Positions 1 through 64,000 of a stretch of DNA of 64,000 nucleotides are shown one piece after another. The translations under genes were made by a program, and so were the position numbers. How positions within the stretch are numbered: position 1 is the first letter of the stretch; each line of letters begins with the position of its first letter. The stretch comes from Anaerolineaceae bacterium (GTDB taxonomy: Bacteria > Chloroflexota > Anaerolineae > Aggregatilineales > Phototrophicaceae), in contig PABP01000014.1 in assembly GCA_002699585.1 (NCBI GenBank), positions 62,001 to 126,000 on the forward strand, in the 5' to 3' direction. The notes beneath the pieces were generated by a model. That model saw nothing but the letters and a program-made list of their open reading frames with translations. It was not told where the DNA came from and ran no database searches.

Positions 1-164
1 TCCTCATTCTGGACCAGGGCCGGATTGTTGCCAGCGGCAATCACAGCCAACTGCTGCAATCATCGCCGATTTACCAGGATATTTATCGCTCCCAATTTGG
101 CATCGACCCGGATGAACCCATCACAGACACCGTACAGGACCTGGAGCAAACGCGCCATGAGTAA
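1..164 (+). CDS. ABC exporter half-transporter, C-terminal fragment (5' end outside window)
   Basis: The reading frame enters from the left edge (first full codon at base 3) and stops with TAA at 162-164. The 53 visible residues read as the end of an ABC ATPase domain: the post-H-loop strand LILDQGRIVASGNHSQLLQ followed by a short YRSQFG tail, typical of BmrA/MsbA-like fused permease-ATPase exporters. The next gene starts inside this one (8-base overlap), so the two are co-translated and probably form a heterodimeric exporter. Only the tail can be judged, so the full length and substrate are unknown. Confidence 0.8.
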   Translation, partial: LILDQGRIVASGNHSQLLQSSPIYQDIYRSQFGIDPDEPITDTVQDLEQTRHE

Positions 165-1968
165 TCAACGGACCCCCAGAGTACGATTAGGCTATGGTGG
201 CGGTGTCAGCTTGACGGGTGAAGGCGCCAGCAACGCCCGTCAGACCGTCCGCCGTTTGTTTGGTTTCCTCAGTCCCTACTGGCGCAGGCTGAGCGTTGTC
301 GCGGTTCTGTCATTCATCGGGACCATGTGCCGCTTGGCTGGTCCGATTTTGATTGGGTTGGCCATTGATCAGTACATCGTAGCAGGCAATCTGGATGGCC
401 TGCTGAGCCTGATTATGACGATTGTCGCTGTTTACTTCGTTTCTGGCGTCGCGGAAGTGGTGCAGGGGCAGGTGATGGTGGTGGTTGGTCAGCGCTTCGT
501 CGCGAGGCTGCGTAGCCGCCTATTCAGCCACATTCAGTCGCTTTCGATGGCCTATCACGATCATCATTCGGCGGGCGATTTGATGAGCCGCGTTTCCAAC
601 GATACCGAGGCCATCAATCTGGCTGTCTCCAATGGCCTGATCGAATTCACTAAAAATGTGCTGTTGCTGGGCGGCATCATGATCGCTATGTTCGTGTTGA
701 ACTGGCAATTAGCCATTGGGACGGCCACCCTGCTGCCGATCATGCTGGCTATCACGGTCTGGGTGACGCAGTACAGCCGCAAAGCCTTCCGCCAGGTGCA
801 GACCAACCTGGGCAATCTCAATGGGGTGATGGAAGAAAACATCGCGGGTATCCGCGTGGTGAAAGCCTTCGCCCACGAAGAAGCCACCTATGACCAGTTC
901 GTAGCGGCCAACGCCCAGTACAAACAGGCAGGCGTCCGCGCTGACATCATCACGGCGGCACTAGGCCCCATGTTCAATACTATGAATATCATCGTCATTG
1001 CCGCCGTTGCCCTGCTGGGTGGCTGGCTGGCCCTACAGAACGTGGTGCAGGTCGGCGTGATTGCGACCTTTGTCATCTACGTGCGCAATTTCTTCCAGCC
1101 CATGCGGGCTATTGCCATGCTCTACAACCAGCTTCAATCGGCGCTGGCCGGGGCGGAACGCATCTTCACGGTATTGGATGCCGCCCCCTCTGTTCAGGAT
1201 CCGGCTAATGCAAAACCGCTGCCTCAGGTAAAGGGCGCTGTGACCTTCGAGGATGTCAGCTTTGAGTACGTGCCCGATAAGCCCGTCCTGACGGATGTCC
1301 ATATGCACGTCGAACCGGGGCAGACCATCGCGCTGGTGGGACCAACCGGCGCTGGCAAGACGACCATCATCAGCCTGTTAAGCCGCTTTTACGATGTAAC
1401 CCAAGGCACGATCTCTATTGATGGGCATGACATTCGCACGGTGCAGCAGGCGTCGATTCGCCAGCAGTTAGGCATCGTGCTGCAAAACACGTTTTTGTTC
1501 TCCGGCACCATCCTGGAGAACATTCGCTATGGGCGCCTGGATGCCACCGAAGACGAGATCATCGCCGCCGCTAAGCTGGCCAATGCCGACCGCTTCATCC
1601 AATTGCTGCCGCAGGGCTATCAAACGATTGTCTCCGAGCAGGGTAACAATTTTAGTCATGGGCAACGCCAACTTCTAGCGATTGCCCGTGCTGTGCTGGC
1701 CGACCCGCGCATCCTGATTTTGGACGAGGCCACCAGCAGCGTCGATACGCGTACCGAAGTCTATATTCAGGAAGCATTGCTGCGCCTGTTGGAAGGTCGA
1801 ACGGCATTCGTGATCGCCCACCGCCTGAGCACGATCCGCAATGCTGATATGGTGCTGGTGGTCAACGATCATCGCATTATCGAGCGCGGCACCCATGATG
1901 AACTGCTGGCCATGAAGGGCTTTTACTACAATCTGTACATGAGCCAGTTCCGCCATTCCCGAGAGTAA
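157..1968 (+). CDS. ABC exporter, fused permease-ATPase (second half of a heterodimer)
   Basis: 603 residues from the ATG at 157. An in-frame upstream start at 25 would lie wholly inside the preceding gene, and ATG 157 gives the usual short overlap. The N-terminal half is a six-helix ABC membrane domain (about residues 45-320). The ATPase half has Walker A GPTGAGKT (about 395-402), Walker B ILILDEATSSVD and the H-loop IAHRLST. The signature motif reads FSHGQRQ rather than LSGGQ. Together with the upstream half it would make an efflux pump or lipid/drug exporter of the MdlB/YheH type. The substrate cannot be told from sequence. Confidence 0.93.
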   Translation: MSNQRTPRVRLGYGGGVSLTGEGASNARQTVRRLFGFLSPYWRRLSVVAVLSFIGTMCRLAGPILIGLAIDQYIVAGNLDGLLSLIMTIVAVYFVSGVAEVVQGQVMVVVGQRFVARLRSRLFSHIQSLSMAYHDHHSAGDLMSRVSNDTEAINLAVSNGLIEFTKNVLLLGGIMIAMFVLNWQLAIGTATLLPIMLAITVWVTQYSRKAFRQVQTNLGNLNGVMEENIAGIRVVKAFAHEEATYDQFVAANAQYKQAGVRADIITAALGPMFNTMNIIVIAAVALLGGWLALQNVVQVGVIATFVIYVRNFFQPMRAIAMLYNQLQSALAGAERIFTVLDAAPSVQDPANAKPLPQVKGAVTFEDVSFEYVPDKPVLTDVHMHVEPGQTIALVGPTGAGKTTIISLLSRFYDVTQGTISIDGHDIRTVQQASIRQQLGIVLQNTFLFSGTILENIRYGRLDATEDEIIAAAKLANADRFIQLLPQGYQTIVSEQGNNFSHGQRQLLAIARAVLADPRILILDEATSSVDTRTEVYIQEALLRLLEGRTAFVIAHRLSTIRNADMVLVVNDHRIIERGTHDELLAMKGFYYNLYMSQFRHSRE

Positions 1969-2177
1969 TACTCTGATATGCGTTAGGGTGTTCATTTGCC
2001 CTGGGCCGTTGTTTTCGAGGCACGCCGCTGTGGGAACTCATGTCATGGCAGCGTGCTTTGGGGCTTTATTAGCATAATCTCGGTCCAATACGATAGAATC
2101 TGATGCATAGGCTCCCAAGCTGAAAACGCACATCATACATACAAGTCAACGCACCGTTGAATAAGGGCTGGAAATCT

Positions 2178-3011
2178 ATGTATATCCACGTTGGTTGCCA
2201 TATCCAGTATGAATGTCCACAGCCCACGCCGATGCTGTTTGTACTCAGCCCGTCTCATAACTCAAACCACTATCTTGCGGAAGAAAAACGTTCTGTGACG
2301 CCGTCGGTGTCGATTGACGAATATATGGACACTTACGGCAATATCGTCTGGAGATTGGTCGCACCAGAAGGGTCGTTCCAGATCGACTACGACGCTTTGG
2401 TCGCTTTGCCAGCAACGCCTGATCCTGTGTTCCCTGATTTGCCGAAGACTGCTGTTGAAAACCTGCCCAGCGATGTGATTATCTATACTTTGCCCAGCCG
2501 CCTGTGCCCCTCGGATATGTTCATTGACGAGGCGTGGCAGTTGTTTGGTGATGTACAAGGAGGATGGGCGCAGGTCCAAGCCGTTTGTGATTGGCTGCAT
2601 GACAATATCTTGTATGCACCGGATAGCACATCCAGTACAACCGCCTGGGATTCCTATCAACAGAGGCAGGGTGTTTGTCGGGATTTTGCGCATCTGGGCG
2701 TGTCTTTTTGCCGCGCTTTGAACTTCCCCGCGCGTTATGTGTGTGGCTATCTACCCGATATTGATGTTCCTGTTAACCCGACGCCTATGGACTTCCATGC
2801 CTGGTTTGAAGTGTTCATTGATGGCATCTGGTGTACCTTCGATGCACGGCACAATACGCCGCGTATCGGGCGTGTGCTTGTGGCCCGCGGACGCGATGCA
2901 ATTGATGTCGCCTTCGCAACCCTCTATGGCGGTGCGCAGATGACAACTCTCAAAGTATGGGCCGATCAAGTCGATGAGCAGTCAACGCTTGGCGCTTTAG
3001 CTAGCCAATAA
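2178..3011 (+). CDS. Transglutaminase-like cysteine protease-fold protein
   Basis: 277 residues from ATG 2178. A TTG seven codons upstream is possible but adds no conserved sequence, whereas MYIHVGC matches the way this family usually begins. The C-terminal half holds the transglutaminase-core triad: Cys in QGVCRDFAH (about residue 167), His in DFHAWFEV (about 207) and Asp in TFDARHN (about 222). The N-terminal half is the beta-rich domain that precedes the core in this family. No signal peptide is visible, so it is probably cytoplasmic. Such proteins act as amidases/peptidases or cross-linkers and often accompany alpha-E/circularly-permuted ATP-grasp genes, which are absent here. The gene is monocistronic. 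Confidence 0.87.
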   Translation: MYIHVGCHIQYECPQPTPMLFVLSPSHNSNHYLAEEKRSVTPSVSIDEYMDTYGNIVWRLVAPEGSFQIDYDALVALPATPDPVFPDLPKTAVENLPSDVIIYTLPSRLCPSDMFIDEAWQLFGDVQGGWAQVQAVCDWLHDNILYAPDSTSSTTAWDSYQQRQGVCRDFAHLGVSFCRALNFPARYVCGYLPDIDVPVNPTPMDFHAWFEVFIDGIWCTFDARHNTPRIGRVLVARGRDAIDVAFATLYGGAQMTTLKVWADQVDEQSTLGALASQ

Positions 3012-3149
3012 TCGCTAATGCCAAGCAACTTGGGGCAGAATCGCCGTTTCCAACGTAAATACAACTGAAAAAGGGTAAGATAATGTTAGGGCGTGTTCAG
3101 AGTACGCCTGACATAAAACTGATATTCTCAATCCTCTCCACCATCTAAG

Positions 3150-3499
3150 TTTGATGATGCCTGTTGAATTCTGATCATTGTCTAGAATCAAATTCAGGTC
3201 TTCTTGCTCACCAAATAGAACCTCCAGACAGTATGCATGACATGTCGCTCTTGAGTTAAAGAAGGATGATCTGATGACTGACAAGCGCACGGGCAAAAAG
3301 AAGAAAAAAGAAAAACTCCCTGTGACAGAAACGATGGAGACCCATGAAAAGGCTCCCGTAAATCTGTCTAAAAAGCCAAAGACCCGCAAAAAATAATACG
3401 CTGTCCGGTCAAGGGACTTGTTGCTTTGACTGGCACGATCCAACTACCGGTTTGATGATGTTCGTGGAATCCTGAGTTATCGTCTTAAGCAGGATTCAG
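3150..3499. repeat. Degenerate direct repeat pair (3150-3198 and 3451-3499)
   Basis: Both copies start TTTGATGATG, continue with a GAAT-CTGA block and a GTCT block, and end ATTCAG. Roughly two thirds of positions match over about 49 bases. They are 300 bases apart and bracket the Lys-rich micro-ORF. No terminal inverted repeats or transposase are present. Confidence 0.4.
3274..3396 (+). CDS. Small, very basic Lys-rich protein (40 aa)
   Basis: A 40-codon frame starting ATG at 3274 and stopping TAA at 3394-3396, preceded by a GAAGGA ribosome-binding site about 7 bases upstream. The product is dominated by Lys/Arg clusters (GKKKKKEK near the start, KKPKTRKK at the end) around a short acidic middle, giving a high positive charge. 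No family is recognised. Its composition would suit a nucleic-acid or ribosome-associated peptide, but that is only a compositional guess. The good SD spacing supports translation. The flanking repeats raise the alternative that it is part of a small repeated cassette. Confidence 0.5.
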   Translation: MTDKRTGKKKKKEKLPVTETMETHEKAPVNLSKKPKTRKK

Positions 3500-3660
3500 T
3501 ACCCCTCTTCCTCAATCTACCCAACAAAGACACACACGATCCTGAGATATGGATTATCACCAGGCCCGTTCTTCCTATACCTATATACCCAGGTTTAAGT
3601 TGATTCGCGCCTGCTCAAATACTGCTTTCCTTATTTTCTTATTCTCATCGGAGTTCCTCA

Positions 3661-4293
3661 ATGAAATTCAACATGAACACGCTAAAAATCGGCGTTGCCG
3701 TCATCATCGCCCTTGGGGCAATTTTCTGGGCTATTGATTCAAACCGGACCGATACCTATACAGGTTCCAATCTCGCGTTTGATATTGGTGGTGGCGCAGT
3801 CACAATCACCAATCCATCTGATGAAGTGGTCCCCGTACAGGTTGTGGGTACTGGCGCTCGCACCTTCAAGATTTCCAGCACCATTGAAGACGTATCCGGT
3901 TCCTCAACCCGCGTTGGCAGTGGCACCAGCAGCACGCAGTTGTACGAATTCGCACTGCCGTCTGGCACGAATACGCTTTCAATTGCGAATGGGACAAATG
4001 CTCGCTTTGAAACTGAAACCGATACACGTCTCCAGGCGAGCGTTAACCTGATGAGCACCGATAGTGTTAACGCCGTTAACGTCGTCGCCCTGGTGATCGT
4101 CGCCATCGCCTTGTTTTACATGTCGAATGTTACACAGCATGCCGGGTTTAAGATGCTGCGCCAAAGGCTGATGCCGACTGGACACAGTGTCACTTCCGAT
4201 ACATCGCCGACGCCTGACACCCCCGAGGGCGGCCAGGAAGAAGCGGCCCGCTCCTATGGTGACAACCGCGTCAAATCTGGCGATTGGTCCTAA
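3661..4293 (+). CDS. Bitopic membrane protein, tandem paralogue A
   Basis: 210 residues, preceded by a CGGAG-type ribosome-binding site 8 bases before ATG 3661. There is one N-terminal hydrophobic helix (about residues 8-24), then a Ser/Thr/Gly-rich beta-type extracytoplasmic domain of about 100 residues, a second helix (about 135-153) and a charged tail with a Pro/Thr stretch. The next gene encodes the same architecture with aligned motifs: YTGSNLAFDIGGGAVTITNP here against YSGSDLDVAVAGGPIIVTNP there. The family is not recognised. The N-in/C-in two-helix hairpin with an exposed domain suggests a membrane sensor or complex subunit, but no function can be assigned. Confidence 0.75.
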   Translation: MKFNMNTLKIGVAVIIALGAIFWAIDSNRTDTYTGSNLAFDIGGGAVTITNPSDEVVPVQVVGTGARTFKISSTIEDVSGSSTRVGSGTSSTQLYEFALPSGTNTLSIANGTNARFETETDTRLQASVNLMSTDSVNAVNVVALVIVAIALFYMSNVTQHAGFKMLRQRLMPTGHSVTSDTSPTPDTPEGGQEEAARSYGDNRVKSGDWS

Positions 4294-4364
4294 TAAGGTC
4301 CTAAGCTGGATGACTGATTTGAGAACGCTTACGTGTCTACAATACATGCAATGGAGAAAAACAG

Positions 4365-4949
4365 ATGAAATCCAAATTGAAAATAATTATCCCCATTATC
4401 ATCATCCTGGGTGTTACCGTTTGGGCGCTTAATTCCCTTATTACACGCTCCTATAGCGGCAGTGACCTCGACGTTGCTGTTGCTGGTGGTCCCATAATCG
4501 TAACAAACCCCTCGGAATCGTCCTTGCCGGTCCGCTTATTTAGTTCAAGTCCGGGTACGTTTACGGTCGCAAGTGCCACTGAATCTATCGAAGGGCGTTC
4601 CACGTCGGAAGGCACAGGGCGCACGGCGACCCAGTTTTACGATTTCACCCTGCCGTCAGGTATCACCGAATTTACAGTGTTGCGTGGTGCCAATATCAAC
4701 TTCGTCGCAAATTCTGACATGCCGCTTGATGTGACAGTGCAACCCTTAAACGCTGACGAAACCAGAACAACGCTTTTGATCACGGTGTTTGCCATATTGG
4801 CATCCCTGTTCTTTCTTTCGTACCAAAATGGACATCGGTGGATCAGCGCAGCCCGTCGCCAAAAAGCCGTCGATCAGGCGGCTGAACAGGAAACGGAGCG
4901 ACAAAACTTCAAACGCATTGTTGGGAATGTGTCCTCCAAAAGGCCTTAA
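4365..4949 (+). CDS. Bitopic membrane protein, tandem paralogue B
   Basis: 194 residues from ATG 4365 with a GGAG ribosome-binding site 8-9 bases upstream. Same layout as the preceding gene: helix 1 (about 5-24), a beta-rich exposed domain holding SGSDLDVAVAGG and QFYDFTLPSGITEF (paralogue: QLYEFALPSGTNTL), helix 2 (about 133-150) and a basic/acidic cytoplasmic tail of about 40 residues predicted helical. The 71-base gap suggests one transcript with paralogue A. The pair arose by tandem duplication and has diverged, mostly in the tails. Function unknown. Confidence 0.75.
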   Translation: MKSKLKIIIPIIIILGVTVWALNSLITRSYSGSDLDVAVAGGPIIVTNPSESSLPVRLFSSSPGTFTVASATESIEGRSTSEGTGRTATQFYDFTLPSGITEFTVLRGANINFVANSDMPLDVTVQPLNADETRTTLLITVFAILASLFFLSYQNGHRWISAARRQKAVDQAAEQETERQNFKRIVGNVSSKRP

Positions 4950-5312
4950 TTGGCTCATCAGAGCACGTCGTAAGCACCATACTCAACGCGATATGATGGC
5001 CTCATGCGTCAATACTTGATTGGCGCATTTTTGCTTGGTCCAATAATCCGATAAAAACCATTGCTTTATAGATGGGCCACTGTTTGCCTCGCATCAAGAA
5101 GCAGGCGAAATCCATGCGTCCAAGAGCATTTATACCTACAGATCGTGCAGCCAAAACACGAAGTTGATTATTGACTATGCCATGTCTGCCAGGATGTCCG
5201 GTATAGTAAAAGTACAAGTTGACACGTTGGTTCGGGTTATCCATCTGGTACTATAGATACCATCAAGCCCAAAGAAAGTTTCTAGTATTCCCAGAAGAGA
5301 GGTATATTCCTT
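4950..5312. other. Intergenic stretch with no supported gene
   Basis: 363 bases between paralogue B and a small ORF. An 80-codon minus-strand frame at 5002-5244 lacks a ribosome-binding site and family resemblance. A TTGACA occurs at 5219-5224 but no -10 hexamer stands at the right distance. Nothing else is visible. Confidence 0.4.
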
Positions 5313-5507
5313 ATGGATTTGAGCACTGTTTCCGATAAGCACATCAATGAACTTGAGCAGCAAGCAACCGCCTTACTCAAAACCTTGCGTACCGCCAAAC
5401 TCCAGGAACATGAGGCGTATGCCGTGTTACAGGCCCTAGAGCAGGAAGTTGGTCAGGCGCGACGTGATCGCTTTGATGAACAGAATCCCGAATATCGCGG
5501 GTTCTAG
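5313..5507 (+). CDS. Small helical protein (64 aa), unknown function
   Basis: A 64-codon frame with a GAGAGG ribosome-binding site about 10 bases upstream. The product is strongly helical and heptad-like (KHINELEQQATALLKTLRTA then LQALEQEVGQARRD) with alternating acidic and basic residues, i.e. a short coiled coil. No cysteine and no hydrophobic segment is seen, so a small soluble oligomeric protein is expected. It stands alone between the paralogue pair and the convergent sulfatase gene. No family is recognised. Confidence 0.6.
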   Translation: MDLSTVSDKHINELEQQATALLKTLRTAKLQEHEAYAVLQALEQEVGQARRDRFDEQNPEYRGF

Positions 5508-5561
5508 TTCTGATAGCATCATCATGGCACCTTGGCCACTGATAACCCATGAGAAAGCGTG

Positions 5562-7040
5562 TTAGTGACGCCGGTCGGCTTTGTGTGGCACGACGTCGCT
5601 CGTTTCCTGATAGAAGGTCAACATGCGGTCGATCATGGTTTGCTTGATTGAAGCCAGAGTTGGGTCATCAATGCGATTATCTAACTCCTGCGGATCTGCC
5701 TTGAGGTCATACAGTTCGTCTTTTTCGTATAATCGCCGCACATATTTATAGTCCGCCGTGCGACACATCGTCGCTTTGGTATGTTCAGGTCCGCTGGAAT
5801 GCTGCAAACGGATACGCGGCCAGTACAGCGCACCTTCTTCCTGTTGGGACTCGCTTTCCATCGCCTGGGATTCGCTATGCAGGCGGCCTCCTTCACAGAA
5901 CACAGCATCCCGATGCTGGTCAGTTGTGCCAGCGATCAAGGGCAGCAGTGATGTGCCAAAATACGAGTAGCCCGGTTCGATGCCTGTTAGAGCGTAGGCT
6001 GTCGCTGAAAAGTCGATTAGCTCGACCAGGGCATCGCGCGGCCCAGCCTCTATAGGGGTGCCTTTGGGTGGCTTGATGACGAAGGGGACGCGCGTCAGGC
6101 AGTCTTCAAACGAATTTTGTGCTTTTTCTACGACGCCATAATCGCCAGTGTAATCCCCATGATCGCCGAAGAAGAAAATCGCTGTGTCATCGTATATCCC
6201 CGCGTCTTTTAAGGCATCAACGATCATCCCGAATTGGTAATCAACGCGCGCGCACATACCATAATAGACCGCGCGCAGGTCCGTCCAGTGATCTTCCGTC
6301 CAGGTTTGCAGCCCTTGTCCCTCATAAATGCCATGCAGCATGCTGGATTTGCCATCCCAGTTGGTAGGTGTGGGGATACGTGGCGGCAGCTTGTCACGGT
6401 CAATCATGCTGAACCAGGGTTCTTCCACACCATAAGGCGGGTGCGGATAGGACAGTGGCAGATAGATGCACAAAGGCTGGTCGGCAGGCGCATTGTGAAT
6501 CATATCCACAGCCCCTTCAACCATCGCCCAATCGTTATCGTAGGCATAGGTTTCGTTTTCAGGGATGTCGATTTTGCCCTGGAAGAAGGAATAATAGTCG
6601 GCGCTGCCGGGGGCACTGCGCCAGGTTTGATCGACGTGTGCATTGGGCATAACCGGACGCTGGGGATCATCCGGCGCTTGATACTTTATGTCACAGTGGG
6701 CCTCGTAGCCATATTGACCGGGCACGAGGTCGTTTTTGCCACCCCACCAGACGAAATAGCCATTGTCCTTGAGCGTCTTTAGCAGGTTCGGCTCATCCGG
6801 TTGCAGCATATGGAACATGGTGCGGTGACCGCGTACATGCGGATACCAACCCGTCATGAACGAACAACGACTGGGCGTACATACCGGGTTCTGACAAAAG
6901 GCATAACGGAAGGCGACGGCGTCTTCTTCAATGATGTGGTCGAGGTTGGGCGTGATGGCTGCCGGGTTGTCCGCATAGCCGACGGCATCCCCCCGCCATT
7001 GGTCCGGGTTGAAGATCACGATATGGGGTCGCTTGGTCAT
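5562..7040 (-). CDS. Sulfatase (formylglycine-dependent), cytoplasmic type
   Basis: 492 residues. The sulfatase signature CTPSR is present with Cys54 as the formylglycine precursor. The N-terminal metal-site motif HIVIFNPDQWRGD and the distal metal/phosphatase-fold motif FFFGDHGDYTGDYG are also intact, so the enzyme should be active on a sulfate ester. The length fits arylsulfatase/choline-sulfatase-like members. No signal peptide is visible, so it either acts inside the cell or on an imported sulfated small molecule or oligosaccharide. It has no maturase (FGE/anSME) next door. A 33-base gap separates it from the ABC permease gene upstream, so it may be read through from that operon. Confidence 0.9.
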   Translation of the reverse strand: MTKRPHIVIFNPDQWRGDAVGYADNPAAITPNLDHIIEEDAVAFRYAFCQNPVCTPSRCSFMTGWYPHVRGHRTMFHMLQPDEPNLLKTLKDNGYFVWWGGKNDLVPGQYGYEAHCDIKYQAPDDPQRPVMPNAHVDQTWRSAPGSADYYSFFQGKIDIPENETYAYDNDWAMVEGAVDMIHNAPADQPLCIYLPLSYPHPPYGVEEPWFSMIDRDKLPPRIPTPTNWDGKSSMLHGIYEGQGLQTWTEDHWTDLRAVYYGMCARVDYQFGMIVDALKDAGIYDDTAIFFFGDHGDYTGDYGVVEKAQNSFEDCLTRVPFVIKPPKGTPIEAGPRDALVELIDFSATAYALTGIEPGYSYFGTSLLPLIAGTTDQHRDAVFCEGGRLHSESQAMESESQQEEGALYWPRIRLQHSSGPEHTKATMCRTADYKYVRRLYEKDELYDLKADPQELDNRIDDPTLASIKQTMIDRMLTFYQETSDVVPHKADRRH

Positions 7041-7073
7041 TCAGGGTCCCTTCTCTAGCTAAGGTGCAAATGA

Positions 7074-8351
7074 CTAATCGTGCTTGAGCGCAATCACCGG
7101 GGGTAAATTAGCGGCACGCCATGCCGGGTACAAACCCGCGAAGATGCCTACTATCGTTGCCAGCCCAATTGCGAAAACAGTGAGTTCCGAAGGAACCACC
7201 AACAGTTGGCCGCTAATCTGGTTGGGGTCGATAGGCAAAAAATAGTAGCCACCATCGCCCTGGGGCATATTCTGAATACCCGTATTGACCAGATAGCTAA
7301 CCCCTTGTGCCAGCAAAACGCCCATGATGCCCCCAACCAATCCGACCAGTCCCGCTTCCAGCAAGAACAGGGTCAAGATGGCTTCGTTTGTAGCGCCGAT
7401 GGCCTTCATGATACCAATCTCACGGGTCCGTTCCATGATGGCCATCATCATGGTATTGGCCACACCAAAGGCGGCGACCAACAAGGCTACACCACCCACC
7501 GCGCCCAGCATCAGGCGCATGGTGACGAAGAAATCGTTGAGGCTGTTGAGATAATCCCCGATGCCGCCGGCCCCAAATCCCATGTCTTTAATGGCCTCGG
7601 AAATATCGCTGACTGATTCGCGGTCAGCGGCGAAGACCGTCACCTGGTCATAGGTAAAAGTCTCTGGGTCATATTCTTCACCTGTGATCCACTCATTCCA
7701 CTCTCGCACCTGATTGATGTCCATATAGATGACATAATCGGTGAAGCTGTTGGTTTGGGCCAATTCTGCGCTGAATGTCAGGTCTACCTCTCGGGTGGAA
7801 CCCGCACTGAAATTCGATAGCATCAGCGTAATCGGTCCATCTTGCATCAGGTCAATAGAGATCGGTGTAAATTCTTCGGATTCAGGATTGTAAAAGTTTT
7901 CGTGTACGGTAGAGCCTGCAATCACCTGCCCGGCTGCCAGGGAGGGTTCCCCGCGTGCGACAGGCAGAGACATATAGGGTAACAGGCGCGGATCAATGCC
8001 CATGATTTCGCCAAAGCCGAAGTAATCCTCATAGCTCATCTGGCCGGATTGCAAGCGCACCGTCGGCAAGACGAGCCGAACGCCGGGGATCTGCCAGAAA
8101 TCGATGATGGCCTGCTCAGTAAGAGCGGGGGCATCTTCTGAGCCACCGCGCCCGGTCGTATAGACGTCGATTTGCGTCAGGGTGGTGCTTTCGCCAATGC
8201 CCGCTTCAGCAGCATTTTGCAGGCCGAACGTGAGCGCAATCAGCAAGATAACGGCTGTGGTACCGACGACAACGCCGCCCACTGTCATTAAGAGCCGGGC
8301 GCGTGCCCGCCCCAGATTGCTGATCGCAAGCTGCAAGAGTTCTTGGAACAT
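7074..8351 (-). CDS. MacB/FtsX-type ABC transporter permease
   Basis: 425 residues when started at MFQELLQLAISNLGRARARLL. The 16 codons upstream would overlap the preceding gene, while this ATG lies 2 bases past its stop. Topology is that of MacB/LolE permeases: one N-terminal helix (about 19-42), a large extracytoplasmic domain of about 220 residues, and three C-terminal helices (about 275-300, 325-350, 385-410) with the ERTREIGIMKAIGAT coupling motif and the closing GLYPAWRAANLPPVIALKHD. It pairs with the ATPase at 10600-11343; between them lies the TIG/CARDB secreted protein. Confidence 0.92.
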   Translation of the reverse strand: MFQELLQLAISNLGRARARLLMTVGGVVVGTTAVILLIALTFGLQNAAEAGIGESTTLTQIDVYTTGRGGSEDAPALTEQAIIDFWQIPGVRLVLPTVRLQSGQMSYEDYFGFGEIMGIDPRLLPYMSLPVARGEPSLAAGQVIAGSTVHENFYNPESEEFTPISIDLMQDGPITLMLSNFSAGSTREVDLTFSAELAQTNSFTDYVIYMDINQVREWNEWITGEEYDPETFTYDQVTVFAADRESVSDISEAIKDMGFGAGGIGDYLNSLNDFFVTMRLMLGAVGGVALLVAAFGVANTMMMAIMERTREIGIMKAIGATNEAILTLFLLEAGLVGLVGGIMGVLLAQGVSYLVNTGIQNMPQGDGGYYFLPIDPNQISGQLLVVPSELTVFAIGLATIVGIFAGLYPAWRAANLPPVIALKHD

Positions 8352-8353
8352 GC

Positions 8354-10603
8354 CTAGCTGCCCAATCCTAACAACGCCATGACAATCCGTCCAAACCAAT
8401 CGATCTCCGGTTCCGGTTCTGGCTCTGGCTCGGTAGGCATTTGCGGTTCATCTGGCGGTGGCGGCGGTGCCATCACCTCCGACGCATAGGTCAGTTTGAT
8501 GGTTTCCAACTGGCCCAGGCCATTAAGATAGTCAATGGCAATTTCTACGTCGAGCGGGCCTTCTTCCATCGGCATAATCGTTACATTGAGCGCGGTATCG
8601 TCATCTGCTTTTAGCGGCTCTAGCTGGACGGTTTCGCCTTCCATGATTTCGCCATTGTTGGTGCTGATCGTCGCTTTCTCTAAGTCGACAGTCGTCTGGC
8701 CCATATTGGCGATATTCAATGAAACCGTAACCGGTTCGCCCATGTTGACAGCTTCCGGCAGGGGGTTCGGCGGATTGATGCGTAGGCGTGGCGGCGCAAT
8801 GACCACCAGGCTGAGATTGATCGATTCCTGTTTATTGGTGCCATCCGGCAAATCATATTGCAGGGTGATCGGCAGGCTGTAAATGCCGCTGGTGACGTTG
8901 CCGGCGACGATGAAATCCTGACTAAGATCGATACTGCCCTCGGCAGCTATATCGCCAATGTAATGCACACCAGCGGTGCTGAGAGGCGCAAATGTCGTCG
9001 AGGGTGTGGTGCTCGTCTGGGAGTCCCCCGTGGCACCATCGCCGCCCGTACCGCCACTGCTCTGGATTGTACCAAAGGTGACGATCGTCGCGTTGGCCAT
9101 CGCCGTACCGACATTTTGCAGGTTGATGTCGAGCGTAAAGCGTGATCCTGGCTTGAGTACGTCCAGGTCGGTTTCATAGGATGTCAGCAGTAACAAGGGC
9201 TCAGATTGTTCTACCAGGGCTATTTCAACGGTGATGCCTGTATTGACTTCCTTGGCTTCACCATCCTGATAGTAGCGGATCACAAGCGGCTGCACCTGTG
9301 ACCCATCTTCTGCGCTAGAGCTGACAACCAGGGGCATTTGTACTGCTATTTGTTCGCCAGGGGCCATATCGCCCACAACGAAGGTATCGCCACGTCCATC
9401 TGGCAACAGCAAAGCTTCTTCCGCGGTTACGCTCAATGTTACCTGGCCAGCCATTGCTGTTCCCCGGTTGCTGAGCGTCATGCGCACGATAAGCGGGTCG
9501 CCCGGTTTTGCCGGGGAGGGTTCTACCGTGTAGGCATCAATGACGAGTTGCGACTGATAAGCTGTCGCTAGAATCGTCACACTGAGTTCGCCTGTGTTGC
9601 TATACGTGTTACCCGTGTTATCCGTGTAATCGAGTTGTAACGGGATTGAGGCGGGACCACCTGCAATATCCTGAGTGGCAGTGACGGTCATACTGGCGTT
9701 AAAGGTCGCCCCCGGCAAAAGGTCCGGTATGGTAATGCTTGCTTGGCCATTAGCGACCACAAATTGACCTTCTGATGCCAACGAAACCGCAATCGCGCGC
9801 GCGACCTGGTTACCCCGGTTTTGCACGACGAAAGTTAGGCGTGTACTTTGCCCGGGTGTGATGCTGTTGGGTGATGCTGAAAAATTGACGATGCTCAGTG
9901 CGGGTTGGGTCGTTACCTCAACTGGGGTTGGCAGCGTCGGTGGCTCGCTAGTGGGTAAAGGCGGTGCCACGACGAGCAATTTGTCGGGCGATGTTGCCTT
10001 GCGGCCTGCCGCATCGCTCACTTCGATAGCATATTCACCCGCTGGGATCGTCTCCGGGATAGTGGCATTGAGCGCGCCGCTGTGTAGTACTGTTGTCTCT
10101 AGCACACCAAAACCGACCACGCGCGCTACGGTGCTTGCTGTAAATCCGGTGCCCAGCACGGACAACGTGTTGACACGACCATTGGTGATCTGGTTCGGCT
10201 CGCTACCGCTGATGCTCAAAGGCTCTAAAGTAGGGGCCGATGTAGGTGCAGGTGCAGTAATCGTAAATGCATTGTTGAGGGTCGCTGTAGCCGGAGTGGG
10301 ATTGTTGACGGTGATGTCATAAGTCCCAGTCGTGATGCTGACAGGGAGGTTGATCGTCAGCGTGTTTGCATCGACGAAGGTATCTGCCACCGTGCCGATG
10401 CCACTGACGTCAACCGTCGTGCCCTCGACAAAGCCTGTACCTGTTATGGTAAGGGTCGTTGTTGTCCCTTGTTCAAATGTGTCCGGCGTGACTGCCATTA
10501 TATCCAAACTGGCTTGTGCCATCGTTGGCAATGCCACTAGGAACAGTGCACTGATCCATACCGCCCAGATCCTAATCATAGGCAAGCGACGTTTTGTTGT
10601 CAT
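8354..10603 (-). CDS. Secreted multidomain TIG/CARDB protein linked to an ABC system
   Basis: 749 residues. A signal peptide (about 1-31, ending PTMAQA) is followed by two IPT/TIG-like domains (about 32-112 and 125-208, each with the ITGTGF or VLGTGF strand), a Pro-rich linker, then about four CARDB-like Ig domains (about 230-715; repeated ARAIAVSL, GQVTLSV, NATIVTFG and VDLEKATIS strands). A Pro/Glu linker and a short hydrophobic C-terminus (IVMALLGLG) close the protein. Its start overlaps the upstream ATPase stop by four bases and its stop nearly touches the permease start, so it is an integral operon member in the slot MacA would normally take. A cell-surface or periplasmic partner of the transporter is the likely role (inference). 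Confidence 0.85.
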   Translation of the reverse strand: MTTKRRLPMIRIWAVWISALFLVALPTMAQASLDIMAVTPDTFEQGTTTTLTITGTGFVEGTTVDVSGIGTVADTFVDANTLTINLPVSITTGTYDITVNNPTPATATLNNAFTITAPAPTSAPTLEPLSISGSEPNQITNGRVNTLSVLGTGFTASTVARVVGFGVLETTVLHSGALNATIPETIPAGEYAIEVSDAAGRKATSPDKLLVVAPPLPTSEPPTLPTPVEVTTQPALSIVNFSASPNSITPGQSTRLTFVVQNRGNQVARAIAVSLASEGQFVVANGQASITIPDLLPGATFNASMTVTATQDIAGGPASIPLQLDYTDNTGNTYSNTGELSVTILATAYQSQLVIDAYTVEPSPAKPGDPLIVRMTLSNRGTAMAGQVTLSVTAEEALLLPDGRGDTFVVGDMAPGEQIAVQMPLVVSSSAEDGSQVQPLVIRYYQDGEAKEVNTGITVEIALVEQSEPLLLLTSYETDLDVLKPGSRFTLDINLQNVGTAMANATIVTFGTIQSSGGTGGDGATGDSQTSTTPSTTFAPLSTAGVHYIGDIAAEGSIDLSQDFIVAGNVTSGIYSLPITLQYDLPDGTNKQESINLSLVVIAPPRLRINPPNPLPEAVNMGEPVTVSLNIANMGQTTVDLEKATISTNNGEIMEGETVQLEPLKADDDTALNVTIMPMEEGPLDVEIAIDYLNGLGQLETIKLTYASEVMAPPPPPDEPQMPTEPEPEPEPEIDWFGRIVMALLGLGS

Positions 10604-11343
10604 TGGTGTACTTCCTGTTGGTGTACTTCTTGTTGCTGAGTAACTTTCTTGAGGGTATCTTCGATGATCTGACCATCCTTCAGGTTGATGACACGATCCG
10701 CGTACTTTGTCACTGCGGGATCATGCGTCACGATGAGGACGGTTTTTTTCTGATGGGTACACAATTGACGCAGCATCCGCATGATGTTCTCGCCAGTTTT
10801 GCTGTCGAGTGCGCCGGTGGGTTCATCCGCCACGATGATGGGCGGATCATTATATAGGGCACGGGCAATGGCGACGCGCTGTTGCTGACCGCCCGATAGT
10901 TGGTTTGGGCGATGGTGTAGGCGCTCGCCTAAGTTGAGCATCCGTAGCAGAGAAGCGGCACGTTTATAGCGTACCGTGCGCGAGTGCTTGGCGAACATGC
11001 CAGATAGCATCACATTTTCAATCGCTGTCATAGTCGGCACCAGATAGAACCCCTGGAATACAAAGCCGATCATGGCACCCCGCATATGGGCGAGCTGCTT
11101 CTGGCCCATCTGGTCCAGGCGCTTACCAGCAACATAAACCTGCCCGGATGTGGGTACATCCAAGCCGGTGAGGCTATACAGCAATGTGCTCTTGCCAGAG
11201 CCGCTGGCACCCATAATGACAGCAAACTGGCCTGCTGGAACAGCAATATCAACGCCATTGAGTGCCTTGACGACTTGATCGCCAAGTTCAAAGTGCTTAT
11301 AGATACGTCGTCCAGCGATAATGGTTTCTCTTGTAAGGTCCAT
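10600..11343 (-). CDS. MacB/LolD-type ABC transporter ATP-binding protein
   Basis: 247 residues, a full stand-alone nucleotide-binding domain. Walker A is GASGSGKST (about residues 44-52), signature LSGGQQQRVAIARAL, Walker B IIVADEPTGALDS and H-loop VTHDP, all intact and of the LolD/MacB class. The last eleven residues are a duplicated QQEVH unit produced by a 15-base tandem repeat at 10606-10635. The gene overlaps the TIG/CARDB gene by four bases. With that protein and the permease at 7074-8351 it should form a tripartite, mechanotransmission-type ABC system. Confidence 0.94.
   Translation of the reverse strand: MDLTRETIIAGRRIYKHFELGDQVVKALNGVDIAVPAGQFAVIMGASGSGKSTLLYSLTGLDVPTSGQVYVAGKRLDQMGQKQLAHMRGAMIGFVFQGFYLVPTMTAIENVMLSGMFAKHSRTVRYKRAASLLRMLNLGERLHHRPNQLSGGQQQRVAIARALYNDPPIIVADEPTGALDSKTGENIMRMLRQLCTHQKKTVLIVTHDPAVTKYADRVINLKDGQIIEDTLKKVTQQQEVHQQEVHQ
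10606..10635. repeat. Tandem 15-base repeat at the end of the ABC ATPase gene
   Basis: Two copies of GTGTACTTCCTGTTG / GTGTACTTCTTGTTG (one mismatch), at 10606-10620 and 10621-10635. On the coding strand it adds one QQEVH pentapeptide and places an AGGAAG sequence about 9-11 bases before the next gene's ATG, so the duplication also remodels a ribosome-binding site. Confidence 0.85.
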
Positions 11344-11483
11344 CCCTGTGGTGTCCCCTGTCCTCCGATATTCGCAATATGCGTTTGCCTACTATGCATT
11401 AAAGACGTTTATGAGGCATTATCCGTTCCGTTTAGCTATGTTGTTCTCAAAGAGGGTCTTCCGTGTTCGTGTGACCTTGAATG

Positions 11484-12575
11484 CTAGGGCAAGTCGATAC
11501 TATCCGCAGGCACGATAATTTCTTCTGAGCCAGAATCGTCGGTTACGGATCGCTCGCTTTGCAGTAGGGGGTCCATCTCGGTGTCTGGGCTATTGGACAG
11601 GTCTTGTTCATTGGGCATGTCACTACTACCGGGGCCCATCTCGCCAGGGATCATACCATCAGGGACCATTTGTTCAGGAAACATGCCATCCTGGGGCATC
11701 ATGCCACCTGGGAACATCTCCCCTGGGAACATCTCGGCTTCTGCTGAAGCTTCGGTTTCGAGCTGTTCATAGCTCTCGATGCTATTCGCAAACCCCAGCA
11801 TGACGACCCATACAGCCAAGACCATCAGCACAATCAGCGGATTGCCACGTAAGATCAGGCGGCTCCCCAGGAAGATCAGTGCCAGGTTCCATATCCAGAA
11901 CACCGTCAGCAGTGAAGCCAACGCATAGATGAAGCTCTTTAGGTAGATATTCATATCAGCGAATGCGGGCCACTCACTGAGTAAGCCAGAGAAACCTTCA
12001 GCCTGTATAGAGCCGCCGCCTGCAAGGAAGGCCAATTGCAGCAGCGCCATTAAAGCTAGCGGCAAAGTTGCCCAAACCACAATCTGTAGATTGACGCCAA
12101 AGCGCGGGCTATGGCCTTTGAACATAGTCACTGCTGAGAGCAACAGCGTTAATACCGCCCATTGTAGCAATTGGGCAGCGATAGCAGACAGGGCCGTTGT
12201 CCAGTCAGCAGCAGGGTCATCGGCCTCAGATGTGCCCTCACCGCCGATGTTGCCGCCCATCATGCTTGGGTCAAAGGGCATTCCCCCTTCACCAAACATT
12301 TCACCCTCCATCATGGGGGGGACATTGATGTCTTGGGGTGCACTATCTACTGCAGGGGCACGCATCTGTAATGTGTTGGCTGCCACGATCACCAAAATGA
12401 GAAGGGCCATCCACAATGTATGTTTCGACATACGCTGTACATCAAACGTCATGAAGAATTCAATCGGACGCGTGATGACAGCTATGATATCGCCCAAAAA
12501 TCCACGCGGTGGCAGGTCATTATCATTAAAGAAATCTGGTGTGGCGATGTGTTGTTGTTGTGACGTGGCTGTCAT
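11484..12575 (-). CDS. Yip1-domain membrane protein with Met/Pro-rich tail
   Basis: 363 residues. After a short N-terminus with the Yip1 lead-in (DIIAVITRPIEFFMTF), about five transmembrane helices follow (first at about 52-70, the rest between about 130 and 262). A Gly/Met-rich insert lies after helix 1. The C-terminal 100 residues are soluble and repeat MFPGEMFPGGMMP-type units (Met, Pro, Gly, Asp/Glu), then an acidic Ser-rich end. Yip1 proteins of bacteria are of unknown function, and here the gene is codirectional with the MacB-like operon (140 bases upstream of it). The Met-rich tail could bind a soft metal, but composition is the only basis. Confidence 0.8.
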   Translation of the reverse strand: MTATSQQQHIATPDFFNDNDLPPRGFLGDIIAVITRPIEFFMTFDVQRMSKHTLWMALLILVIVAANTLQMRAPAVDSAPQDINVPPMMEGEMFGEGGMPFDPSMMGGNIGGEGTSEADDPAADWTTALSAIAAQLLQWAVLTLLLSAVTMFKGHSPRFGVNLQIVVWATLPLALMALLQLAFLAGGGSIQAEGFSGLLSEWPAFADMNIYLKSFIYALASLLTVFWIWNLALIFLGSRLILRGNPLIVLMVLAVWVVMLGFANSIESYEQLETEASAEAEMFPGEMFPGGMMPQDGMFPEQMVPDGMIPGEMGPGSSDMPNEQDLSNSPDTEMDPLLQSERSVTDDSGSEEIIVPADSIDLP

Positions 12576-12893
12576 GGTTTCCTTCCCGTTAGCACCTCAT
12601 TCGGATACGCCCGATTTGAGGCAAAATCCCCTGTATTTCAGTATTCGATTTTTAGTTTTTGTAGTCGATGGGTGTTCTCGATCCTTGTGCGCTGCCACTT
12701 TAACACGATTGCCGTGTAGTTTACATGACGTTGACTCAACGCTTGGCTTGCTCAAGCTCTATAGGATATACGTCCTATGGAAACCAAATGTTCCACATAA
12801 AAGAAGCAAATTCCGGTTTAGGGTAACTCTAATTACGCATGTCACATAATTAAGTGGATATAGATCATCGATCGTGAACCCGGGCTGGATGCC
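12576..12893. other. Intergenic region with a short perfect dyad
   Basis: 318 bases between the Yip1 gene start and the end of mobA, so it should hold the promoter of the Yip1 gene. An inverted repeat ATAGGA-6-TCCTAT lies at 12761-12778, about 186 bases upstream of the Yip1 ATG. No coding frame is credible. Confidence 0.45.
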
Positions 12894-13502
12894 TTAAGTT
12901 AACGTGTCGTGTAAGGCTTGTTGGACCTTGGCCAGGTCATCAGGGGTGTTGACGTTCATAAACGAGTGCAAAGCGGGGTCGATGGCCTTGAGTGCCGTTT
13001 CCTGGATCTTTGCCACACGCACTTTTTCATGCAGTAGACCGATTTTTAGCTGTCCCTGCTCGATTTGTTGTCGCATGATTGGCGACATATTCTGGCTATA
13101 CACGGCACACAGATTTTCAGGCCGAGTACCGACAACGGGTACCACAATGTCGTGACCGGGCGCCTTATCAATCAAGTATTGCAGCAAGTCCGGTTGCAGC
13201 AGTGGCATATCACAGCCGACACACAGCGTATAGGGCGTCGTGCTGTAGCTTAGGGCGGTGTAGATGCCCCCCAGTGAACCATTCCCAGGCAAAACGTCTG
13301 TGTACGCAGGCAGTTGAAAAGTGGCGTAAGCCTCCGGCGTGTTGGTGATGAGGATAGTGAGCAATTGCAGGGCCTGAACCCGTTCGATGACGTGCTGAAT
13401 GATAGGCTTACCATCCAATTGGACGAAGCTCTTGTTGGTGCCCATCCGACGTGACTGCCCGCCTGCCAGAATCGCAACTGTGCATAACGATGTTTGATTC
13501 AA
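12894..13502 (-). CDS. mobA: Molybdenum cofactor guanylyltransferase MobA
   Basis: 202 residues. The nucleotidyltransferase P-loop-like start AILAGGQSRRMGTNKSF, the substrate segment GSLGGIYTAL and the metal-binding VGCDMPLLQPDLL identify MobA, which joins GTP to Mo-molybdopterin to make the guanine dinucleotide cofactor. Length matches the family (about 190-200). The gene is last in the long minus-strand series, 41 bases after mobB. The only clear client in the window is the DMSO-reductase-type catalytic subunit encoded upstream, which needs bis-MGD. Confidence 0.93.
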   Translation of the reverse strand: MNQTSLCTVAILAGGQSRRMGTNKSFVQLDGKPIIQHVIERVQALQLLTILITNTPEAYATFQLPAYTDVLPGNGSLGGIYTALSYSTTPYTLCVGCDMPLLQPDLLQYLIDKAPGHDIVVPVVGTRPENLCAVYSQNMSPIMRQQIEQGQLKIGLLHEKVRVAKIQETALKAIDPALHSFMNVNTPDDLAKVQQALHDTLT

Positions 13503-13543
13503 TTTGGCTGACCTCGCTTCACGGCTACAATTGCTCCTGTGTG

Positions 13544-14050
13544 CTACGAAATGGCTTTGATGCCAAAGGCATACACCTCGATGAAATCCGCTATTTCGTG
13601 GTAATCATCCAACTGAAAAATGGGCACATCAACTGCAATGGAAGCGTCCGTTGCCAGGGCGATGCGCTGCTCCGGCGAACCGATCATATCCAGGCTGTTG
13701 GCAGACCGCACGACCTCTATTGAGGGCTTGTTGGATTGTTTATAGCCTTCAACCAGGATCATATCGACATCGGTCATGGACGCCGTGATTTCATCCAGCT
13801 CGAGTTCGCGCTCCAACTGGCGATAAGACGCAATTTTATCCGGTGCGGCAATCACCACATGCTGGCTGCCTGCCTGGGCGTGTCGCCAGCTATCCTTGCC
13901 CGGTATGTCAATGTCAAAGCCCGCATGCGAGTGATGCTTGACGGTCCCAACGGCATGGCCGCGCCCGGATAGCTCGGCGATGAGTTTTTCCAGCAAAGTC
14001 GTCTTGCCGGACCCGGACTTGCCTATGATGGTAATTACAGGAATCGACAT
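13544..14050 (-). CDS. mobB: Molybdopterin-guanine dinucleotide biosynthesis adaptor MobB
   Basis: 168 residues from MSIPVITIIG. Longer upstream frames would run into the EcfT gene, and an AGAGAAA purine stretch precedes this ATG. The Walker A GKSGSGKTTLLEKL is at the N-terminus, then VGTVKHHSHAGFDID and the family motif DMILVEGYKQSNKPSIEVVR. MobB is a GTP-binding protein that assists MobA. It lies 17 bases after the ECF T component and 41 before mobA, which ties the ECF importer to cofactor metabolism by position. Confidence 0.93.
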   Translation of the reverse strand: MSIPVITIIGKSGSGKTTLLEKLIAELSGRGHAVGTVKHHSHAGFDIDIPGKDSWRHAQAGSQHVVIAAPDKIASYRQLERELELDEITASMTDVDMILVEGYKQSNKPSIEVVRSANSLDMIGSPEQRIALATDASIAVDVPIFQLDDYHEIADFIEVYAFGIKAIS

Positions 14051-14067
14051 GGTTTCTCTTTCGTTAG

Positions 14068-14799
14068 CTATAGCAGGTGCACCAGAGCCAGCACAATACA
14101 TGTAAGGATCATCAAGCCGATGCTGGCGCGGTCCAACGGGCCCTGTTCGATGGGAAACGGACGTGATTTTTCCGGGGAAAAAGCCCGCATTTCAGCCGCG
14201 AGTGAGACTTCTTCGGCCCGTTTTAAGGCGTTGGTGATGATCGTAATGACCAGCAGTTGGCAGCCACGCCAGCGCTGCCGACGCAGCCCACCGCGCATTT
14301 TGAGGGTATACCAGGCCTGTACTGCCGATGTTTCTAAGGCGGGCAGCAGGTTTAAGGCCACACCAACGGCGAATCCCAGTCCATGCAGGCCAAAACGCTC
14401 CAATAGTCCGGCCATGCTGGATATATCGACTGCACGGGTGAGGTTTTGCAGCCCAATAATCAGCACGATAAAGCGCACGGCAATCTGTAAGCCAACCGTC
14501 AGCCCTTCCGAGGAATACGTGACGCCTGCAAAGACGCTATCGTGCTCCCCCAGGAAGAAGATCGTCGGCACAACCAGCAGCAGCATCCAGATCAGCCAGC
14601 GCCAGCGCAATATGCGCCTGAACGGGTTGGGGTAAATGAGCGCAGACACCGACAGGCATAACACCCCGGCTACGATCACCACGTAGCCGGAGGTCAGCAT
14701 GATCATGCCGAGAACCCAGCCAAATATGGCCAGGTGCCCATAGGTTCCTAGTGATGCCTGTGAAGGACGCCTATATGTCAGGGTGATGTCAGCTCGCAT
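14068..14799 (-). CDS. ECF transporter T component (EcfT/CbiQ family)
   Basis: 243 residues with four to six hydrophobic segments (about 25-55, 68-85, 105-125, 140-160, 225-242). The EcfT coupling region is present as the two Ala-Arg-Gly-like helices: LKMRGGLRRQRW and LAAEMRAFSPEKSR, close to the classic A-R-G motifs. It would be the shared membrane scaffold between the double ATPase (15879-17324) and the S component (15260-15898). Its start overlaps the last base of the lipoprotein gene, so translation is coupled. Confidence 0.87.
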   Translation of the reverse strand: MRADITLTYRRPSQASLGTYGHLAIFGWVLGMIMLTSGYVVIVAGVLCLSVSALIYPNPFRRILRWRWLIWMLLLVVPTIFFLGEHDSVFAGVTYSSEGLTVGLQIAVRFIVLIIGLQNLTRAVDISSMAGLLERFGLHGLGFAVGVALNLLPALETSAVQAWYTLKMRGGLRRQRWRGCQLLVITIITNALKRAEEVSLAAEMRAFSPEKSRPFPIEQGPLDRASIGLMILTCIVLALVHLL

Positions 14800-15251
14800 T
14801 AGCGCACAACTTCGATCTCGACGACCATGCGCACATTCATCTGGCCGCGTTCGCCGGGGACGACCATGCGCAGCGTGCCATCATCTTCTGACATAGGGCC
14901 ATCTGCCTGGGCATACGCCAGGATGACATCGTCGCGTGTATAGAGTGCAGGTTCATAGTTGACGCTGTAGCCGTCGCTGGCGACAGCCTTGATGGCGGTC
15001 ACATCATCCAACGAGATGCCAGCATCTTCCAGCAGGGTCGGCAGGGTGACACCGACATAATCCACGTCCTGGAAGTTGGCCGTTGTTTGCGGCAATGCCT
15101 GGAGCGCATCCAGCGAAATCGTCTGCTGACTATCGGCATCTGAGACAGTCAGGCTGCTGACCGCTTCTTCGGTAGCGGGTGTGTCTGAGGCGCAGGCGGA
15201 TGCCAGTGCGGCGACAATCAGCAGAATAATGAGTAGGGTTGTGCGTTTCAT
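14799..15251 (-). CDS. Lipoprotein with a molybdopterin-oxidoreductase-like (sulfite-oxidase-type) fold
   Basis: 150 residues. A lipoprotein signal peptide with cleavage before Cys20 (ALASAC) is followed by one domain of about 120 residues. LSLDALQALP-like, YVGVTLPTLLEDAG, VASDGYSVNY and LRMVVPGERGQMNVR stretches resemble the small form of the sulfite-oxidase-type molybdopterin-binding domain. The Cys that ligates Mo in true oxidases is not seen in the domain, so it is more likely a binding protein than an enzyme (inference). It sits between the S and T genes of the ECF importer, 8 bases after the S gene and overlapping the T gene, as a surface-exposed accessory. Fold assignment is by eye. 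Confidence 0.65.
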   Translation of the reverse strand: MKRTTLLIILLIVAALASACASDTPATEEAVSSLTVSDADSQQTISLDALQALPQTTANFQDVDYVGVTLPTLLEDAGISLDDVTAIKAVASDGYSVNYEPALYTRDDVILAYAQADGPMSEDDGTLRMVVPGERGQMNVRMVVEIEVVR

Positions 15252-15259
15252 GATGATGC

Positions 15260-15898
15260 CTATCCTTCGTATTGTTTTGAGGGTTGTTCAATGGTTGAGG
15301 CTGTGTAAGTTGGTTTTTTGCCTGTACGGCTTTGTAGCTCTTGCCCGATGCGCCATGCTGCCCATCCGGCGACTGTTCCCAGCGCCAGGTGAATGACGAT
15401 CATCAGCACGACGATGATCCAGGCGGCACTGGTATCAATGCCCAGGTAGCGGCTGCCTTGATCTAACATGTTCAGCCAGACCGAAACCAGCGAGCGCCCA
15501 AACAGCAGCGGGTTGGTGACGAAGGGCTGGGCCATCGCCCAGGCCACGCCCAGGCTGCCTGCGATCACAAACCAGCGGCGGCGCGGTTGGCCTAACAGCG
15601 ACAGGACCAGTTCAGCGATGAGGGCTTCGCTCAGGATGCCAACCATCGGTCCGATGATGATGCCACCCAGGCTGAACAGCTTTAAGATGGTGGCGATGAC
15701 GCCAATAAACAGGGTCGATCCACGCCGGGGCACATACAAGCGCCCGATCATGGCCACTGTCAATCCGATGCTGGCCAGCACCGCCCCACTAAAGGGGATA
15801 TTGAGCGATTTCAGGACTGTGCCGAGGCTCATTTCCACGATGCCCCATAGCACCCCGAAAACCGCTAATGTCGTTAGTTCACGTGTTGTAAATTTCAT
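15260..15898 (-). CDS. ECF transporter S component (substrate-binding membrane subunit)
   Basis: 212 residues with about six hydrophobic segments between residues 8 and 190 and a soluble tail. The start MKFTTRELTTLAVFGVLWGIVE, followed by repeated small-residue helices (GGIIIGPMVGILSEALIAEL), is in the style of ECF S components such as the ThiW/HmpT class. It overlaps the end of the ATPase gene by 20 bases. The substrate is not deducible from sequence. Position next to mobAB, a THEP1-like NTPase and DMSO reductase suggests a cofactor-related compound. Confidence 0.75.
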   Translation of the reverse strand: MKFTTRELTTLAVFGVLWGIVEMSLGTVLKSLNIPFSGAVLASIGLTVAMIGRLYVPRRGSTLFIGVIATILKLFSLGGIIIGPMVGILSEALIAELVLSLLGQPRRRWFVIAGSLGVAWAMAQPFVTNPLLFGRSLVSVWLNMLDQGSRYLGIDTSAAWIIVVLMIVIHLALGTVAGWAAWRIGQELQSRTGKKPTYTASTIEQPSKQYEG

Positions 15899-17324
15899 GC
15901 TGCAAACTTTCTGGTTCCTTAGCCTGATTCATAATTTGTCCGTTCTGGATCAGGGCGACATGCTTGACGTAGCGCTGAACCAGTTTTTCATCATGGGAAA
16001 TGAGCAAAATGGCGGTGCCGTTGGCATTCAACAGCAGCAAATAGTCCATCAACTGCTGGAGATGCCCCCAATCCTGGCCGAGCGTGGGTTCATCGAGGAT
16101 GATGAGCGCCGGACGCAGTGCCAGACAGGCCGCCAACGCAGTCCGCTGCTGCTGCCCGACGGAAAGCTGATTAGGGCGGCGGTCTGCCAGGGCGAGCAAA
16201 TCCGCTTGGGTCAACACTTGTCGGTGATTGTCCAACTCAAAACAGCCGTAGTTCTGTGGGGCAAAGGCCACTTCTTCATCGACCGAATCGGTAAATAACT
16301 GGTTGGCGGCATTCTGGAACAAGAGGGCTACATCCAGGCCGGCGCGATAGCGTTTACCGGCTGCGAAGCGAACTTTGCCTTTACGCGGTTTGAGCAGCCC
16401 CGCTGCGACCAGTGCCAGCGTGGATTTCCCCGCGCCATTTGGCCCAACCAGCGCCGAGAAATCGCCGGGGTACAGTTCAAAATTGGTCCCACGCAACACA
16501 TCTTTTTTACGATAACCCGCCCATACATTGTCCAGCACCAGTAAAGGCTGTCTATTTTGGGGTTCGGGAGCGTGCAATGAGGTAGGATTCTGTTCAATTA
16601 CGTCACCCAGGCCGAAGCGTGCCTGATAGCTGGGATTCGCCTGTAAGGCCTGTGGGGCGTCATCCAGAGTGATCTGACCATTCTCCATCAGCACAACCCG
16701 ATCCACATAAGGCAGGGTGGTTTCCAGCCGATGCTCAATCATGATGATCGTCATGCCATGATGGCGGCATAAATTGTCCAGCGTTTCAATGACGCGCTTG
16801 GCGTTGGGCGTATCCAGCGAGGCTAGCGGTTCATCAAGTACCAGCACGCGCGGTTTCATCGCCAGCACAGACGCAATGGCGACGATTTGCTTTTGTCCAC
16901 CGGATAGCTCGGCAGGGTTGTTGTCACGTAACGCGGTCAGGTTAGTCACCCGCATGGCCCACTGGATCCGTGCCTGTATATCCGCCTCGGATAGCCCCAG
17001 ATTGCGGGGACCGAAAGCGACTTCATCTTCAACATGCAAATGAAATAGCTGCGATTCCGGGTTCTGGAAGACAACGCCCACGTGCTCGGCGAGGGTAACG
17101 ACCGCATGCTCGCGTGTATCCAGGCCATCAATCGTGACGCTGCCGGACATGGTGGCCGCATCAATATGGGGGATCACGCCGCACAAGGCCTTGACCAACG
17201 TGCTTTTCCCGCAGCCGGACAAGCCCGATACCAGCACCCATTCACCGGGCTGGATATTGAGGGACACCTGGTTGAGGGCAGGTACATCGCCGTAACGCAC
17301 GGTCAGGTCGCGTATATTAATCAT
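15879..17324 (-). CDS. ECF transporter ATPase, fused double nucleotide-binding domains (EcfA1-EcfA2)
   Basis: 481 residues carrying two complete ABC domains in one chain. Domain 1 has GLSGCGKST, LSGGQKQ and VLVLDEPLASLD. Domain 2 (from about residue 260) has GPNGAGKST, a slightly deviant signature LSVGQQQ, and LIILDEPTLGQDWG. Separate EcfA and EcfA' genes are common; the fused form is known from several bacterial groups. It overlaps the NTPase gene upstream by four bases and the S component downstream by 20, so all are made together. It drives uptake through the T component at 14068-14799. Confidence 0.92.
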   Translation of the reverse strand: MINIRDLTVRYGDVPALNQVSLNIQPGEWVLVSGLSGCGKSTLVKALCGVIPHIDAATMSGSVTIDGLDTREHAVVTLAEHVGVVFQNPESQLFHLHVEDEVAFGPRNLGLSEADIQARIQWAMRVTNLTALRDNNPAELSGGQKQIVAIASVLAMKPRVLVLDEPLASLDTPNAKRVIETLDNLCRHHGMTIIMIEHRLETTLPYVDRVVLMENGQITLDDAPQALQANPSYQARFGLGDVIEQNPTSLHAPEPQNRQPLLVLDNVWAGYRKKDVLRGTNFELYPGDFSALVGPNGAGKSTLALVAAGLLKPRKGKVRFAAGKRYRAGLDVALLFQNAANQLFTDSVDEEVAFAPQNYGCFELDNHRQVLTQADLLALADRRPNQLSVGQQQRTALAACLALRPALIILDEPTLGQDWGHLQQLMDYLLLLNANGTAILLISHDEKLVQRYVKHVALIQNGQIMNQAKEPESLQHEIYNT

Positions 17325-17863
17325 GAGGATTCCTCAACGATGTGGAATACACGCGCAGACGCCCATCTTGACTGTGCTTCGGCTAGTAATGAGGGGCGAA
17401 TCACAACGAATGCCGACCGATAGCGCCCTTGATCAAGCAAGTCGATGGCTGCCTGGAAGCCGCCGCCCTGCGAAAATTCCAATGGGCCGATTTCGTCAAT
17501 CAGCAGGATGTCGCAATCAGTGGCGGCCTTGAGGAGAGCATTGCCCCAGGCGATCACCTGTGGGTCAAAATGCCAGCGACCGACGCGCAGTGTGTAATCT
17601 GGGCTGGCGGAATCGCTACCCAGCAGACGGCGTTTATCCGTGTATACATCAACCAGCCAGATGCCTGTTTTGATGCCATTTTCAAGTTGGGAGGGGCAGG
17701 AAATGCCACCTATCGTCAGGTTGGATTGGGCCGCATAGGCCACTAATGACGCGCACCATGACGATTTGCCAATGCCGCTGCGTCCAGTGACCAGCGTCAG
17801 GCCAGGGGAGAAAATTTGAGGATAGTCCAGCAGTGATGCTGGTATCGATTGCGAGAGCTGCAT
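17321..17863 (-). CDS. THEP1-like nucleoside-triphosphatase (DUF2478/NTPase_1-like)
   Basis: 180 residues from MQLSQSIPASLLDYPQ. This ATG has an AAAGGAG ribosome-binding site five bases upstream, better than the longer alternative. Walker A is GRSGIGKSSW, then a family-typical GGISCPSQLENGIKTGIWLVD, and the Walker B-like ILLIDEIGPLEF, as in THEP1/NTPase_1 proteins. Such NTPases are recurrent neighbours of molybdopterin-enzyme and ECF loci but have no settled in vivo role. First gene of the tight ECF-mob series. Confidence 0.82.
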   Translation of the reverse strand: MQLSQSIPASLLDYPQIFSPGLTLVTGRSGIGKSSWCASLVAYAAQSNLTIGGISCPSQLENGIKTGIWLVDVYTDKRRLLGSDSASPDYTLRVGRWHFDPQVIAWGNALLKAATDCDILLIDEIGPLEFSQGGGFQAAIDLLDQGRYRSAFVVIRPSLLAEAQSRWASARVFHIVEESS

Positions 17864-18049
17864 ATGTGCTCCTTTCCAATTCAACAGCAGGTCGCAATCT
17901 GCTGTATCGGGAGGCTATGGCGTTTCCACTCATAACCTGCCTCTTGCGGCGCAACTCGCTATACAAGCTGCTTTGCAAGAAGGGGGTCAGTTGGCCATGA
18001 CGCTGTGTGTTGCGCTTTAGGTCAAGTGACTCGGAGGACGGATAAAATT

Positions 18050-19324
18050 TTAGTTCGGTGAATCTACCGGGAAATGGCCTCCTTCATAGGGTTTGTTGTC
18101 AGCATTTCCTCGTAATTTTTCGCGGATTGCGGGTGACAATCGTGCCAACACGGCATCCGGTAAGCTCACGTCGGTTGGGTTCTCTCGCCGGGAGCGGCAA
18201 ACCGGGCACAATGTTTTATCCGGTGACCCGGCAAAGTGTGCTTTGCAGCGTTTGCACTGCTGCATCTGACCAGCATGCAATTTGAGGCGCGTCTCGTCTA
18301 ATACATCCCGCAGTGTGGGTGCGCCGTAAGTCTCCAGGGCATGGGTTTCGCAGTAGTCGATACATAAGTTGCAGTCGATACAGCGATGGGGTTCAAAGAT
18401 CACCATAAACTGCTCGTCGTCTTTAGCGACCTGGATGGCATCTGTCGGGCAGACGCGCTCACAGAGGCCACAGGCGTTACAGGTATCAGAAGCGACCAAC
18501 TGCACGAAACCATCACCAAATAGCCCCAACTCGTCGGGAATATCGGGATAAGGTTTGGTGAGCATGCGCAATACGGTCAACAAACGCCGCCGTTCACGCG
18601 GGAGCTGTTCCGATGGATCACCTTCATCTATGGCGTTGATGGCTCGCTGTTGCAATGCGCTTTCCGGGTTGAGCAATGACGAAAATAGGCCGCGTCGTGA
18701 CATGGGCGGGTTCTCGTTGTGATGTAACGGGCGCTCGACCCAATCGGATTGTGCGTCATATATCGGGACAATCGCGTCCGACAGCCCCAACACAGATAGA
18801 AGCTGCTGCGTCTCGGCTATGCATTGCTCAATATTGGGTTGCAAAACGCGCAGGGGGCAGTTGGCGCAGGCATCTAACCGTACGCGAACTTGCTCAACGC
18901 CGACGGCTAGCAGGCCAACAAAGGCCGATACGCCCAGGTCGGCCAGGCAGTTTTTCGTCTGGACAACCGAGTCCACTGCGGGAGCGGTGGTCTGCGGCGC
19001 GCTGTGATGCACGCAGGCAATATCGACGACCTGATGATCCGGCATGCTTTGCGTATTGAGCAGCAGTTTTTGAAAACTGTCAGGCCGCTCAAATACGCCC
19101 ACTGGGCAGGCATGTAAACACACACCGCATTTGATACATTGCTCAGCAGTCAGTTCAGGCAGGCCGCTATCCAGCCGGATGGCGCCTGTTGGGCACAAGG
19201 CAACACAACGATCACAGGTGGCGTACTTATTTTTCGTTCGCACGCATTGTGATGTCGTTTGCTGGATGGTACTTTGCTGTTGAAAGTGTGCCTCTGCTGC
19301 TACAGCAAGTTCGATCAGGTTCAT
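18050..19324 (-). CDS. Polyferredoxin with four [4Fe-4S] motifs, a Cys-rich middle domain and a zinc ribbon
   Basis: 424 residues. Two ferredoxin motifs lie at the N-terminus (Cys27/37/40/44 and 63/66/69/73) and two near the C-terminus (282/285/288/292 and 315/318/321/325). A C-terminal CxxC-12-CxxC ribbon (357/360/373/376) follows. Between the pairs a domain of about 200 residues carries Cys104, 126, 153, 156 and 168 and resembles the small electron-transfer domains seen in MvhD/FlpD-like proteins. No signal peptide, so cytoplasmic. Its start overlaps the chaperone gene's stop by four bases. A role in electron supply to, or maturation of, the reductase is inferred from position. Confidence 0.82.
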   Translation of the reverse strand: MNLIELAVAAEAHFQQQSTIQQTTSQCVRTKNKYATCDRCVALCPTGAIRLDSGLPELTAEQCIKCGVCLHACPVGVFERPDSFQKLLLNTQSMPDHQVVDIACVHHSAPQTTAPAVDSVVQTKNCLADLGVSAFVGLLAVGVEQVRVRLDACANCPLRVLQPNIEQCIAETQQLLSVLGLSDAIVPIYDAQSDWVERPLHHNENPPMSRRGLFSSLLNPESALQQRAINAIDEGDPSEQLPRERRRLLTVLRMLTKPYPDIPDELGLFGDGFVQLVASDTCNACGLCERVCPTDAIQVAKDDEQFMVIFEPHRCIDCNLCIDYCETHALETYGAPTLRDVLDETRLKLHAGQMQQCKRCKAHFAGSPDKTLCPVCRSRRENPTDVSLPDAVLARLSPAIREKLRGNADNKPYEGGHFPVDSPN

Positions 19325-20007
19325 GAGGATGCCAGAGCGTTGCTCTCTATTTGCCAGGTTTCCATTGTGTGGGCGATGGTGCCAGAGGCCAGCAAACTCA
19401 ATCCACGATAATAAGGCGTATTCGCTGCTTCAGCCACATCAGCCAGGAAGTCATGCGCCCATGTACAAACGTGATCTTTGAAAAAGCTGTCAATCGCTGC
19501 CAGCGACAGGTCGGTGTAATAGGGCTGCTCTGACCGAATGCCTTCTAAAGCAACCTGGCAGAGATGGGCGATGAACATCATTTCCAACCCAAAGTGGTCG
19601 TCCGGTTCATTGCGCTCTGTCGGAACGGCCATACCAAACTGACGATATAGCAGCCGCACTTGCAGCGTTTCTTTATCGAAAATCAAGCGCTCTTCATTGC
19701 AATATACCGATTCCCACGGTGGGGCTGGTAGGCGATTGGGGCCGATGAATAAGCGGGCAAAGTCCCGACGTACATCACCGAAGTCGTCAGCTTGCCAGTC
19801 TTGTAAAAATGCCTGCAAGGTTTCCAGGCCATTATGCATCTTATCGTTGGTGCTACCCAGCGGCCAATCCGCAAAGAGATCGTCCTGCTTCAATTGTTCG
19901 AGCAATTCGATGGTTGGTTTTTCAAAAAATGCCTTGCCCAAAAACCCGTAAGCAAGGTAGGTCGCAATGAGTCTTTCAGAGAGTGCGACTGTATCCGTAT
20001 TTTCCAC
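19321..20007 (-). CDS. TorD/DmsD-family redox-enzyme maturation chaperone
   Basis: 228 residues, all-helical, with the family's central motif LPAPPWESVYCNEERLIF and the second conserved block DDHFGLEMMFIAHLCQ. This family binds the Tat signal of DMSO/TMAO/nitrate-reductase catalytic subunits and delays export until the bis-MGD cofactor is inserted. The client is expected to be the Tat-signal-bearing subunit at 21716-24172. It lies 141 bases after dmsC, so it may have its own promoter. Confidence 0.88.
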   Translation of the reverse strand: MENTDTVALSERLIATYLAYGFLGKAFFEKPTIELLEQLKQDDLFADWPLGSTNDKMHNGLETLQAFLQDWQADDFGDVRRDFARLFIGPNRLPAPPWESVYCNEERLIFDKETLQVRLLYRQFGMAVPTERNEPDDHFGLEMMFIAHLCQVALEGIRSEQPYYTDLSLAAIDSFFKDHVCTWAHDFLADVAEAANTPYYRGLSLLASGTIAHTMETWQIESNALASS

Positions 20008-20148
20008 GACGTGTTACTCCAATACTTTCCATCTATAGAGAAAGCAACGATTAGAGTAAGCAAGAGGGATATAAATCCCTCTCACTTATCTCCATTTACA
20101 GACCATGCTGCGCTTGCGTTGATCTACATCGTTGACCTACATCTTGAT

Positions 20149-21075
20149 TTACATACCGATCCGTATCATGCTCTCGTAGAACAAGAAGCGACCCAGAATT
20201 TCTGAAATCAAGACGAAAGCAAACGCGCTATAGGCGAGATAACCTGTCATACGGGTCCTGGATTCGCTGGAGAGGCTTCGATACATGAATATCGAGAAGA
20301 TACCGGCCCCGACGAACAACAGGATCAATCGGAGAGCGAACAGTGCGCCACCCTGGTCAAGGATCAAGGAGATACTGGCCATTGCGGCCTCTGATCCTTG
20401 TTCTGCCAAATTGGCCAGGTACAAAGGAATCACGACGAACTGTACACCCAGTAATACGAGTGAGATCAGGACGATCCAGCGTAACGTCGTTGACAAGATG
20501 TCGAACTGGGTGTCCGAACTTGGCAAGTTATTTCTGCCGCGCAGATATTGATAGGTTAAGACAAAAGCAGACCCTACCGCTAGTGACCCAAGCAACAATG
20601 TAGTGATGAAGAATGTAACTACTGTTGCTGGCGAGTTCCATGCAGGGACGGTCGGCAGCAGATAGACCTGCGCCATTGACCACACCAGCAGCAAACCGAT
20701 AGCAGCTACAACCAGGCCGATGGTATTGCGGATGGTTGCCGTGCTGATCTTGCGCCACTGCATGAAGGCAAATACAGCACCACCGATGGTAAAGATGGCG
20801 GCTAAGGTGACTTCACGACTCAACCACGACGAACCGAGATTCGAGATGGCCCGAGGCGCATTTAGCGGGTTCCCTAGGTGGAGGAACGTGACCAGCATCG
20901 CCAGGATTACAATCGGGCCGATTGCCAGTAAGGCGCGATCACTCAGGGTGTCTGCCGCTTGGGCATCATAGCGTCGTGTTGCAAAAAAGTGGACGCCGCC
21001 CAGAATGACGAATGAGCCAACCGCCATCTGCATGACGGTTGTGAAGATAATCAGTGACCATTCATTGGCTTGCAT
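20149..21075 (-). CDS. dmsC: DmsC-family membrane anchor subunit
   Basis: 308 residues with about eight transmembrane helices and the DmsC-type start EWSLIIFTTVMQMAVGSFVI. GNPLNAPRAISNLGSSWLSRE matches the conserved loop of DmsC/NrfD-like anchors. It should take electrons from the quinol pool and pass them to the iron-sulfur subunit. It begins 5 bases after dmsB. A second, diverged copy lies at 25114-26037. Confidence 0.9.
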   Translation of the reverse strand: MQANEWSLIIFTTVMQMAVGSFVILGGVHFFATRRYDAQAADTLSDRALLAIGPIVILAMLVTFLHLGNPLNAPRAISNLGSSWLSREVTLAAIFTIGGAVFAFMQWRKISTATIRNTIGLVVAAIGLLLVWSMAQVYLLPTVPAWNSPATVVTFFITTLLLGSLAVGSAFVLTYQYLRGRNNLPSSDTQFDILSTTLRWIVLISLVLLGVQFVVIPLYLANLAEQGSEAAMASISLILDQGGALFALRLILLFVGAGIFSIFMYRSLSSESRTRMTGYLAYSAFAFVLISEILGRFLFYESMIRIGM

Positions 21076-21080
21076 GGACC

Positions 21081-21701
21081 TTATACCTCCTCTGGATTGA
21101 TGAGTTTGCCGGACGGTGAGCCGATGGGTTTAGCATTGTGATGCGGCTCAATAACGAGATTGGGTTCGGTAATATCTGCCGGGGGCAGCGGGGCAATCTC
21201 AGCGAGTTCACCATGCTCTGCCCGTAGCTCGTCAATATCACCAAAGAACAACGCGCGTGATGGGCAGGCGGCGACACAAGCCGGCGATTGGCCCTCATCG
21301 AGGTAGTCGTAGCAGAAGTTGCATTTGGTCATGACACCGACTTCTTCGTTGAACTGAGGTGCGCCGTAAGGGCAGGCCCACTCACAGTAACGGCAGCCGA
21401 TGCATATGCTCTCGTCTACCATGACGATGCCATCTTCACGCTGGTGCATAGCCTGCGTCGGGCAAACTTCTACACAGATCGGATTGGTACAGTGATTACA
21501 TGCGATGGACGTATAGTAAGCAAATACATTTTGCTCAACGGTGCCATCGGGATTGGTGACCCATTCACCACCTGTATACTCTGCGACTCGACGCCAATTC
21601 ACGCCTACTGGTAAATCAGACTTATCTTTACAAGCGACCTGACAGGCTTTACAGCCAGTGCATGCGGTGGCATTGAAGTAGAATCCCAATTTGTTAGCCA
21701 T
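21081..21701 (-). CDS. dmsB: DmsB-family iron-sulfur electron-transfer subunit
   Basis: 206 residues with the four-cluster pattern of DmsB/NrfC proteins: CTGCKACQVACKDKSDLP, CNHCTNPICVEVCPTQAM, CIGCRYCEWACPYGAP and CNFCYDYLDEGQSPACVAACP. All sixteen cluster cysteines are present. The C-terminal tail (EIAPLPPADITEPNLVI...) is the usual partner-contact segment. It lies 14 bases after dmsA. It carries no signal and would be exported with the Tat-tagged catalytic subunit. Confidence 0.94.
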   Translation of the reverse strand: MANKLGFYFNATACTGCKACQVACKDKSDLPVGVNWRRVAEYTGGEWVTNPDGTVEQNVFAYYTSIACNHCTNPICVEVCPTQAMHQREDGIVMVDESICIGCRYCEWACPYGAPQFNEEVGVMTKCNFCYDYLDEGQSPACVAACPSRALFFGDIDELRAEHGELAEIAPLPPADITEPNLVIEPHHNAKPIGSPSGKLINPEEV

Positions 21702-21715
21702 TTGAGTATTCTCCT

Positions 21716-24172
21716 TTATGCTTTCTCAACTTCAACAAGGATGGTGTGCATCGGGTCGCCTTTAGCCAGCGGCGATGGACGATAGCGTGTCAACACATTG
21801 GCACAACCTGCCTGATCGACGCCGTCTTCATCGGGTTCATACCAGGCACCCTCGGACAGATGGATCACGCCGGGGATGATGCGCGGCGTCACACGGGCAG
21901 GTACATGGGTGCGTCCGCGTCCGTTATAGACATAGACACGATCCCCATTTTCAATACCGCGTGCTTCGGCATCAATCGGGTTGATCCAGACTTCTTGTGG
22001 CGCGACTTCCTTCATCCAGGGCACATTGCCATAGGTGGAGTGGGTGCGCTGCTTATAGTGGGCGCTGATCATTTGCAGCGGATAAGTTTCCCGCAGCGGA
22101 TCACTGACGCCTTCCCACGTTTCCGCATAGATGGGCAAGCCGGTGATGACATCACCTTCTTCCAATTCCCACGTCTGGCCGATTTCATGCAGGCGCGAGG
22201 AGAAAATCTCTAGCTTGCCGGATGGCGTTAAGAGCGGGTTGGCTTCAGGGTCTTCACGGAATCCTTTATAAGCGACATAGGGATCGCCAGGGTTCGTGAC
22301 TTTGTAGATACCCATCTCACGGAAGGATTCAAAGTCCGGCCAATCGGGGTTGGACTTGCGGGTTTCGTCGATGCAGTAGCGTAGCCAGTCTTCGACCGTA
22401 CGACCTTCGGTGAATTCGTCTTCGACATCCAGCCGTTTGGCCAGTTCAGCACACATGTCATAGACATGCATTGTCTCGAACATTGGCTCGGCGGCTGGCT
22501 CACAGAAGATGTGATAGCCCATGTTGCTGGCATCCCCATTGACGGCGATGTCCATCTTCTCGAAGTTCATGGTATCCGGCAGCAGAATGTCGGACCACTT
22601 GGCACTTGGCGTCATGTGTACTTCGACAGAGACGATCATTTCGCACTTGGATTCATCACCAAGGATTTCGCGAGTATAGTTCACATCGGCGTGCTGGTTG
22701 ATGAGTGCGTTACCGGCATAATTCCAGATGAACTTAATCGGCACATCCAGTTTATCTTTGCCGATGACACCGTCTTTGAGTGCTGTCATTTCCGGGCCGT
22801 GATCGATGGCATCCGGCCAGTTGAACACCGAGATAGAGGTAGAAACAGGGTTGCTGAGCGTCGGGAAGCCGACCATCGAGATACTGAATGTGGATTCTCT
22901 CGCGCCAGTGCCACCGCCATGAATACCAATATTGCCGGTTAGGATGGACAGCATTGGGATCGCACGGCTGGTTTGTTCACCATTCGCTTGACGTTGTGGT
23001 CCCCAACCCTGGGTGATGAAGCACGGCTTCGTCAGGGCAATTTCTCGTGCCAGTTGGACGATCTTTGGTGCAGGGATGCCCGTAATGGTGGATGCCCATT
23101 CCGGTGTCTTGGCTGTGCCATCAGCACCCGTGCCTAGGATGTAATCACTGTAGCTATCTTCGTCCTCATAGCCTTCTGGCATGTGGGCTTTATCGAAGCC
23201 GACACAGTAATTATCCAGGAAGTCCTTGTCATGCAGGTCTTCAGTAATCATGACGTAGGCCAGCGCATTGATCAGGGCGGCGTCGGTGCCGGGGCGGATC
23301 GGAACCCACTCGTCGGCAGCCGTGACGGCCGTATCCGTATAGCGCGGGTCAATGACAATCATCTTCGCACCGCTGATCTTCTTGTAGTGCTGCAAACTGT
23401 AGATCATCCCGCCGCCGCTCATGCGCGTTTCGCCGGGATTGTTGCCAAAATAGACCATTAGCTTGCTGTTGACGATGTCTTCAATGCTGTTATTGGAGAC
23501 CCATGTATCGGCCCATGTATTGCCGAAGGTATAGGGCAACCCAGATTCAATTTGGGCGGCACTATAATCGCCATAGTGGTTGAGATACCCACCATAGCAA
23601 TTCATCAGGCGGGCGATGGGGGTGGCGCTTGGGGGCCATGACTTGGCAACAACGGCACCCAGCGTACCTGTACCGTAGTTCAGGTAAATGGACTCATTGC
23701 CATAGGTGTCGATCAGCTCTTTGAGCTTATCGGCGATCAGATCAAATGCTTCTTCCCAGGTGATCTGTTCAAATTCGCCAGATCCACGCGGGCCAACACG
23801 CTTCATGGGGTACTTGAGGCGGTCGGGATTATACATACGTTGACGGACAGAGCGGCCGCGTACACATGCACGAATCTGGTGATTGCCGAATTCGTCGTCA
23901 CCTAGATTATCGGTTTCGACACGAACGACAACGCCATCTTTGACGTGTAAACGAAGGGGGCAGCGGCTGCCACAGTTGACGACGCAAGACGACCAGACAA
24001 CACTTTCGTCCTCCTGCGCCAAGACACTCCCGATGCCTTGTTGGCCCGGAAGTTCGGCTAGATTACTCGCAACGACAGCTCCCCCACCGAATATCGCGCT
24101 CCATTTAACGAAGCTACGGCGGGTCATGATGGTGCTTGTAATCACATCGTTAAGAAATTCTTTGGCTACCAT
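21716..24172 (-). CDS. dmsA: DMSO-reductase-family molybdopterin catalytic subunit (DmsA-like), Tat-exported
   Basis: 818 residues. ATG 24172 is preceded by GGGAGG at 7 bases; a second Met lies at residue 16. Tat signal TRRSFVKW (Arg18-Arg19). A [4Fe-4S] site is formed by Cys63, Cys67, Cys71 and Cys103. The segment NCYGGYLNHYGDYS (residues 191-204) matches the DmsA signature and makes Ser204 the likely Mo ligand, as in DMSO reductase rather than Cys/Asp nitrate or formate enzymes. The C-terminal dinucleotide-binding domain (VWINPIDAEARGI, NGRGRTHVPARV) is complete. It reduces an S- or N-oxide or a related substrate in anaerobic respiration; the true substrate is not decidable. Confidence 0.92.
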   Translation of the reverse strand: MVAKEFLNDVITSTIMTRRSFVKWSAIFGGGAVVASNLAELPGQQGIGSVLAQEDESVVWSSCVVNCGSRCPLRLHVKDGVVVRVETDNLGDDEFGNHQIRACVRGRSVRQRMYNPDRLKYPMKRVGPRGSGEFEQITWEEAFDLIADKLKELIDTYGNESIYLNYGTGTLGAVVAKSWPPSATPIARLMNCYGGYLNHYGDYSAAQIESGLPYTFGNTWADTWVSNNSIEDIVNSKLMVYFGNNPGETRMSGGGMIYSLQHYKKISGAKMIVIDPRYTDTAVTAADEWVPIRPGTDAALINALAYVMITEDLHDKDFLDNYCVGFDKAHMPEGYEDEDSYSDYILGTGADGTAKTPEWASTITGIPAPKIVQLAREIALTKPCFITQGWGPQRQANGEQTSRAIPMLSILTGNIGIHGGGTGARESTFSISMVGFPTLSNPVSTSISVFNWPDAIDHGPEMTALKDGVIGKDKLDVPIKFIWNYAGNALINQHADVNYTREILGDESKCEMIVSVEVHMTPSAKWSDILLPDTMNFEKMDIAVNGDASNMGYHIFCEPAAEPMFETMHVYDMCAELAKRLDVEDEFTEGRTVEDWLRYCIDETRKSNPDWPDFESFREMGIYKVTNPGDPYVAYKGFREDPEANPLLTPSGKLEIFSSRLHEIGQTWELEEGDVITGLPIYAETWEGVSDPLRETYPLQMISAHYKQRTHSTYGNVPWMKEVAPQEVWINPIDAEARGIENGDRVYVYNGRGRTHVPARVTPRIIPGVIHLSEGAWYEPDEDGVDQAGCANVLTRYRPSPLAKGDPMHTILVEVEKA

Positions 24173-24290
24173 ATAATTCCTCCCATGTTGGAATTACTAA
24201 TGAGAGACAATGCAAGTCTTTGATGAAATGCTACATACATATTGTAGATTTTTTCACAAGAGCAGGCATCGACGTAGTGGGGTATTTTTT

Positions 24291-24335
24291 ATATCACCCG
24301 ATTGGGTGATATGACGTCACCACCCCAGGTGATAT
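24291..24335 (-). promoter_or_regulatory. Candidate response-regulator operator cluster before dmsA
   Basis: A perfect 9-base inverted repeat ATATCACCC-GATT-GGGTGATAT (24291-24312) is followed 4 bases later by TCACC-6-GGTGA (24317-24332), whose right half extends to AGGTGATAT. Three of the half-sites share GGTGATAT. The cluster lies about 120-165 bases before the dmsA ATG and downstream of the NarL-type regulator gene, so it fits the binding array of that regulator. Confidence 0.6.
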
Positions 24336-24379
24336 ATGTAGTAAAACTCGGTTCGATAATGATCTTCTTTAGATGCAGG

Positions 24380-24413
24380 GTACGCGCGATATCGTCACTT
24401 GATACGCGCGTAC
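24380..24413 (-). terminator. GC-rich hairpin after the response-regulator gene
   Basis: GTACGCGCG (24380-24388) and CGCGCGTAC (24405-24413) form a perfect 9-bp stem around a 16-base loop, 28 bases beyond the regulator's stop codon. There is no clear T-run on the minus strand, so it may be a weak terminator, an mRNA-end structure or a protein-binding dyad. Confidence 0.45.
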
Positions 24414-24440
24414 TGAGACTGAAATAGACATGCGATTCAG

Positions 24441-25094
24441 CTAATCCGCTGACGACGTGATGCCGTGTTCGACAGCATAAGCCGCTGCCTGTGCACGGTT
24501 GTCCAGTTGCAGCTTTTTCAGAATATTGCTGAGATGGGTCTTAACCGTATTCACAGAGATGGATAGTTTTTCCCCAATCTGCGGGTTACTTTCGCCCTGG
24601 GCCACCAGATGCAGGACCGTAATTTCTCGCTCGGTCAATGTGTCTAGCTCACTTTGTTCACCGAACTCCTGGCGCGCAATCCCCTTAAGGACTCTGGATG
24701 CCATCGCGCGGGTCATGGCGGCTTCGCCTTTGGCTACACCTTCCAACATGTTGAAGAGTTCATCGGCATCCAGGTTTTTCAACAGATAACCGGCGGCCTC
24801 CGCGCGGACAGCCTCGAATAGGTGGCTGTCCTTCTCTGAAGATGTGAGGATCACCACAGCAACCTCTGGGAACAATTTCTTGATTTCCCGCGTGGCCTGT
24901 AAGCCATTTACATCTGGCATGTAAATGTCCATCAACACCACATTCGGTTGGAGCTGGCCAGTTAGCTTGATGGCCTCAGTCGCAGTAGATGCTTCCCCGA
25001 CGACTTCGACGATATCGTCGCGTGTACTCATCAGGCTGCGCAGTCCCTGCCGGAACAGCTTATGGTCGTCTACAATCAGCACTTTAATCGTCAT
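24441..25094 (-). CDS. NarL/LuxR-family response regulator
   Basis: 217 residues from MTIKVLIVDDHKLF. An upstream extension would overlap the anchor gene. The receiver domain has the acidic pair Asp9-Asp10, phosphoacceptor Asp56 (VVLMDIYMP), Thr/Ser switch (ILTSSEKD) and Lys (LLKNLD). A LuxR-type HTH closes the protein (LTEREITVLHLVAQGESN ... VNTVKTHLSNILKKL). It is the partner of the NarX/LiaS-type kinase two genes upstream. It lies directly before dmsA, with dyads in the gap, so control of dmsABC is the obvious role. Confidence 0.93.
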   Translation of the reverse strand: MTIKVLIVDDHKLFRQGLRSLMSTRDDIVEVVGEASTATEAIKLTGQLQPNVVLMDIYMPDVNGLQATREIKKLFPEVAVVILTSSEKDSHLFEAVRAEAAGYLLKNLDADELFNMLEGVAKGEAAMTRAMASRVLKGIARQEFGEQSELDTLTEREITVLHLVAQGESNPQIGEKLSISVNTVKTHLSNILKKLQLDNRAQAAAYAVEHGITSSAD

Positions 25095-25113
25095 GATAGG
25101 CTCTTTCGCTGGA

Positions 25114-26037
25114 CTAAATGCCTGTCCGTACGTGGACAGCATAGAATAGGAACCGTCCCAATACTTCACTGATGAGGACGGTCAGGAACGTCAGGTAGAT
25201 CGGTGCCAGGAAGCGCACCAGAGGTTTGCGGCTTTTTCGTTGCCATAAGGTGACAATCGCCAACGCGGTGACGCCGCAGATCAGCATCACGATGCGGATG
25301 ATAAACAGCACGCGATATAAACCGAGCAAGAGGTCCAGGCTGGCATGGGCTGTCTCACCTCGGTTGAACAGGTCCATAATCTGGTAGCCATAGTTGCCCA
25401 GTTCGATGAGGACAATCGCGGTAGCCGCCCAGGATGAAACATATAGCACCCGCTGGATGACGCTCCGTATCAGCGCCAGGTCAGTATCTTTGTTCAGTGT
25501 GAAGAGATAGAGGCTGATTAGCAGGATAATCGTCACGCCAAAGACGCCTAAAAGCGTCATCGCACAGAAGAAGGCAATTGGCGTCGTGATCGAGTTCCAC
25601 GCGATTTGTGTCGGCAACAAGTAGACCTGCGACATGGCATAGACGGTGACGACGCCCAGAGTCACGGCCCCCCAACCAGCCACTAATTGCGCTTTTACGG
25701 CATGCGGCCTCAAATGGCTCAGCAAGAGCAATGTGCCCACCAGCAAGGCAAAGAGCACCGTAAAGCCGACTTCTCGGCTTAACCACGATGACTTGAAATT
25801 GAGCACGGCGAATAGCGAAAATGCCGGACGGCTCAGGTGATAATGGGAGCCAACCATCGCCGTTGCGACGGTCACGAAGATAATCAGGATGGGATACTTG
25901 GTTAGCTTGCTGGCGATGTCTTGCCCATATTGCCGCAGCGTCAGCGTATAGATCACCCATAGCACCAGCATGCTGCCTGCGGACATCTGCATCATGATGG
26001 TATAGACCGGCAGTGCCCATTCGCGTAGGTTTACCAT
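25114..26037 (-). CDS. Second DmsC-like membrane protein, between kinase and regulator
   Basis: 307 residues, about eight transmembrane helices, aligned with the anchor at 20149-21075. It starts EWALPVYTIMMQMSAGSMLV (dmsC: EWSLIIFTTVMQMAVGSFVI), shares the loop containing FKSSWLSREVGFTVLFA and ends EVLGRFLFYAVHVRTGI (dmsC: EILGRFLFYESMIRIGM). There is no DmsA/B partner here. Instead it starts 3 bases after the kinase stop and ends 19 before the regulator start. It may serve as a quinone-sensing module for the kinase, or as an alternative anchor; the operon position favours signalling (inference). Confidence 0.83.
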   Translation of the reverse strand: MVNLREWALPVYTIMMQMSAGSMLVLWVIYTLTLRQYGQDIASKLTKYPILIIFVTVATAMVGSHYHLSRPAFSLFAVLNFKSSWLSREVGFTVLFALLVGTLLLLSHLRPHAVKAQLVAGWGAVTLGVVTVYAMSQVYLLPTQIAWNSITTPIAFFCAMTLLGVFGVTIILLISLYLFTLNKDTDLALIRSVIQRVLYVSSWAATAIVLIELGNYGYQIMDLFNRGETAHASLDLLLGLYRVLFIIRIVMLICGVTALAIVTLWQRKSRKPLVRFLAPIYLTFLTVLISEVLGRFLFYAVHVRTGI

Positions 26038-26040
26038 GAC

Positions 26041-28095
26041 TTAGTAACCTCGCTCTGTAGCGGCATCTAGCGGCGTATTGATGGGGGCCATGTGAATTTG
26101 ATTGCCTTGTTCAACTTCCGGTAGTACACAAACCACGGTCGTGCCCTGGCCCACCTTGGATGTAATCGAGAGCTTGCCGCCGACTTGTTGGGCGCGCTCG
26201 CGCATGGTTTGCAGGCCAAAGCGCTGGCCATCGGGCTGCTCGTCAAAACCGATGCCATTGTCGATGATTTCCAGATGGGCACAACCCACCTGTCGCGTGA
26301 GCTTGACGGTGACTTCCGTAGCCCTGGCATGTTTACGGACGTTTGCCAAGGCCTCTTGCAAGATGCACACCAGTTGGACTTCTGCCAATGGCGATAGGCC
26401 CAGATATTCATCCAGATGATTTTGTAGTTTGATGTCGATGCCCGTTTGCAGGCTAAATCCATCCAGATATTCCAGCATGGCGGAGGCGACGCCTGCTTCG
26501 GTCGAAAGCGTCGTTCTTAAGCTGAGGATGTTCTCGCGGACATCGGCATGCGCTGTTTGGATGGCTTCTCGCATGCGTTTGATTTCCGCGAACAGACTCT
26601 CGCGTTTATTTTGCTTCAAGAGCGCTTCTAAAGTTTGGGCTTGCAGGTTCATATAGCCCAGGATTTGTGCCAGCCCATCGTGCATTTCACGGGCGATGCG
26701 TGCGCGTTCACCGACCACAGCCAGCGATTGAATCTGGGCAGCCATCAAGCCATGTTGGATCGCGATCACGGTCTGGCTGGCCAATCGTTCCAGCCCGACC
26801 AGATCATCCGTGTTGTAGGGGTTGGGTTCTGTGCGTGTGCTCCACAGGACCCCCACCGAGACATTGTTGAGCAATAATGGCACAAATGCGGCTTCGCTCG
26901 CTTTGGCATCCGTACACAGGCACAATTCGGATTGCCAATCGATATTTTCTGTGCCATCGGTGCGATAGGGTTTTGCCGATTTCAGCACATCTAGGATCAC
27001 GCTGGATGTGACCTGGATGCTGGTGCCCACTTCAGCCGACGCATCGACCGATTCACTAGTGGCAAAACAACGTAACATCAGCCGATGTTTCTCGTCCAAC
27101 AGGGCCATCGCCACATAATCTGAACTCAGCAGTTTGCGGGCACTGCAAACAATTTCAAACAGGATGGCATCCAACTCATTGAGTTCAGCAATTTCTCGGT
27201 TGATTTGCATCAGGGCTTCCGCCCAGCTTTCTGCCAGATAGCGCGCATTGGATTGGGCTAAGTCACGCTCCTCCTGCAATCGTTGGATACGTCGTCGCTC
27301 AATCGCATCAAACACGTCCAGGCTGCGCACGACGAAAAACAGCAGCGCAATGGCAGAAAGCATACGCCAGAATTGGATCGGCAGGCCTGTCGCCTGGAGC
27401 ACATGAGCATAGTCGAGCCAGTCAATCATCGTGAACGGGTCGCTGCTCTCGCTTGTCTCAGCCGGGACGGAATCGAAGTGCACGCGGTCATAGTTGTAAT
27501 AAGAGACAGGACCATAGGGCGCCGCCGGGACAATCAGCCCGACAACCAGCGCCTCCGTCAGGAACGCGATGCCGGCTCCCATCATTAAATAACCCGCATC
27601 CTGGAAGCCACGTTTTTTATGGTCGTTGCTCTGCCGCAGGAACCCAATACCCGCCATGATGCTACCGGGCAAATACAGCAAATAGCGTGACCAGATATCG
27701 ATGGGGATATAAATGGGTGAGGGGGTCACGAAGGTCGTCGCGGCATAGGTGACGATGAACGCCAGCGGAACGGTGATGATACCCGGAATGATTCGTGTCC
27801 AGGCGGGCAGCGGGGTCATCTGGGTTAACATACCCCAGCCAAAACGCAGCAGTAACAAGCCCGATAGCGGCTGCAAAATCATCCGCAGCAGACGCAAAAT
27901 ACCCTGGACTTCCGGCTGCATCCCGCTAACGAGGAACATATCTGCCCAGCCAACCCCCGCATAGGCCAAGCCAAACGCCGCCAACCAGGGCAATTGTTTG
28001 TGCAGCGGCAAGACGCTACCCCGCCGATATTGAAGCAGTGCTGCAAGCCCCAATCCGCTGAAGGATAGCCCATATAGGAAGTAAATAATTGGCAT
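26041..28095 (-). CDS. Seven-helix membrane histidine kinase with GAF domain (NarX/LiaS class)
   Basis: 684 residues. Seven hydrophobic helices span about residues 3-262, followed by a short coiled coil, a GAF-like domain (about 305-440) and a HisKA_3 dimerisation domain with the phosphoacceptor His472 in REMHDGLAQ. The ATPase domain follows, with N-box-like EALANVRKHARATEV and G-box DNGIGFDE ... GLQTMRERAQQVGG. It has no large periplasmic sensor loop, so the signal is probably sensed in the membrane or by the GAF domain. It heads the kinase / DmsC-like / regulator operon. Confidence 0.92.
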   Translation of the reverse strand: MPIIYFLYGLSFSGLGLAALLQYRRGSVLPLHKQLPWLAAFGLAYAGVGWADMFLVSGMQPEVQGILRLLRMILQPLSGLLLLRFGWGMLTQMTPLPAWTRIIPGIITVPLAFIVTYAATTFVTPSPIYIPIDIWSRYLLYLPGSIMAGIGFLRQSNDHKKRGFQDAGYLMMGAGIAFLTEALVVGLIVPAAPYGPVSYYNYDRVHFDSVPAETSESSDPFTMIDWLDYAHVLQATGLPIQFWRMLSAIALLFFVVRSLDVFDAIERRRIQRLQEERDLAQSNARYLAESWAEALMQINREIAELNELDAILFEIVCSARKLLSSDYVAMALLDEKHRLMLRCFATSESVDASAEVGTSIQVTSSVILDVLKSAKPYRTDGTENIDWQSELCLCTDAKASEAAFVPLLLNNVSVGVLWSTRTEPNPYNTDDLVGLERLASQTVIAIQHGLMAAQIQSLAVVGERARIAREMHDGLAQILGYMNLQAQTLEALLKQNKRESLFAEIKRMREAIQTAHADVRENILSLRTTLSTEAGVASAMLEYLDGFSLQTGIDIKLQNHLDEYLGLSPLAEVQLVCILQEALANVRKHARATEVTVKLTRQVGCAHLEIIDNGIGFDEQPDGQRFGLQTMRERAQQVGGKLSITSKVGQGTTVVCVLPEVEQGNQIHMAPINTPLDAATERGY

Positions 28096-28776
28096 CGATA
28101 CGTCTTTTTAGCGTACGTTTTGCATCTATATGAAAGTTGACCCCCTTTGTAGCAAGCGATCAACTTCCACCCTGCCTCGGAGATGTATCCTGTATCAGGG
28201 CAGTTTCACTTATAGCTATGGTCGCGCGTAAGGGGGCTTGCTGCCAGTGCTATTTACAACAAATATGGGGTGATGTTAGTTAATAAACGTCTAATATGAA
28301 CGTACCCAAAATAACTTCTCGACGAATCACTTTGTATGGAAGATCAAACGGAGGATGATGCCGAGCAACGCTCGACCTTCCACGCGAGAAAGGGTAGCTA
28401 TCCGAGCATGCCCGAATCGCGAGAGTTCAGGGTCATCATCAACGATAGCCTCTGGGATGTCATTAGTTCCGGTATGGCAAGTATGCTATGTATGGCATAG
28501 GCGTTGTAACACTGGGGGATAGGGAAAAAGGACCTAAAATTTCAACCCGTGAATGTCGCCTTGACTTGGCGTTGGATATGTAAACATGGTATGCTTACCA
28601 TATATTCATGGATAATCACATTTTCGTCAATGTGTTACTACTCGATTAAGTTCGAAATGCTGGAATCTGCTGAAGGCGATGTCTCCACGATAACAAAGAA
28701 ACAAAACTGCAAATATATGTTATGCCACTATAATTTAGGATAATAATGTTGTGTAAGGTTACTACGGGGATTAAGC
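28096..28776. other. Divergent intergenic region between kinase operon and LacI gene
   Basis: 681 bases between two diverging genes, so promoters for both are expected here. A 54-codon frame at 28336-28500 has no ribosome-binding site or family resemblance. A perfect dyad ATGGTA-TGCT-TACCAT lies at 28586-28601, 20 bases after a TTGACT. The right-hand 200 bases are AT-rich. Nothing else was identified. Confidence 0.5.
28586..28601 (+). promoter_or_regulatory. Candidate operator dyad upstream of the first LacI gene
   Basis: ATGGTA (28586-28591) and TACCAT (28596-28601) form a perfect inverted repeat with a four-base centre. A TTGACT hexamer lies 20 bases before. It sits 176 bases upstream of the regulator's ATG, plausible for autoregulation. 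No second copy was found in front of the catabolic genes. Confidence 0.35.
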
Positions 28777-29787
28777 ATGCCTAATATACATGATGTTGCC
28801 AAACTGGCTGGTGTTGCTCCGATTACTGTTTCACGGGTAATTAACAACAAGGGCTACGTGAGTGACAAAACACGTCAGCGTGTCGAAAGTGCAATCGATG
28901 AACTTGCCTATGTTCCGAACGCACTGGGACCCAGCTTGCGATCCAAACGGACCATGACCCTGGCACTTGTGCTATCGGACATTACAAATCCCTTCTGGAC
29001 GACAGTAGCGCGTGGTGTTGAAGACACAGCAAACGAGAATGGCTATCACATCATTATTGGCAACACGGATGAATCGCCGGAAAAGCAAAGCGACTATTTG
29101 ACTTTTATGCTCCAAAAGCAGGTTGATGGCTTTCTCCTGGTTCCTGCGTCATCAAATGTGACTTCTTCAGATATTTTTCAGCGGCAGCGGGTACCCTTTG
29201 TTGTGCTGGATCGTGAGATACAGGGGAACGACTATGACTCTGTTCGTAGTGATTCGCAGGGTGGCGCCTGTAAACTGACGAAATACTTGTTAGAACTGGG
29301 GCACAAGCGCATTGCAGTAATTACTGGGCGCCAGGACAATTCAGCGGCAAGGGATCGTGTCAGGGGGTTCATGCAGGCTATCGAAGAAGCCGGTCTGGAT
29401 GAAGATCAGCAAGTGTACTGGGGGGAATTTAATCAGGAAACAGGATACGATTTTACGCGCTTAATACTTCAATCCAGACCTCAACCAACAGCCATCTTTG
29501 CAACCAACAACTTCATTGCGATAGGCGTCATGCGTGCGTTACGCGATCAGGGGTTGCGTGTACCGGAGGATATATCGGTTGTTGCGTTTGATGATTTGCC
29601 TGCGGCTATTACGATTGATCCGTTTTTTACGGTAGTTAGTCAGCATGCATATGAAATGGGGAAAAGGGCAACCGAGTTGCTGATTGCGCGTCTGGTAGAT
29701 GAAGCACCAGAAGGCCCGCAAGAAATTATATTGCCTATAGACATTATTGTCCGACGGTCGAGTAGCAGGCTGCTTGGTGCGCCTTAA
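28777..29787 (+). CDS. LacI-family transcriptional regulator (first)
   Basis: 336 residues. The N-terminal HTH is textbook: MPNIHDVAKLAGVAPITVSR with the hinge-helix region NALGPSLRSKRT. A periplasmic-binding-protein-type sugar-sensing domain follows (LALVLSDITNPFW at the start, ATNNFIAIGVMRALRDQGLRVPEDISVVAFDD near the end). It is followed on the same strand by rhamnose-mutarotase, GH39, GH95 and fuconolactonase-like genes, which it probably controls. The sugar effector is likely a deoxyhexose or pentose derivative. Confidence 0.94.
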   Translation: MPNIHDVAKLAGVAPITVSRVINNKGYVSDKTRQRVESAIDELAYVPNALGPSLRSKRTMTLALVLSDITNPFWTTVARGVEDTANENGYHIIIGNTDESPEKQSDYLTFMLQKQVDGFLLVPASSNVTSSDIFQRQRVPFVVLDREIQGNDYDSVRSDSQGGACKLTKYLLELGHKRIAVITGRQDNSAARDRVRGFMQAIEEAGLDEDQQVYWGEFNQETGYDFTRLILQSRPQPTAIFATNNFIAIGVMRALRDQGLRVPEDISVVAFDDLPAAITIDPFFTVVSQHAYEMGKRATELLIARLVDEAPEGPQEIILPIDIIVRRSSSRLLGAP

Positions 29788-29969
29788 GTTGTGAAAACCG
29801 TACCAACAAAGAGGCTAGCTGGTAGCGGAAGTTGAAACTTGTGCTGTTGACAGATGCTTCAGCGCCTTTCTAATGGAGATGATAATTAGTGATAGAAGAA
29901 CAAAAAAACACGATTTGAGCCAAGCTGGGTATCTTCATCTATTTACAACTATAACAAGGGTGGCCTTGC

Positions 29970-30311
29970 GTGACAGTTCAACAAATTGGTCAGGTGATCA
30001 AGCTAAAGCCAGAAGCTTACGAAGAATACAAACGTCTCCATGCGGATGTATGGCCGGATGTGCTGGCAATGCTACACAAGGCCAATATCCGCAATTACAG
30101 CATTTTCCATTGGAACGGACTGCTCTTTGCCTATATGGAATACATTGGCACGGATTACGAAGCTGATATGGCAGCCATCGCAGAAGACCCCAAAACTCGC
30201 GAGTGGTGGCAACTCACCGATGCGCTGCAGCAACCGGCAGAGGGTCATTCATCGGGGAGTATCGAGGGCGACTGGTGGAAAAATATGGAAATTCTGTTCC
30301 ACACAGATTGA
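29970..30311 (+). CDS. rhaM: L-rhamnose mutarotase family protein
   Basis: 113 residues from GTG 29970, with AAGGGTGG upstream as ribosome-binding site. The family pattern is clear: VIKLKPEAYEEYKRLHADVWPDVLAML with the catalytic-region His, IRNYSIFHWNGLLFAYMEY, and a C-terminal W-rich MEILFHTD. It interconverts the anomers of L-rhamnose or a related deoxysugar such as L-fucose. No rhamnose isomerase/kinase is nearby. The neighbouring GH95 and fuconolactonase suggest fucose as the natural sugar (inference). Confidence 0.9.
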   Translation: MTVQQIGQVIKLKPEAYEEYKRLHADVWPDVLAMLHKANIRNYSIFHWNGLLFAYMEYIGTDYEADMAAIAEDPKTREWWQLTDALQQPAEGHSSGSIEGDWWKNMEILFHTD

Positions 30312-30384
30312 CGATCTGTAATCGCGCAGTGTCAGAAGGACAGTTGAGTCTGGCGACTGCGTTTTAACTTCAGAGATTTTTGCC

Positions 30385-30405
30385 GATCTAGCATTGTGCT
30401 GGATC
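30385..30405. promoter_or_regulatory. Inverted repeat between rhaM and the GH39 gene
   Basis: GATCTAGCA-TTG-TGCTGGATC: nine-base arms with one mismatch around three bases, 48 bases before the GH39 start codon. It could be an operator for the adjacent LacI regulator or an mRNA hairpin. It is not T-rich enough for a terminator. Confidence 0.4.
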
Positions 30406-30452
30406 GACAGGATTTTACTTACCCCTGGCTTCAGCAGAAATGAGATCCGCAC

Positions 30453-31988
30453 ATGAGCAACCATACTCAAATCAAAATTGACCGCAACAAAGAAGGCGAG
30501 CCACTCAACCCATATTGGAAGGTGTGTGTTGGTGGTGGACGTGTTGGCGAAGCACTACGAGCCGATTTCCAAAAGCACCTCGAAATGGTTCAGCGAGAGA
30601 TGCCTTTTGATTACATCCGTATGCACGGGCTTTTCCATGAAGACATGATGGTCTATCGAGAAGTCGATGGGCAGCCGATCCTGAACTGGCAATATGTCGA
30701 TCTGGTCTACGATCACTGGCTCTCTATTGGCATTCGTCCCTTTGTGGAACTGGGCTTTATGCCCTATGACCTCGCCAGTGGTGAAGAAACCGTCTTCTGG
30801 TGGAAGGGCAACATCACGCCGCCGAAGGACTGGGATCGCTGGGAGTGGTTTATTAAGCAGTTCGTACTGCATGTCGTGGAACGGTATGGCATTGAAGAAG
30901 TCCGCCGTTGGTACTTTGAAGTCTGGAACGAGCCGGACCTGGACTTCTTCTGGAAAGATGCCGATTTTGAAGCGTACATGAAGCTGTACGAATACTCGGT
31001 ACGCGCTATCAAGCAAGTCGATGAGCAGCTCAAAGTGGGTGGTCCTGCGACTGCCTCAGCTTCAACCCCACCTGGCCACGCGTCGTGGGGCAAGGAATTT
31101 CTCGAAGTTTGCACGGAACGCAAGCTGCCCGTCGATTTCTTCTCGACCCACCCTTACCCGACTTTCCACCCGTTTGATCCCGATGGCGTCGGCTATATGA
31201 CGTGGGATGGGCCGGAACGCCTCATGATTGACCTTGTTGGCTATGAAAAAACGCTCGAAGAAACCGGATATGCCCATCTAGAAAAGCATCATACAGAGTG
31301 GAGCAGCAGCCCCAGTCCGCGTGACCCAACCCATGACACGGCATTCTTAGCGCCCTTCCTGGTTCAGAACAACCTGGCCGGACGCGGACATGCCGATTCG
31401 CTATCCTTCTGGGTAGTGAGTGACATTTTTGAAGAATCCCGTCAGGGCGATACACCGTTTCATGGGGGCTTCGGATTGGTTAACGTCCAGGGTCTGAAGA
31501 AGCCCTCGTATCATGGCTACTGGTTCCTGTCACGCCTGGGTGATGAACTGCTGGAACTGGGTGACGGTTACGCAGTGACGCGCCATAGCAGCGGCAAAAT
31601 CTCGGTCGTGATGTGGAATTACTGCCACTATACCGAAGAAGCCAACGACAGCCGTACGATACAGAACGCAGTCGGGACGCCTGAGCTATATGGCATGTTC
31701 CAGGACGACCCCGCGAAAGAATTCACGGTCACGCTGCCTGGGCTTGAAGACGGCGTTCGTATCGAGACAACCGTCTTTGACCGTGAGCATGGCAGTGTGC
31801 TGGATGCATGGTTTGAAATGGGATCGCCTAATCACATCCTGCGCGAGGACCTTGAGGTCCTGCGTCAGCAGATGGAACTGGAAACCATAGTCGAACGCCT
31901 CCCTGCACAATCCGATCCCTTTACCTGGACATTCACAGTACAGCAACACGGTGTCACGCTTATCGACATCACCGCCAGTGCCTCATAG
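30453..31988 (+). CDS. Glycoside hydrolase family 39 (beta-xylosidase-like)
   Basis: 511 residues. A (beta/alpha)8 barrel with the GH39/clan-A acid-base in FEVWNEPDLDFFW (Glu160) and the nucleophile in HHTEWSSSPSPRD (Glu282), followed by the usual C-terminal beta domain. Length matches XynB-type beta-xylosidases. No signal peptide, so it cleaves imported oligosaccharides in the cytoplasm. It lies in the LacI-rhaM-GH39-GH95 series. GH39 also contains alpha-L-iduronidases and other activities, so the exact glycosidic bond is open. Confidence 0.88.
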   Translation: MSNHTQIKIDRNKEGEPLNPYWKVCVGGGRVGEALRADFQKHLEMVQREMPFDYIRMHGLFHEDMMVYREVDGQPILNWQYVDLVYDHWLSIGIRPFVELGFMPYDLASGEETVFWWKGNITPPKDWDRWEWFIKQFVLHVVERYGIEEVRRWYFEVWNEPDLDFFWKDADFEAYMKLYEYSVRAIKQVDEQLKVGGPATASASTPPGHASWGKEFLEVCTERKLPVDFFSTHPYPTFHPFDPDGVGYMTWDGPERLMIDLVGYEKTLEETGYAHLEKHHTEWSSSPSPRDPTHDTAFLAPFLVQNNLAGRGHADSLSFWVVSDIFEESRQGDTPFHGGFGLVNVQGLKKPSYHGYWFLSRLGDELLELGDGYAVTRHSSGKISVVMWNYCHYTEEANDSRTIQNAVGTPELYGMFQDDPAKEFTVTLPGLEDGVRIETTVFDREHGSVLDAWFEMGSPNHILREDLEVLRQQMELETIVERLPAQSDPFTWTFTVQQHGVTLIDITASAS

Positions 31989-32005
31989 ATGCTGTTTTAA
32001 TATTC

Positions 32006-32033
32006 CCTGCCAGCCAGAAAATCGGCTGGCAGG
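32006..32033 (+). terminator. Strong hairpin between GH39 and GH95 genes
   Basis: CCTGCCAGCC (32006-32015) pairs perfectly with GGCTGGCAGG (32024-32033) across an eight-base loop, 18 bases after the GH39 stop. No T-run follows (GCCCCC), so it may act as a factor-assisted terminator or as an mRNA stabiliser between two operon genes. Confidence 0.5.
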
Positions 32034-32103
32034 CCCCCATACACTTTAAGTAGTGGACTTTAAAATTGTCATATGAGAACTATTTCTTCGGAGAAAATGG
32101 TCA

Positions 32104-34524
32104 ATGTCTCAAAATAACTTACGGAATACACTCTGGTACCAACAACCTGCTAGCGCCTGGGTAGAAGCTTTGCCCGTTGGCAATGGGCGTCTGGGTGCGA
32201 TGGTCTTCGGCGGCATTCAGGAAGAGCGCATTAAGTTTAATGAAGATACGCTGTGGTCAGGTGGCCCCAAAGACTGGAACAATCCTGAAGCCAGAACCGT
32301 GCTGCCGGAAGTCCGCCGACTGGTGCTTGAAGGCGATTACGTCGCGGCCAACGAACTTTCCAAAAAGATGCAAGGTCTCTATGTGCAATCGTACCAGCCG
32401 ATGGGCAACCTGTATCTGTCGCTTGACCTGCCCACAGATGCCCAACCTGACGCCTACTATCGTGATCTCAATCTCGATGAAGCACTGACAACAACCCGTT
32501 TTGAGGTCGACGGTGTGACTTATACCCAAACTGTCTTTGCCAGTGTGCCCGATCAGATCATCGCCATCCGGCTGATAGCCAGTCAACCGGGAAGCATTTC
32601 TTTCTCGGCGCGGCTGGATAGCGAACTGCATTATGCCGTGGAAGCAGGGGATGCCGATACGCTGATTCTCAAGGGGAAAGCCCCAGCGCATGTCGAGCCA
32701 AGCTATCTCTTTGATAAACCCGATCCCATCATCTATAACGACGAGGAGGGCATGCGCTTCGAGATTCATCTGAAAGCCATGACCGATGGCGGTTCGATCA
32801 GCAGCGATGCTGATGGTCTGCACGTCAAACAGACTAATTCGGTTATGCTGCTGGTTTCGGCGGCAACCAGCTACAACGGCTATGATCATTCCCCCGCCCG
32901 CGAGGGAGTTGATCCGGGTCCGATTGCGATTCAGCACCTGGAACAAGCCGCAAGCCAATCCTATGAAATGCTGTTGGAGCGCCATATCGAGGATCATCAG
33001 GCTTTGTTCCGGCGCGTGAAACTGGATCTGGGCACCGATGCAGACGCCCAAACCTTGCCGACTGATGAACGCCTGCGTCGCTATGATGCCAATAAGGACG
33101 GCGCGACTGTCAGCCCTGACCCTGGGCTTGAGGCGTTGTTGTTCCAGTATGGTCGCTATCTGCTGATTACCAGTTCACGACCGGGTACGCAGCCTGCCAA
33201 TTTGCAGGGCATCTGGAACGATATGGTGCGCCCGCCCTGGAGTTCTAACTATACGATCAATATCAACGCCCAGATGAATTACTGGCTGGCGGAAACGACC
33301 AACCTCAGTGAATGCCACCTGCCGCTGATCGATCTCATCGAGGGGTTGAGTGTCAATGGGCGCAAAACAGCGGAAGTCAATTATGGTGTGCGCGGCTGGG
33401 TCGCTCATCACAATACGGACATCTGGCGGCATACGTCCCCGGTTGGCGAAGGCACGGGCAATCCGGTGTGGGCCAACTGGCAAATGAGTGCAGGCTGGTT
33501 ATGCCAGCACCTCTGGGAGCATTACGCGTTCACCGGTGATAAAGACTACCTGAAAAATGTCGCATGGCCGGTGATGGCCAGCGCTGCCGAGTTCTGCCTG
33601 GATTGGCTGGTCGATGATGGCGGGCATCTGGTGACTGCGCCTTCCACTGCCCCTGAAATTGACTTTGTGATGCCAGACGGTCAAACCGCTGCTGTGACGA
33701 AGGGCGCGACAATGGACCTGGCTATCATCTGGGATCTGTTTACAAACTGCATGGATGCCGCTGCTGTTTTGGGCATGGACGGTGCCTTCGTTGAACAGGT
33801 CCGTGAAGCACGGTCTCGCCTGTTCCCTTATCAGGTCGGCAGCCGAGGGCAGTTACAGGAATGGGCAGATGATCTACAGGAAACAGACCCTCAGCATCGC
33901 CATGTGTCGCACGTCTATGGCGTCTATCCCGGTAAGCAACTCACGCCCGACTCAACACCTGATCTTATCGAGGCTGTGAAAAAGACGCTCGACATACGCG
34001 GCGACGCCAGTACCGGCTGGTCACTCGCGTGGAAAATCAATCTGTGGGCACGTCTGCGTGACGGCGATCATGCCCATCGTCTGATTGACCTGTTGTTTAC
34101 CCCCGTCGACAGTAGCAGTACGAATTACTTTCGAGGTGGCCTTTATATCAACCTTTTTGATGCCCATCCGCCATTCCAGATTGATGGTAACTTTGGCTAC
34201 GCTTCCGGCATTGCCGAAATGCTGATGCAAAGTCATCTCGGCCACATTCATCTGCTGCCAGCGCTTCCGCAGGCATGGCCTTCCGGCTCGGTCACAGGCT
34301 TACGCGCCCGCGATGGATTCGAGGTCAGCTTATCGTGGCAAGCTGACCAATTAACCCAGGCGGAAATCACGTCTGATAATGGAGCGCTATGTGCAGTGCG
34401 TACTGATGAACCCATCCAGGTTTGGCAAGGTGATGAGCTGCTTGCAACGTCGGCCAGAGCAGACGGGATCATTGAATTCCAGACAACGGCGGGAGAGACA
34501 TATACGCTGAGGCCCACTCAGTGA
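32104..34524 (+). CDS. Glycoside hydrolase family 95 (alpha-L-fucosidase-like)
   Basis: 806 residues, full length for GH95. The N-terminal beta-supersandwich starts [27 protein letters not shown], the family hallmark. In the helical barrel, the Asn-X-Asn pair N386/N388 (NINAQMNYW) and Glu518 ([10 protein letters not shown]) match the catalytic residues known from the Bifidobacterium enzyme, and [15 protein letters not shown] carries the distal Asp. No signal peptide, so it works on imported glycans. It releases L-fucose (or L-galactose in some members), which fits the lactonase gene that follows. Confidence 0.92.
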
Positions 34525-34566
34525 CCCGCTTTTAGGATTTACTATCTACATCTCGGAGATGGAGCA

Positions 34567-35403
34567 ATGCAGATTGTTGACAGCCATGTTCATTTTTGGC
34601 ATCCAGAACAACGCCGATATGCCTGGTTAGACGAGATTCCAGCGCTGAATAGACCCATTTTGCCGCGAGACTACGACATAGCCACTGACTCTATTGATAT
34701 AGCGGCCATCGTCTTTGTTCAGGCAGCTTGTAAAGACAATCAGGCGCTAGATGAAGTTAAGTGGGTCAACACACTGGATGAGCGTATTGAAGGCATTGTG
34801 GCCTTTGCCCCCCTGGAAAAAGGCGATGCTGTCCGCGATTGGCTCGACACATTGTCGGGATATGCGCGTGTCAAAGGTGTCCGTCGACTGATCCAGTCAG
34901 AAGAACTGGGTTTTGCCATTCAGCCGACATTTATTCAGGGGGTGCAAGCCTTAGCAGACTACGATTTTTCCTTTGACATATGCGTTTACCACTATCAATT
35001 GCCCGATGTGATTGACCTTGTACAACAGTGCCCACAGGTCAACTTTGTCTTGGATCATGGTGGCAAACCGAATATCAAGGGAGCTTTATTTGACCCCTGG
35101 CGGGAGCATATCGACGCGCTAGCCCAGTTTGATAACATATCCTGCAAAATTTCCGGGTTGGTGACGGAAGCCGATCATGCCCATTGGACAGCGGACAACC
35201 TCGCCCCTTACATCGATCATCTACTGTCAACCTTTGGCAGCCAACGCCTGATGTTTGGTAGTGATTATCCGGTTGTGAACCGCGCAGGTGAGTACGAGCG
35301 CTGGTTCAATGTGTTGCAGAGCCAACTATCGGGATTGAGCGCTACACAAAAACAGGACCTTTTCTATAACAATGCTCGTTCGTTATATCGGATTGATGGA
35401 TAA
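34567..35403 (+). CDS. Amidohydrolase_2 family lactonase (L-fuconolactonase-like)
   Basis: 278 residues with the metal-binding start MQIVDSHVHFWHPEQRRYAW, VKGVRRLIQ, the His-containing VNFVLDHGGKPNIK, NISCKISGLVTE and GSDYPVV, the signature set of fucono-/rhamnono-lactonases of the amidohydrolase superfamily. It hydrolyses the 1,5-lactone of a deoxy-sugar acid in the oxidative L-fucose/L-rhamnose route. It lies 42 bases after GH95 with a GGAG ribosome-binding site. The dehydrogenase that would make its substrate survives only as a pseudogene at 36509-36791, though the neighbouring aldo/keto reductase might replace it. Confidence 0.88.
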   Translation: MQIVDSHVHFWHPEQRRYAWLDEIPALNRPILPRDYDIATDSIDIAAIVFVQAACKDNQALDEVKWVNTLDERIEGIVAFAPLEKGDAVRDWLDTLSGYARVKGVRRLIQSEELGFAIQPTFIQGVQALADYDFSFDICVYHYQLPDVIDLVQQCPQVNFVLDHGGKPNIKGALFDPWREHIDALAQFDNISCKISGLVTEADHAHWTADNLAPYIDHLLSTFGSQRLMFGSDYPVVNRAGEYERWFNVLQSQLSGLSATQKQDLFYNNARSLYRIDG

Positions 35404-35471
35404 TACCGTAGCTATACATCAGGACCAGTGTGCCAGTCACGTAAAACATACATAATTAAGGAGACATAACT

Positions 35472-36389
35472 ATGAAAAATATCAGTATTCCCAACAGTGA
35501 CCTTGATGCTTCAGAGATTTCACTGGGATGTATGCGCATTTCGCAAATGGCGAACTCCGACATAGCCACCCTGCTGCACACAGCACTTGATGTGGGCATC
35601 AACTTTTTTGACCATGCTGATGTCTATGGCGGTGGACAGTCGGAAGCCAAATTCGCCGAAGCCTTGCAGATGACGCCACAACTGCGCGAGAAGATGATCC
35701 TGCAAAGCAAATGTGGCATCCAGCAAGGCTATTTTGACTTTTCCAAAGACCATATTCTGGAAGCCGTCGACGGCAGCCTGAAGCGACTGCGTACGGAGTA
35801 TCTGGATGTGCTCCTGCTACATCGCCCGGATGCACTGGTGGAGCCAGAAGAAGTTGCTGAAGCCTTCACCATCCTGCAAGATAGCGGCAAAGTGCGCTAT
35901 TTTGGCGTTAGCAACCAGAATCCGATGCAGATTGAGCTGCTGAAGCGCTACGTCAAACAAGACATCCTCTTCAACCAACTCCAATTCAGCATCACAAACA
36001 CCGGGATGGTTGATGCCGGGATCAACGTCAACATGGAAAACCCGCCCTCAGTCGATCACGATGGCAGCATCCTGGATTACTGTCGCCTGAACGACATCAC
36101 AATTCAGCCCTGGTCGCCATTCCAATATGGCTTCTTTGAGGGTGTCTTCCTGGATAATGACAAGTTCCCGGAACTTAACCAGGTGATTGACGAGATGGCA
36201 GAAGCCAAAGGCGTGACCAACACAGCTATCGCCATTGCGTGGATACTGCGCCATCCCGCCCGTATGCAGCCCATCGTAGGCACGACCAATCCTGATCGCG
36301 TAAAAGCTATTTCTAAAGCGTCCGATATTACGCTTACGCGGCAGGAATGGTACGCGATTTATCGGGCAGCCGGCAATAAACTCCCGTGA
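35472..36389 (+). CDS. Aldo/keto reductase (YdhF-like)
   Basis: 305 residues, a complete NADPH-dependent AKR barrel. The tetrad is present: Asp47 and Tyr52 (FFDHADVYGGG), Lys80 (LQSKCGI) and His116 (LLLHRPDAL). A typical AKR C-terminus follows (IAIAWILRHPARMQPIVGTT). An AAGGAG ribosome-binding site precedes ATG 35472. In this setting it may reduce or oxidise a sugar such as fucose or rhamnose. The YdhF branch is broad and the substrate is not settled by sequence. Confidence 0.92.
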   Translation: MKNISIPNSDLDASEISLGCMRISQMANSDIATLLHTALDVGINFFDHADVYGGGQSEAKFAEALQMTPQLREKMILQSKCGIQQGYFDFSKDHILEAVDGSLKRLRTEYLDVLLLHRPDALVEPEEVAEAFTILQDSGKVRYFGVSNQNPMQIELLKRYVKQDILFNQLQFSITNTGMVDAGINVNMENPPSVDHDGSILDYCRLNDITIQPWSPFQYGFFEGVFLDNDKFPELNQVIDEMAEAKGVTNTAIAIAWILRHPARMQPIVGTTNPDRVKAISKASDITLTRQEWYAIYRAAGNKLP

Positions 36390-36508
36390 TGGGTTATTGC
36401 TTACGATCATAGGGGCCATCTGTGGCATTTTGATGCTGGAAACTATGCAGCAACTGAGCCATAGGTCCCAGGTCAACCGGGTGCTATTTCCTAAAGAAAA
36501 GAGGACTC

Positions 36509-36791
36509 TTGAAACACAAACCTTTTGGGAAAATCGGCCTGGAAGTACCGAGCATCATTTTTGGATCTTCGATGCTAGCCTGATCCATTTCCTGGGCGAT
36601 TTGTATGCCAACAGATCCCTATCTTCAATGAAACCGTTCTCAATGCGGGTTTCGTTGTTGGTGGGGATTACTTTTTCTATCACAAACTCGTCCCTTATGA
36701 TCTACAAGATCAGGAAAAGTTCGAGTGGCGTAAATGCTTCTTTGCTGTATATGACGCCCACCAGATAAAATCTGTCGAAGCCTGTTTGTAA
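36509..36791 (+). pseudogene. Remnant of an aldo/keto reductase (L-fucose dehydrogenase-like), internal deletion and frameshift
   Basis: From TTG 36509 (AAGAGG upstream) the frame reads LKHKPFGKIGLEVPSIIFGS and then MLA before a TGA at 36581. The family start of D-threo-aldose/L-fucose dehydrogenases is recognisable. After a frame change, 36582-36791 reads IFNETVLNAGFVVGGDYFFY, then HKLVPYD and KFEWRKCFFAVYDAHQIKSV before a stop, which matches the late-middle part of the same family (an IFNSAVFNAGFLTGGDYFDY-type block). Roughly 170 codons of the barrel core and the whole C-terminus are gone. It lies in the fucose region next to the lactonase, where the intact enzyme would belong. Assignment is by remembered family pattern. 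Confidence 0.75.
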
Positions 36792-37213
36792 TTCGGTTTT
36801 CTACAGCCGGGAAATGACCCCGTTTGCATCCTGTGATGCAACACATGGCTACACCGGGAATAGGTGTCATCAAGGCCATACTGAGTTTTTGATTCAAACC
36901 ATATGTGAAGCTCTTAAATATAAGATCAGGTGCGAGATGGGCTGTCACATGCTCATCATTCGACTGCGTTCTATCGCCATTTATCCCTACAGTGATGAAT
37001 GTAACTAATGTTAGTAAAGTTTGCGCAAGTACTTGATAATAGCTATAATTTTCATACACTTATATTGATAGACTTAGTTGTTGTTTTGTTTATCGGTTTG
37101 GGTGTTTGGTTAATTGGTGTTTGCAAATCACAAGTTTATATACATTTATCGATATTCAGTTGAACACGATATTTTCGTAACGGTCATATGAGCCGTTTTT
37201 TTGGAAGAAGTTT

Positions 37214-37227
37214 TGAAAGCGCTTACA
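37214..37227 (+). promoter_or_regulatory. cre-type LacI/GalR-family operator at the start of the second LacI gene
   Basis: TGAAAGCGCTTACA matches the catabolite-responsive-element consensus TGWAARCGYTWNCW at every position. It ends four bases before the regulator's ATG, covering the place of the ribosome-binding site, so binding should block expression of the gene itself: autorepression by the encoded LacI protein is most likely. Confidence 0.75.
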
Positions 37228-37231
37228 TTTA

Positions 37232-38299
37232 ATGGTTGACGACAATAGTTCATCGAACAAGCGCCGTACTGTCACCATTGCTGATGTAGCAAATGCTTCT
37301 GGTACGTCAGGTGCAACAGTCTCACGCGTCCTGAGTGGTTATGAGTTTGTCAAAGAGTCTACTCGTAACCGCGTTATGGAGGCAGTTAAACGCCTGGGAT
37401 ATGTTGCTAACTTGCCTGCGCGGAGTTTAGCAGGGGGGCGTTCCCGGATTATCGGACTACTTGTGCCCAATCTAGATAATGGATACGTGGGCACAATCGC
37501 ACAGGGTATCGATCAGGCGTTAGCGAGTGCTAACTACGACCCGATACTGTACACAAGCCACCGACATCCAGGTAAAGAGACATTCTATGCGAATGCTATT
37601 GCCAATGGGCTAACTGAAGGCTTGCTTCTGGTTGCCCCACAAGTGCTAACCACCTACCTGGATTCTTTGCGTGAGCGAAATTTCCCCTATGTTCTAATCG
37701 ACCAAACAGACGCTACAGAAAACAGCAATGTTGTTGAGTCAACCAATCGACAGGGTGCCTATGAAGCCACCCAATATCTGGTCAAGTTAGGTCACACGCG
37801 GATTGCATTTATCAGAGGGGCGCTCACAGTCCAGAGCGCGAAAGATCGGTTGCAAGGTTTTAAAGATGCTCTCGAAGATTGTGGCATTCCAGTGTGTGAA
37901 GACTTGATTTTAGAAGGCAATTACCAGCAGCAAAATGGCTACGAAACCACGAAAACACTCTTACAATCTGGCGAGTCCCTGCCGACTGCCATCTTTGCAT
38001 CGAACGATTTGTCGGCTTTTGGCGCGATGGATGCCGTGCGTGAATGCGGTTTCAGCATTCCTGAAGATATCTCCATCATAGGCTTTGATGATGTCCCACA
38101 AAGTTCTATGGTCTATCCTAAGCTAACAACAGTGCGCCAACCCCTGGAACTAATGGGGAAAGTTGCGGCTAGGATGTTACTAGAGCGAATTGGGTGTCCA
38201 AATCTTCCGCCACAGCGTAATACGTTGGACACGCAGCTCATTATTCGTGATTCTTGTGGGCCGTACCCGGCCCAAAGGGATAGAATTGAACAGGCATAG
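37232..38299 (+). CDS. LacI-family transcriptional regulator (second)
   Basis: 355 residues. A short polar lead ([12 protein letters not shown]) precedes the [23 protein letters not shown] and hinge [14 protein letters not shown]. The effector domain begins [15 protein letters not shown] and ends with [20 protein letters not shown]. No good ribosome-binding site stands at normal distance from ATG 37232; the nearest purine run (GGAAGAAG) is 22 bases away, and the cre-type operator occupies the gap. It directly precedes a five-gene Opp/Dpp-type importer, its probable target. Confidence 0.92.
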
Positions 38300-38391
38300 A
38301 TAAGTACAGGAGAAAATCTATTGTAAAGATTTAGCACTCTCTTCGTCACAATATTATGAATTAAGACTTTCAGAAGATTATGGAGGAACAC

Positions 38392-40326
38392 ATGGCACAC
38401 GAAATTAGTCGCCGCGATTTGATGAAACTGCTTGCTGCTGGTGCTAGCGGTTTTGCTCTTGGCCCCGTCACGTTCTTATCTGGGAATTCTGTAGAAGCCC
38501 AGGATGCGGCCTTACCCGGTACCTTCCCGCGTGAGCAGACCCTGATTGCTCGGATTCTCACTGGACGCGTTGGTACTCCCGACAACTTCAATGAGTGGGT
38601 TGGCTGGAAGAACCGTGATCGTGGTATGCAGAATCTTGCAAACGAACCCCTTTGGTCAGTCGACTTTGCTACCGGCGAAATCGTCAATGGATTGGCTTCT
38701 GGCGATCCGACGTACAGCGAAGACTTTATGACCGTCACTATCCCGCTGCGTGAAGGCGTTGCATGGTCAGATGGTGAGCCGTTTACTGCTGCTGATGTCG
38801 TCTATACTATCGAAACCCTCATCGCGTTTGATGGCCTCAACGGGCACGAATTCCTTTTAGAAAACGTTGAATCGGCAACTGCTGTGGATGATTACACAGT
38901 GGAAGTCCAGTTGAAGGTCGCAAACTCCCGCTTCCATACCACATTCCTCGACCGTTGGGGTTGCACTTGGATCATGCCCAAGCACATCTTCGAGCAACAA
39001 GAAGATCCGGTGCTGTTCACACACAATCCATTCGTGGGATGCGGGCCTTACAAGCTACACAGCTTTGATCCACAAGGTGCCTGGACCGCCTGGGAAAAAC
39101 GCGAGGACTGGGATAAGTCCCCGACCGGTATTCTTTATGGTGAACCACAACCGCAGTTCATTATCTACCAGTACTTCGCCGATGAAGGTTCACAGATCCT
39201 GGCACAACTGACCCACCAGTTGGATGTGGCTGAACTTTCCGCCAACGGTTTGACGGCACTCCTGGCTCAATCGCAGTCTTCCCGTGCCTACCAACCAACA
39301 TTCCCCTTTGTTGTCAACAACGACCCGGCGATCACCGGCATCTGCTTCAATACAGCTAGAGCACCCTTCGACAACGTCGATGTCCGTTGGGCGCTTACAT
39401 TGGCAATTGATATTGTCGAATATACAAGTATCGCGGTCGACTCATCGGGTACACTTAGCCCGGTGCATATCCCGCATCTTGGCCCCTATCCTGACCTATA
39501 TATCGGACCGATGCAGGATTGGCTAAAAGAATTCACGATTGATGTCGGTGACGGCGAAACCTTTGCACCATACGACCCAGAAGCACCTCGTCGTGTTGCA
39601 GATCTTGCCAGAAGCCGTGGTTACGTCTTCCCAGAAGATGATGAATTCCTGGCCAAGACCTTTGGCTTGGGTTGGTACAAGTTCGCGCCGGAGATCGCTG
39701 AGAAGCTGCTTGTCAAGAATGGTTTCTCGCGCGATGACAACGGCATGTGGTTGATGCCCGATGGGTCGCCATGGAAAATTGAGTTCAACAGTGGCACCGT
39801 CCTAGCTAACCATGATGCTCGTAATGCCGCTGCGGCTGTCCAGCAATGGAAGAAGTTTGGCATCGACGCAACCCACTTCTTGACCGAGAGTGATGCTGAT
39901 TTGGTCGCTGTTGGTGACTTTGATGTAAGTGGCGACTGGCCAGGTTGGGAACCCTGGGGTGCAGGGCCTGATCTCTATCGTACTCTGAACCAATGGAACA
40001 CCGCTTACGTCCGCCCAATTGGAGAACGCAACCAGGGTCACCAGTCACGCTGGACAAGCCCGGAGATGGACGACATCATCGAGCGCCTACGCGAGACCGA
40101 TCCGTTCGATACGGAAGCTGTTGTTGCTATCGGTATTGAAGGTCTAAAGGAAGCCGTCAAGAATATGCCAGGTATCCCAACCTATGGCTATGTCGGCTTT
40201 GTCGGTTGGGACGAAACCTACTGGACCAACTGGCCTGGTAGCGAAAATGCGTATACGCAGCCGTATACGCACTGGCCTAACTTCAAGTATGCAACACCAT
40301 TCCTACAACCCACTGGTGGCGCATAA
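38392..40326 (+). CDS. ABC transporter substrate-binding protein, family 5 (Opp/Dpp type), Tat-exported
   Basis: 644 residues from ATG 38392, which has GGAGG six bases upstream; the in-frame ATG four codons earlier contains that SD and is less likely. A Tat-type signal is present (ISRRDLMKLLAAGASGFALG, Arg7-Arg8), then a family 5 solute-binding fold with VAWSDGEPFTAADVVYTIET and the late WALTLAIDIV helix. Family 5 proteins bind peptides or oligosaccharides. The glycosidase neighbourhood and LacI control favour an oligosaccharide, as known for cellobiose/xyloglucan-type importers (inference). Confidence 0.9.
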   Translation: MAHEISRRDLMKLLAAGASGFALGPVTFLSGNSVEAQDAALPGTFPREQTLIARILTGRVGTPDNFNEWVGWKNRDRGMQNLANEPLWSVDFATGEIVNGLASGDPTYSEDFMTVTIPLREGVAWSDGEPFTAADVVYTIETLIAFDGLNGHEFLLENVESATAVDDYTVEVQLKVANSRFHTTFLDRWGCTWIMPKHIFEQQEDPVLFTHNPFVGCGPYKLHSFDPQGAWTAWEKREDWDKSPTGILYGEPQPQFIIYQYFADEGSQILAQLTHQLDVAELSANGLTALLAQSQSSRAYQPTFPFVVNNDPAITGICFNTARAPFDNVDVRWALTLAIDIVEYTSIAVDSSGTLSPVHIPHLGPYPDLYIGPMQDWLKEFTIDVGDGETFAPYDPEAPRRVADLARSRGYVFPEDDEFLAKTFGLGWYKFAPEIAEKLLVKNGFSRDDNGMWLMPDGSPWKIEFNSGTVLANHDARNAAAAVQQWKKFGIDATHFLTESDADLVAVGDFDVSGDWPGWEPWGAGPDLYRTLNQWNTAYVRPIGERNQGHQSRWTSPEMDDIIERLRETDPFDTEAVVAIGIEGLKEAVKNMPGIPTYGYVGFVGWDETYWTNWPGSENAYTQPYTHWPNFKYATPFLQPTGGA

Positions 40327-40340
40327 TACCGCTTAGTTAT

Positions 40341-40378
40341 CATTCGTACTGGGTGGGTTTACCTGCCCAGTACGAATG
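40341..40378 (+). terminator. Intercistronic hairpin after the binding-protein gene
   Basis: CATTCGTACTGGG (40341-40353) pairs perfectly with CCCAGTACGAATG (40366-40378), a 13-bp stem with a 12-base loop that can pair further. No T-run follows. Its place between a binding-protein gene and its permeases is the usual one for a structure that lowers read-through and protects the upstream mRNA. Confidence 0.65.
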
Positions 40379-40436
40379 GGTATTTACACAATTCGTCTAT
40401 TTTCTTACAAAGAAATTGGTGTATTAGGGCAATATT

Positions 40437-41444
40437 GTGACATTTGTAAAACGATATCTGATCCCCCGTTTGATACAATATTTTCTCGTTATTTGGTTGG
40501 GTATTACGGTTGTATTCCTTATACCCAGGTTAACCCCGAGTGACCCGGTCATGAAGATGGTCGACCAGATGAGAGCACGTGGTTCGACGTTAGAGCCGGG
40601 TGCCATGGATGACATCATCGAAGACCTCACCCAGATGTATGGTCTGGAAGGTTCCTGGCTTGAACAATACGGCGATTTCTGGGCCAGGCTAGTCCAAGGG
40701 GATTTCGGCGTGTCATTCTTCCAATTCCCGGCACGGGTCAACGATTTGATTGCCGTTGCTCTGCCGTGGACCTTAGGGCTCCTCTTAATGTCCACTGCCA
40801 TCTCCTGGACTGTGGGCAATATTGTGGGGGGATTGGCAGGTTACTATACACGACGACGATGGTCACGGGTGTTGGATTCGGTCGCCATGGTCGTGCGACC
40901 ACTGCCCTACTACGTCTTCGCCTTCATATTGTTACTACTATTCGCATATGTGGTGCGTTGGTTCCCCATTACGGGTGGTGCCTCTTTAGGCGCGATCCCC
41001 ACATTTACTTGGGACTACATTAAAGACGTGTTGTGGCACTCGGCATTACCAGCCCTCTCGCTCGTCATCCTCGGTGGCGCGATCAATTTCCAGGTGATGA
41101 AATTGCTGGTACAGAACGTCAATGCAGAGAGCTACGTTCAATATGCAAAATTAGGTGGCGTTACGGAAAACCGTATTGTAGGCAAGTATATTATCCGCAA
41201 TGCCATGCTGCCGCAGATTACAGGGCTTGCGCTTTCGTTCGGACAAATTTTCAGCGGTGCAATCATTACTGAGATCGTCTTTGGCTATCCCGGATTGGGC
41301 ATGCTGCTTTTCAGAGCGATCACCAATGGCGATTACAACCTGATTATGGGCATCACGATTCTCTCTATCATTGGCATCACGACTGCCATCTTGATCCTTG
41401 ACCTGACCTATCCGCTGTTCGACCCGCGCGTCCGTTATACATAA
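40437..41444 (+). CDS. ABC transporter permease, DppB type
   Basis: 335 residues from GTG 40437. Six transmembrane helices are expected. The N-terminal FLVIWLGITVVFLIPRLTPSDP is typical of DppB/OppB, and the coupling loop VQYAKLGGVTENRIVGKYIIRNAMLPQ carries the EAA-type motif. A large loop between helices 1 and 2 is present as in the family. It is followed 13 bases later by the DppC-type partner. Confidence 0.92.
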   Translation: MTFVKRYLIPRLIQYFLVIWLGITVVFLIPRLTPSDPVMKMVDQMRARGSTLEPGAMDDIIEDLTQMYGLEGSWLEQYGDFWARLVQGDFGVSFFQFPARVNDLIAVALPWTLGLLLMSTAISWTVGNIVGGLAGYYTRRRWSRVLDSVAMVVRPLPYYVFAFILLLLFAYVVRWFPITGGASLGAIPTFTWDYIKDVLWHSALPALSLVILGGAINFQVMKLLVQNVNAESYVQYAKLGGVTENRIVGKYIIRNAMLPQITGLALSFGQIFSGAIITEIVFGYPGLGMLLFRAITNGDYNLIMGITILSIIGITTAILILDLTYPLFDPRVRYT

Positions 41445-41457
41445 GGAATCCGGCTTC

Positions 41458-42309
41458 ATGAAAGTTCTAAGAGACTTATTTAGAGACTACCGTTTTACTG
41501 TTAGCTTCGTCGTGCTGGTATTTATCGTAACAATGGCAGTCCTGTCATTTTTCTCGCCGTACGACCCCACGCTATGGCACGTCGTGCCTAGAGATATGCC
41601 ACCCTCGTCTGAGTACGTTATGGGTACGGATTCCAATGGGCAGGACATATTCTGGCAGGCGACATTTGCCGTACGCAATTCTCTGATCATCTCGCTCATC
41701 TCTGGTATAGTTTCCAGGGTGATCGCCATTCTGGTTGGCATGATTGCGGGTTACAAAGGCGGCAACATTGATCGTGTACTGATGTTTATCGGTGATAGTC
41801 TGCTGGTTATCCCGTTGTTCCTAATCTTCGTGATGCTGGCCATGATGATCCGAGAGCATATGAATCTGGTCACGCTCGGTTTGATGCTGGCCGTGTTCGG
41901 CTGGGCATGGGATGCACGCTTGATCCGTTCTATGGTCCTGAGCCTGCGCGAACGTGACTTTACAATGACGGCGATTCTATCTGGCACAGGGACGCTCAAG
42001 CTGGTCATCCGCGAGTATATGCCATTTACCACGCCGCTTATCTTCTCGACCTTGATTAACAATATGTCATGGGCAATTGGCCTGGAGATCACACTAGCTA
42101 TTCTAGGTCTGGTTAACCTCAACATCCCGACGCTGGGTACCATGCTAAACTGGGCACTGTTTTATCAGTCCATTCTACTAGGCCGCTGGTGGTGGATCCT
42201 GACCCCCGTCATATTGTCACTACTTGTTTTCATCGCGCTCTACTGGTTCTCGGTCAGCATCAGCGAATATCTTGATCCACGTACACGCATTCAGCGCGTT
42301 GGGGCGTAG
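41458..42309 (+). CDS. ABC transporter permease, DppC type
   Basis: 283 residues with the N-terminal helix, the characteristic YVMGTDSNGQDIFW segment (HPLGTDxxGRD in relatives), five further helices and the coupling loop LRERDFTMTAILSGTGTLKLVIRE. Forms the heterodimeric channel with the DppB-type protein. AAGGAATCC precedes its ATG. Confidence 0.92.
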   Translation: MKVLRDLFRDYRFTVSFVVLVFIVTMAVLSFFSPYDPTLWHVVPRDMPPSSEYVMGTDSNGQDIFWQATFAVRNSLIISLISGIVSRVIAILVGMIAGYKGGNIDRVLMFIGDSLLVIPLFLIFVMLAMMIREHMNLVTLGLMLAVFGWAWDARLIRSMVLSLRERDFTMTAILSGTGTLKLVIREYMPFTTPLIFSTLINNMSWAIGLEITLAILGLVNLNIPTLGTMLNWALFYQSILLGRWWWILTPVILSLLVFIALYWFSVSISEYLDPRTRIQRVGA

Positions 42310-42321
42310 GGAGACACTATC

Positions 42322-43329
42322 ATGGCAGAATCAAAGCAAGTTGTTCTACGTACCGAACACCTGAAATCGTTCTACATCCTGGATATGCAGGGCACACAAA
42401 AAGTCGTTAAAGCCGTCAACGATGTGAACCTGGAGATTTACGAAAACGAGATCTACAGCATTGCAGGGGAAAGTGGCTGCGGCAAGACGACACTCCTAAA
42501 GACCCTGTTTAACGAAATTGTACCGCCACAACGCCTGGTTGATGGTAAATTGTACTATCGCATCAATTCAGAAGAAGTTGATGTCACCACTTTCAGTGCG
42601 GAAGAAAAACGTAAATTGCGTATGGAGTACATCTCCTATATCCCGCAAGGCTCGATGAGCGTCTTTAACCCGGTTATCAAGATCAAAGGGACATACGAAG
42701 ATTTCATAGGCAGCCATGTCGAAGTCAAAAATCGTGACGAGATCTTTGCCATTGCCCGTGAGCGCATCCAAGAATTGGGCTTGCCCAAAAATGTACTGGA
42801 TGTCTATCCACATCAGCTTTCGGGTGGCATGCGACAGCGTGTGACAATCGCCCTGGCATCGTCCCTTAACCCGCAAATCATGATCGGTGATGAACCAACA
42901 ACTGCCCTGGACGTCGTTGTCCAGCGCGGCGTTATCCAGATGTTGAAGGATATTCAGAAGAAGCTCAAGAATACAATCATCATGGTGACGCACGATATGG
43001 GCGTACATGCCAACATCGCTGATCGTATTGGCATCATGTATGCTGGGAAGATCGTGGAAGAAGCACCCACAGAGAAAATCTTCGACATGCCGCTACACCC
43101 TTATACGCAGTTCTTGATCAACTCACTACCTAAATTCGGTGACAAGACCATGCGCGAGAGTGTACCTGGCAGTCCCCCTTCGCTGGCAGATCTACCGACC
43201 GGCTGCCCATTCCATCCGCGTTGTCCCCATGTTAAAGACATCTGTCGCGAGAAAATGCCAGAAACAATCAAAGTTGATGCCGAGCACAAGGTCGCGTGCT
43301 GGTTAGTTGAGGAAGAGTTCAATGGATAA
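42322..43329 (+). CDS. ABC transporter ATP-binding protein, DppD type
   Basis: 335 residues. Walker A GESGCGKTT, signature LSGGMRQRVTIALAL-type (LSGGMRQRVTIALASS), Walker B MIGDEPTTALD and H-loop VTHDMG. The C-terminal oligopeptide-transporter domain has the cysteine cluster GCPFHPRCPHVKDIC, which in this family can hold a [4Fe-4S] cluster. Its end overlaps the next gene by eight bases. Confidence 0.94.
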   Translation: MAESKQVVLRTEHLKSFYILDMQGTQKVVKAVNDVNLEIYENEIYSIAGESGCGKTTLLKTLFNEIVPPQRLVDGKLYYRINSEEVDVTTFSAEEKRKLRMEYISYIPQGSMSVFNPVIKIKGTYEDFIGSHVEVKNRDEIFAIARERIQELGLPKNVLDVYPHQLSGGMRQRVTIALASSLNPQIMIGDEPTTALDVVVQRGVIQMLKDIQKKLKNTIIMVTHDMGVHANIADRIGIMYAGKIVEEAPTEKIFDMPLHPYTQFLINSLPKFGDKTMRESVPGSPPSLADLPTGCPFHPRCPHVKDICREKMPETIKVDAEHKVACWLVEEEFNG

Positions 43330-44287
43330 ATTACTTGAAGCAAACAACTTGACCAAACGCTTCTCGCAGGGCAATGTCATCTCGCGGGCTATCCTGACGG
43401 CAGTGGATAATATCAACTTTTATATCAAACCAGCGGAAATCTTCACGTTGGCTGGCGAAAGTGGTTGTGGCAAAACGACAACAGCAAAGATGATCCTCGG
43501 CTTTGAGGAAGTTACATCCGGGCAATTGCTACGCAACGGCGAGCCTCAGACCGATAAAGAGAAAGCCTGGATTACGGAAGGCGTACAGGCGATCTTTCAA
43601 GACCCTTTCAGTACGTTTAACCCTATGCGTCGGGTCGATGCGTACTTTCACGAGACTGTTTATAACTTTAAGCTCGCCAAAACTAAGAAAGACGCAATTG
43701 ACTGGATCGATCAGAAATTGCAGTTGGTCGGCCTGACCTATCAGGATGTTGCTGGCAAATATCCGAGTGAATTCTCTGGTGGGCAGCTTCAACGCATATC
43801 GATTGCGCGTGCTTTACTAACCGACCCAAAACTCATTATCGCTGATGAGCCAGTTTCTATGGTCGATGCTTCGCTAAGAATGTCGATTGTCAACTTGTTT
43901 AAGCAGCTCAGGGACGAGCTTGGTGTGAGTATTCTGTACATCACCCATGACCTGGCGACAGCCTACTATGTCAGCGACCGAATTGCCATCATGTTCCGCG
44001 GCAAAATTGTCGAAATGGGATCTGTCGAAGATGTCTTGATGAATCCGCGGCATCCCTATTCCAAGCTGCTCCGCGATTCAATTCCGCAAGCAGACCCCAA
44101 TTTGCGTTGGGACAGCCGCGTCACATTGGCTGAACTTGAACACGAAGAATACTCGCGCAAGGGATGCCGTTTTGCAGGTCGCTGCCCAGAGGTGATGGAT
44201 ATTTGCAAAACTGTGGTGCCGCCGGATGTTCGTATTGACGATGTCTTCGTGCATTGTCACTTATATGAAGAATTAGAAGAAGCATAG
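43322..44287 (+). CDS. ABC transporter ATP-binding protein, DppF type
   Basis: 321 residues from ATG 43322 (MDKLLEANNLTKRF). An earlier start at 43307 would only lengthen the overlap. Walker A GESGCGKTT, signature FSGGQLQRISIARAL, Walker B IIADEPVSMVDASLR, H-loop ITHDLA, and the C-terminal GCRFAGRCPEVMDIC cluster. Pairs with the DppD-type ATPase. Last gene of the five-gene importer. Confidence 0.94.
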   Translation: MDKLLEANNLTKRFSQGNVISRAILTAVDNINFYIKPAEIFTLAGESGCGKTTTAKMILGFEEVTSGQLLRNGEPQTDKEKAWITEGVQAIFQDPFSTFNPMRRVDAYFHETVYNFKLAKTKKDAIDWIDQKLQLVGLTYQDVAGKYPSEFSGGQLQRISIARALLTDPKLIIADEPVSMVDASLRMSIVNLFKQLRDELGVSILYITHDLATAYYVSDRIAIMFRGKIVEMGSVEDVLMNPRHPYSKLLRDSIPQADPNLRWDSRVTLAELEHEEYSRKGCRFAGRCPEVMDICKTVVPPDVRIDDVFVHCHLYEELEEA

Positions 44288-44655
44288 CCTCTGCTTCGGT
44301 TTCATTATCAGTATAGGAACATGCGCTCGTTTATTGTGGCCAAAACAGATCTCTTTCAAATATGTCTTTTTCCAGACACATCTGGGGACATTGGAAGAGA
44401 TCTTTTGATATGTGGCGGGACGTTCTAAACGTGCTTTTTGACTCGGAGTAAGTTCTGTCATATGACGAATACGGCGGAATCCAAAAATCTGATCTGGTAA
44501 TTACCGCACCGGCTTGTCGGTATTCTGCTCGTATGATGAAGCAGAATTGCTATTCGCATCATCAAATGTTTAAAGAATCTCTGCGTCGTACTTGACCTCC
44601 CACATTACAGAAAATAATTTTCCAATATATCTACAATCATTAGGAGATAGGAATC
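44288..44655. other. Intergenic region with a long nested hairpin
   Basis: 368 bases between importer and GH3 gene. A GAAGCA-7-TGCTTC hairpin straddles the dppF-type stop codon (44279-44297). A much longer imperfect stem at 44342-44407 encloses a second small stem. A 62-codon minus-strand frame over it has no support. Promoter hexamers for GH3 were not recognised. Confidence 0.5.
44342..44407. repeat. Nested inverted repeat upstream of the GH3 gene
   Basis: Outer arms CAAAACAGATCTCTTTC (from about 44341) and GGAAGAGATCTTTTG (to about 44407) pair apart from a two-base bulge and one mismatch. Inside, ATGTCT-TTTTCC-AGACACAT forms a second stem. It could be a structured leader/terminator or a small mobile-element scar. 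Confidence 0.5.
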
Positions 44656-46806
44656 ATGTTTAATAGGCAAGGCTGCACGTTAACGCGTGAGCAAGTTGAG
44701 GACAAAGCCCAGGCACTTCTTGAGCAGATGACGCTTAAAGAAAAGGTGTGGATGCTCAACGGCAACTGGGACCCCATAAACAACTTCCAGCAGCACAATG
44801 CACTGTATAATCCGACACCGATTGAGACCAACGGGTGTCTACGACTGAATGTTTCGCCAATTGCATTTACAGATGGTCCCCGTGGTGTGGTGATGGGGCA
44901 CTCGACGTGCTTTCCTGTGTCGATGGCTCGCGGGGCCAGCTTTGACCCTGCTCTGGAAAGGCGGGTTGGTGATGTCATCGGTAAGGAGGCACGCGCGCAA
45001 GGCGCAAATTACTTCGGTGGCGTTTGTATTAACCTTCTCCGCCATCCGTCTTGGGGACGCTCTCAGGAAACATACGGCGAAGATCCATTCCACATTGGTG
45101 AAATGGGACAAGCTCTGACCGAATCTGTACAGGAGCACAATGTCATCGCCTGCATCAAACATTATGCTGTCAATAACATTGAGAATTCTCGTTTTTGGGT
45201 CAACGTAAAAGCCGATGAACGCACAATGCGTGAGGTCTACCTGCCACACTTCAAGAAATCCATTGATTCTGGCGCGGCTTCTGTCATGGGGGCTTATAAT
45301 CTTTACGAAGGTGATCAATGTTGTGAAAGTCACTTTTTGTTAACGGAAATTCTACGAGATGATTGGGGTTTTGAGGGCTTCACCATTTCTGATTTTGTCG
45401 CTGGTGTCCGCCATACTAAAAAGGCGATTGAAGCCGGACTTGACGTCGAAATGCCTATGCCGATCCATTATCAACGCAATCTTCTTAAGGCCGTTGAGGA
45501 AGGTAACGTAGCAGAAGAGACTGTCAACAAGGCTGTCCTGAGCGTATTGCGTACACTGCTTGTCTTCGAAAACACACCCGATAAGATGACATACAGTCCA
45601 GAGTTGGTCGCTAGCGAAGAACATACAAAACTTGCGCTTGAAGTCGCCGAAAAATCAATGGTGCTTATTAAGAATGATGATGATGTGCTGCCATTCAGTA
45701 AAAATGTCAAACGCATTTTAGTTGCAGGCGAACTGGCTGCTAAAGAAAATACAGGAGATGCGGGTTCCAGTAAAATTGATGCGCCTTATGTGGTCACACC
45801 GCTTGAAGGTCTGCGTAATTACTTCGGGGAAGGCGTCGAGATTGTATTTTGTGATGAAAGCGAACTTGAAAAAGCAGCGACTGAAGCAGCTAAAGCCGAT
45901 TGTGTGATTATCGTTGTTGGCAATGATCAACATGATGAGGGCGAATATATTTCTGCGCCAACTGAGAGTGAGCACGATTTCTCTTTTGGTGCAGCAATGG
46001 CCATAGGCTATGAAAATATGGGTAAGACGCTAACTAACGTTGAAATGATATCTTTTGGTGATGATGGCGGTAAGGTTGGCGGCGATCGTGAGAATCTTTC
46101 CTTAAAGCCTGACCAGATTAGTTTGATTAAGCACATTGGTGGGATCAATTCGAATACGGTCGTGGCGCTGGTTGGTGGTGGTATGATAATGACGAAGGAA
46201 TGGGATGACGGGGTACCAGCCATACTGTATAGCTGGTACTCAGGGATGGAGGGCGGCAACGCTTTATCTCGAATCCTGTTCGGAGATGTCAATCCATCCG
46301 GTAAACTGCCTTTCACCATTCCTGAGGATCAATCTCATCTACCGTACTTTAGCAGCATCGACAAAGATATTCAGTATGATCTGTATCATGGCTATTCTTA
46401 TCTTGATAAACACGAACATCGGCCAGCCTATCCTTTCGGCTTCGGGCTGTCCTACACAACCTGGGAGTATGGCGAACCACAAGTCGTCAAGCAAGATGAT
46501 CATGTAAAGGTAACTGTTACTCTCAAAAACACGGGTAATGTCCCTGGTGCTGAGGTGATCCAAGTCTATGTTGGAATCAAACAGTCTGTAGTAGAGCGCC
46601 AGAAGAAACTTCTGAAAGGATTTGAAAAGGTCTACTTAGAACCTGGCCAATCAACCAGCGTCGAGGTATCTATTGATCTCGATGAACTGTGTTATTTTAG
46701 CAATGAGCAGCGAAAGTGGATATTTGAGCCGGGAACATACTGTTTCCACGTTGGTTCTAGTTCAGATGAAAGAGACTTGCAGGTTAAGGAACTAGAACTG
46801 GGCTGA
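44656..46806 (+). CDS. Glycoside hydrolase family 3 (beta-glucosidase-like)
   Basis: 716 residues with the three usual parts: N-terminal barrel, alpha/beta sandwich (about 330-560) and C-terminal fibronectin-III-like domain (about 620-700). The nucleophile region reads GFTISDFVAGVRHT, placing Asp246 as nucleophile; Phe replaces the usual Trp of SDW. The substrate-binding KHYAVNNIENSR is conserved. TAGGAGATAG precedes ATG 44656. No signal peptide, so it degrades imported beta-linked oligosaccharides. It follows the Opp/Dpp-type importer and is probably its downstream enzyme. Confidence 0.92.
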   Translation: MFNRQGCTLTREQVEDKAQALLEQMTLKEKVWMLNGNWDPINNFQQHNALYNPTPIETNGCLRLNVSPIAFTDGPRGVVMGHSTCFPVSMARGASFDPALERRVGDVIGKEARAQGANYFGGVCINLLRHPSWGRSQETYGEDPFHIGEMGQALTESVQEHNVIACIKHYAVNNIENSRFWVNVKADERTMREVYLPHFKKSIDSGAASVMGAYNLYEGDQCCESHFLLTEILRDDWGFEGFTISDFVAGVRHTKKAIEAGLDVEMPMPIHYQRNLLKAVEEGNVAEETVNKAVLSVLRTLLVFENTPDKMTYSPELVASEEHTKLALEVAEKSMVLIKNDDDVLPFSKNVKRILVAGELAAKENTGDAGSSKIDAPYVVTPLEGLRNYFGEGVEIVFCDESELEKAATEAAKADCVIIVVGNDQHDEGEYISAPTESEHDFSFGAAMAIGYENMGKTLTNVEMISFGDDGGKVGGDRENLSLKPDQISLIKHIGGINSNTVVALVGGGMIMTKEWDDGVPAILYSWYSGMEGGNALSRILFGDVNPSGKLPFTIPEDQSHLPYFSSIDKDIQYDLYHGYSYLDKHEHRPAYPFGFGLSYTTWEYGEPQVVKQDDHVKVTVTLKNTGNVPGAEVIQVYVGIKQSVVERQKKLLKGFEKVYLEPGQSTSVEVSIDLDELCYFSNEQRKWIFEPGTYCFHVGSSSDERDLQVKELELG

Positions 46807-46857
46807 GTCTAAACTATAGACGTATCTTCGTGCATTACATCGTAAATGATAGGTAAC

Positions 46858-46901
46858 AAAAATGGCTCTGTAAGTATTTTCAGCTTACCAGAGCCATTTT
46901 T
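46858..46901 (+). terminator. Rho-independent terminator after the GH3 gene
   Basis: A perfect 13-bp outer stem AAAAATGGCTCTG / CAGAGCCATTTTT with an inner TAAG/CTTA pair, ending in a T-run on the plus strand (and an A-run on the left, so usable in both directions). It closes the glycan region. Confidence 0.88.
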
Positions 46902-46922
46902 ACGATGTTCGATACAACTTCG

Positions 46923-47141
46923 TTAAGTACGCAAGGCGTTATGATCGCCGTAGGATAACCAGCCAATGAGTTGGTTTTTATTTGTCCGAACCAGTAGTTC
47001 CCCTTTATTGCTGCCTGTATCCGTGTCTAAACACAGGCCGATGTTCAACGCTGTCCACCCATGTAATGAAGTCAGCGTCACTAATGTATTCGAGTCTACC
47101 AAGAGGACTCGACCATTTCGGGCAAAAACAGAGGGTATTTA
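46923..47141 (-). other. Orphan open reading stretch without start codon (possible gene remnant)
   Basis: Read leftwards, 71 codons are open between two stops. The product (VFARNGRVLLVDSNTLVTLT..., ...GELLVRTNKNQLIGWLSYGD) has the beta-strand rhythm of an SH3-like domain, but there is no ATG or GTG near its beginning and no ribosome-binding site. A decayed C-terminal fragment is possible; a chance open frame cannot be excluded. Confidence 0.25.
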
Positions 47142-47146
47142 GCATG

Positions 47147-47175
47147 AAAAAAGCCTCAAATTGATGATTTGAGGC
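47147..47175 (-). terminator. Terminator of the tRNA-Arg gene
   Basis: On the minus strand GCCTCAAAT-CATCA-ATTTGAGGC is a perfect nine-base stem with a five-base loop followed by TTTTTT, 11 bases after the 3' end of the tRNA. Confidence 0.85.
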
Positions 47176-47186
47176 TCAATAATTAG

Positions 47187-47260
47187 CGTACCTGCAGGGA
47201 TTCGAACCCCGGACCCCTTGTTCCGTAGACAAGTGCTCTAATCCGCTGAGCTACAGGTAC
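47187..47260 (-). tRNA. tRNA-Arg (anticodon ACG)
   Basis: On the minus strand the cloverleaf is complete: acceptor GTACCTG/CAGGTAC, D stem GCTC/GAGC, anticodon stem CTTGT/ACAAG with loop CTACGGA (anticodon ACG, to become ICG), five-base variable loop, T stem CGGGG/CCCTG with TTCGAAT loop, and discriminator G. CCA is not encoded. 74 nt. A terminator follows directly. Confidence 0.95.
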
Positions 47261-47340
47261 ATATAATGTGACAGTAGGATAGTCAAGCCCATGCTAAAAG
47301 TCAAGACCTGTTCATTGGGCAAAGCTGATATTTCTACAGG

Positions 47341-47793
47341 TCATGTGGATAGTAAAATGCCTTCTGATAGCAGGCTTTGGTAGATCGCATGTGCCCACGT
47401 CTGGACATTTTCGACGTAGTGCGAATGACCGCCGTTGACGACATCCCTGGCGTGCATTGTCCAGGGTATCTTATGGGGGTATCGACCTCGCGTGCTGTCT
47501 GTGCCCCGGATGCTGTGCTGTCGATTGCCGCTATCGACCTGCTCTTTGATCTGTTGGCGCATGGCTTGCGGACTGATGTCTGTTGCCACGAATTGCCGCA
47601 GTAACTCATGCGCACCGCGCAATCCCTCTACACTATATAGGTGTGGATGCTGAATGTGATAGCACAGCACCATCAAATGATGCACTTGCCCCAAGTCAGG
47701 ATGTTCAAATTCCCAGTAGAGGAATTGATGGAAGTCATCTTGGCAGGTGGTGCCATCCGGCAGGGCGGCCCCACATACAGCGCAGGTGGGCAT
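47341..47793 (-). CDS. Zinc-finger-type small protein (DUF5946-like)
   Basis: 150 residues. The N-terminus CAVCGAALPDGTTCQDDFH (Cys4, Cys7, Cys17, His22) is a probable zinc knuckle, followed by a helical His/Trp-rich domain (VHHLMVLCYHIQHPHLYS, IPWTMHARDV). It resembles a family of unknown function common in Chloroflexota-like genomes (DUF5946, recalled not searched). It starts 11 bases after the stop of the ECF sigma factor gene and is co-transcribed, so it may modulate the sigma factor, as small zinc-binding anti-sigma factors do (inference). Confidence 0.7.
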   Translation of the reverse strand: MPTCAVCGAALPDGTTCQDDFHQFLYWEFEHPDLGQVHHLMVLCYHIQHPHLYSVEGLRGAHELLRQFVATDISPQAMRQQIKEQVDSGNRQHSIRGTDSTRGRYPHKIPWTMHARDVVNGGHSHYVENVQTWAHAIYQSLLSEGILLST

Positions 47794-47804
47794 ATCAAAC
47801 TGCC

Positions 47805-48461
47805 TTATTCGATGTCAGGCGGCTGCGTATCCGTGCGCACATAAAGCGGCTGGCGGGCTGGTTCTGGCGGCGTCCCTGGCTTGAACATCTCGTCGATAGC
47901 CATATCGACCGCAGCATTCAGGTCCATGAAGAAGTCCCGTAAATGTTCACGCGCGTATTGCAAGCGCTTCTTGACCGTTGTCACCGGGACGTCGAGCTGC
48001 TTGGCGATCTCTTTCTGCGAGTCGCCCTTCATATAAAACCCTTCTGTCACGGCGCGTTCGTGCTCCGGCAATGTGGATATTGCCGTATGCAGATGACGAT
48101 GAAGCTCTTCAGTTTCCAGGTGGGCTTCTGGCCCGGGGCTGTCCTCTGCCAGATCATAACGCGACTCAATTGGCTCCAGTACCAGGCGCTTACCGCGCAC
48201 CAGACGATCCGATTGGGTCATGACAATACGGCGCAACCAAGCGGGAAAGGCCTCTGGCTCTTTGAGTTGGCCCAACTGTGTATAGGCTTTAATGAAGGCC
48301 TCCTGCACAGCTTCCTCAGCGAGATAACGATCGCCCAAGCTGGCATAAGCCCGCTGATAAGCCATCGGGCGGTATCGTGTCATCAATATATGGAAGGCCG
48401 CATCGCGTTCGCTGATATTACCCTGGCGCGCTTGTTGAATGAGCTGTTTGAGGTCGGACAT
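47805..48461 (-). CDS. ECF-type RNA polymerase sigma-70 factor
   Basis: 218 residues. Region 2 (about 25-95) has YLAEEAVQEAFIKAY and FPAWLRRIV; region 4 (about 125-180) has the HTH LPEHERAVTEGFYMKGDSQKEIAKQLDVPVTTVKKRL. About 40 extra residues follow region 4, longer than a minimal ECF factor. No transmembrane anti-sigma gene is adjacent; the only operon partner is the zinc-finger protein downstream. Confidence 0.92.
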   Translation of the reverse strand: MSDLKQLIQQARQGNISERDAAFHILMTRYRPMAYQRAYASLGDRYLAEEAVQEAFIKAYTQLGQLKEPEAFPAWLRRIVMTQSDRLVRGKRLVLEPIESRYDLAEDSPGPEAHLETEELHRHLHTAISTLPEHERAVTEGFYMKGDSQKEIAKQLDVPVTTVKKRLQYAREHLRDFFMDLNAAVDMAIDEMFKPGTPPEPARQPLYVRTDTQPPDIE

Positions 48462-48927
48462 GGGTTGCCCTGATATGTCACTTATTTACGGTCAAAATTC
48501 ACAGTCAAATGGGCACGAGAGCTGCCGATAGGTGGGTTTGCCCAATTCGTTATCCTAAAGTCATTATTCTATCATACGCGAAAATTGCCAGATTTCCCGT
48601 CAGAAGCACATTAGCATTTTGTTGCATGCTCGCTTGGAGTGTTTGGATAGGGTTAGCAAAGTTTGCATAAACATATGGGTAACAAGCCTCTGAAAAGGTT
48701 CACCACACTCAGTAGGCAGACTTGATACGTATTTACCATGCATTTGTCTATTAATAGCGCCCCTGATATAATGATTTAACATTTTCTTAAACAAAAGGCG
48801 TAGAGCATTAACACGCACGTTGGTAGACTTACTGACGTGGTCGGTGTCCACCACTTACTGGACTCCGTTGTATTCAAAGTGATACCCTAATTTTCATTTG
48901 TCAGCCAGATATTGAGGAACCGCCTGG
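48462..48927. other. Divergent promoter region, sigma gene / sugar ABC operon
   Basis: 466 bases between the diverging genes. A good promoter for the sugar operon is at 48744-48772. An 84-codon minus-strand frame (48600-48854) overlaps it and has no support. No operator dyad was recognised, and no regulator gene is attached to the operon. Confidence 0.55.
48744..48772 (+). promoter_or_regulatory. Sigma-70-type promoter of the sugar ABC operon
   Basis: TTGTCT (48744-48749), 17-base spacer, perfect TATAAT (48767-48772), about 155 bases before the first permease gene's ATG. Confidence 0.5.
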
Positions 48928-50442
48928 ATGGTGACCCATACACCAGCCACACCTGCTGCAAATGCGACGACAAACAAACGGCGCTGGTTAAGCGGTGATC
49001 GCCTGCGCAATCAAATAACGGGCATGTTATTTGTCACCCCGGCGACTTTGTTGATCGGCGTGTTTGGCTTATTCCCTATTTCCTACGCAATTTATATGAG
49101 CCTCCACTCCTGGCGAATTCAGCGGCGCTATACGCTGTGCTTGCCGGACTTCGCTGCCAACTGGCGTGCAGAAGCACCGGTCTGGGAGAAGGACTTCGCA
49201 ACCGAGATTGTTCCCAACTTCAATCTGGGGGCCTGCTTCGACAATTACACTAAAGTTGTCGGTGACTGGGGCGGCGTCTTTTTGTGGATACTGGGCTTTA
49301 TCGGGCTTTTCTTCGCCTATACAGTCTGGACACGCATATTCCGTGAAGAGAATAAAGCCAATAACCGTTGGATGCGCGTGATAACGATTGCCTTCTTTGC
49401 AGGCATCGGTGCGCTGGTAGCGATAGTTGGCTTGGGCCAATTGGGTATCGGCGGCTTGCCGGACCTTACACGGGTCGTGCCATATATTGAAGACATCGCC
49501 ATCGGTTCGGCGGCAGGCATCATCAACATCGGCCTGGGTATCTTCTGTATCGGTCTGGCTTTCCTGGTGATGCGCAACCCGGAATGGGCGGATAACTTGC
49601 CATTGCGCATGCTCACCGCATTTATTCCGCTGCTGGTGGCGCTCTATTGGGTCAGTAATGGCTGGGGCCTGATGATTAGCAATGGCGACGAGGATTATCT
49701 CCAAAGCCTCATCTATACCTTCTATTATGCCGTGGGCAGCATCCCGTTACAGCTTTCGCTGGGTTTGATCCTGGCTTATGTGTTGTATCGCAATATTTGG
49801 GGCAAAGAGCTGTGGCGCATGATCTTCTTCCTGCCCTATGTGACCCCGGCTGTTGCGGCGGCGGTTGTCTTCCGTATTGTCCTCAGTCCGCGGGAAACAA
49901 GTCTGGCCAATACAATCGTGACATCTTTAGGCTTCGGTGTGCAGCGTTGGACTGCGGAACCGCAGCCTTTTTTGAATACTATGTTTGGCCTGAATTTAGA
50001 AGGCTTTTTGGCCGGACCGAGTATGGCGCTCGTCAGTGTGATCTTGCTCGGTATCTGGACTTATACGGGCTATAACGCCGTCATCTTCCTGGCAGGCATG
50101 GGGGGTATTCCCGGTGACCTGTACGAAGCCGCTCGCGTGGATGGTGCCAACGAGTATCATCTTTTCCGGCACATCACGCTGCCGCTGCTCTCCCCGGTGA
50201 CCTTCTACTTATCGGTGCTGGGCTTCATTGGCACGTTTAAGGCCTTCAACACGCTCTATGTGATGCGCTTGCAGCAAGCCCTGGGTACGACCGATACGGC
50301 CAGTATCGTGGTGTTTGATACTTTCTTTAAGGCCAGCCGCTATGGATTGGCCACTGCCCAGGCCATCTTGCTGTTGCTGATTATCCTGGCAATTACCCAG
50401 TTCCAACGCTCTGTACTTGAAAAGCGGGTGTTCTATGGCTAA
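48928..50442 (+). CDS. Sugar ABC transporter permease, MalF type, with extra membrane helices
   Basis: 504 residues against about 300 for the family. The first helix (about 31-55, FVTPATLLIGVFGLFPISYAIYM) is normal. An insert of about 200 residues with roughly four more helices (about 113-133, 150-172, 190-215, 226-245) follows, then the standard MalF core starts near LIYTFYYAVGSIPLQLSLGL. The EAA coupling loop is canonical: DLYEAARVDGANEYHLFRHITLP. GAGGAAC stands 9 bases before ATG 48928. First gene of an operon with a MalG-type partner and a binding protein; the ATPase is elsewhere. Confidence 0.9.
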   Translation: MVTHTPATPAANATTNKRRWLSGDRLRNQITGMLFVTPATLLIGVFGLFPISYAIYMSLHSWRIQRRYTLCLPDFAANWRAEAPVWEKDFATEIVPNFNLGACFDNYTKVVGDWGGVFLWILGFIGLFFAYTVWTRIFREENKANNRWMRVITIAFFAGIGALVAIVGLGQLGIGGLPDLTRVVPYIEDIAIGSAAGIINIGLGIFCIGLAFLVMRNPEWADNLPLRMLTAFIPLLVALYWVSNGWGLMISNGDEDYLQSLIYTFYYAVGSIPLQLSLGLILAYVLYRNIWGKELWRMIFFLPYVTPAVAAAVVFRIVLSPRETSLANTIVTSLGFGVQRWTAEPQPFLNTMFGLNLEGFLAGPSMALVSVILLGIWTYTGYNAVIFLAGMGGIPGDLYEAARVDGANEYHLFRHITLPLLSPVTFYLSVLGFIGTFKAFNTLYVMRLQQALGTTDTASIVVFDTFFKASRYGLATAQAILLLLIILAITQFQRSVLEKRVFYG

Positions 50443-52150
50443 CCCGATGACGATAACACCCAACAAAGACACGACTATTGCCACTATTCGTAAATTCCCG
50501 GTGGGCGATGTTGTGACGCTCATCTTCGCTGGCGTTCTGGTTTTGGCGCTGCTGGCTGCTACCGGCCAGGGGCAATTCTCTACAGATAGTCAGGATATTT
50601 TCGCGCCAATTGTCGCCGTAGCTACCGTGTTCTTCGGTTTCCTGGCGGCCTATTCCCTTGGGACATCGACCGACGCAACGGGTAACCTGGGCCGCGCCTT
50701 CATTACAGTAATCGCGCTATGGGCCGGGTTTATCTCCCATAACCTGGGTGATAGTGGCGGCAACCTGTTTATGGTGGTTGTCTGTGGTGGCCTCGCCGCT
50801 TATCTCCTATATAGTGCCTATCGCGACCAGGGCCGCGGCACGGTTTCAACACCGATGTTTGGCCCCATGAATTTGCTGGTGCTTGCTGTGCTGATCGTGG
50901 CGGTTGCGGGTGTCTTTATCAGCGAAACAGCCTTTGGCCTGGAAAATCTCTGGTTACTGACGTTGGTTGTCGGCCTGGGCATTATCATCTTGACGCTGGT
51001 TGCGCTTGTACGGCCAGATCGGGCACGTAGTTATTCCATTATTAGCCTGGGCCTGGGCGCGATGGCCTTCATCTATGTTGCCAACAAGATCATCGTCATC
51101 TGTGATGTAGAGGAACCGCAGCTTGACCGCATGGTCGCTTTGGCTGGGGCTGGGGCATTTGGTCTGTTGATTCAGGCTGTTATCCCGCGCGTGGCTCCTT
51201 CAAAAGTCGAAGTTCCCATTGGCAGTGATGCCACTCGCTCATTTGACCCTGCCCGCGCCATCAGCGATTGGTTCCGCAGCATTACGCTCGGCAAAATCAT
51301 TCTTTACGCTTTGCTGACGTTTGCCGCCTTCATTTCATTGGTGCCCTTCCTCTGGATGATTAGCTCGTCGTTGATGACACTTGGTGAAATTCTCAACCGT
51401 GCCGTCATTCCGTCCGACCCGGTCAACGGCCTGTGCAACTACGTCGAAGCCTGGAACGAAGCCAACTTCAGTCGTTACTTCATGAACAGCGTCATCATTA
51501 CAGGCCTGACGATTGGTGGTCTGCTGATAACGTCAATTCTGTCAGCTTACGCTTTTGCCAAGATCGAATTCATCGGACGCGGCCTGATCTTCTCGCTGAT
51601 TCTGATCACCTTGATGATCCCGGAAAGCGTGACGATGATCCCGAACTTCCTGATTATTACCGGTAATGTACCGGTGATCCCCAGTGGGGCGGAAGAAGGA
51701 TTTGGCATTGTCTTTGATAGCAACTGGCTGGATACGCTGACGGCGTTGACGCTGCCGTTTATGGCCAATGCTTTTTCGATTTTCTTGCTGCGGCAGTTCT
51801 TTGCGACCATCCCCGATGAATTGTGGGAAGCCTGTCGTATTGATGGCGGCGGACATTTGCGTTTCTTGATCCAGATCGTTTTGCCGATTGCGCGGCCAGC
51901 TATCATGACTGTCACGCTGCTGTCCTTTATTGCCGGGTGGAATGCTTTCCTCTGGCCGTTGATCGTCACGCGAACAGAGACCTGGCGACCGTTGATGGTC
52001 GGTCTTTATAACTTTACGACCGAAGCCGGGACTCAATTGCATCTGCTGATGGCAGGCTCGTTTATCGTTATCCTGCCCATCTTGTTGTTGTACTTTGCCA
52101 CCCAAAAAGCCTTCACGGAAGGCATCGCGACCTCTGGATTGAAGGGGTAA
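50435..52150 (+). CDS. Sugar ABC transporter permease, MalG type, with N-terminal multi-helix extension
   Basis: 571 residues from ATG 50435 (MANPMTITPNKD), which overlaps the MalF-type gene by eight bases; the upstream Met at 50417 is less likely. The C-terminal 290 residues are a standard MalG permease (LYALLTFAAFISLVPFLWMISSS; coupling loop ELWEACRIDGGGHLRFLIQIVLP). The first 270 residues add about seven hydrophobic helices with short loops, of no known family. Both permeases of this operon are extended, which suggests the extra helices pack together. Confidence 0.9.
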   Translation: MANPMTITPNKDTTIATIRKFPVGDVVTLIFAGVLVLALLAATGQGQFSTDSQDIFAPIVAVATVFFGFLAAYSLGTSTDATGNLGRAFITVIALWAGFISHNLGDSGGNLFMVVVCGGLAAYLLYSAYRDQGRGTVSTPMFGPMNLLVLAVLIVAVAGVFISETAFGLENLWLLTLVVGLGIIILTLVALVRPDRARSYSIISLGLGAMAFIYVANKIIVICDVEEPQLDRMVALAGAGAFGLLIQAVIPRVAPSKVEVPIGSDATRSFDPARAISDWFRSITLGKIILYALLTFAAFISLVPFLWMISSSLMTLGEILNRAVIPSDPVNGLCNYVEAWNEANFSRYFMNSVIITGLTIGGLLITSILSAYAFAKIEFIGRGLIFSLILITLMIPESVTMIPNFLIITGNVPVIPSGAEEGFGIVFDSNWLDTLTALTLPFMANAFSIFLLRQFFATIPDELWEACRIDGGGHLRFLIQIVLPIARPAIMTVTLLSFIAGWNAFLWPLIVTRTETWRPLMVGLYNFTTEAGTQLHLLMAGSFIVILPILLLYFATQKAFTEGIATSGLKG

Positions 52151-52281
52151 CGCGGCTTTAAATGGGTGATGTTAAATAGGTTATAATGTGGTTACTTGGA
52201 GGGAGGGGCAACCCAATCGCACCTCCAGGACCACAAAGCGAACACTATCTGTCTAAACCCGTCTAGGAGGACACAATAAAC
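52151..52281 (+). promoter_or_regulatory. Promoter and leader of the sugar-binding protein gene
   Basis: A perfect TATAAT stands at 52182-52187, with only a weak -35. The leader holds CTTGGAGG ... CCTCCAGG arms (about 52196-52231) that can pair, and TAGGAGGA just before the ATG. A dedicated promoter would let the binding protein be made in excess over the permeases. Confidence 0.45.
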
Positions 52282-53637
52282 ATGAAGAAGTTCGCCCTTT
52301 ATTTTGTACTGGCCCTCGTTTTGGTTATGGCGCTACCTGCCACAGCACAAGATGACGTTGAAATGGTTTACGAAGACGTCGACCCGACCGGTGCCACTGT
52401 TCAGTTCTGGCATCAGCACAGTGGTGAGCGTGAAGAAGCGCTGATGGAAATCGTCAACGAGTTTAATGAAACAAATGAATGGGGTATCACCGTCGAAGCC
52501 AGCAACCAGGGTGGTTATGGCGATATCTTCCAGAAGATGAACCTCGGCCTGGTTGAAGGTGGCGAAAGCCTGCCGCAACTGGTCGTTGCTTACCAGAACC
52601 AAGCTGCAACCTACCAGCTCGTTGATGGCCTGGTGGATATGCGTCCTTTGGTTGACAGCCCGACCTGGGGCCTGAGCGAAGAAGACAAAGCTGACTTCTT
52701 CCCTGGCTTCTACAATGCTGACGTCTTCCCGACCTTCGGCAACCAACGCCTGGGCTTGGCTCCGAACCGCTCGATGGAAGTCATGTACTACAACAGCAGT
52801 TGGCTGGCTGAACTAAGCGAATCCGGTGCCATCAGCTTTGAAGGTGCCCCGGAGACCCCCGAACAGTTCCGCGAAGCCGCTTGCGCTGCCGTTGAGAACC
52901 CCTACAGTGGTGCAACCGGCGACGTTAGCACCAGCGTTGGCTACCAACTGAGCTTTGACGCTAGCCGTCTGGCAAGCTGGACCTTCGCTTTCGGTGGCGA
53001 TGTCTTCGACTACGATGCGGGTGTTTACACCTACGATAGCGAAGCCGCTGTGGAAGCTGTTACTTTCTTGCAAGGTCTGTTCGCAGATGGTTGCGCAACC
53101 GACATCGCTGAATCTTATGGTGACCAGACCAACTTCGGCCAGGGCGTGACCCTGTTCACCGTTGGTTCGACCTCCGGCCTGCCGTTCTACGGTAGTGCAG
53201 TTGACGAAGGTGCTGGCCATGAGTGGAGTGTTGCTCCGCTGCCGCACACCACCGAAGAACCTGTCATGAATCTGTACGGTGCTTCCGTCAGCATCCCGCG
53301 CAGCACACCTGAACAGGAACTGGCTGCCTGGTTGTTCGTTAAGTACTACACCGACACCGAAGCTCAGGCCACATGGGCGACCGCCAGCAACTACTTCCCG
53401 GTTCGCGCTAGCGTTGCTGAAGGCCTGGCTGATTACTTCGAAGCCAACCCGACTTATGAAACCGCCTTCGGTCTGTTGCAGTACTCCAAGACCGAGCCGC
53501 CAGTACCGGGCTACGACTTCGTCCGTGACGAAGCTGAATCCACCCTGGCTGCAATCGTTGCCGATCCTTCAATGGACGTCGCTGCTAACCTCGGTGAACT
53601 GACCGAACTGTCGAACGAAATCCTGGCTGACCAGTAA
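52282..53637 (+). CDS. Sugar ABC transporter substrate-binding protein, family 1 (UgpB/MalE-like)
   Basis: 451 residues. Signal peptide MKKFALYFVLALVLVMALPA, cleavage near ATA-QDD. No lipobox Cys, so either cleaved to a free protein or anchored otherwise. The fold markers are ATVQFWHQHSGEREEALMEI at the start and the family 1 VQFWHxxxG pattern, with VSIPRSTPEQELAAWLFVKY late. It has the composition of a highly expressed protein (consistent codon choice, strong RBS AGGAGGA). Genes for the two permeases lie directly upstream. Confidence 0.92.
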   Translation: MKKFALYFVLALVLVMALPATAQDDVEMVYEDVDPTGATVQFWHQHSGEREEALMEIVNEFNETNEWGITVEASNQGGYGDIFQKMNLGLVEGGESLPQLVVAYQNQAATYQLVDGLVDMRPLVDSPTWGLSEEDKADFFPGFYNADVFPTFGNQRLGLAPNRSMEVMYYNSSWLAELSESGAISFEGAPETPEQFREAACAAVENPYSGATGDVSTSVGYQLSFDASRLASWTFAFGGDVFDYDAGVYTYDSEAAVEAVTFLQGLFADGCATDIAESYGDQTNFGQGVTLFTVGSTSGLPFYGSAVDEGAGHEWSVAPLPHTTEEPVMNLYGASVSIPRSTPEQELAAWLFVKYYTDTEAQATWATASNYFPVRASVAEGLADYFEANPTYETAFGLLQYSKTEPPVPGYDFVRDEAESTLAAIVADPSMDVAANLGELTELSNEILADQ

Positions 53638-53665
53638 ATTTCGTTCCGACGTAGTTTCTAGCAAC

Positions 53666-53700
53666 AAAAAAAGCGGTTCCCTTCATGGGAGCCGCTTTTT
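53666..53700 (+). terminator. Bidirectional terminator after the sugar-binding protein gene
   Basis: AGCGGTTCCC-TTCAT-GGGAGCCGCT (one G-U) with a run of A before and T after. It separates two convergent genes and serves both strands. Confidence 0.88.
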
Positions 53701-53762
53701 GTTTACAGCCTACTTGCTTGTGTTCACATATGCGCTGTCGGTTAGGGCAGAAAGACGCGTTT

Positions 53763-54554
53763 TTATGCCAAAACACCCCGTAGCACTGCTCCCGGAATCG
53801 TAAACGTGCAGTCATCATCATTGGGGATGCTCGTTGGGAAGCTGAATCGTTCGCGGATGGTTTCCGGTGCGCCCAGCATCAACTGGCGAATGGCTGCGGC
53901 GTAGGTCGGCGGCGTATTGATGCGTGCCATCCACCTGGCCAGGTGCAGCGTCAGATCATGCGTCATAATGACCTCCACCGTATAACCTGCCGCTTCCATC
54001 ATCGCCTGCCACTGGCTGATGCTATGATCGCGCACATGCGACGGATCGCGCAGCACTTCCAGCGTTTGCAGGTAACTATCAGCCATTGGCTCGGCAGGTG
54101 CGACGATGTCACTCAGCATCAGGATACCGCCCGCTTGGGTCACCCGTGCGAACTCATACAGGGCTTGCTGCGGGTCCGGCCAGTGATGGGCGCTGTAGCG
54201 CGTCACGACCGCATCCAGATGATTGTCTTCATAGGGCAGGGCTTCGACATCACCGCGCTGCGTCTCCAGGTTGGTGATGCCTTTTTCCTCTGCCAGAATC
54301 TTGACCTGCTCCAGCATGCTATCGGCCAGATCATAAGCAATCACGCGCCCTACCTGGGCCGCGAAGGCTACGCCCGTATGTCCGGCTCCGCAGCCTGCAT
54401 CCAGTACGAGGGCATCCGGTGTAAGTTGCGCCGCTGCCAGCATCGCGTCGAGATCAGCTCCGGCGCTGTGGACGGCGCTGGTGCGGTAATTGGCTGCCGC
54501 CTGACTGAATTGCTGATTCACCGCAGATTTGATGCTTTCGCCGGATTGGCTCAT
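53763..54554 (-). CDS. Class I SAM-dependent methyltransferase
   Basis: 263 residues. Motif [17 protein letters not shown], acidic strand 2 [11 protein letters not shown], motif for strand 4 [20 protein letters not shown] and post-motif [12 protein letters not shown] place it in the UbiE/BioC-like small-molecule group. The substrate is not clear. It is monocistronic with a palindrome about 25 bases before the start codon. Confidence 0.9.
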
Positions 54555-54798
54555 GATAGGTTTCCTTTTATATGTATTTATGTATACATATTGATCGATG
54601 CGTACATATTAACGGCAAAACGTCTCTCAAAACAAGTGCCACGCATAAGTCCAACCGGGATGAGATTTTCCCAATTGTCCTATCAGAATCAGTGTTGCGC
54701 GTCTTTGGGTGGGCTTGTATGCTTGGGGCGCGTCAGTTTAAGGCACGTTGAATTTCAAAATATAACCTGTAACCAGTCCAATTACGGATGGCCAGCTT
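54555..54798. other. Divergent intergenic region (methyltransferase / DUF2085 gene)
   Basis: 244 bases. The left edge carries the palindrome at 54579-54590 with flanking TATGTA (54571-54576) and TACATA half-sites. The remainder shows no repeat or reading frame of note; no clear promoter hexamers were found for the right-hand gene. Confidence 0.5.
54579..54590 (-). promoter_or_regulatory. Candidate operator palindrome before the methyltransferase gene
   Basis: TATGTATACATA is a perfect 12-base palindrome, with further TATGTA and TACATA half-sites on either side within 25 bases. It lies 25 bases upstream of the start codon, in promoter range. Confidence 0.45.
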
Positions 54799-55617
54799 AT
54801 GAGCGATACCCCTAGCAAACCCCCCAGTAAACTCGGCATCCGGCTGAATCGACTGCTATATCGGTTTGCGAAGAATTGGCATCGCTTTGTAATTGGGTTC
54901 CTGAGTTTGCTCGTGGCTGGGGTATTCGCCGCTCCTATCCTCATGAATCTGGGCCTGACCGGGCCAGCCAACGTGTTGTACGTCATTTACGCGCCGCTGT
55001 GCCACCAATTTGGGTTCCGCTCACTCTACATCGGTGGTGAACAACTCGCTTACCCCCGTGAACAGGCCGATTCTGGCTTGCGCCCCTACGAAGATTACGT
55101 GCTCAATGATCCTGAATTCACCGAATCCTATGATTACTGGTACGAATTCAGCTACCATCGTCCGCTGGGCCGCGATCTGGTCATGGACGACTTGACCAAC
55201 TTCACGCTGCCACTCCAATTAGCCTCTAAAGCATTCCCCGGCAATGCGCGGATGGGCTACAAAACGGCCGTCTGCCAGCGTGACCTGTCCATCTACAGCG
55301 GTATGCTGGTGTTTATGCTGGTCTACACGCTGCCGTATGTGCGCCCCCGCCTGCGACCGCTGCCGTTCCTACTGTTCATTATCATAGGCATCGGACCCAT
55401 CGGCCTGGATGGTGTGAGTCAGTTATTGGGCTACCCTCCTTTTGAATATTGGCCACCCAGAGAAACATTGCCTCAGTTCCGTGTGATAACTGGCTTTCTC
55501 TTTGGCTTTACAGGTGGATGGTTGGCCTTCCCCTTGCTGGACATCAACATGCGCGATATTCAGCGCCAGATTGCAGCTAAGTTTGCTCGTGCCAACATGC
55601 CGCTCAACCTGAAATAA
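54799..55617 (+). CDS. DUF2085-like membrane protein
   Basis: 272 residues. One helix near the N-terminus (about 33-52), then the DUF2085 hallmark VIYAPLCHQFGFRSLYI, an unusually long soluble insert (about 75-150), three more helices (about 172-190, 195-212, 232-255) and a charged tail. DUF2085 proteins are small membrane proteins of unknown role; the insert between the LCHQ motif and the later helices makes this one longer than usual. Monocistronic. Confidence 0.75.
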   Translation: MSDTPSKPPSKLGIRLNRLLYRFAKNWHRFVIGFLSLLVAGVFAAPILMNLGLTGPANVLYVIYAPLCHQFGFRSLYIGGEQLAYPREQADSGLRPYEDYVLNDPEFTESYDYWYEFSYHRPLGRDLVMDDLTNFTLPLQLASKAFPGNARMGYKTAVCQRDLSIYSGMLVFMLVYTLPYVRPRLRPLPFLLFIIIGIGPIGLDGVSQLLGYPPFEYWPPRETLPQFRVITGFLFGFTGGWLAFPLLDINMRDIQRQIAAKFARANMPLNLK

Positions 55618-55803
55618 CGGAATTCGGGCCATATTTTGGACCTTATTACCTGAATTCGTTCTTCAAAACATAAAAATAACGGCTATTTGTCGCAAATGAC
55701 GCCGCATAATTGAAAAAACGTTAATTCTAATGTGGGTAAGTTGTGTATAATTAACTTAAAGACAATTGTTAGATTGCGTAATAAGCAGTCTGGAGGGAAT
55801 GAT

Positions 55804-56181
55804 ATGAAACTGCTCGTTATTGATGACGACAATGGCTTCGTCTATATGGTGAATAGTATTTTCAGTGAGCATACCGTAGATCAAGCGATGACGGTTCCGG
55901 CTGCTGAGCAATACCTGGCTGAGAATGTGCCGGATGTCGTCTTCGTCGATTTCCTGCTGCCCGGTAACAGCGATGGCCTCGCACTGATCCAACTGTTGAA
56001 AGAAGATTCGCGCTTTGAGAACACCTTCATCGTGGGTCTCACGGCATCCTCCACAGCAGATAGCCGTGTCAAGGCAATGATGGGCTATTGTGACCTGTTC
56101 TATTCAAAGCCGTTTTCGCTGCTGACCGTGAGTCAGGAATTACAGGCACGCGGCGTGCTGGATAGTTCAATCACTGTTTGA
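55804..56181 (+). CDS. Stand-alone response-regulator receiver domain (first)
   Basis: 125 residues from ATG 55804, with GGAGGG seven bases upstream; an earlier start at 55732 would add a non-homologous lead. Acidic triad region LLVIDDD, phosphoacceptor Asp49 (VVFVDFLLPG), switch Thr (VGLTASS) and Lys (FYSKPFS). No output domain. Same layout as the receiver at 57060-57428, with a STAS-like gene in between. Confidence 0.92.
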   Translation: MKLLVIDDDNGFVYMVNSIFSEHTVDQAMTVPAAEQYLAENVPDVVFVDFLLPGNSDGLALIQLLKEDSRFENTFIVGLTASSTADSRVKAMMGYCDLFYSKPFSLLTVSQELQARGVLDSSITV

Positions 56182-56352
56182 TAAGCGCTAGACGCATCAC
56201 ACTTGTTTATCGGTTGGGCCATGCGCATACATACGGTAATACACACGGGCTGAATCCTTTTTTAGAGCATAAACCGCCCAGTCTAAATGGAGGAGGCACA
56301 ATATGTGAGTATTATTATCTATATATATATCGATTGAAACTGAGGTAGCCTT

Positions 56353-56754
56353 ATGCCTTACACTTTAAGCTGGTATGTAGAAGATGCCGTTATCATAATC
56401 AAAGTCACAGGTTCTTTTCCGATGACTGAGATTTGTAATGCGGTGGAAGAGGTTAGTCTTCTTATCCAGCAGTCCGACCGGGAATCGGTGCATATCCTGG
56501 CGGACTTGACGGACATAAGTCAAACACCCAAGAGTGTGCGCCTCATTGCCTCCGAAGTGAAAAAACTGTATGACAATACGCGAATCGGCTGGACCATCGC
56601 GTATGGGATAAAAAACTCGGTTGTGAATATAGTGGCGTCAATTGTTACCCAGATACTCAGCCATCAATACATCACAACATCTGAAGAAGAGGCCATCGCT
56701 TTCTTGCAAAATAAAGATGAGGATTTGCGGCCCCTACTCAAAGATTACACATAG
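56353..56754 (+). CDS. STAS/SpoIIAA-like small protein
   Basis: 133 residues with the alternating strand/helix order of STAS or SpoIIAA-like proteins: AVIIIKVTGSFPMTEICNAV, then VHILADLTDIS and KKLYDNTRIGWTIAYGI. The Ser/Thr that is phosphorylated in anti-anti-sigma factors is not obvious (Asp-Leu-Thr at the usual loop). It stands between two receiver-only genes, so a small signalling cluster is likely. Assignment is by fold pattern only. Confidence 0.6.
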   Translation: MPYTLSWYVEDAVIIIKVTGSFPMTEICNAVEEVSLLIQQSDRESVHILADLTDISQTPKSVRLIASEVKKLYDNTRIGWTIAYGIKNSVVNIVASIVTQILSHQYITTSEEEAIAFLQNKDEDLRPLLKDYT

Positions 56755-57059
56755 ACTGGCCAACTTCAGGCTGTTTACAGTTCCCCTTTATTCTGATCTT
56801 ACATCTTATATACTCGAGTTTGAATTCAACGCGCATTGAACCTGACCACATGGCCAGGTTATGACTGGTCAGGTGGATGTTCCTGCTGGATAGCCAGCAA
56901 GTTATGCTTATTGGGATGGCTATGCATATTTGCACCATCATCTGACCCTATAGAGCATCACAACCCTGTGATGCTCTACTTTTGTAACACTTTCTTTTGT
57001 AGCACTCGCTGTGGCCCACGCTTATTCTGGTCCCCAGCTCATCCAGAAAGTCATTCATT
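56755..57059. other. Intergenic region with terminator-like hairpin
   Basis: 305 bases between the STAS-like gene and the second receiver. Besides the hairpin at 56952-56977 it holds a small GCTGGATAGCCAGC stem; no gene is supported. Confidence 0.5.
56952..56982 (+). terminator. Hairpin terminator after the STAS-like gene
   Basis: AGAGCATCACA-ACCC-TGTGATGCTCT: perfect 11-bp stem with a four-base loop, followed by ACTTTTG. About 200 bases after the STAS-like stop. Confidence 0.6.
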
Positions 57060-57428
57060 ATGGATATCCTCGTTGTTGATGACGACATATATAACGGCAA
57101 GATGATCGGCCATATTTTGAAGCGCCTCCTGGTCGAGCAAGCCCTTAGTTCGGAAGATGCCCTGGCTATGCTAGAGCAGGTCGTCCCGGAGCTGCTCATT
57201 GTTGATTTGATGATTCCTGGTCGCATGGATGGTATCGATCTGATTAAGGCCATCCGCAGTGATGCACGCTGGGCGCATATTCCGATTATCAGCATGACCG
57301 CTTCTTATGATGCCTTGCCGCGTGTTTCCGAGATGAAAGCGTTGTCGGATGCCTTCCTCAACAAGCCGCTTTCACCGCGTAAACTGCGTGAAATTGTTAC
57401 AGGCATGGGACTCGGCACGGCTGTCTAA
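57060..57428 (+). CDS. Stand-alone response-regulator receiver domain (second)
   Basis: 122 residues. Acidic residues ILVVDDD, phosphoacceptor Asp49 (LLIVDLMIPG), switch Thr (ISMTASYD) and Lys (FLNKPLS). No output domain. A histidine kinase partner is not in the neighbourhood. Together with the first receiver it suggests a phosphorelay or protein-protein switch. Confidence 0.92.
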   Translation: MDILVVDDDIYNGKMIGHILKRLLVEQALSSEDALAMLEQVVPELLIVDLMIPGRMDGIDLIKAIRSDARWAHIPIISMTASYDALPRVSEMKALSDAFLNKPLSPRKLREIVTGMGLGTAV

Positions 57429-57508
57429 CCTGCGCTGTTGTTGATGCTGGTGAGCGCATGCTCTCTTTAGTATGATAGGCATCATCAAACAACCGCCTCT
57501 GGAGCCTT

Positions 57509-58747
57509 ATGTCCCCGTCTGCGACCTGGCCTGAACTTGCCCATCTGCCATCACCATCTGACAGTCGCCTAGCGCTGCGGGTGACGCCCGGTGCTGAACA
57601 CGCTTTGCGGCGTGGGCATCCCTGGCTCTTTGCCGATAATATCACGCATCAAAACCACGAAGGCGCTGCTGGCGATCTGGCCGTCATCTTCGACAAGAAG
57701 CGCCGTTTTTTAGCGATTGGCCTCTATGACCCGCAGTCGCCTATCCGCGTCAAAATAGTACATCACGGCAAGCCGACCACGATAGATAGCGACTTCCTGA
57801 CAGGCCGTATTCAGGCGGCGATTGTTGCCCGTCAACCCATTACGGAAACGGATACAAATGGTTATCGTCTGATACATGGCGAAAATGATGGGCTGCCCAG
57901 TTTCACCCTGGATCGCTATGGCGATAGCCTGGTGCTTAAGCTCTATTCGGCGATCTGGTTGCCTTATCTGGCCGATATGTTGACTGCTATCGTGGCTGCC
58001 CAACCCTGCGAACGCATTGTGCTGCGACTCAGTCGTCAGTTGCAGCAGGGCGATACTTTTGGCCTGATTGATGGTCAGGCGCTCATGGGGGATTTGCCTG
58101 ATAGCCCTGTTATTTTCCGAGAATATGGCCTGCAATTCGCGGCAGATGTCGTACACGGCCACAAAACAGGCTTCTTCTTCGATCATCGGGAAAACCGCAA
58201 GTGGGTGCAGGACTTCGCCGCTCGGCATCGTGTGCTGGATGTCTTCGCTTATGCGGGGCCGTTTTCCGTGCATGCCGCTGCCGGGGGTGCACGTCATGTC
58301 ACCAGTATTGACATTAGCGCACCCGCGCTAGAAGCCGCCCAGGCCAATATGGCGCGCAACCCCAAAGCCGTCAAAGTGCCCCATGAGATCATCGTGGCTG
58401 ATGCCTTCGATGCCCTGCGCAACCTGGCCGACGAAGGCCGTCAGTTTAGTATGGTGATCGTTGACCCACCATCCTTTGCCAAAAGCCAGTCGGAAATCGA
58501 AGGTGCCTTACGCGCCTATGCCACGTTGACGCAGTTGGCGCTGGCCGTGCTGGCCCCGGCGGGTATCTTGGTGCTGGCCTCTTGCTCCAGCCGTGTCACG
58601 GCTGACGATTTCTACAGCACCGTATTCCAGGCAGCCCAGGACGCTGACCGTCCGCTGCAAGAGATCGAGCGTACGGGCCATGCCCTGGATCACCCCATCG
58701 GCTTCCCGGAAGGGGCGTACCTTAAGTGCTTGTTTGCCCAGGCGTAA
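57509..58747 (+). CDS. RlmI-type class I rRNA (cytosine-C5) methyltransferase
   Basis: 412 residues. An N-terminal PUA domain (LRVTPGAEHALRRGHPWLFADNI) leads to the RlmI/RlmK-type region DTNGYRLIHGENDGLPSFTLDRYGD and the SAM domain with VLDVFAYAGPFSVHAAAGGA, SIDIS and VIVDPPSFAKSQSE. The DPPSFAKS motif is diagnostic for this COG1092 family, which methylates 23S rRNA cytosine. The exact target base is not determined here. GGAGCC precedes the ATG. Confidence 0.9.
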   Translation: MSPSATWPELAHLPSPSDSRLALRVTPGAEHALRRGHPWLFADNITHQNHEGAAGDLAVIFDKKRRFLAIGLYDPQSPIRVKIVHHGKPTTIDSDFLTGRIQAAIVARQPITETDTNGYRLIHGENDGLPSFTLDRYGDSLVLKLYSAIWLPYLADMLTAIVAAQPCERIVLRLSRQLQQGDTFGLIDGQALMGDLPDSPVIFREYGLQFAADVVHGHKTGFFFDHRENRKWVQDFAARHRVLDVFAYAGPFSVHAAAGGARHVTSIDISAPALEAAQANMARNPKAVKVPHEIIVADAFDALRNLADEGRQFSMVIVDPPSFAKSQSEIEGALRAYATLTQLALAVLAPAGILVLASCSSRVTADDFYSTVFQAAQDADRPLQEIERTGHALDHPIGFPEGAYLKCLFAQA

Positions 58748-59008
58748 GCCCTCTATAAGTACGGTCAAACGTATTCTGATGACAATTTAATAGGAAACAT
58801 GGGCTATTTTTAACAGGCTTTAATAGCCTTATGGGTGAGCAATAGCGTATTATCAGGATAGGACGCGATGCATATGCGTCGGGAGAGCCTCGGCGGAGCG
58901 TATTGCGTTCGTAGAGCACTGTCTGATTTTTTCGCGTATCATAATAGTTACCACATCGGTATCACATCTTTCGCTATTTACTTAACTCGCAGCTTGGAGA
59001 GAGCCATT
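58748..59008. other. Intergenic leader region of the SH3/CARDB gene
   Basis: 261 bases. An in-frame extension of the next gene reaches back to 58868, but it precedes the signal peptide and lacks a ribosome-binding site, so it is untranslated. No hairpin or operator stands out. Confidence 0.5.
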
Positions 59009-60184
59009 ATGAAACAACGAATTGTGTTGTTATTGATTCTGGCGTTTTCGGCGGTACTTGTCGCCACCGCCCAGGATAGCCCCTTGATCGAACCCATTGG
59101 CGAGCCGGAAGACCCCAACATCGCCATTAGCTTCCCACCCCCGGTCTATGCCGTGCGTGACCGCCTGGAAGTGCGCGGTACCGCCAACCTATCGAATATG
59201 TCCAACTACTTCATCGAATTCCGTCCGCTGGCTGTTGAGCCGCCTGTACCGGCAGCCGATGGCAGCGAGCCGGAAGAGCAGCCCTGGTTCCCGGCGACCT
59301 TGCCCAATGTCGGACCTGTTGTCGATGATATATTGGGTGAGTGGAACACCTCCACCGCGCCGGATGGCCTCTATGAAATTCGTCTGACGGTCAACGTTAC
59401 AGGTGGCCAACCACAGTTCTTCCGCGTTAGCCCGATTCGTATTGAAAACAACGTGCCGGACTTCGTCGATATTGCGACTGCTGTCCCGACACAGCCGCCT
59501 GTCCAGACGCGCCCGACCCTGGCCCCGTCACCGACAGCCTTCGATAGCAACCCGCGCGTCACCGCCCTGACTGACTCCAACGTACGCCGTGGTGATAGCA
59601 CCGCTTACGAAGTCATCGGCGCGCTGTTGACGGGCGAGAGCGCCCCCATCCTGGGTGTAAGCAACAGCGGCAGCGGTTGGTACTACATCCAACTGAACAA
59701 TGGCCGTCGCGGTTTCATCTCCCCAGGCATCGTTCGTGCTGAGGGTAACCTCGCTAACTTAGGCACCATCGCGCCGCCATTCACACCGACGCCGCCGGCA
59801 ACCAACACGCCGACCACCGTCACCAATCTGGCGATCAACGGTGCCGCTTTGCAGCCAGCGACCCCGGTCTGTGCGAGTGCTTTTAACGTCGCAGTGGATA
59901 TCCTTAACAATGGTAGCCAGAGCACGGGGACCAGCTTCACTGTCACCGTCACTGACCGCCATCCGGGTAGTGGCACGACTACCACGAGTAACTCAGCTAC
60001 GATCCCGGCCCTAGGCCCCGGCCAGAACTTCCTGGTCCTGATCCCGCTGACGGTGAGCGTCTTCTACTCTGAAGAGCATCAGGTGATTGTCCGCGTTGAT
60101 AGCAACAATCAAGTTCCTGAACCCAATGAGGGCGATAACACCCGCACCCTGACATATACACTCAGCAAGGGTTCCTGTGGCTAA
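59009..60184 (+). CDS. Secreted SH3b plus CARDB domain protein
   Basis: 391 residues from ATG 59009, which has GGAGAG about 8 bases upstream and opens a signal peptide (MKQRIVLLLILAFSAVLVATA, cut before QDS). An N-terminal Ig-like domain (about 35-145) is followed by a Pro-rich linker, a bacterial SH3 domain (about 185-250, with NVRRGDSTAYEVIGALLTGE and GRRGFISPGIV), another Pro/Thr linker and a C-terminal CARDB-like domain (about 275-390). The chain ends in TYTLSKGSCG. Cell-wall or surface binding is the usual role. Shares the CARDB style with the protein at 8354-10603. Confidence 0.85.
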   Translation: MKQRIVLLLILAFSAVLVATAQDSPLIEPIGEPEDPNIAISFPPPVYAVRDRLEVRGTANLSNMSNYFIEFRPLAVEPPVPAADGSEPEEQPWFPATLPNVGPVVDDILGEWNTSTAPDGLYEIRLTVNVTGGQPQFFRVSPIRIENNVPDFVDIATAVPTQPPVQTRPTLAPSPTAFDSNPRVTALTDSNVRRGDSTAYEVIGALLTGESAPILGVSNSGSGWYYIQLNNGRRGFISPGIVRAEGNLANLGTIAPPFTPTPPATNTPTTVTNLAINGAALQPATPVCASAFNVAVDILNNGSQSTGTSFTVTVTDRHPGSGTTTTSNSATIPALGPGQNFLVLIPLTVSVFYSEEHQVIVRVDSNNQVPEPNEGDNTRTLTYTLSKGSCG

Positions 60185-60204
60185 AGCCCTGCACTAAGTA
60201 ACAA

Positions 60205-60237
60205 AAAAAGAGCGTGTCCATGGGGCACGCTCTTTTT
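60205..60237 (+). terminator. Bidirectional terminator between SH3/CARDB and Nudix genes
   Basis: GAGCGTGTCC-ATG-GGGCACGCTC (one G-U) bordered by A5 and T5. Lies between two convergent genes. Confidence 0.88.
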
Positions 60238-60258
60238 GCTTTAAGATAAGATCGTCGC

Positions 60259-60873
60259 TCAATCAAACTCGGTCGGTAAATCCGGCTGTTGATGGTGACG
60301 GAAGCAGCGCTGAAGCTGGTCGAGCGTGACCGTCATGCGGTCGAGCGGGGGCAGAGCATCCATTGCGAAGAATCCCGCCGCAGTGGTTTCCGAATTGGGT
60401 CGCCAACCGCCGCCTAGGATCTCGCATAGGAAGAAGAACATATGGTATTCATTGGGCGAGGGCGCATGGTCGTGGCTGCTGCGATTATAGACGCCGACCA
60501 GTTTGCTGACGTGTACCTCATAACCCGATTCTTCCCAAAACTCACGGGCGCATATCTCGGCAGGTGTATCCCCGACATCGGCAAAACCGCCTGGGATTGT
60601 CCATGAGCCATCGTGGGCATTCTGCACCAGCAAAATCTTGCCATCTCTGAAAGCCGCGCCGCGCACCCCCGTTTTGGGCGTCTGGGGGGCAACCTCGGGC
60701 ACAGACACGCCACCATTAGCCCCGGCAGGCGCTTCGGCCATCTGCTTGGCCATAGCCAGCACCTCGCCGTAGCGAATTCGATCAAAAAGATTGCAATCGC
60801 CGCTCAGGCCGCCTTCAGCGATCTGGCGCAGGCGGTCAATCGTTGCTTGGGGAATAGCTGTATGTTGGCTCAT
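60259..60873 (-). CDS. Nudix hydrolase (second of a tandem pair)
   Basis: 204 residues. A helical N-terminal part typical of the Nudix_N family is followed by the Nudix fold GVRGAAFRDGKILLVQNAHD. The Nudix box reads GFADVGDTPAEICAREFWEESGY: it has the REx2EExG core, but Asp stands where the first Glu of GX5E is usual. The paralogue upstream (60873-61511) has the same change. The likely substrate is a nucleoside-diphosphate derivative. The start overlaps the paralogue's stop by one base (TGATG). Confidence 0.9.
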   Translation of the reverse strand: MSQHTAIPQATIDRLRQIAEGGLSGDCNLFDRIRYGEVLAMAKQMAEAPAGANGGVSVPEVAPQTPKTGVRGAAFRDGKILLVQNAHDGSWTIPGGFADVGDTPAEICAREFWEESGYEVHVSKLVGVYNRSSHDHAPSPNEYHMFFFLCEILGGGWRPNSETTAAGFFAMDALPPLDRMTVTLDQLQRCFRHHQQPDLPTEFD

Positions 60874-61511
60874 CAGTCAAAATCTGTGGGGAGGTCCGGC
60901 TGCTGAATGTGCTCGTAAAAGCGGCTGATCTGGCGCTCGTTGACGCGGCCTAGTGACAGGTCGGGCAGGGCATCAAAGGCAAAAAAGTCAACGTCACTGG
61001 TTTCGTGGCTGGTCTGGGCTGCGCCACCTTGTAGTTCGCACAAGAAAAACAACTTGTACACTGAATAGGCAATCGGTGGGTGGCCCTGGGTATCACGATC
61101 ATAAGCCGCCAGCAGCTTGACCGCCTTGGCATCGTAACCGCTTTCTTCTTTGATCTCGCGCTCGACAGCCTGTGACGGCGTGTCGTGGACATCGGCCCAA
61201 CCACCGGGGAGCGTCCATAGGCCATCGCTGGCTTCCCGGACTAGCAACAGACCACCCTGTTCATTGACCACTACGCCGCGCACATCGACTTTAGGCGTCA
61301 TGTAGCCCTTTTCCTGGGCGTACAAATCGGTGATGGCCTGGGCATCCAGGCCGGTATGGGCAGCGGCAATTTCGCTGGCGATGTCCCTGATCTGGTGATA
61401 ACGCTCGATGTCGAAGGGGTCCTGGGCATATGTCAGGCCGATCTGGGCGATGGCCTGCAAACGACGTGACCAGGCCAACCAGTTCGGCAGCGTTTCGGGG
61501 GATTGTGGCAT
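60873..61511 (-). CDS. Nudix hydrolase (first of a tandem pair)
   Basis: 212 residues from MPQSPETLPNWLAWSR; the 24 codons upstream have no homology. The N-terminal helical segment WLAWSRRLQAIAQIGLTYAQ is the Nudix_N domain, then VRGVVVNEQGGLLLVREASD and the box GWADVHDTPSQAVEREIKEESGY, with Asp in place of the first Glu of the box. Tandem paralogue of the next gene; both end with QPDLPTDFD or QPDLPTEFD. Confidence 0.9.
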   Translation of the reverse strand: MPQSPETLPNWLAWSRRLQAIAQIGLTYAQDPFDIERYHQIRDIASEIAAAHTGLDAQAITDLYAQEKGYMTPKVDVRGVVVNEQGGLLLVREASDGLWTLPGGWADVHDTPSQAVEREIKEESGYDAKAVKLLAAYDRDTQGHPPIAYSVYKLFFLCELQGGAAQTSHETSDVDFFAFDALPDLSLGRVNERQISRFYEHIQQPDLPTDFD

Positions 61512-61591
61512 AACGCATCCTGCGATGAAATCGGTTAAAGCAATTCTATAGACGATTTTTATGTGACCGACTTTACCACCCAATGCCCCGG

Positions 61592-61984
61592 CTAGTCAGT
61601 GACAAATTGCGAAAAATGGATCAACACACCCGACGGGTCCAATACGTGGAGGGTAATCGCCCCATAATCTTCAAGCTTAGGCGGCCTCAAGCGGGCTTTA
61701 CCAAAGTCGCCCTCTTCCAGAATTTTAGAGACATGTTCGTACCAGGCCTGGGCATCGCTGACAAGCACCTGGAACATGAAGTTATCAGCCAGCTCTGGGC
61801 GGTAGAAGTTTTGTAGGAAGAAGCGGTGATCGGCCAATTCCAGAATGGCTAGTCCATCGTCATCGCCTTTCCATTTGAGTTCCCAACCCAGGGCCTGATA
61901 AAATCGCAGCGATAGCTGGAAATCCAGCGCGGGCACGAAAACGCGCATATCCGATACAGATAGATCCAGTGTGTTATCCGCCAT
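61592..61984 (-). CDS. VOC/glyoxalase-fold protein
   Basis: 130 residues forming two beta-alpha-beta-beta-beta units: DMRVFVPALDFQLSLRFYQALGWEL, LAILELADHRFFLQNFY, FMFQVLVSDAQAWYEHV and ITLHVLDPSGVLIHFSQF. The metal-ligand pattern of true glyoxalase I is not clearly conserved, so bleomycin-resistance-like binding or another VOC role is equally possible. Monocistronic, divergent from citrate synthase. Confidence 0.85.
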   Translation of the reverse strand: MADNTLDLSVSDMRVFVPALDFQLSLRFYQALGWELKWKGDDDGLAILELADHRFFLQNFYRPELADNFMFQVLVSDAQAWYEHVSKILEEGDFGKARLRPPKLEDYGAITLHVLDPSGVLIHFSQFVTD

Positions 61985-62082
61985 AAAATCTCCTCATAAA
62001 GCCGATTTTGCCCTGTTGGCACTATAGCATAGCTTGTACGAAATAGAACAATTTTTCTAATGAAATCATCACACACGAATGG

Positions 62083-62117
62083 ATATATTGATTTATTAAT
62101 CAACATTGACAATATAT
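62083..62117 (+). promoter_or_regulatory. Overlapping operator dyads on the citrate synthase promoter
   Basis: ATATATTG (62083-62090) and CAATATAT (62110-62117) form a perfect eight-base inverted repeat around 19 bases. Nested in it TTGATT-TATT-AATCAA (62088-62103) is another perfect dyad. Both cover the -35 TTGACA at 62106-62111, so a repressor is expected. Confidence 0.5.
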
Positions 62118-62135
62118 AATCAAACGGGATAGAGT
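62106..62135 (+). promoter_or_regulatory. Promoter of the citrate synthase gene
   Basis: Perfect -35 TTGACA (62106-62111), 18-base spacer, TAGAGT (62130-62135) as a 4/6 -10. Start codon 40 bases on, with AGGAG eight bases before it. Confidence 0.45.
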
Positions 62136-62174
62136 GGTGCTAAACAATCATCTAAAAAATCAGGAGATACGATC

Positions 62175-63314
62175 ATGACCGCACCACTCGACATCATCAT
62201 GCGGCCTGGACTGGAAGGGGTCATCGCGTCGGAAACGCGCTTGAGCAAACCCAACGGCCAGGTCGGGGAACTGTTCATCGCCGGGTTCCGGCTGGAAGAC
62301 ATCGCGCCCTATGCCACATTCGAGGAAATGCTCTATCTACTATGGAACGATGCCCTGCCGACATCAGCCCAACTGGCCGAATTTTCAGAGGCCTTAGCCA
62401 GCAAACGCCAATTGCCGCCTATCGCCTATGACATTTTGCAATCGGCTGCCGACAAAACGCTGCCCGTCATGGATGCCCTGCGCATGGCCGCCGGGGTACT
62501 CAATTTGCTAGTCGATGCCGACGACGCCCGTGCATCAGCTCAGGTAGCAGTCGCCGCTTTCCCGACCATCGTCGCTGCTTATTGGCGTCTGCTGAACGGT
62601 CAGGAGCCGCTTGCCCCGCGTACCGACCTCAGTCATGCCGCTAATTACCTGTATATGCTCGATGGCGAAACGCCCAGCGCGGAGCGCGTTCGCGCACTGG
62701 AAACCTACCTCAACACGGTCGTCGATCATGGCTTTAACGCCAGCACGTTTACATCACGCATCATCGCTTCTACGCAATCGGATGTGATTGCGGCGGTGGT
62801 TGGGGCAATTGGGGCGCTCAAGGGACCGCTGCACGGCGGCGCACCCGGCCCCGCGCTGGATATGGTCTTCGAGATTGGGACGCCGGAACGCGCCGAGTCG
62901 GTTATCCGGGCCAAGATGGAACGCGGTGAACGGCTGATGGGCTTCGGCCACCGGGTCTATAAAGTCCGCGATCCGCGTGCTGATGTGCTCAACAGCGCCG
63001 CCGAGGCCTTCTTCGTGGGTGACCGTGCCGAGTTCTACCAACTTGTGCGCCATGTAGAGCAGGTCGCACTGGATCTGCTGGAAGAATACAAGCCCGGTCG
63101 TAAGCTGCAAACCAATGTCGAGTTCTATACGGCGCTGGTGTTGCATGGCATCGGCCTACCCAGCGACCTGTTCAGCCCGACTTTTGCCGTGTCGCGCGTC
63201 GGCGGCTGGACGGCCCATGTTCTGGAGCACATGCAAAGTGGACGCATCATCCGGCCACTGGCGCAATACACTGGCCCGACAGACCGCGCATGGGTGCCGC
63301 TGGAGAAGCGCTAA
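62175..63314 (+). CDS. gltA: Citrate synthase (type II short, GltA/CitZ family)
   Basis: 379 residues, the short dimeric form. Catalytic His220 lies in GPLHGGAPG and His259 in GFGHRVYKVRDPRA. The third catalytic position, Asp in the well-studied enzymes (NVDFY), is Glu316 here (TNVEFYTALVL). Residues around it, GLPSDLFSPTFAVSRVGGWTAHVLEHM, are as expected. It condenses oxaloacetate and acetyl-CoA; 2-methylcitrate synthase activity is also possible. Stands alone under its own promoter. Confidence 0.92.
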   Translation: MTAPLDIIMRPGLEGVIASETRLSKPNGQVGELFIAGFRLEDIAPYATFEEMLYLLWNDALPTSAQLAEFSEALASKRQLPPIAYDILQSAADKTLPVMDALRMAAGVLNLLVDADDARASAQVAVAAFPTIVAAYWRLLNGQEPLAPRTDLSHAANYLYMLDGETPSAERVRALETYLNTVVDHGFNASTFTSRIIASTQSDVIAAVVGAIGALKGPLHGGAPGPALDMVFEIGTPERAESVIRAKMERGERLMGFGHRVYKVRDPRADVLNSAAEAFFVGDRAEFYQLVRHVEQVALDLLEEYKPGRKLQTNVEFYTALVLHGIGLPSDLFSPTFAVSRVGGWTAHVLEHMQSGRIIRPLAQYTGPTDRAWVPLEKR

Positions 63315-63426
63315 TTAGACACATGTCGCCAAAATACTTGCCTTTGTGACAAATTTCACATATACTGATTTCATCAGCTTTTTGTCTGAGTTGATACTTG
63401 TTCGTTGGCAAAAAAGGCAAGTACAT

Positions 63427-63894
63427 ATGGCAAACATAACGATTCATGAATCGGCAGTGATTGACGCACCGCCAACTGTGGTTTACGGCATAGTGGCAGA
63501 CTATAACGAAAAGCACCCGGTGATTTTGCCCAAGCCCGAATTTGAGTCGATCAAAGTCACCAAGGGTGGCATCGGCACGGGCACCGAGTTTGATATGACG
63601 ATGATTGTCATGGGCCAGACGACGCACTCGCATGTGCACGTCACCGAGCCAGAGCCGGGGCGCGTGTTAGTAGAAGCCGATCCCAAATCTGGCACAGTAA
63701 CGACCTTCACTGTGGAACCCGTCGCAGGCACGGAAAAAACCCAGCTCACATTTGATACGGAGATGCGCGCCAGCGCGGGTATCAAGGGGCTGGTGGAGCG
63801 CTTGCTGGTGCCGCGTGTTCTGCGTGGCCTCTACAAACGTGAGTTCACCAATATTCAGCAGTACGTCAAGGACAATGTGCTCGCAACGGCCTAA
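63427..63894 (+). CDS. SRPBCC-fold protein (polyketide cyclase/dehydrase-like)
   Basis: 155 residues from MANITIHESAVIDAPP; the longer frame from 63346 lacks a good ribosome-binding site. The fold follows the START/SRPBCC order: ITIHESAVIDAPPTVVYGIV strand-helix start, GGIGTGTEFDMTMIVMG, and a long C-terminal helix (LVERLLVPRVLRGLYKREF). It probably binds a hydrophobic ligand. Its stop overlaps by four bases with the stop of the convergent gene at the window edge. Confidence 0.88.
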   Translation: MANITIHESAVIDAPPTVVYGIVADYNEKHPVILPKPEFESIKVTKGGIGTGTEFDMTMIVMGQTTHSHVHVTEPEPGRVLVEADPKSGTVTTFTVEPVAGTEKTQLTFDTEMRASAGIKGLVERLLVPRVLRGLYKREFTNIQQYVKDNVLATA

Positions 63895-64000
63895 GCTGAC
63901 TTGAGGGCATCATCCAGAGAAAATGGCACATTGAGGACAACATCGGCGTGCATTTCCAATTCCTCACGCAAGTGGGGGAAACAATCACAGGTGCGCGTGT
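63891..64000 (-). CDS. C-terminal fragment of an unidentified gene
   Basis: Read leftwards from the right edge, 35 codons stay open until TAG at 63891-63893: TRTCDCFPHLREELEMHADV and then VLNVPFSLDDALKSA. The CDC pair and acidic helix give no family. The gene begins outside the window. Confidence 0.55.
   Translation of the reverse strand, partial: TRTCDCFPHLREELEMHADVVLNVPFSLDDALKSA

What the first reader, a model, noticed from the sequence alone, without database searches (positions are those of the whole stretch)
12894..17863. ECF importer with THEP1-like NTPase and a molybdopterin-fold lipoprotein, locked to mobAB
Seen: seven minus-strand genes with overlaps or very short gaps (-4, -20, 8, -1, 17, 41 bases): NTPase, fused EcfA1A2, S component, lipoprotein, EcfT, mobB, mobA. 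Known: ECF importers take up vitamins and metals; THEP1-like NTPases and MobAB are associated with molybdenum enzymes. Inference: the importer may move a molybdenum/tungsten-cofactor-related compound (oxoanion complex, pterin precursor or cofactor), captured outside by the lipoprotein, whose fold resembles the sulfite-oxidase Mo-pterin domain without the ligand Cys. The window has no moaABCDE or modABC, so such an uptake route would make sense. I know of no described system with this composition.
Basis: partly seen in the sequence, partly recalled or inferred. Interest (0 to 1): 0.82.

Follow-up and report, generated by a model that had tools for sequence, protein, structure and literature searches.

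The report
Riboswitch-controlled importer for molybdenum cofactor
A bacterium of the phylum Chloroflexota carries a vitamin-type (ECF) import machine under an RNA sensor for the molybdenum cofactor, with a pterin-binding-like protein on the outside; some relatives sit in bacteria that seem unable to make this cofactor, so it may be a so far undescribed route for taking the cofactor up ready-made.

Summary
The operon is real and as described. In 60 related loci, 34 have NTPase-EcfAA-led operons; 24 of the 33 of these with at least 200 bp upstream also carry RF01055. The S component is predicted to fold like ECF S components, the lipoprotein like the sulfite-oxidase pterin domain and PruR; 25 of 25 lipoproteins have no Cys past position 20. 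Recurrent neighbours or fusion partners are mobA/mobB; TonB receptors occur beside it in other phyla. Twelve of 60 host genomes (four near-complete, eight MAGs) lack moaA and moeA yet encode PF01568 (bis-MGD-type) proteins. Best reading: an ECF importer of molybdopterin or finished Moco, shut off by Moco. A role in Moco supply is near certain; the substrate is not. Molybdate/tungstate stays open, because related domains are fused to TupA-like and PF01497 binding proteins.

The parts
17853..18048 (-). Moco/Tuco riboswitch (RF01055); P1 contains the Shine-Dalgarno of gene 1; P3 present (the form tied to Mo rather than W in PMC2408646)
   Evidence: cmscan 51.7 bits, gathering score 36; only RF01055 match in the genome; fold with P3 and CUCC/GGAG P1 pairing, z -4.4
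17321..17863 (-). P-loop NTPase, PF03266 (THEP1-like), first gene
   Evidence: 64.7 bits, cut-off 23.9; recurs in the clusters; fused to MobA or EcfT in some relatives
15879..17324 (-). Fused ECF ATPase EcfA1-EcfA2
   Evidence: TIGR04521/TIGR04520 over cut-off, two ABC_tran stretches
15260..15898 (-). S component (substrate-binding membrane subunit) of an unnamed family
   Evidence: no family over cut-off; model pLDDT 93.4, best match 5edl (Foldseek E 0.014, VIA Z 17.2); in 57 sequences W18, G19, E22 invariant, K73 in 55, E91 in 56
14799..15251 (-). Lipoprotein with SUOX-type pterin-binding-like domain, no Mo-ligand Cys
   Evidence: PF00174 47.6 bits; model pLDDT 89.9, SoxC 2xts Z 18.1, PruR 7kom Z 16.4; no Cys past position 20 in 25 of 25
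14068..14799 (-). EcfT (CbiQ-type transmembrane coupling subunit)
   Evidence: PF02361 51.0 bits, cut-off 25; the only PF02361 match in the genome
13544..14050 (-). MobB (MGD synthesis adaptor GTPase)
   Evidence: PF03205 144.4 bits; TIGR00176 144.2, cut-off 76.2
12894..13502 (-). MobA-like nucleotidyltransferase (MGD synthesis)
   Evidence: PF12804 113.1 bits; TIGR02665 110.1, below its cut-off 151.85
18050..24172 (-). Adjacent upstream cluster, a likely user of the cofactor: Fer4 protein, PF02613 chaperone, DmsC anchor, Fer4 protein, 818-aa molybdopterin oxidoreductase
   Evidence: Pfam PF01568, PF00384, PF04976, PF02613, Fer4; its last gene ends one base before the riboswitch

Best explanation
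A group-I-like ECF importer devoted to the molybdenum cofactor. Outside the cell a lipoprotein with a pterin-binding SUOX-type fold catches a released pterin cofactor (molybdopterin, or Mo-molybdopterin). The complex of S component, EcfT and EcfA1A2 pumps it in with ATP. In the cytosol the NTPase and MobB hand it to MobA, which adds GMP to make the MGD form used by enzymes such as the DMSO-reductase-type one encoded next door. When the cell has enough Moco, the cofactor binds the leader RNA, P1 closes over the Shine-Dalgarno and the operon is shut. In this organism the importer would be a supplement (salvage), because moaA, moeA and modB are present; in some relatives it might be the only source. 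Shown: gene content, riboswitch family and position, predicted folds, conservation, genome inventories. Inferred: the substrate, the role of the NTPase, the direction of riboswitch control.
For: (1) RF01055 directly before gene 1, the only match in the genome, and before 26 of 60 related loci's operons, 24 of 33 NTPase-EcfAA-led ones with at least 200 bp upstream. (2) S model: 5edl Z 17.2, RibU 12.5, folate complex 7nnt 11.8. (3) Lipoprotein fold: SUOX Moco domain and PruR pterin-binding proteins. (4) phmmer neighbours in 60 loci: MobA 7, MobB 7, against moaA 1 clear and 2 weak, moeA 2, ModB 0, TupA 0; NTPase-MobA fusion in 3 of the 5 f20 (Dehalococcoides-like) genomes, G007/G020/G048; G030 and G090 have the NTPase unfused. 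(5) 12 of 60 genomes have neither moaA nor moeA, all 12 have PF01568 proteins; four of the 12 are single contigs at 99-100% completeness. A paper states that moaA, moaC, moeA are absent from sequenced Dehalococcoides (PMC13390414, passages). (6) TonB receptor genes in the clusters of a WOR-3, a Calditrichota and an FCB MAG, as expected for a large or scarce substrate.
Against: No ligand was tested. This genome, and most hosts of the riboswitch-lipoprotein type, have moaA and moeA, so uptake is not needed there; the genomes without both lie outside that clade in the S tree. The f20 S proteins are very diverged (22-26% identity), the one such genome read whole shows no EcfT, D. mccartyi is grown in defined media (recalled), and Mo in OmeA is not confirmed (PMC6005880, passages). 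The other eight double-negative genomes are MAGs of untold completeness. The PruR site is said to be probably too small for Moco (PMC13259868, passages). SUOX-like domains are fused to TupA-like and PF01497 binding proteins, which points to metal uptake. Among S-fold matches the two transition-metal entries (Z 9.1, 8.8) tie with ThiT and BioY, so the fold speaks only mildly for an organic substrate. Free Moco is unstable in air (recalled). 9 of 33 NTPase-EcfAA-led operons show no riboswitch.
Confidence: 0.5

Rival explanations
1. The ECF complex imports molybdate or tungstate (or a Mo/W chelate); the SUOX-like lipoprotein is an oxoanion- or chelate-binding receptor. Moco feedback then makes sense as for modABC.
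For: Moco riboswitches occur upstream of molybdate transporter genes (PMC2408646, passages). SUOX-like domains are fused to a TupA-like binding protein (L196, L119) and, behind a Moco riboswitch, to a PF01497 binding protein (L095). Most riboswitch-type hosts have moaA.
Against: The genome already has ModB over cut-off. Metal import alone is useless in genomes without moaA (19 of 59 show none) or without both moaA and moeA (12 of 60), if those absences are real. The best S-fold match, 5edl, is a vitamin-type S component (recalled), though metal-type entries tie with other vitamin ones lower down.
Confidence: 0.25
2. The substrate is a small pterin (monapterin/neopterin type) or another pterin breakdown product, caught by a PruR-like lipoprotein for salvage or signalling.
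For: PruR structures are ranks 1-4 of Foldseek and reach Z 16.4; PruR binds small pterins and also lacks the ligand Cys (PMC13259868, passages).
Against: Small pterins are not Moco precursors in the known pathway (MoaA/MoaC start from GTP; recalled), so neither the Moco riboswitch nor MobAB would fit.
Confidence: 0.1
3. The substrate is an earlier Moco intermediate (cPMP or metal-free MPT), completed by the host's own later enzymes.
For: Seven of 59 genomes show moeA but no moaA, the window's nearest S relative L036 (G401) among them; moeA lies near the operon in L041 and L058.
Against: Twelve genomes show no moeA either; missing genes in MAGs may be gaps. MoaC, MoaD, MoaE and MogA were not searched.
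Confidence: 0.1

Closest known systems
Group-I ECF vitamin importers (YkoEDC, BioMNY type; names recalled)
   Same: Dedicated S, EcfT and EcfA genes in one operon; fused EcfA1A2; S fold matches 5edl (YkoE, name recalled), RibU, folate S component
   Different: S family matches no curated family over cut-off; Moco riboswitch; an extra lipoprotein with SUOX fold; NTPase and MobAB in the operon
PruR pterin-binding proteins / SUOX-family Moco domain
   Same: Fold, N-terminal export signal, missing Mo-ligand Cys (PMC13259868)
   Different: Lipoprotein tied to an importer, not to DcpA signalling; 16-25% identity to PruR in the fold alignments
Moco-riboswitch regulon (moa, mod, Moco enzymes)
   Same: RF01055 aptamer over the RBS
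   Different: Controls an ECF importer, a target class not named in the passages read of PMC2408646 and PMC3766115
ModABC / TupABC molybdate and tungstate importers
   Same: Plausible shared physiology and Moco feedback; a SUOX-like domain is fused to a TupA-like protein in L196 and L119
   Different: Different transporter class; no ModB or TupA homologue within the 60 loci by phmmer at E 1e-8

Membership tests
ECF importer (group I) | Paired EcfA ATPases | tested here: met
   TIGR04521 352.7 (cut-off 330), TIGR04520 346.1 (315), two domains
ECF importer (group I) | EcfT coupling protein | tested here: met
   PF02361 51.0 bits, cut-off 25
ECF importer (group I) | S component fold, encoded in the same operon | tested here: met
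   Model pLDDT 93.4; 5edl Foldseek E 0.014, prob 1.00 (no match at E <= 0.001), VIA Z 17.2 over 183 residues, rmsd 6.2; 17 of the top 18 VIA rows are S components or ECF/metal-transporter entries by title or name, row 3 (Z 12.1) is an ammonia monooxygenase chain
ECF importer (group I) | ATP-driven uptake of a substrate | not testable with these tools
   needs a transport assay
Known S families in Pfam/NCBIfam | Match over curated cut-off | tested here: not met
   best PF09819 18.0 (cut-off 25.2), TIGR02185 17.9 (76.45)
Moco riboswitch RF01055 | Score over the gathering threshold and aptamer fold | tested here: met
   51.7 vs 36 bits; fold with P1-P5
Moco riboswitch RF01055 | Ligand-dependent control | not testable with these tools
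   needs a reporter assay
SUOX-family molybdoenzyme | Fold of the Moco domain | tested here: met
   2xts Z 18.1, 119 residues, rmsd 1.9
SUOX-family molybdoenzyme | Mo-ligand cysteine | tested here: not met
   no Cys past position 20 in 25 of 25 lipoproteins
PruR | Fold, exported, no Mo-ligand Cys | tested here: met
   7kom Z 16.4, 7rkb Z 15.0; Cys only up to position 20
PruR | Pterin binding | not testable with these tools
   no ligand assay
THEP1-type NTPase (PF03266) | Family score and P-loop | tested here: met
   64.7 vs 23.9 bits; G32, K33, D123, E124 invariant in 9 of 9
ModABC-type importer | ModB-type permease in the operon | tested here: not met
   0 of 60 related loci by phmmer; the window operon encodes EcfT instead

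The most novel reading that the evidence does not exclude
A bacterial importer for the molybdenum cofactor itself (molybdopterin or Mo-molybdopterin): an ECF transporter with its own pterin-binding receptor, feedback-regulated by the Moco riboswitch. It would let some bacteria, Dehalococcoides-like organohalide respirers perhaps among them, live as Moco scavengers, so that Moco would be a shared good in anaerobic communities as vitamin B12 is.
Probability: 0.42. Interest if true: 0.9.

Novelty: new variant of a known kind. Interest (0 to 1): 0.74.

Why it matters
Moco is generally held to be made in each cell (recalled); going by listings and passages, none of the paper searches here showed a bacterial importer for it (open-licence papers only). 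A Moco-feedback ECF importer would explain how genomes without moaA and moeA could still fill molybdenum or tungsten enzymes, would give a function to an unnamed S-component family and to SUOX-fold lipoproteins, and makes a directly testable genetic prediction.

Tried and rejected
Vitamin importer with a vitamin riboswitch: rejected, the only leader RNA found is RF01055. Auxotrophy of the window's own organism: rejected, moaA, moeA and modB are present. L087 as a further riboswitch case: withdrawn, my coordinate mapping had joined two different contigs. A riboswitch core variant (CTCCGATC for CTCCGAGC) as a mark of the ECF operons: dropped, the copy in L108, on a contig with moaA about 2.3 kb further on, also differs. 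The claim that the Dehalococcoides-like molybdoenzyme beside the S gene is OmeA: dropped, it is TtrA-like (468.9 bits against a cut-off of 1750) and another PF01568 protein exists. A CbiM-like cluster near moaA in L197 was judged a nickel or cobalt system by eye and left.

moaA absence alone as a test: weak. In the 400-genome phylum sample 19 of 46 S-negative moaA-less genomes also have PF01568 over cut-off, so single losses are often assembly gaps; the double loss separates better (12 of 18 S-positive against 3 of 19 S-negative, p 0.0025). Limits: rows are not phylogenetically independent; the S-positive set includes other phyla; S-negative rests on a one-protein search that may miss far relatives; 30 of the 50 moaA-less handles were got by elimination from the list, 20 were listed. 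Within good genomes of the phylum sample moaA is missing in 4 of 10 S-positive and 24 of 274 S-negative ones, p 0.011, but the four are one family (f20). THEP1 and molybdenum in print: no paper. The only PDB sequence match of the NTPase is chance-level, E 0.096; none for the S profile.
Full report
What is there. The seven-gene minus-strand operon at 12894-17863 is confirmed with the stated gaps. Pfam and NCBIfam give NTPase_1, ECF ATPase 1 and 2 in one chain, CbiQ-type EcfT, a partial Oxidored_molyb domain behind a lipobox, MobB and a MobA-like protein. The S protein reaches no curated cut-off.

The missing piece. Rfam finds a Moco/Tuco riboswitch (RF01055) at 17853-18048 on the minus strand, 51.7 bits against a gathering score of 36. 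It is the only RF01055 match in the 6.7-Mb genome. The RNA folds into the five-stem aptamer, z -4.4 against shuffles; P1 pairs CUCC with the GGAG of the Shine-Dalgarno of gene 1, whose ATG follows at 17863. P3 is present; Regulski et al. tie P3-containing RNAs to Mo and P3-less ones to W metabolism (PMC2408646, passages). By folding, the leaders of L076 and L198 lack P3.

Conservation. A 400-genome scan of the phylum with the S protein found 11 genomes, the own one among them. One scan of the GTDB contigs with a six-sequence alignment found 54 loci, four of them on contigs already held (equal contig lengths and gene positions); with the ten loci from the phylum scan (L023-L032) 60 distinct loci remain, the window not counted. 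Gene calls by profile give NTPase-EcfAA-led operons in 34 of 60; others are cut by contig ends, start with EcfAA, or have other orders such as S-EcfT-NTPase (L073, L079, L081, L084), MobA-S-EcfT-NTPase (L077) or S-NTPase(-MobA) (L028-L032). The riboswitch stands before gene 1 in 24 of the 33 NTPase-EcfAA-led operons with at least 200 bp upstream and in two EcfAA-led ones (L036, L076). Of these 26, three come from locus scans and 23 from a scan of 49 genomes mapped to the loci: 18 confirmed by an exact 40-base probe, five (L043, L052, L054, L061, L066) by coordinates plus the aptamer core and Shine-Dalgarno end. Not found in L035, L055, L058, L068, L078, L080, L083, L088 at gathering score, nor in L062 (stricter filters).

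Folds. The lipoprotein model (25 sequences, pLDDT 89.9) matches the sulfite oxidase/SoxC Moco domain (2xts Z 18.1, rmsd 1.9) and the PruR pterin-binding proteins (7kom Z 16.4, 7rkb with neopterin Z 15.0). None of the 25 has a Cys past position 20, so the Mo ligand is missing, as in PruR (PMC13259868, passages). That review says the PruR site probably cannot take Moco; whether this one can was not tested. The S model (57 sequences, pLDDT 93.4) matches S components: Foldseek 5edl E 0.014, prob 1.00, nothing at E 0.001; VIA 5edl Z 17.2, RibU 12.5, folate 11.8, ThiT 9.7, BioY 9.1, transition-metal entries 9.1 and 8.8, and one unrelated chain at 12.1. In the S alignment W18, G19 and E22 are invariant, K73 stands in 55 of 57 and E91 in 56 of 57.

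Company. By phmmer at E 1e-8 within the 60 loci (822 kb): MobA 7, MobB 7, FmdE 9 (one weak), a SAM methyltransferase 10, moaA one clear (L051) and two weak, moeA 2 (L041, L058), ModB 0, TupA 0, and a molybdenum or tungsten enzyme (six queries) in 14. Three of five f20 genomes have an NTPase-MobA fusion, the other two a separate NTPase; L084 has an EcfT-NTPase fusion. TonB receptors lie in the clusters of L076 (WOR-3), L077 (Calditrichota) and L084 (FCB); L068 has a further similar ORF. In the window a DMSO-reductase-type cluster lies just upstream.

Who can make Moco. Of 59 S-bearing genomes besides the own one, 40 match moaA (39 over cut-off). Of 60 with the own genome, 48 have moeA and 57 have PF01568. 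Twelve have neither moaA nor moeA, and all twelve have PF01568: G007, G020, G030, G048 (single contig, 99-100% complete; Dehalococcoides-like is my inference from size and gene content) and eight MAGs of untold completeness. For Dehalococcoides a 2026 paper says that moaA, moaC and moeA are absent (PMC13390414, passages). Control: moaA is present in 350 of 400 phylum genomes (256 of 284 good ones). Of the 50 without (20 listed, 30 by elimination), 46 have no S match; 19 of these 46 have PF01568 over cut-off, and 16 of the 19 keep moeA. So the double loss with PF01568 is 12 of 18 among S-positive moaA-less genomes and 3 of 19 among S-negative ones (p 0.0025). The rows are related, and the double-loss genomes lie outside the 27-row riboswitch-lipoprotein clade to which the window belongs. 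In G020, read whole, no EcfT was found, so its S protein would act alone or do something else; a phmmer with the own ModB gave only weak matches there (24 and 21 bits).

Reading. A riboswitch for Moco before a transporter, in 27 operons including the window, makes a role in Moco supply close to certain (about 0.93, my estimate). The substrate is inferred. For MPT/Moco speak the pterin-binding fold, MobA/MobB as recurrent companions, TonB receptors, and relatives in genomes that seem unable to make or load MPT; the S fold speaks for it only mildly. One case is striking but weak: in G446, without moaA and moeA, the only RF01055 match stands, with a short ORF between, before a 350-aa protein with a hydrophobic N-terminus (by eye) and a faint resemblance to the lipoprotein profile (E 0.042 in the ORF set); its S gene lies near an AOR gene. 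For molybdate/tungstate speak fusions of a SUOX-like domain with a TupA-like protein (L196, L119) and with a PF01497 protein behind a Moco riboswitch (L095), and that most riboswitch-type hosts have moaA. Of the three genomes with these fusions, two (G425, G426) have an ECF operon without the lipoprotein; in the third (G447) the contig ends inside the S gene.

Known or new. Every part but the S family belongs to a named family; the combination, and an importer under RF01055 that is neither ModABC nor TupABC, was not seen in the papers searched (open-licence texts only). I read passages, not whole papers, of PMC2408646, PMC13119186, PMC6005880, PMC13390414, PMC3766115 and PMC13259868; the rest as listings.

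Noticed in passing
L196:3977-5344 (-), L119:2639-3319 (-, cut), L095:1893-3119 (+): SUOX-like domain fused to a TupA-like (PF12849) binding protein in L196/L119 and to a PF01497 binding protein behind a Moco riboswitch in L095. In G425 and G426 the ECF operon lacks the lipoprotein; in G447 the contig ends too early to tell.
   Followed up: partly
L198:1305-1423 and 1625-2677 (+): In Calditrichaceae genome G446 (no moaA, no moeA found) the only RF01055 match precedes, with a short ORF between, a 350-aa protein faintly like the SUOX-type lipoprotein.
   Followed up: partly
L024:8517-9137 and 10959-11591 (-); 9 and 10 of 60 loci: FmdE-family gene after EcfT and a SAM-dependent methyltransferase between EcfAA and S in a subgroup of the operons; roles unknown.
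   Followed up: partly
L024, L045, L047-L050, L052-L054, L066 leaders: Aptamer core reads CTCCGATC (CTCCGACC in L051, L085; CTCCAAGC in L043) instead of CTCCGAGC; it might shift ligand specificity.
   Followed up: partly
L028:8249-9403, L029:8435-9571, L030:8156-9301 (-); L084:6180-7298 (+): NTPase-MobA fusion in three Dehalococcoides-like genomes and EcfT-NTPase fusion in an FCB MAG: they tie the THEP1-like NTPase physically to both ends of the proposed route.
   Followed up: yes
G428:C119:14286-14410 and 14466-14597: Two Moco riboswitches in tandem.
   Followed up: no
L078: A contig labelled Actinomycetales carries an operon of the Anaerolineae type (58% S identity, no riboswitch found); probably misbinned or transferred.
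   Followed up: no
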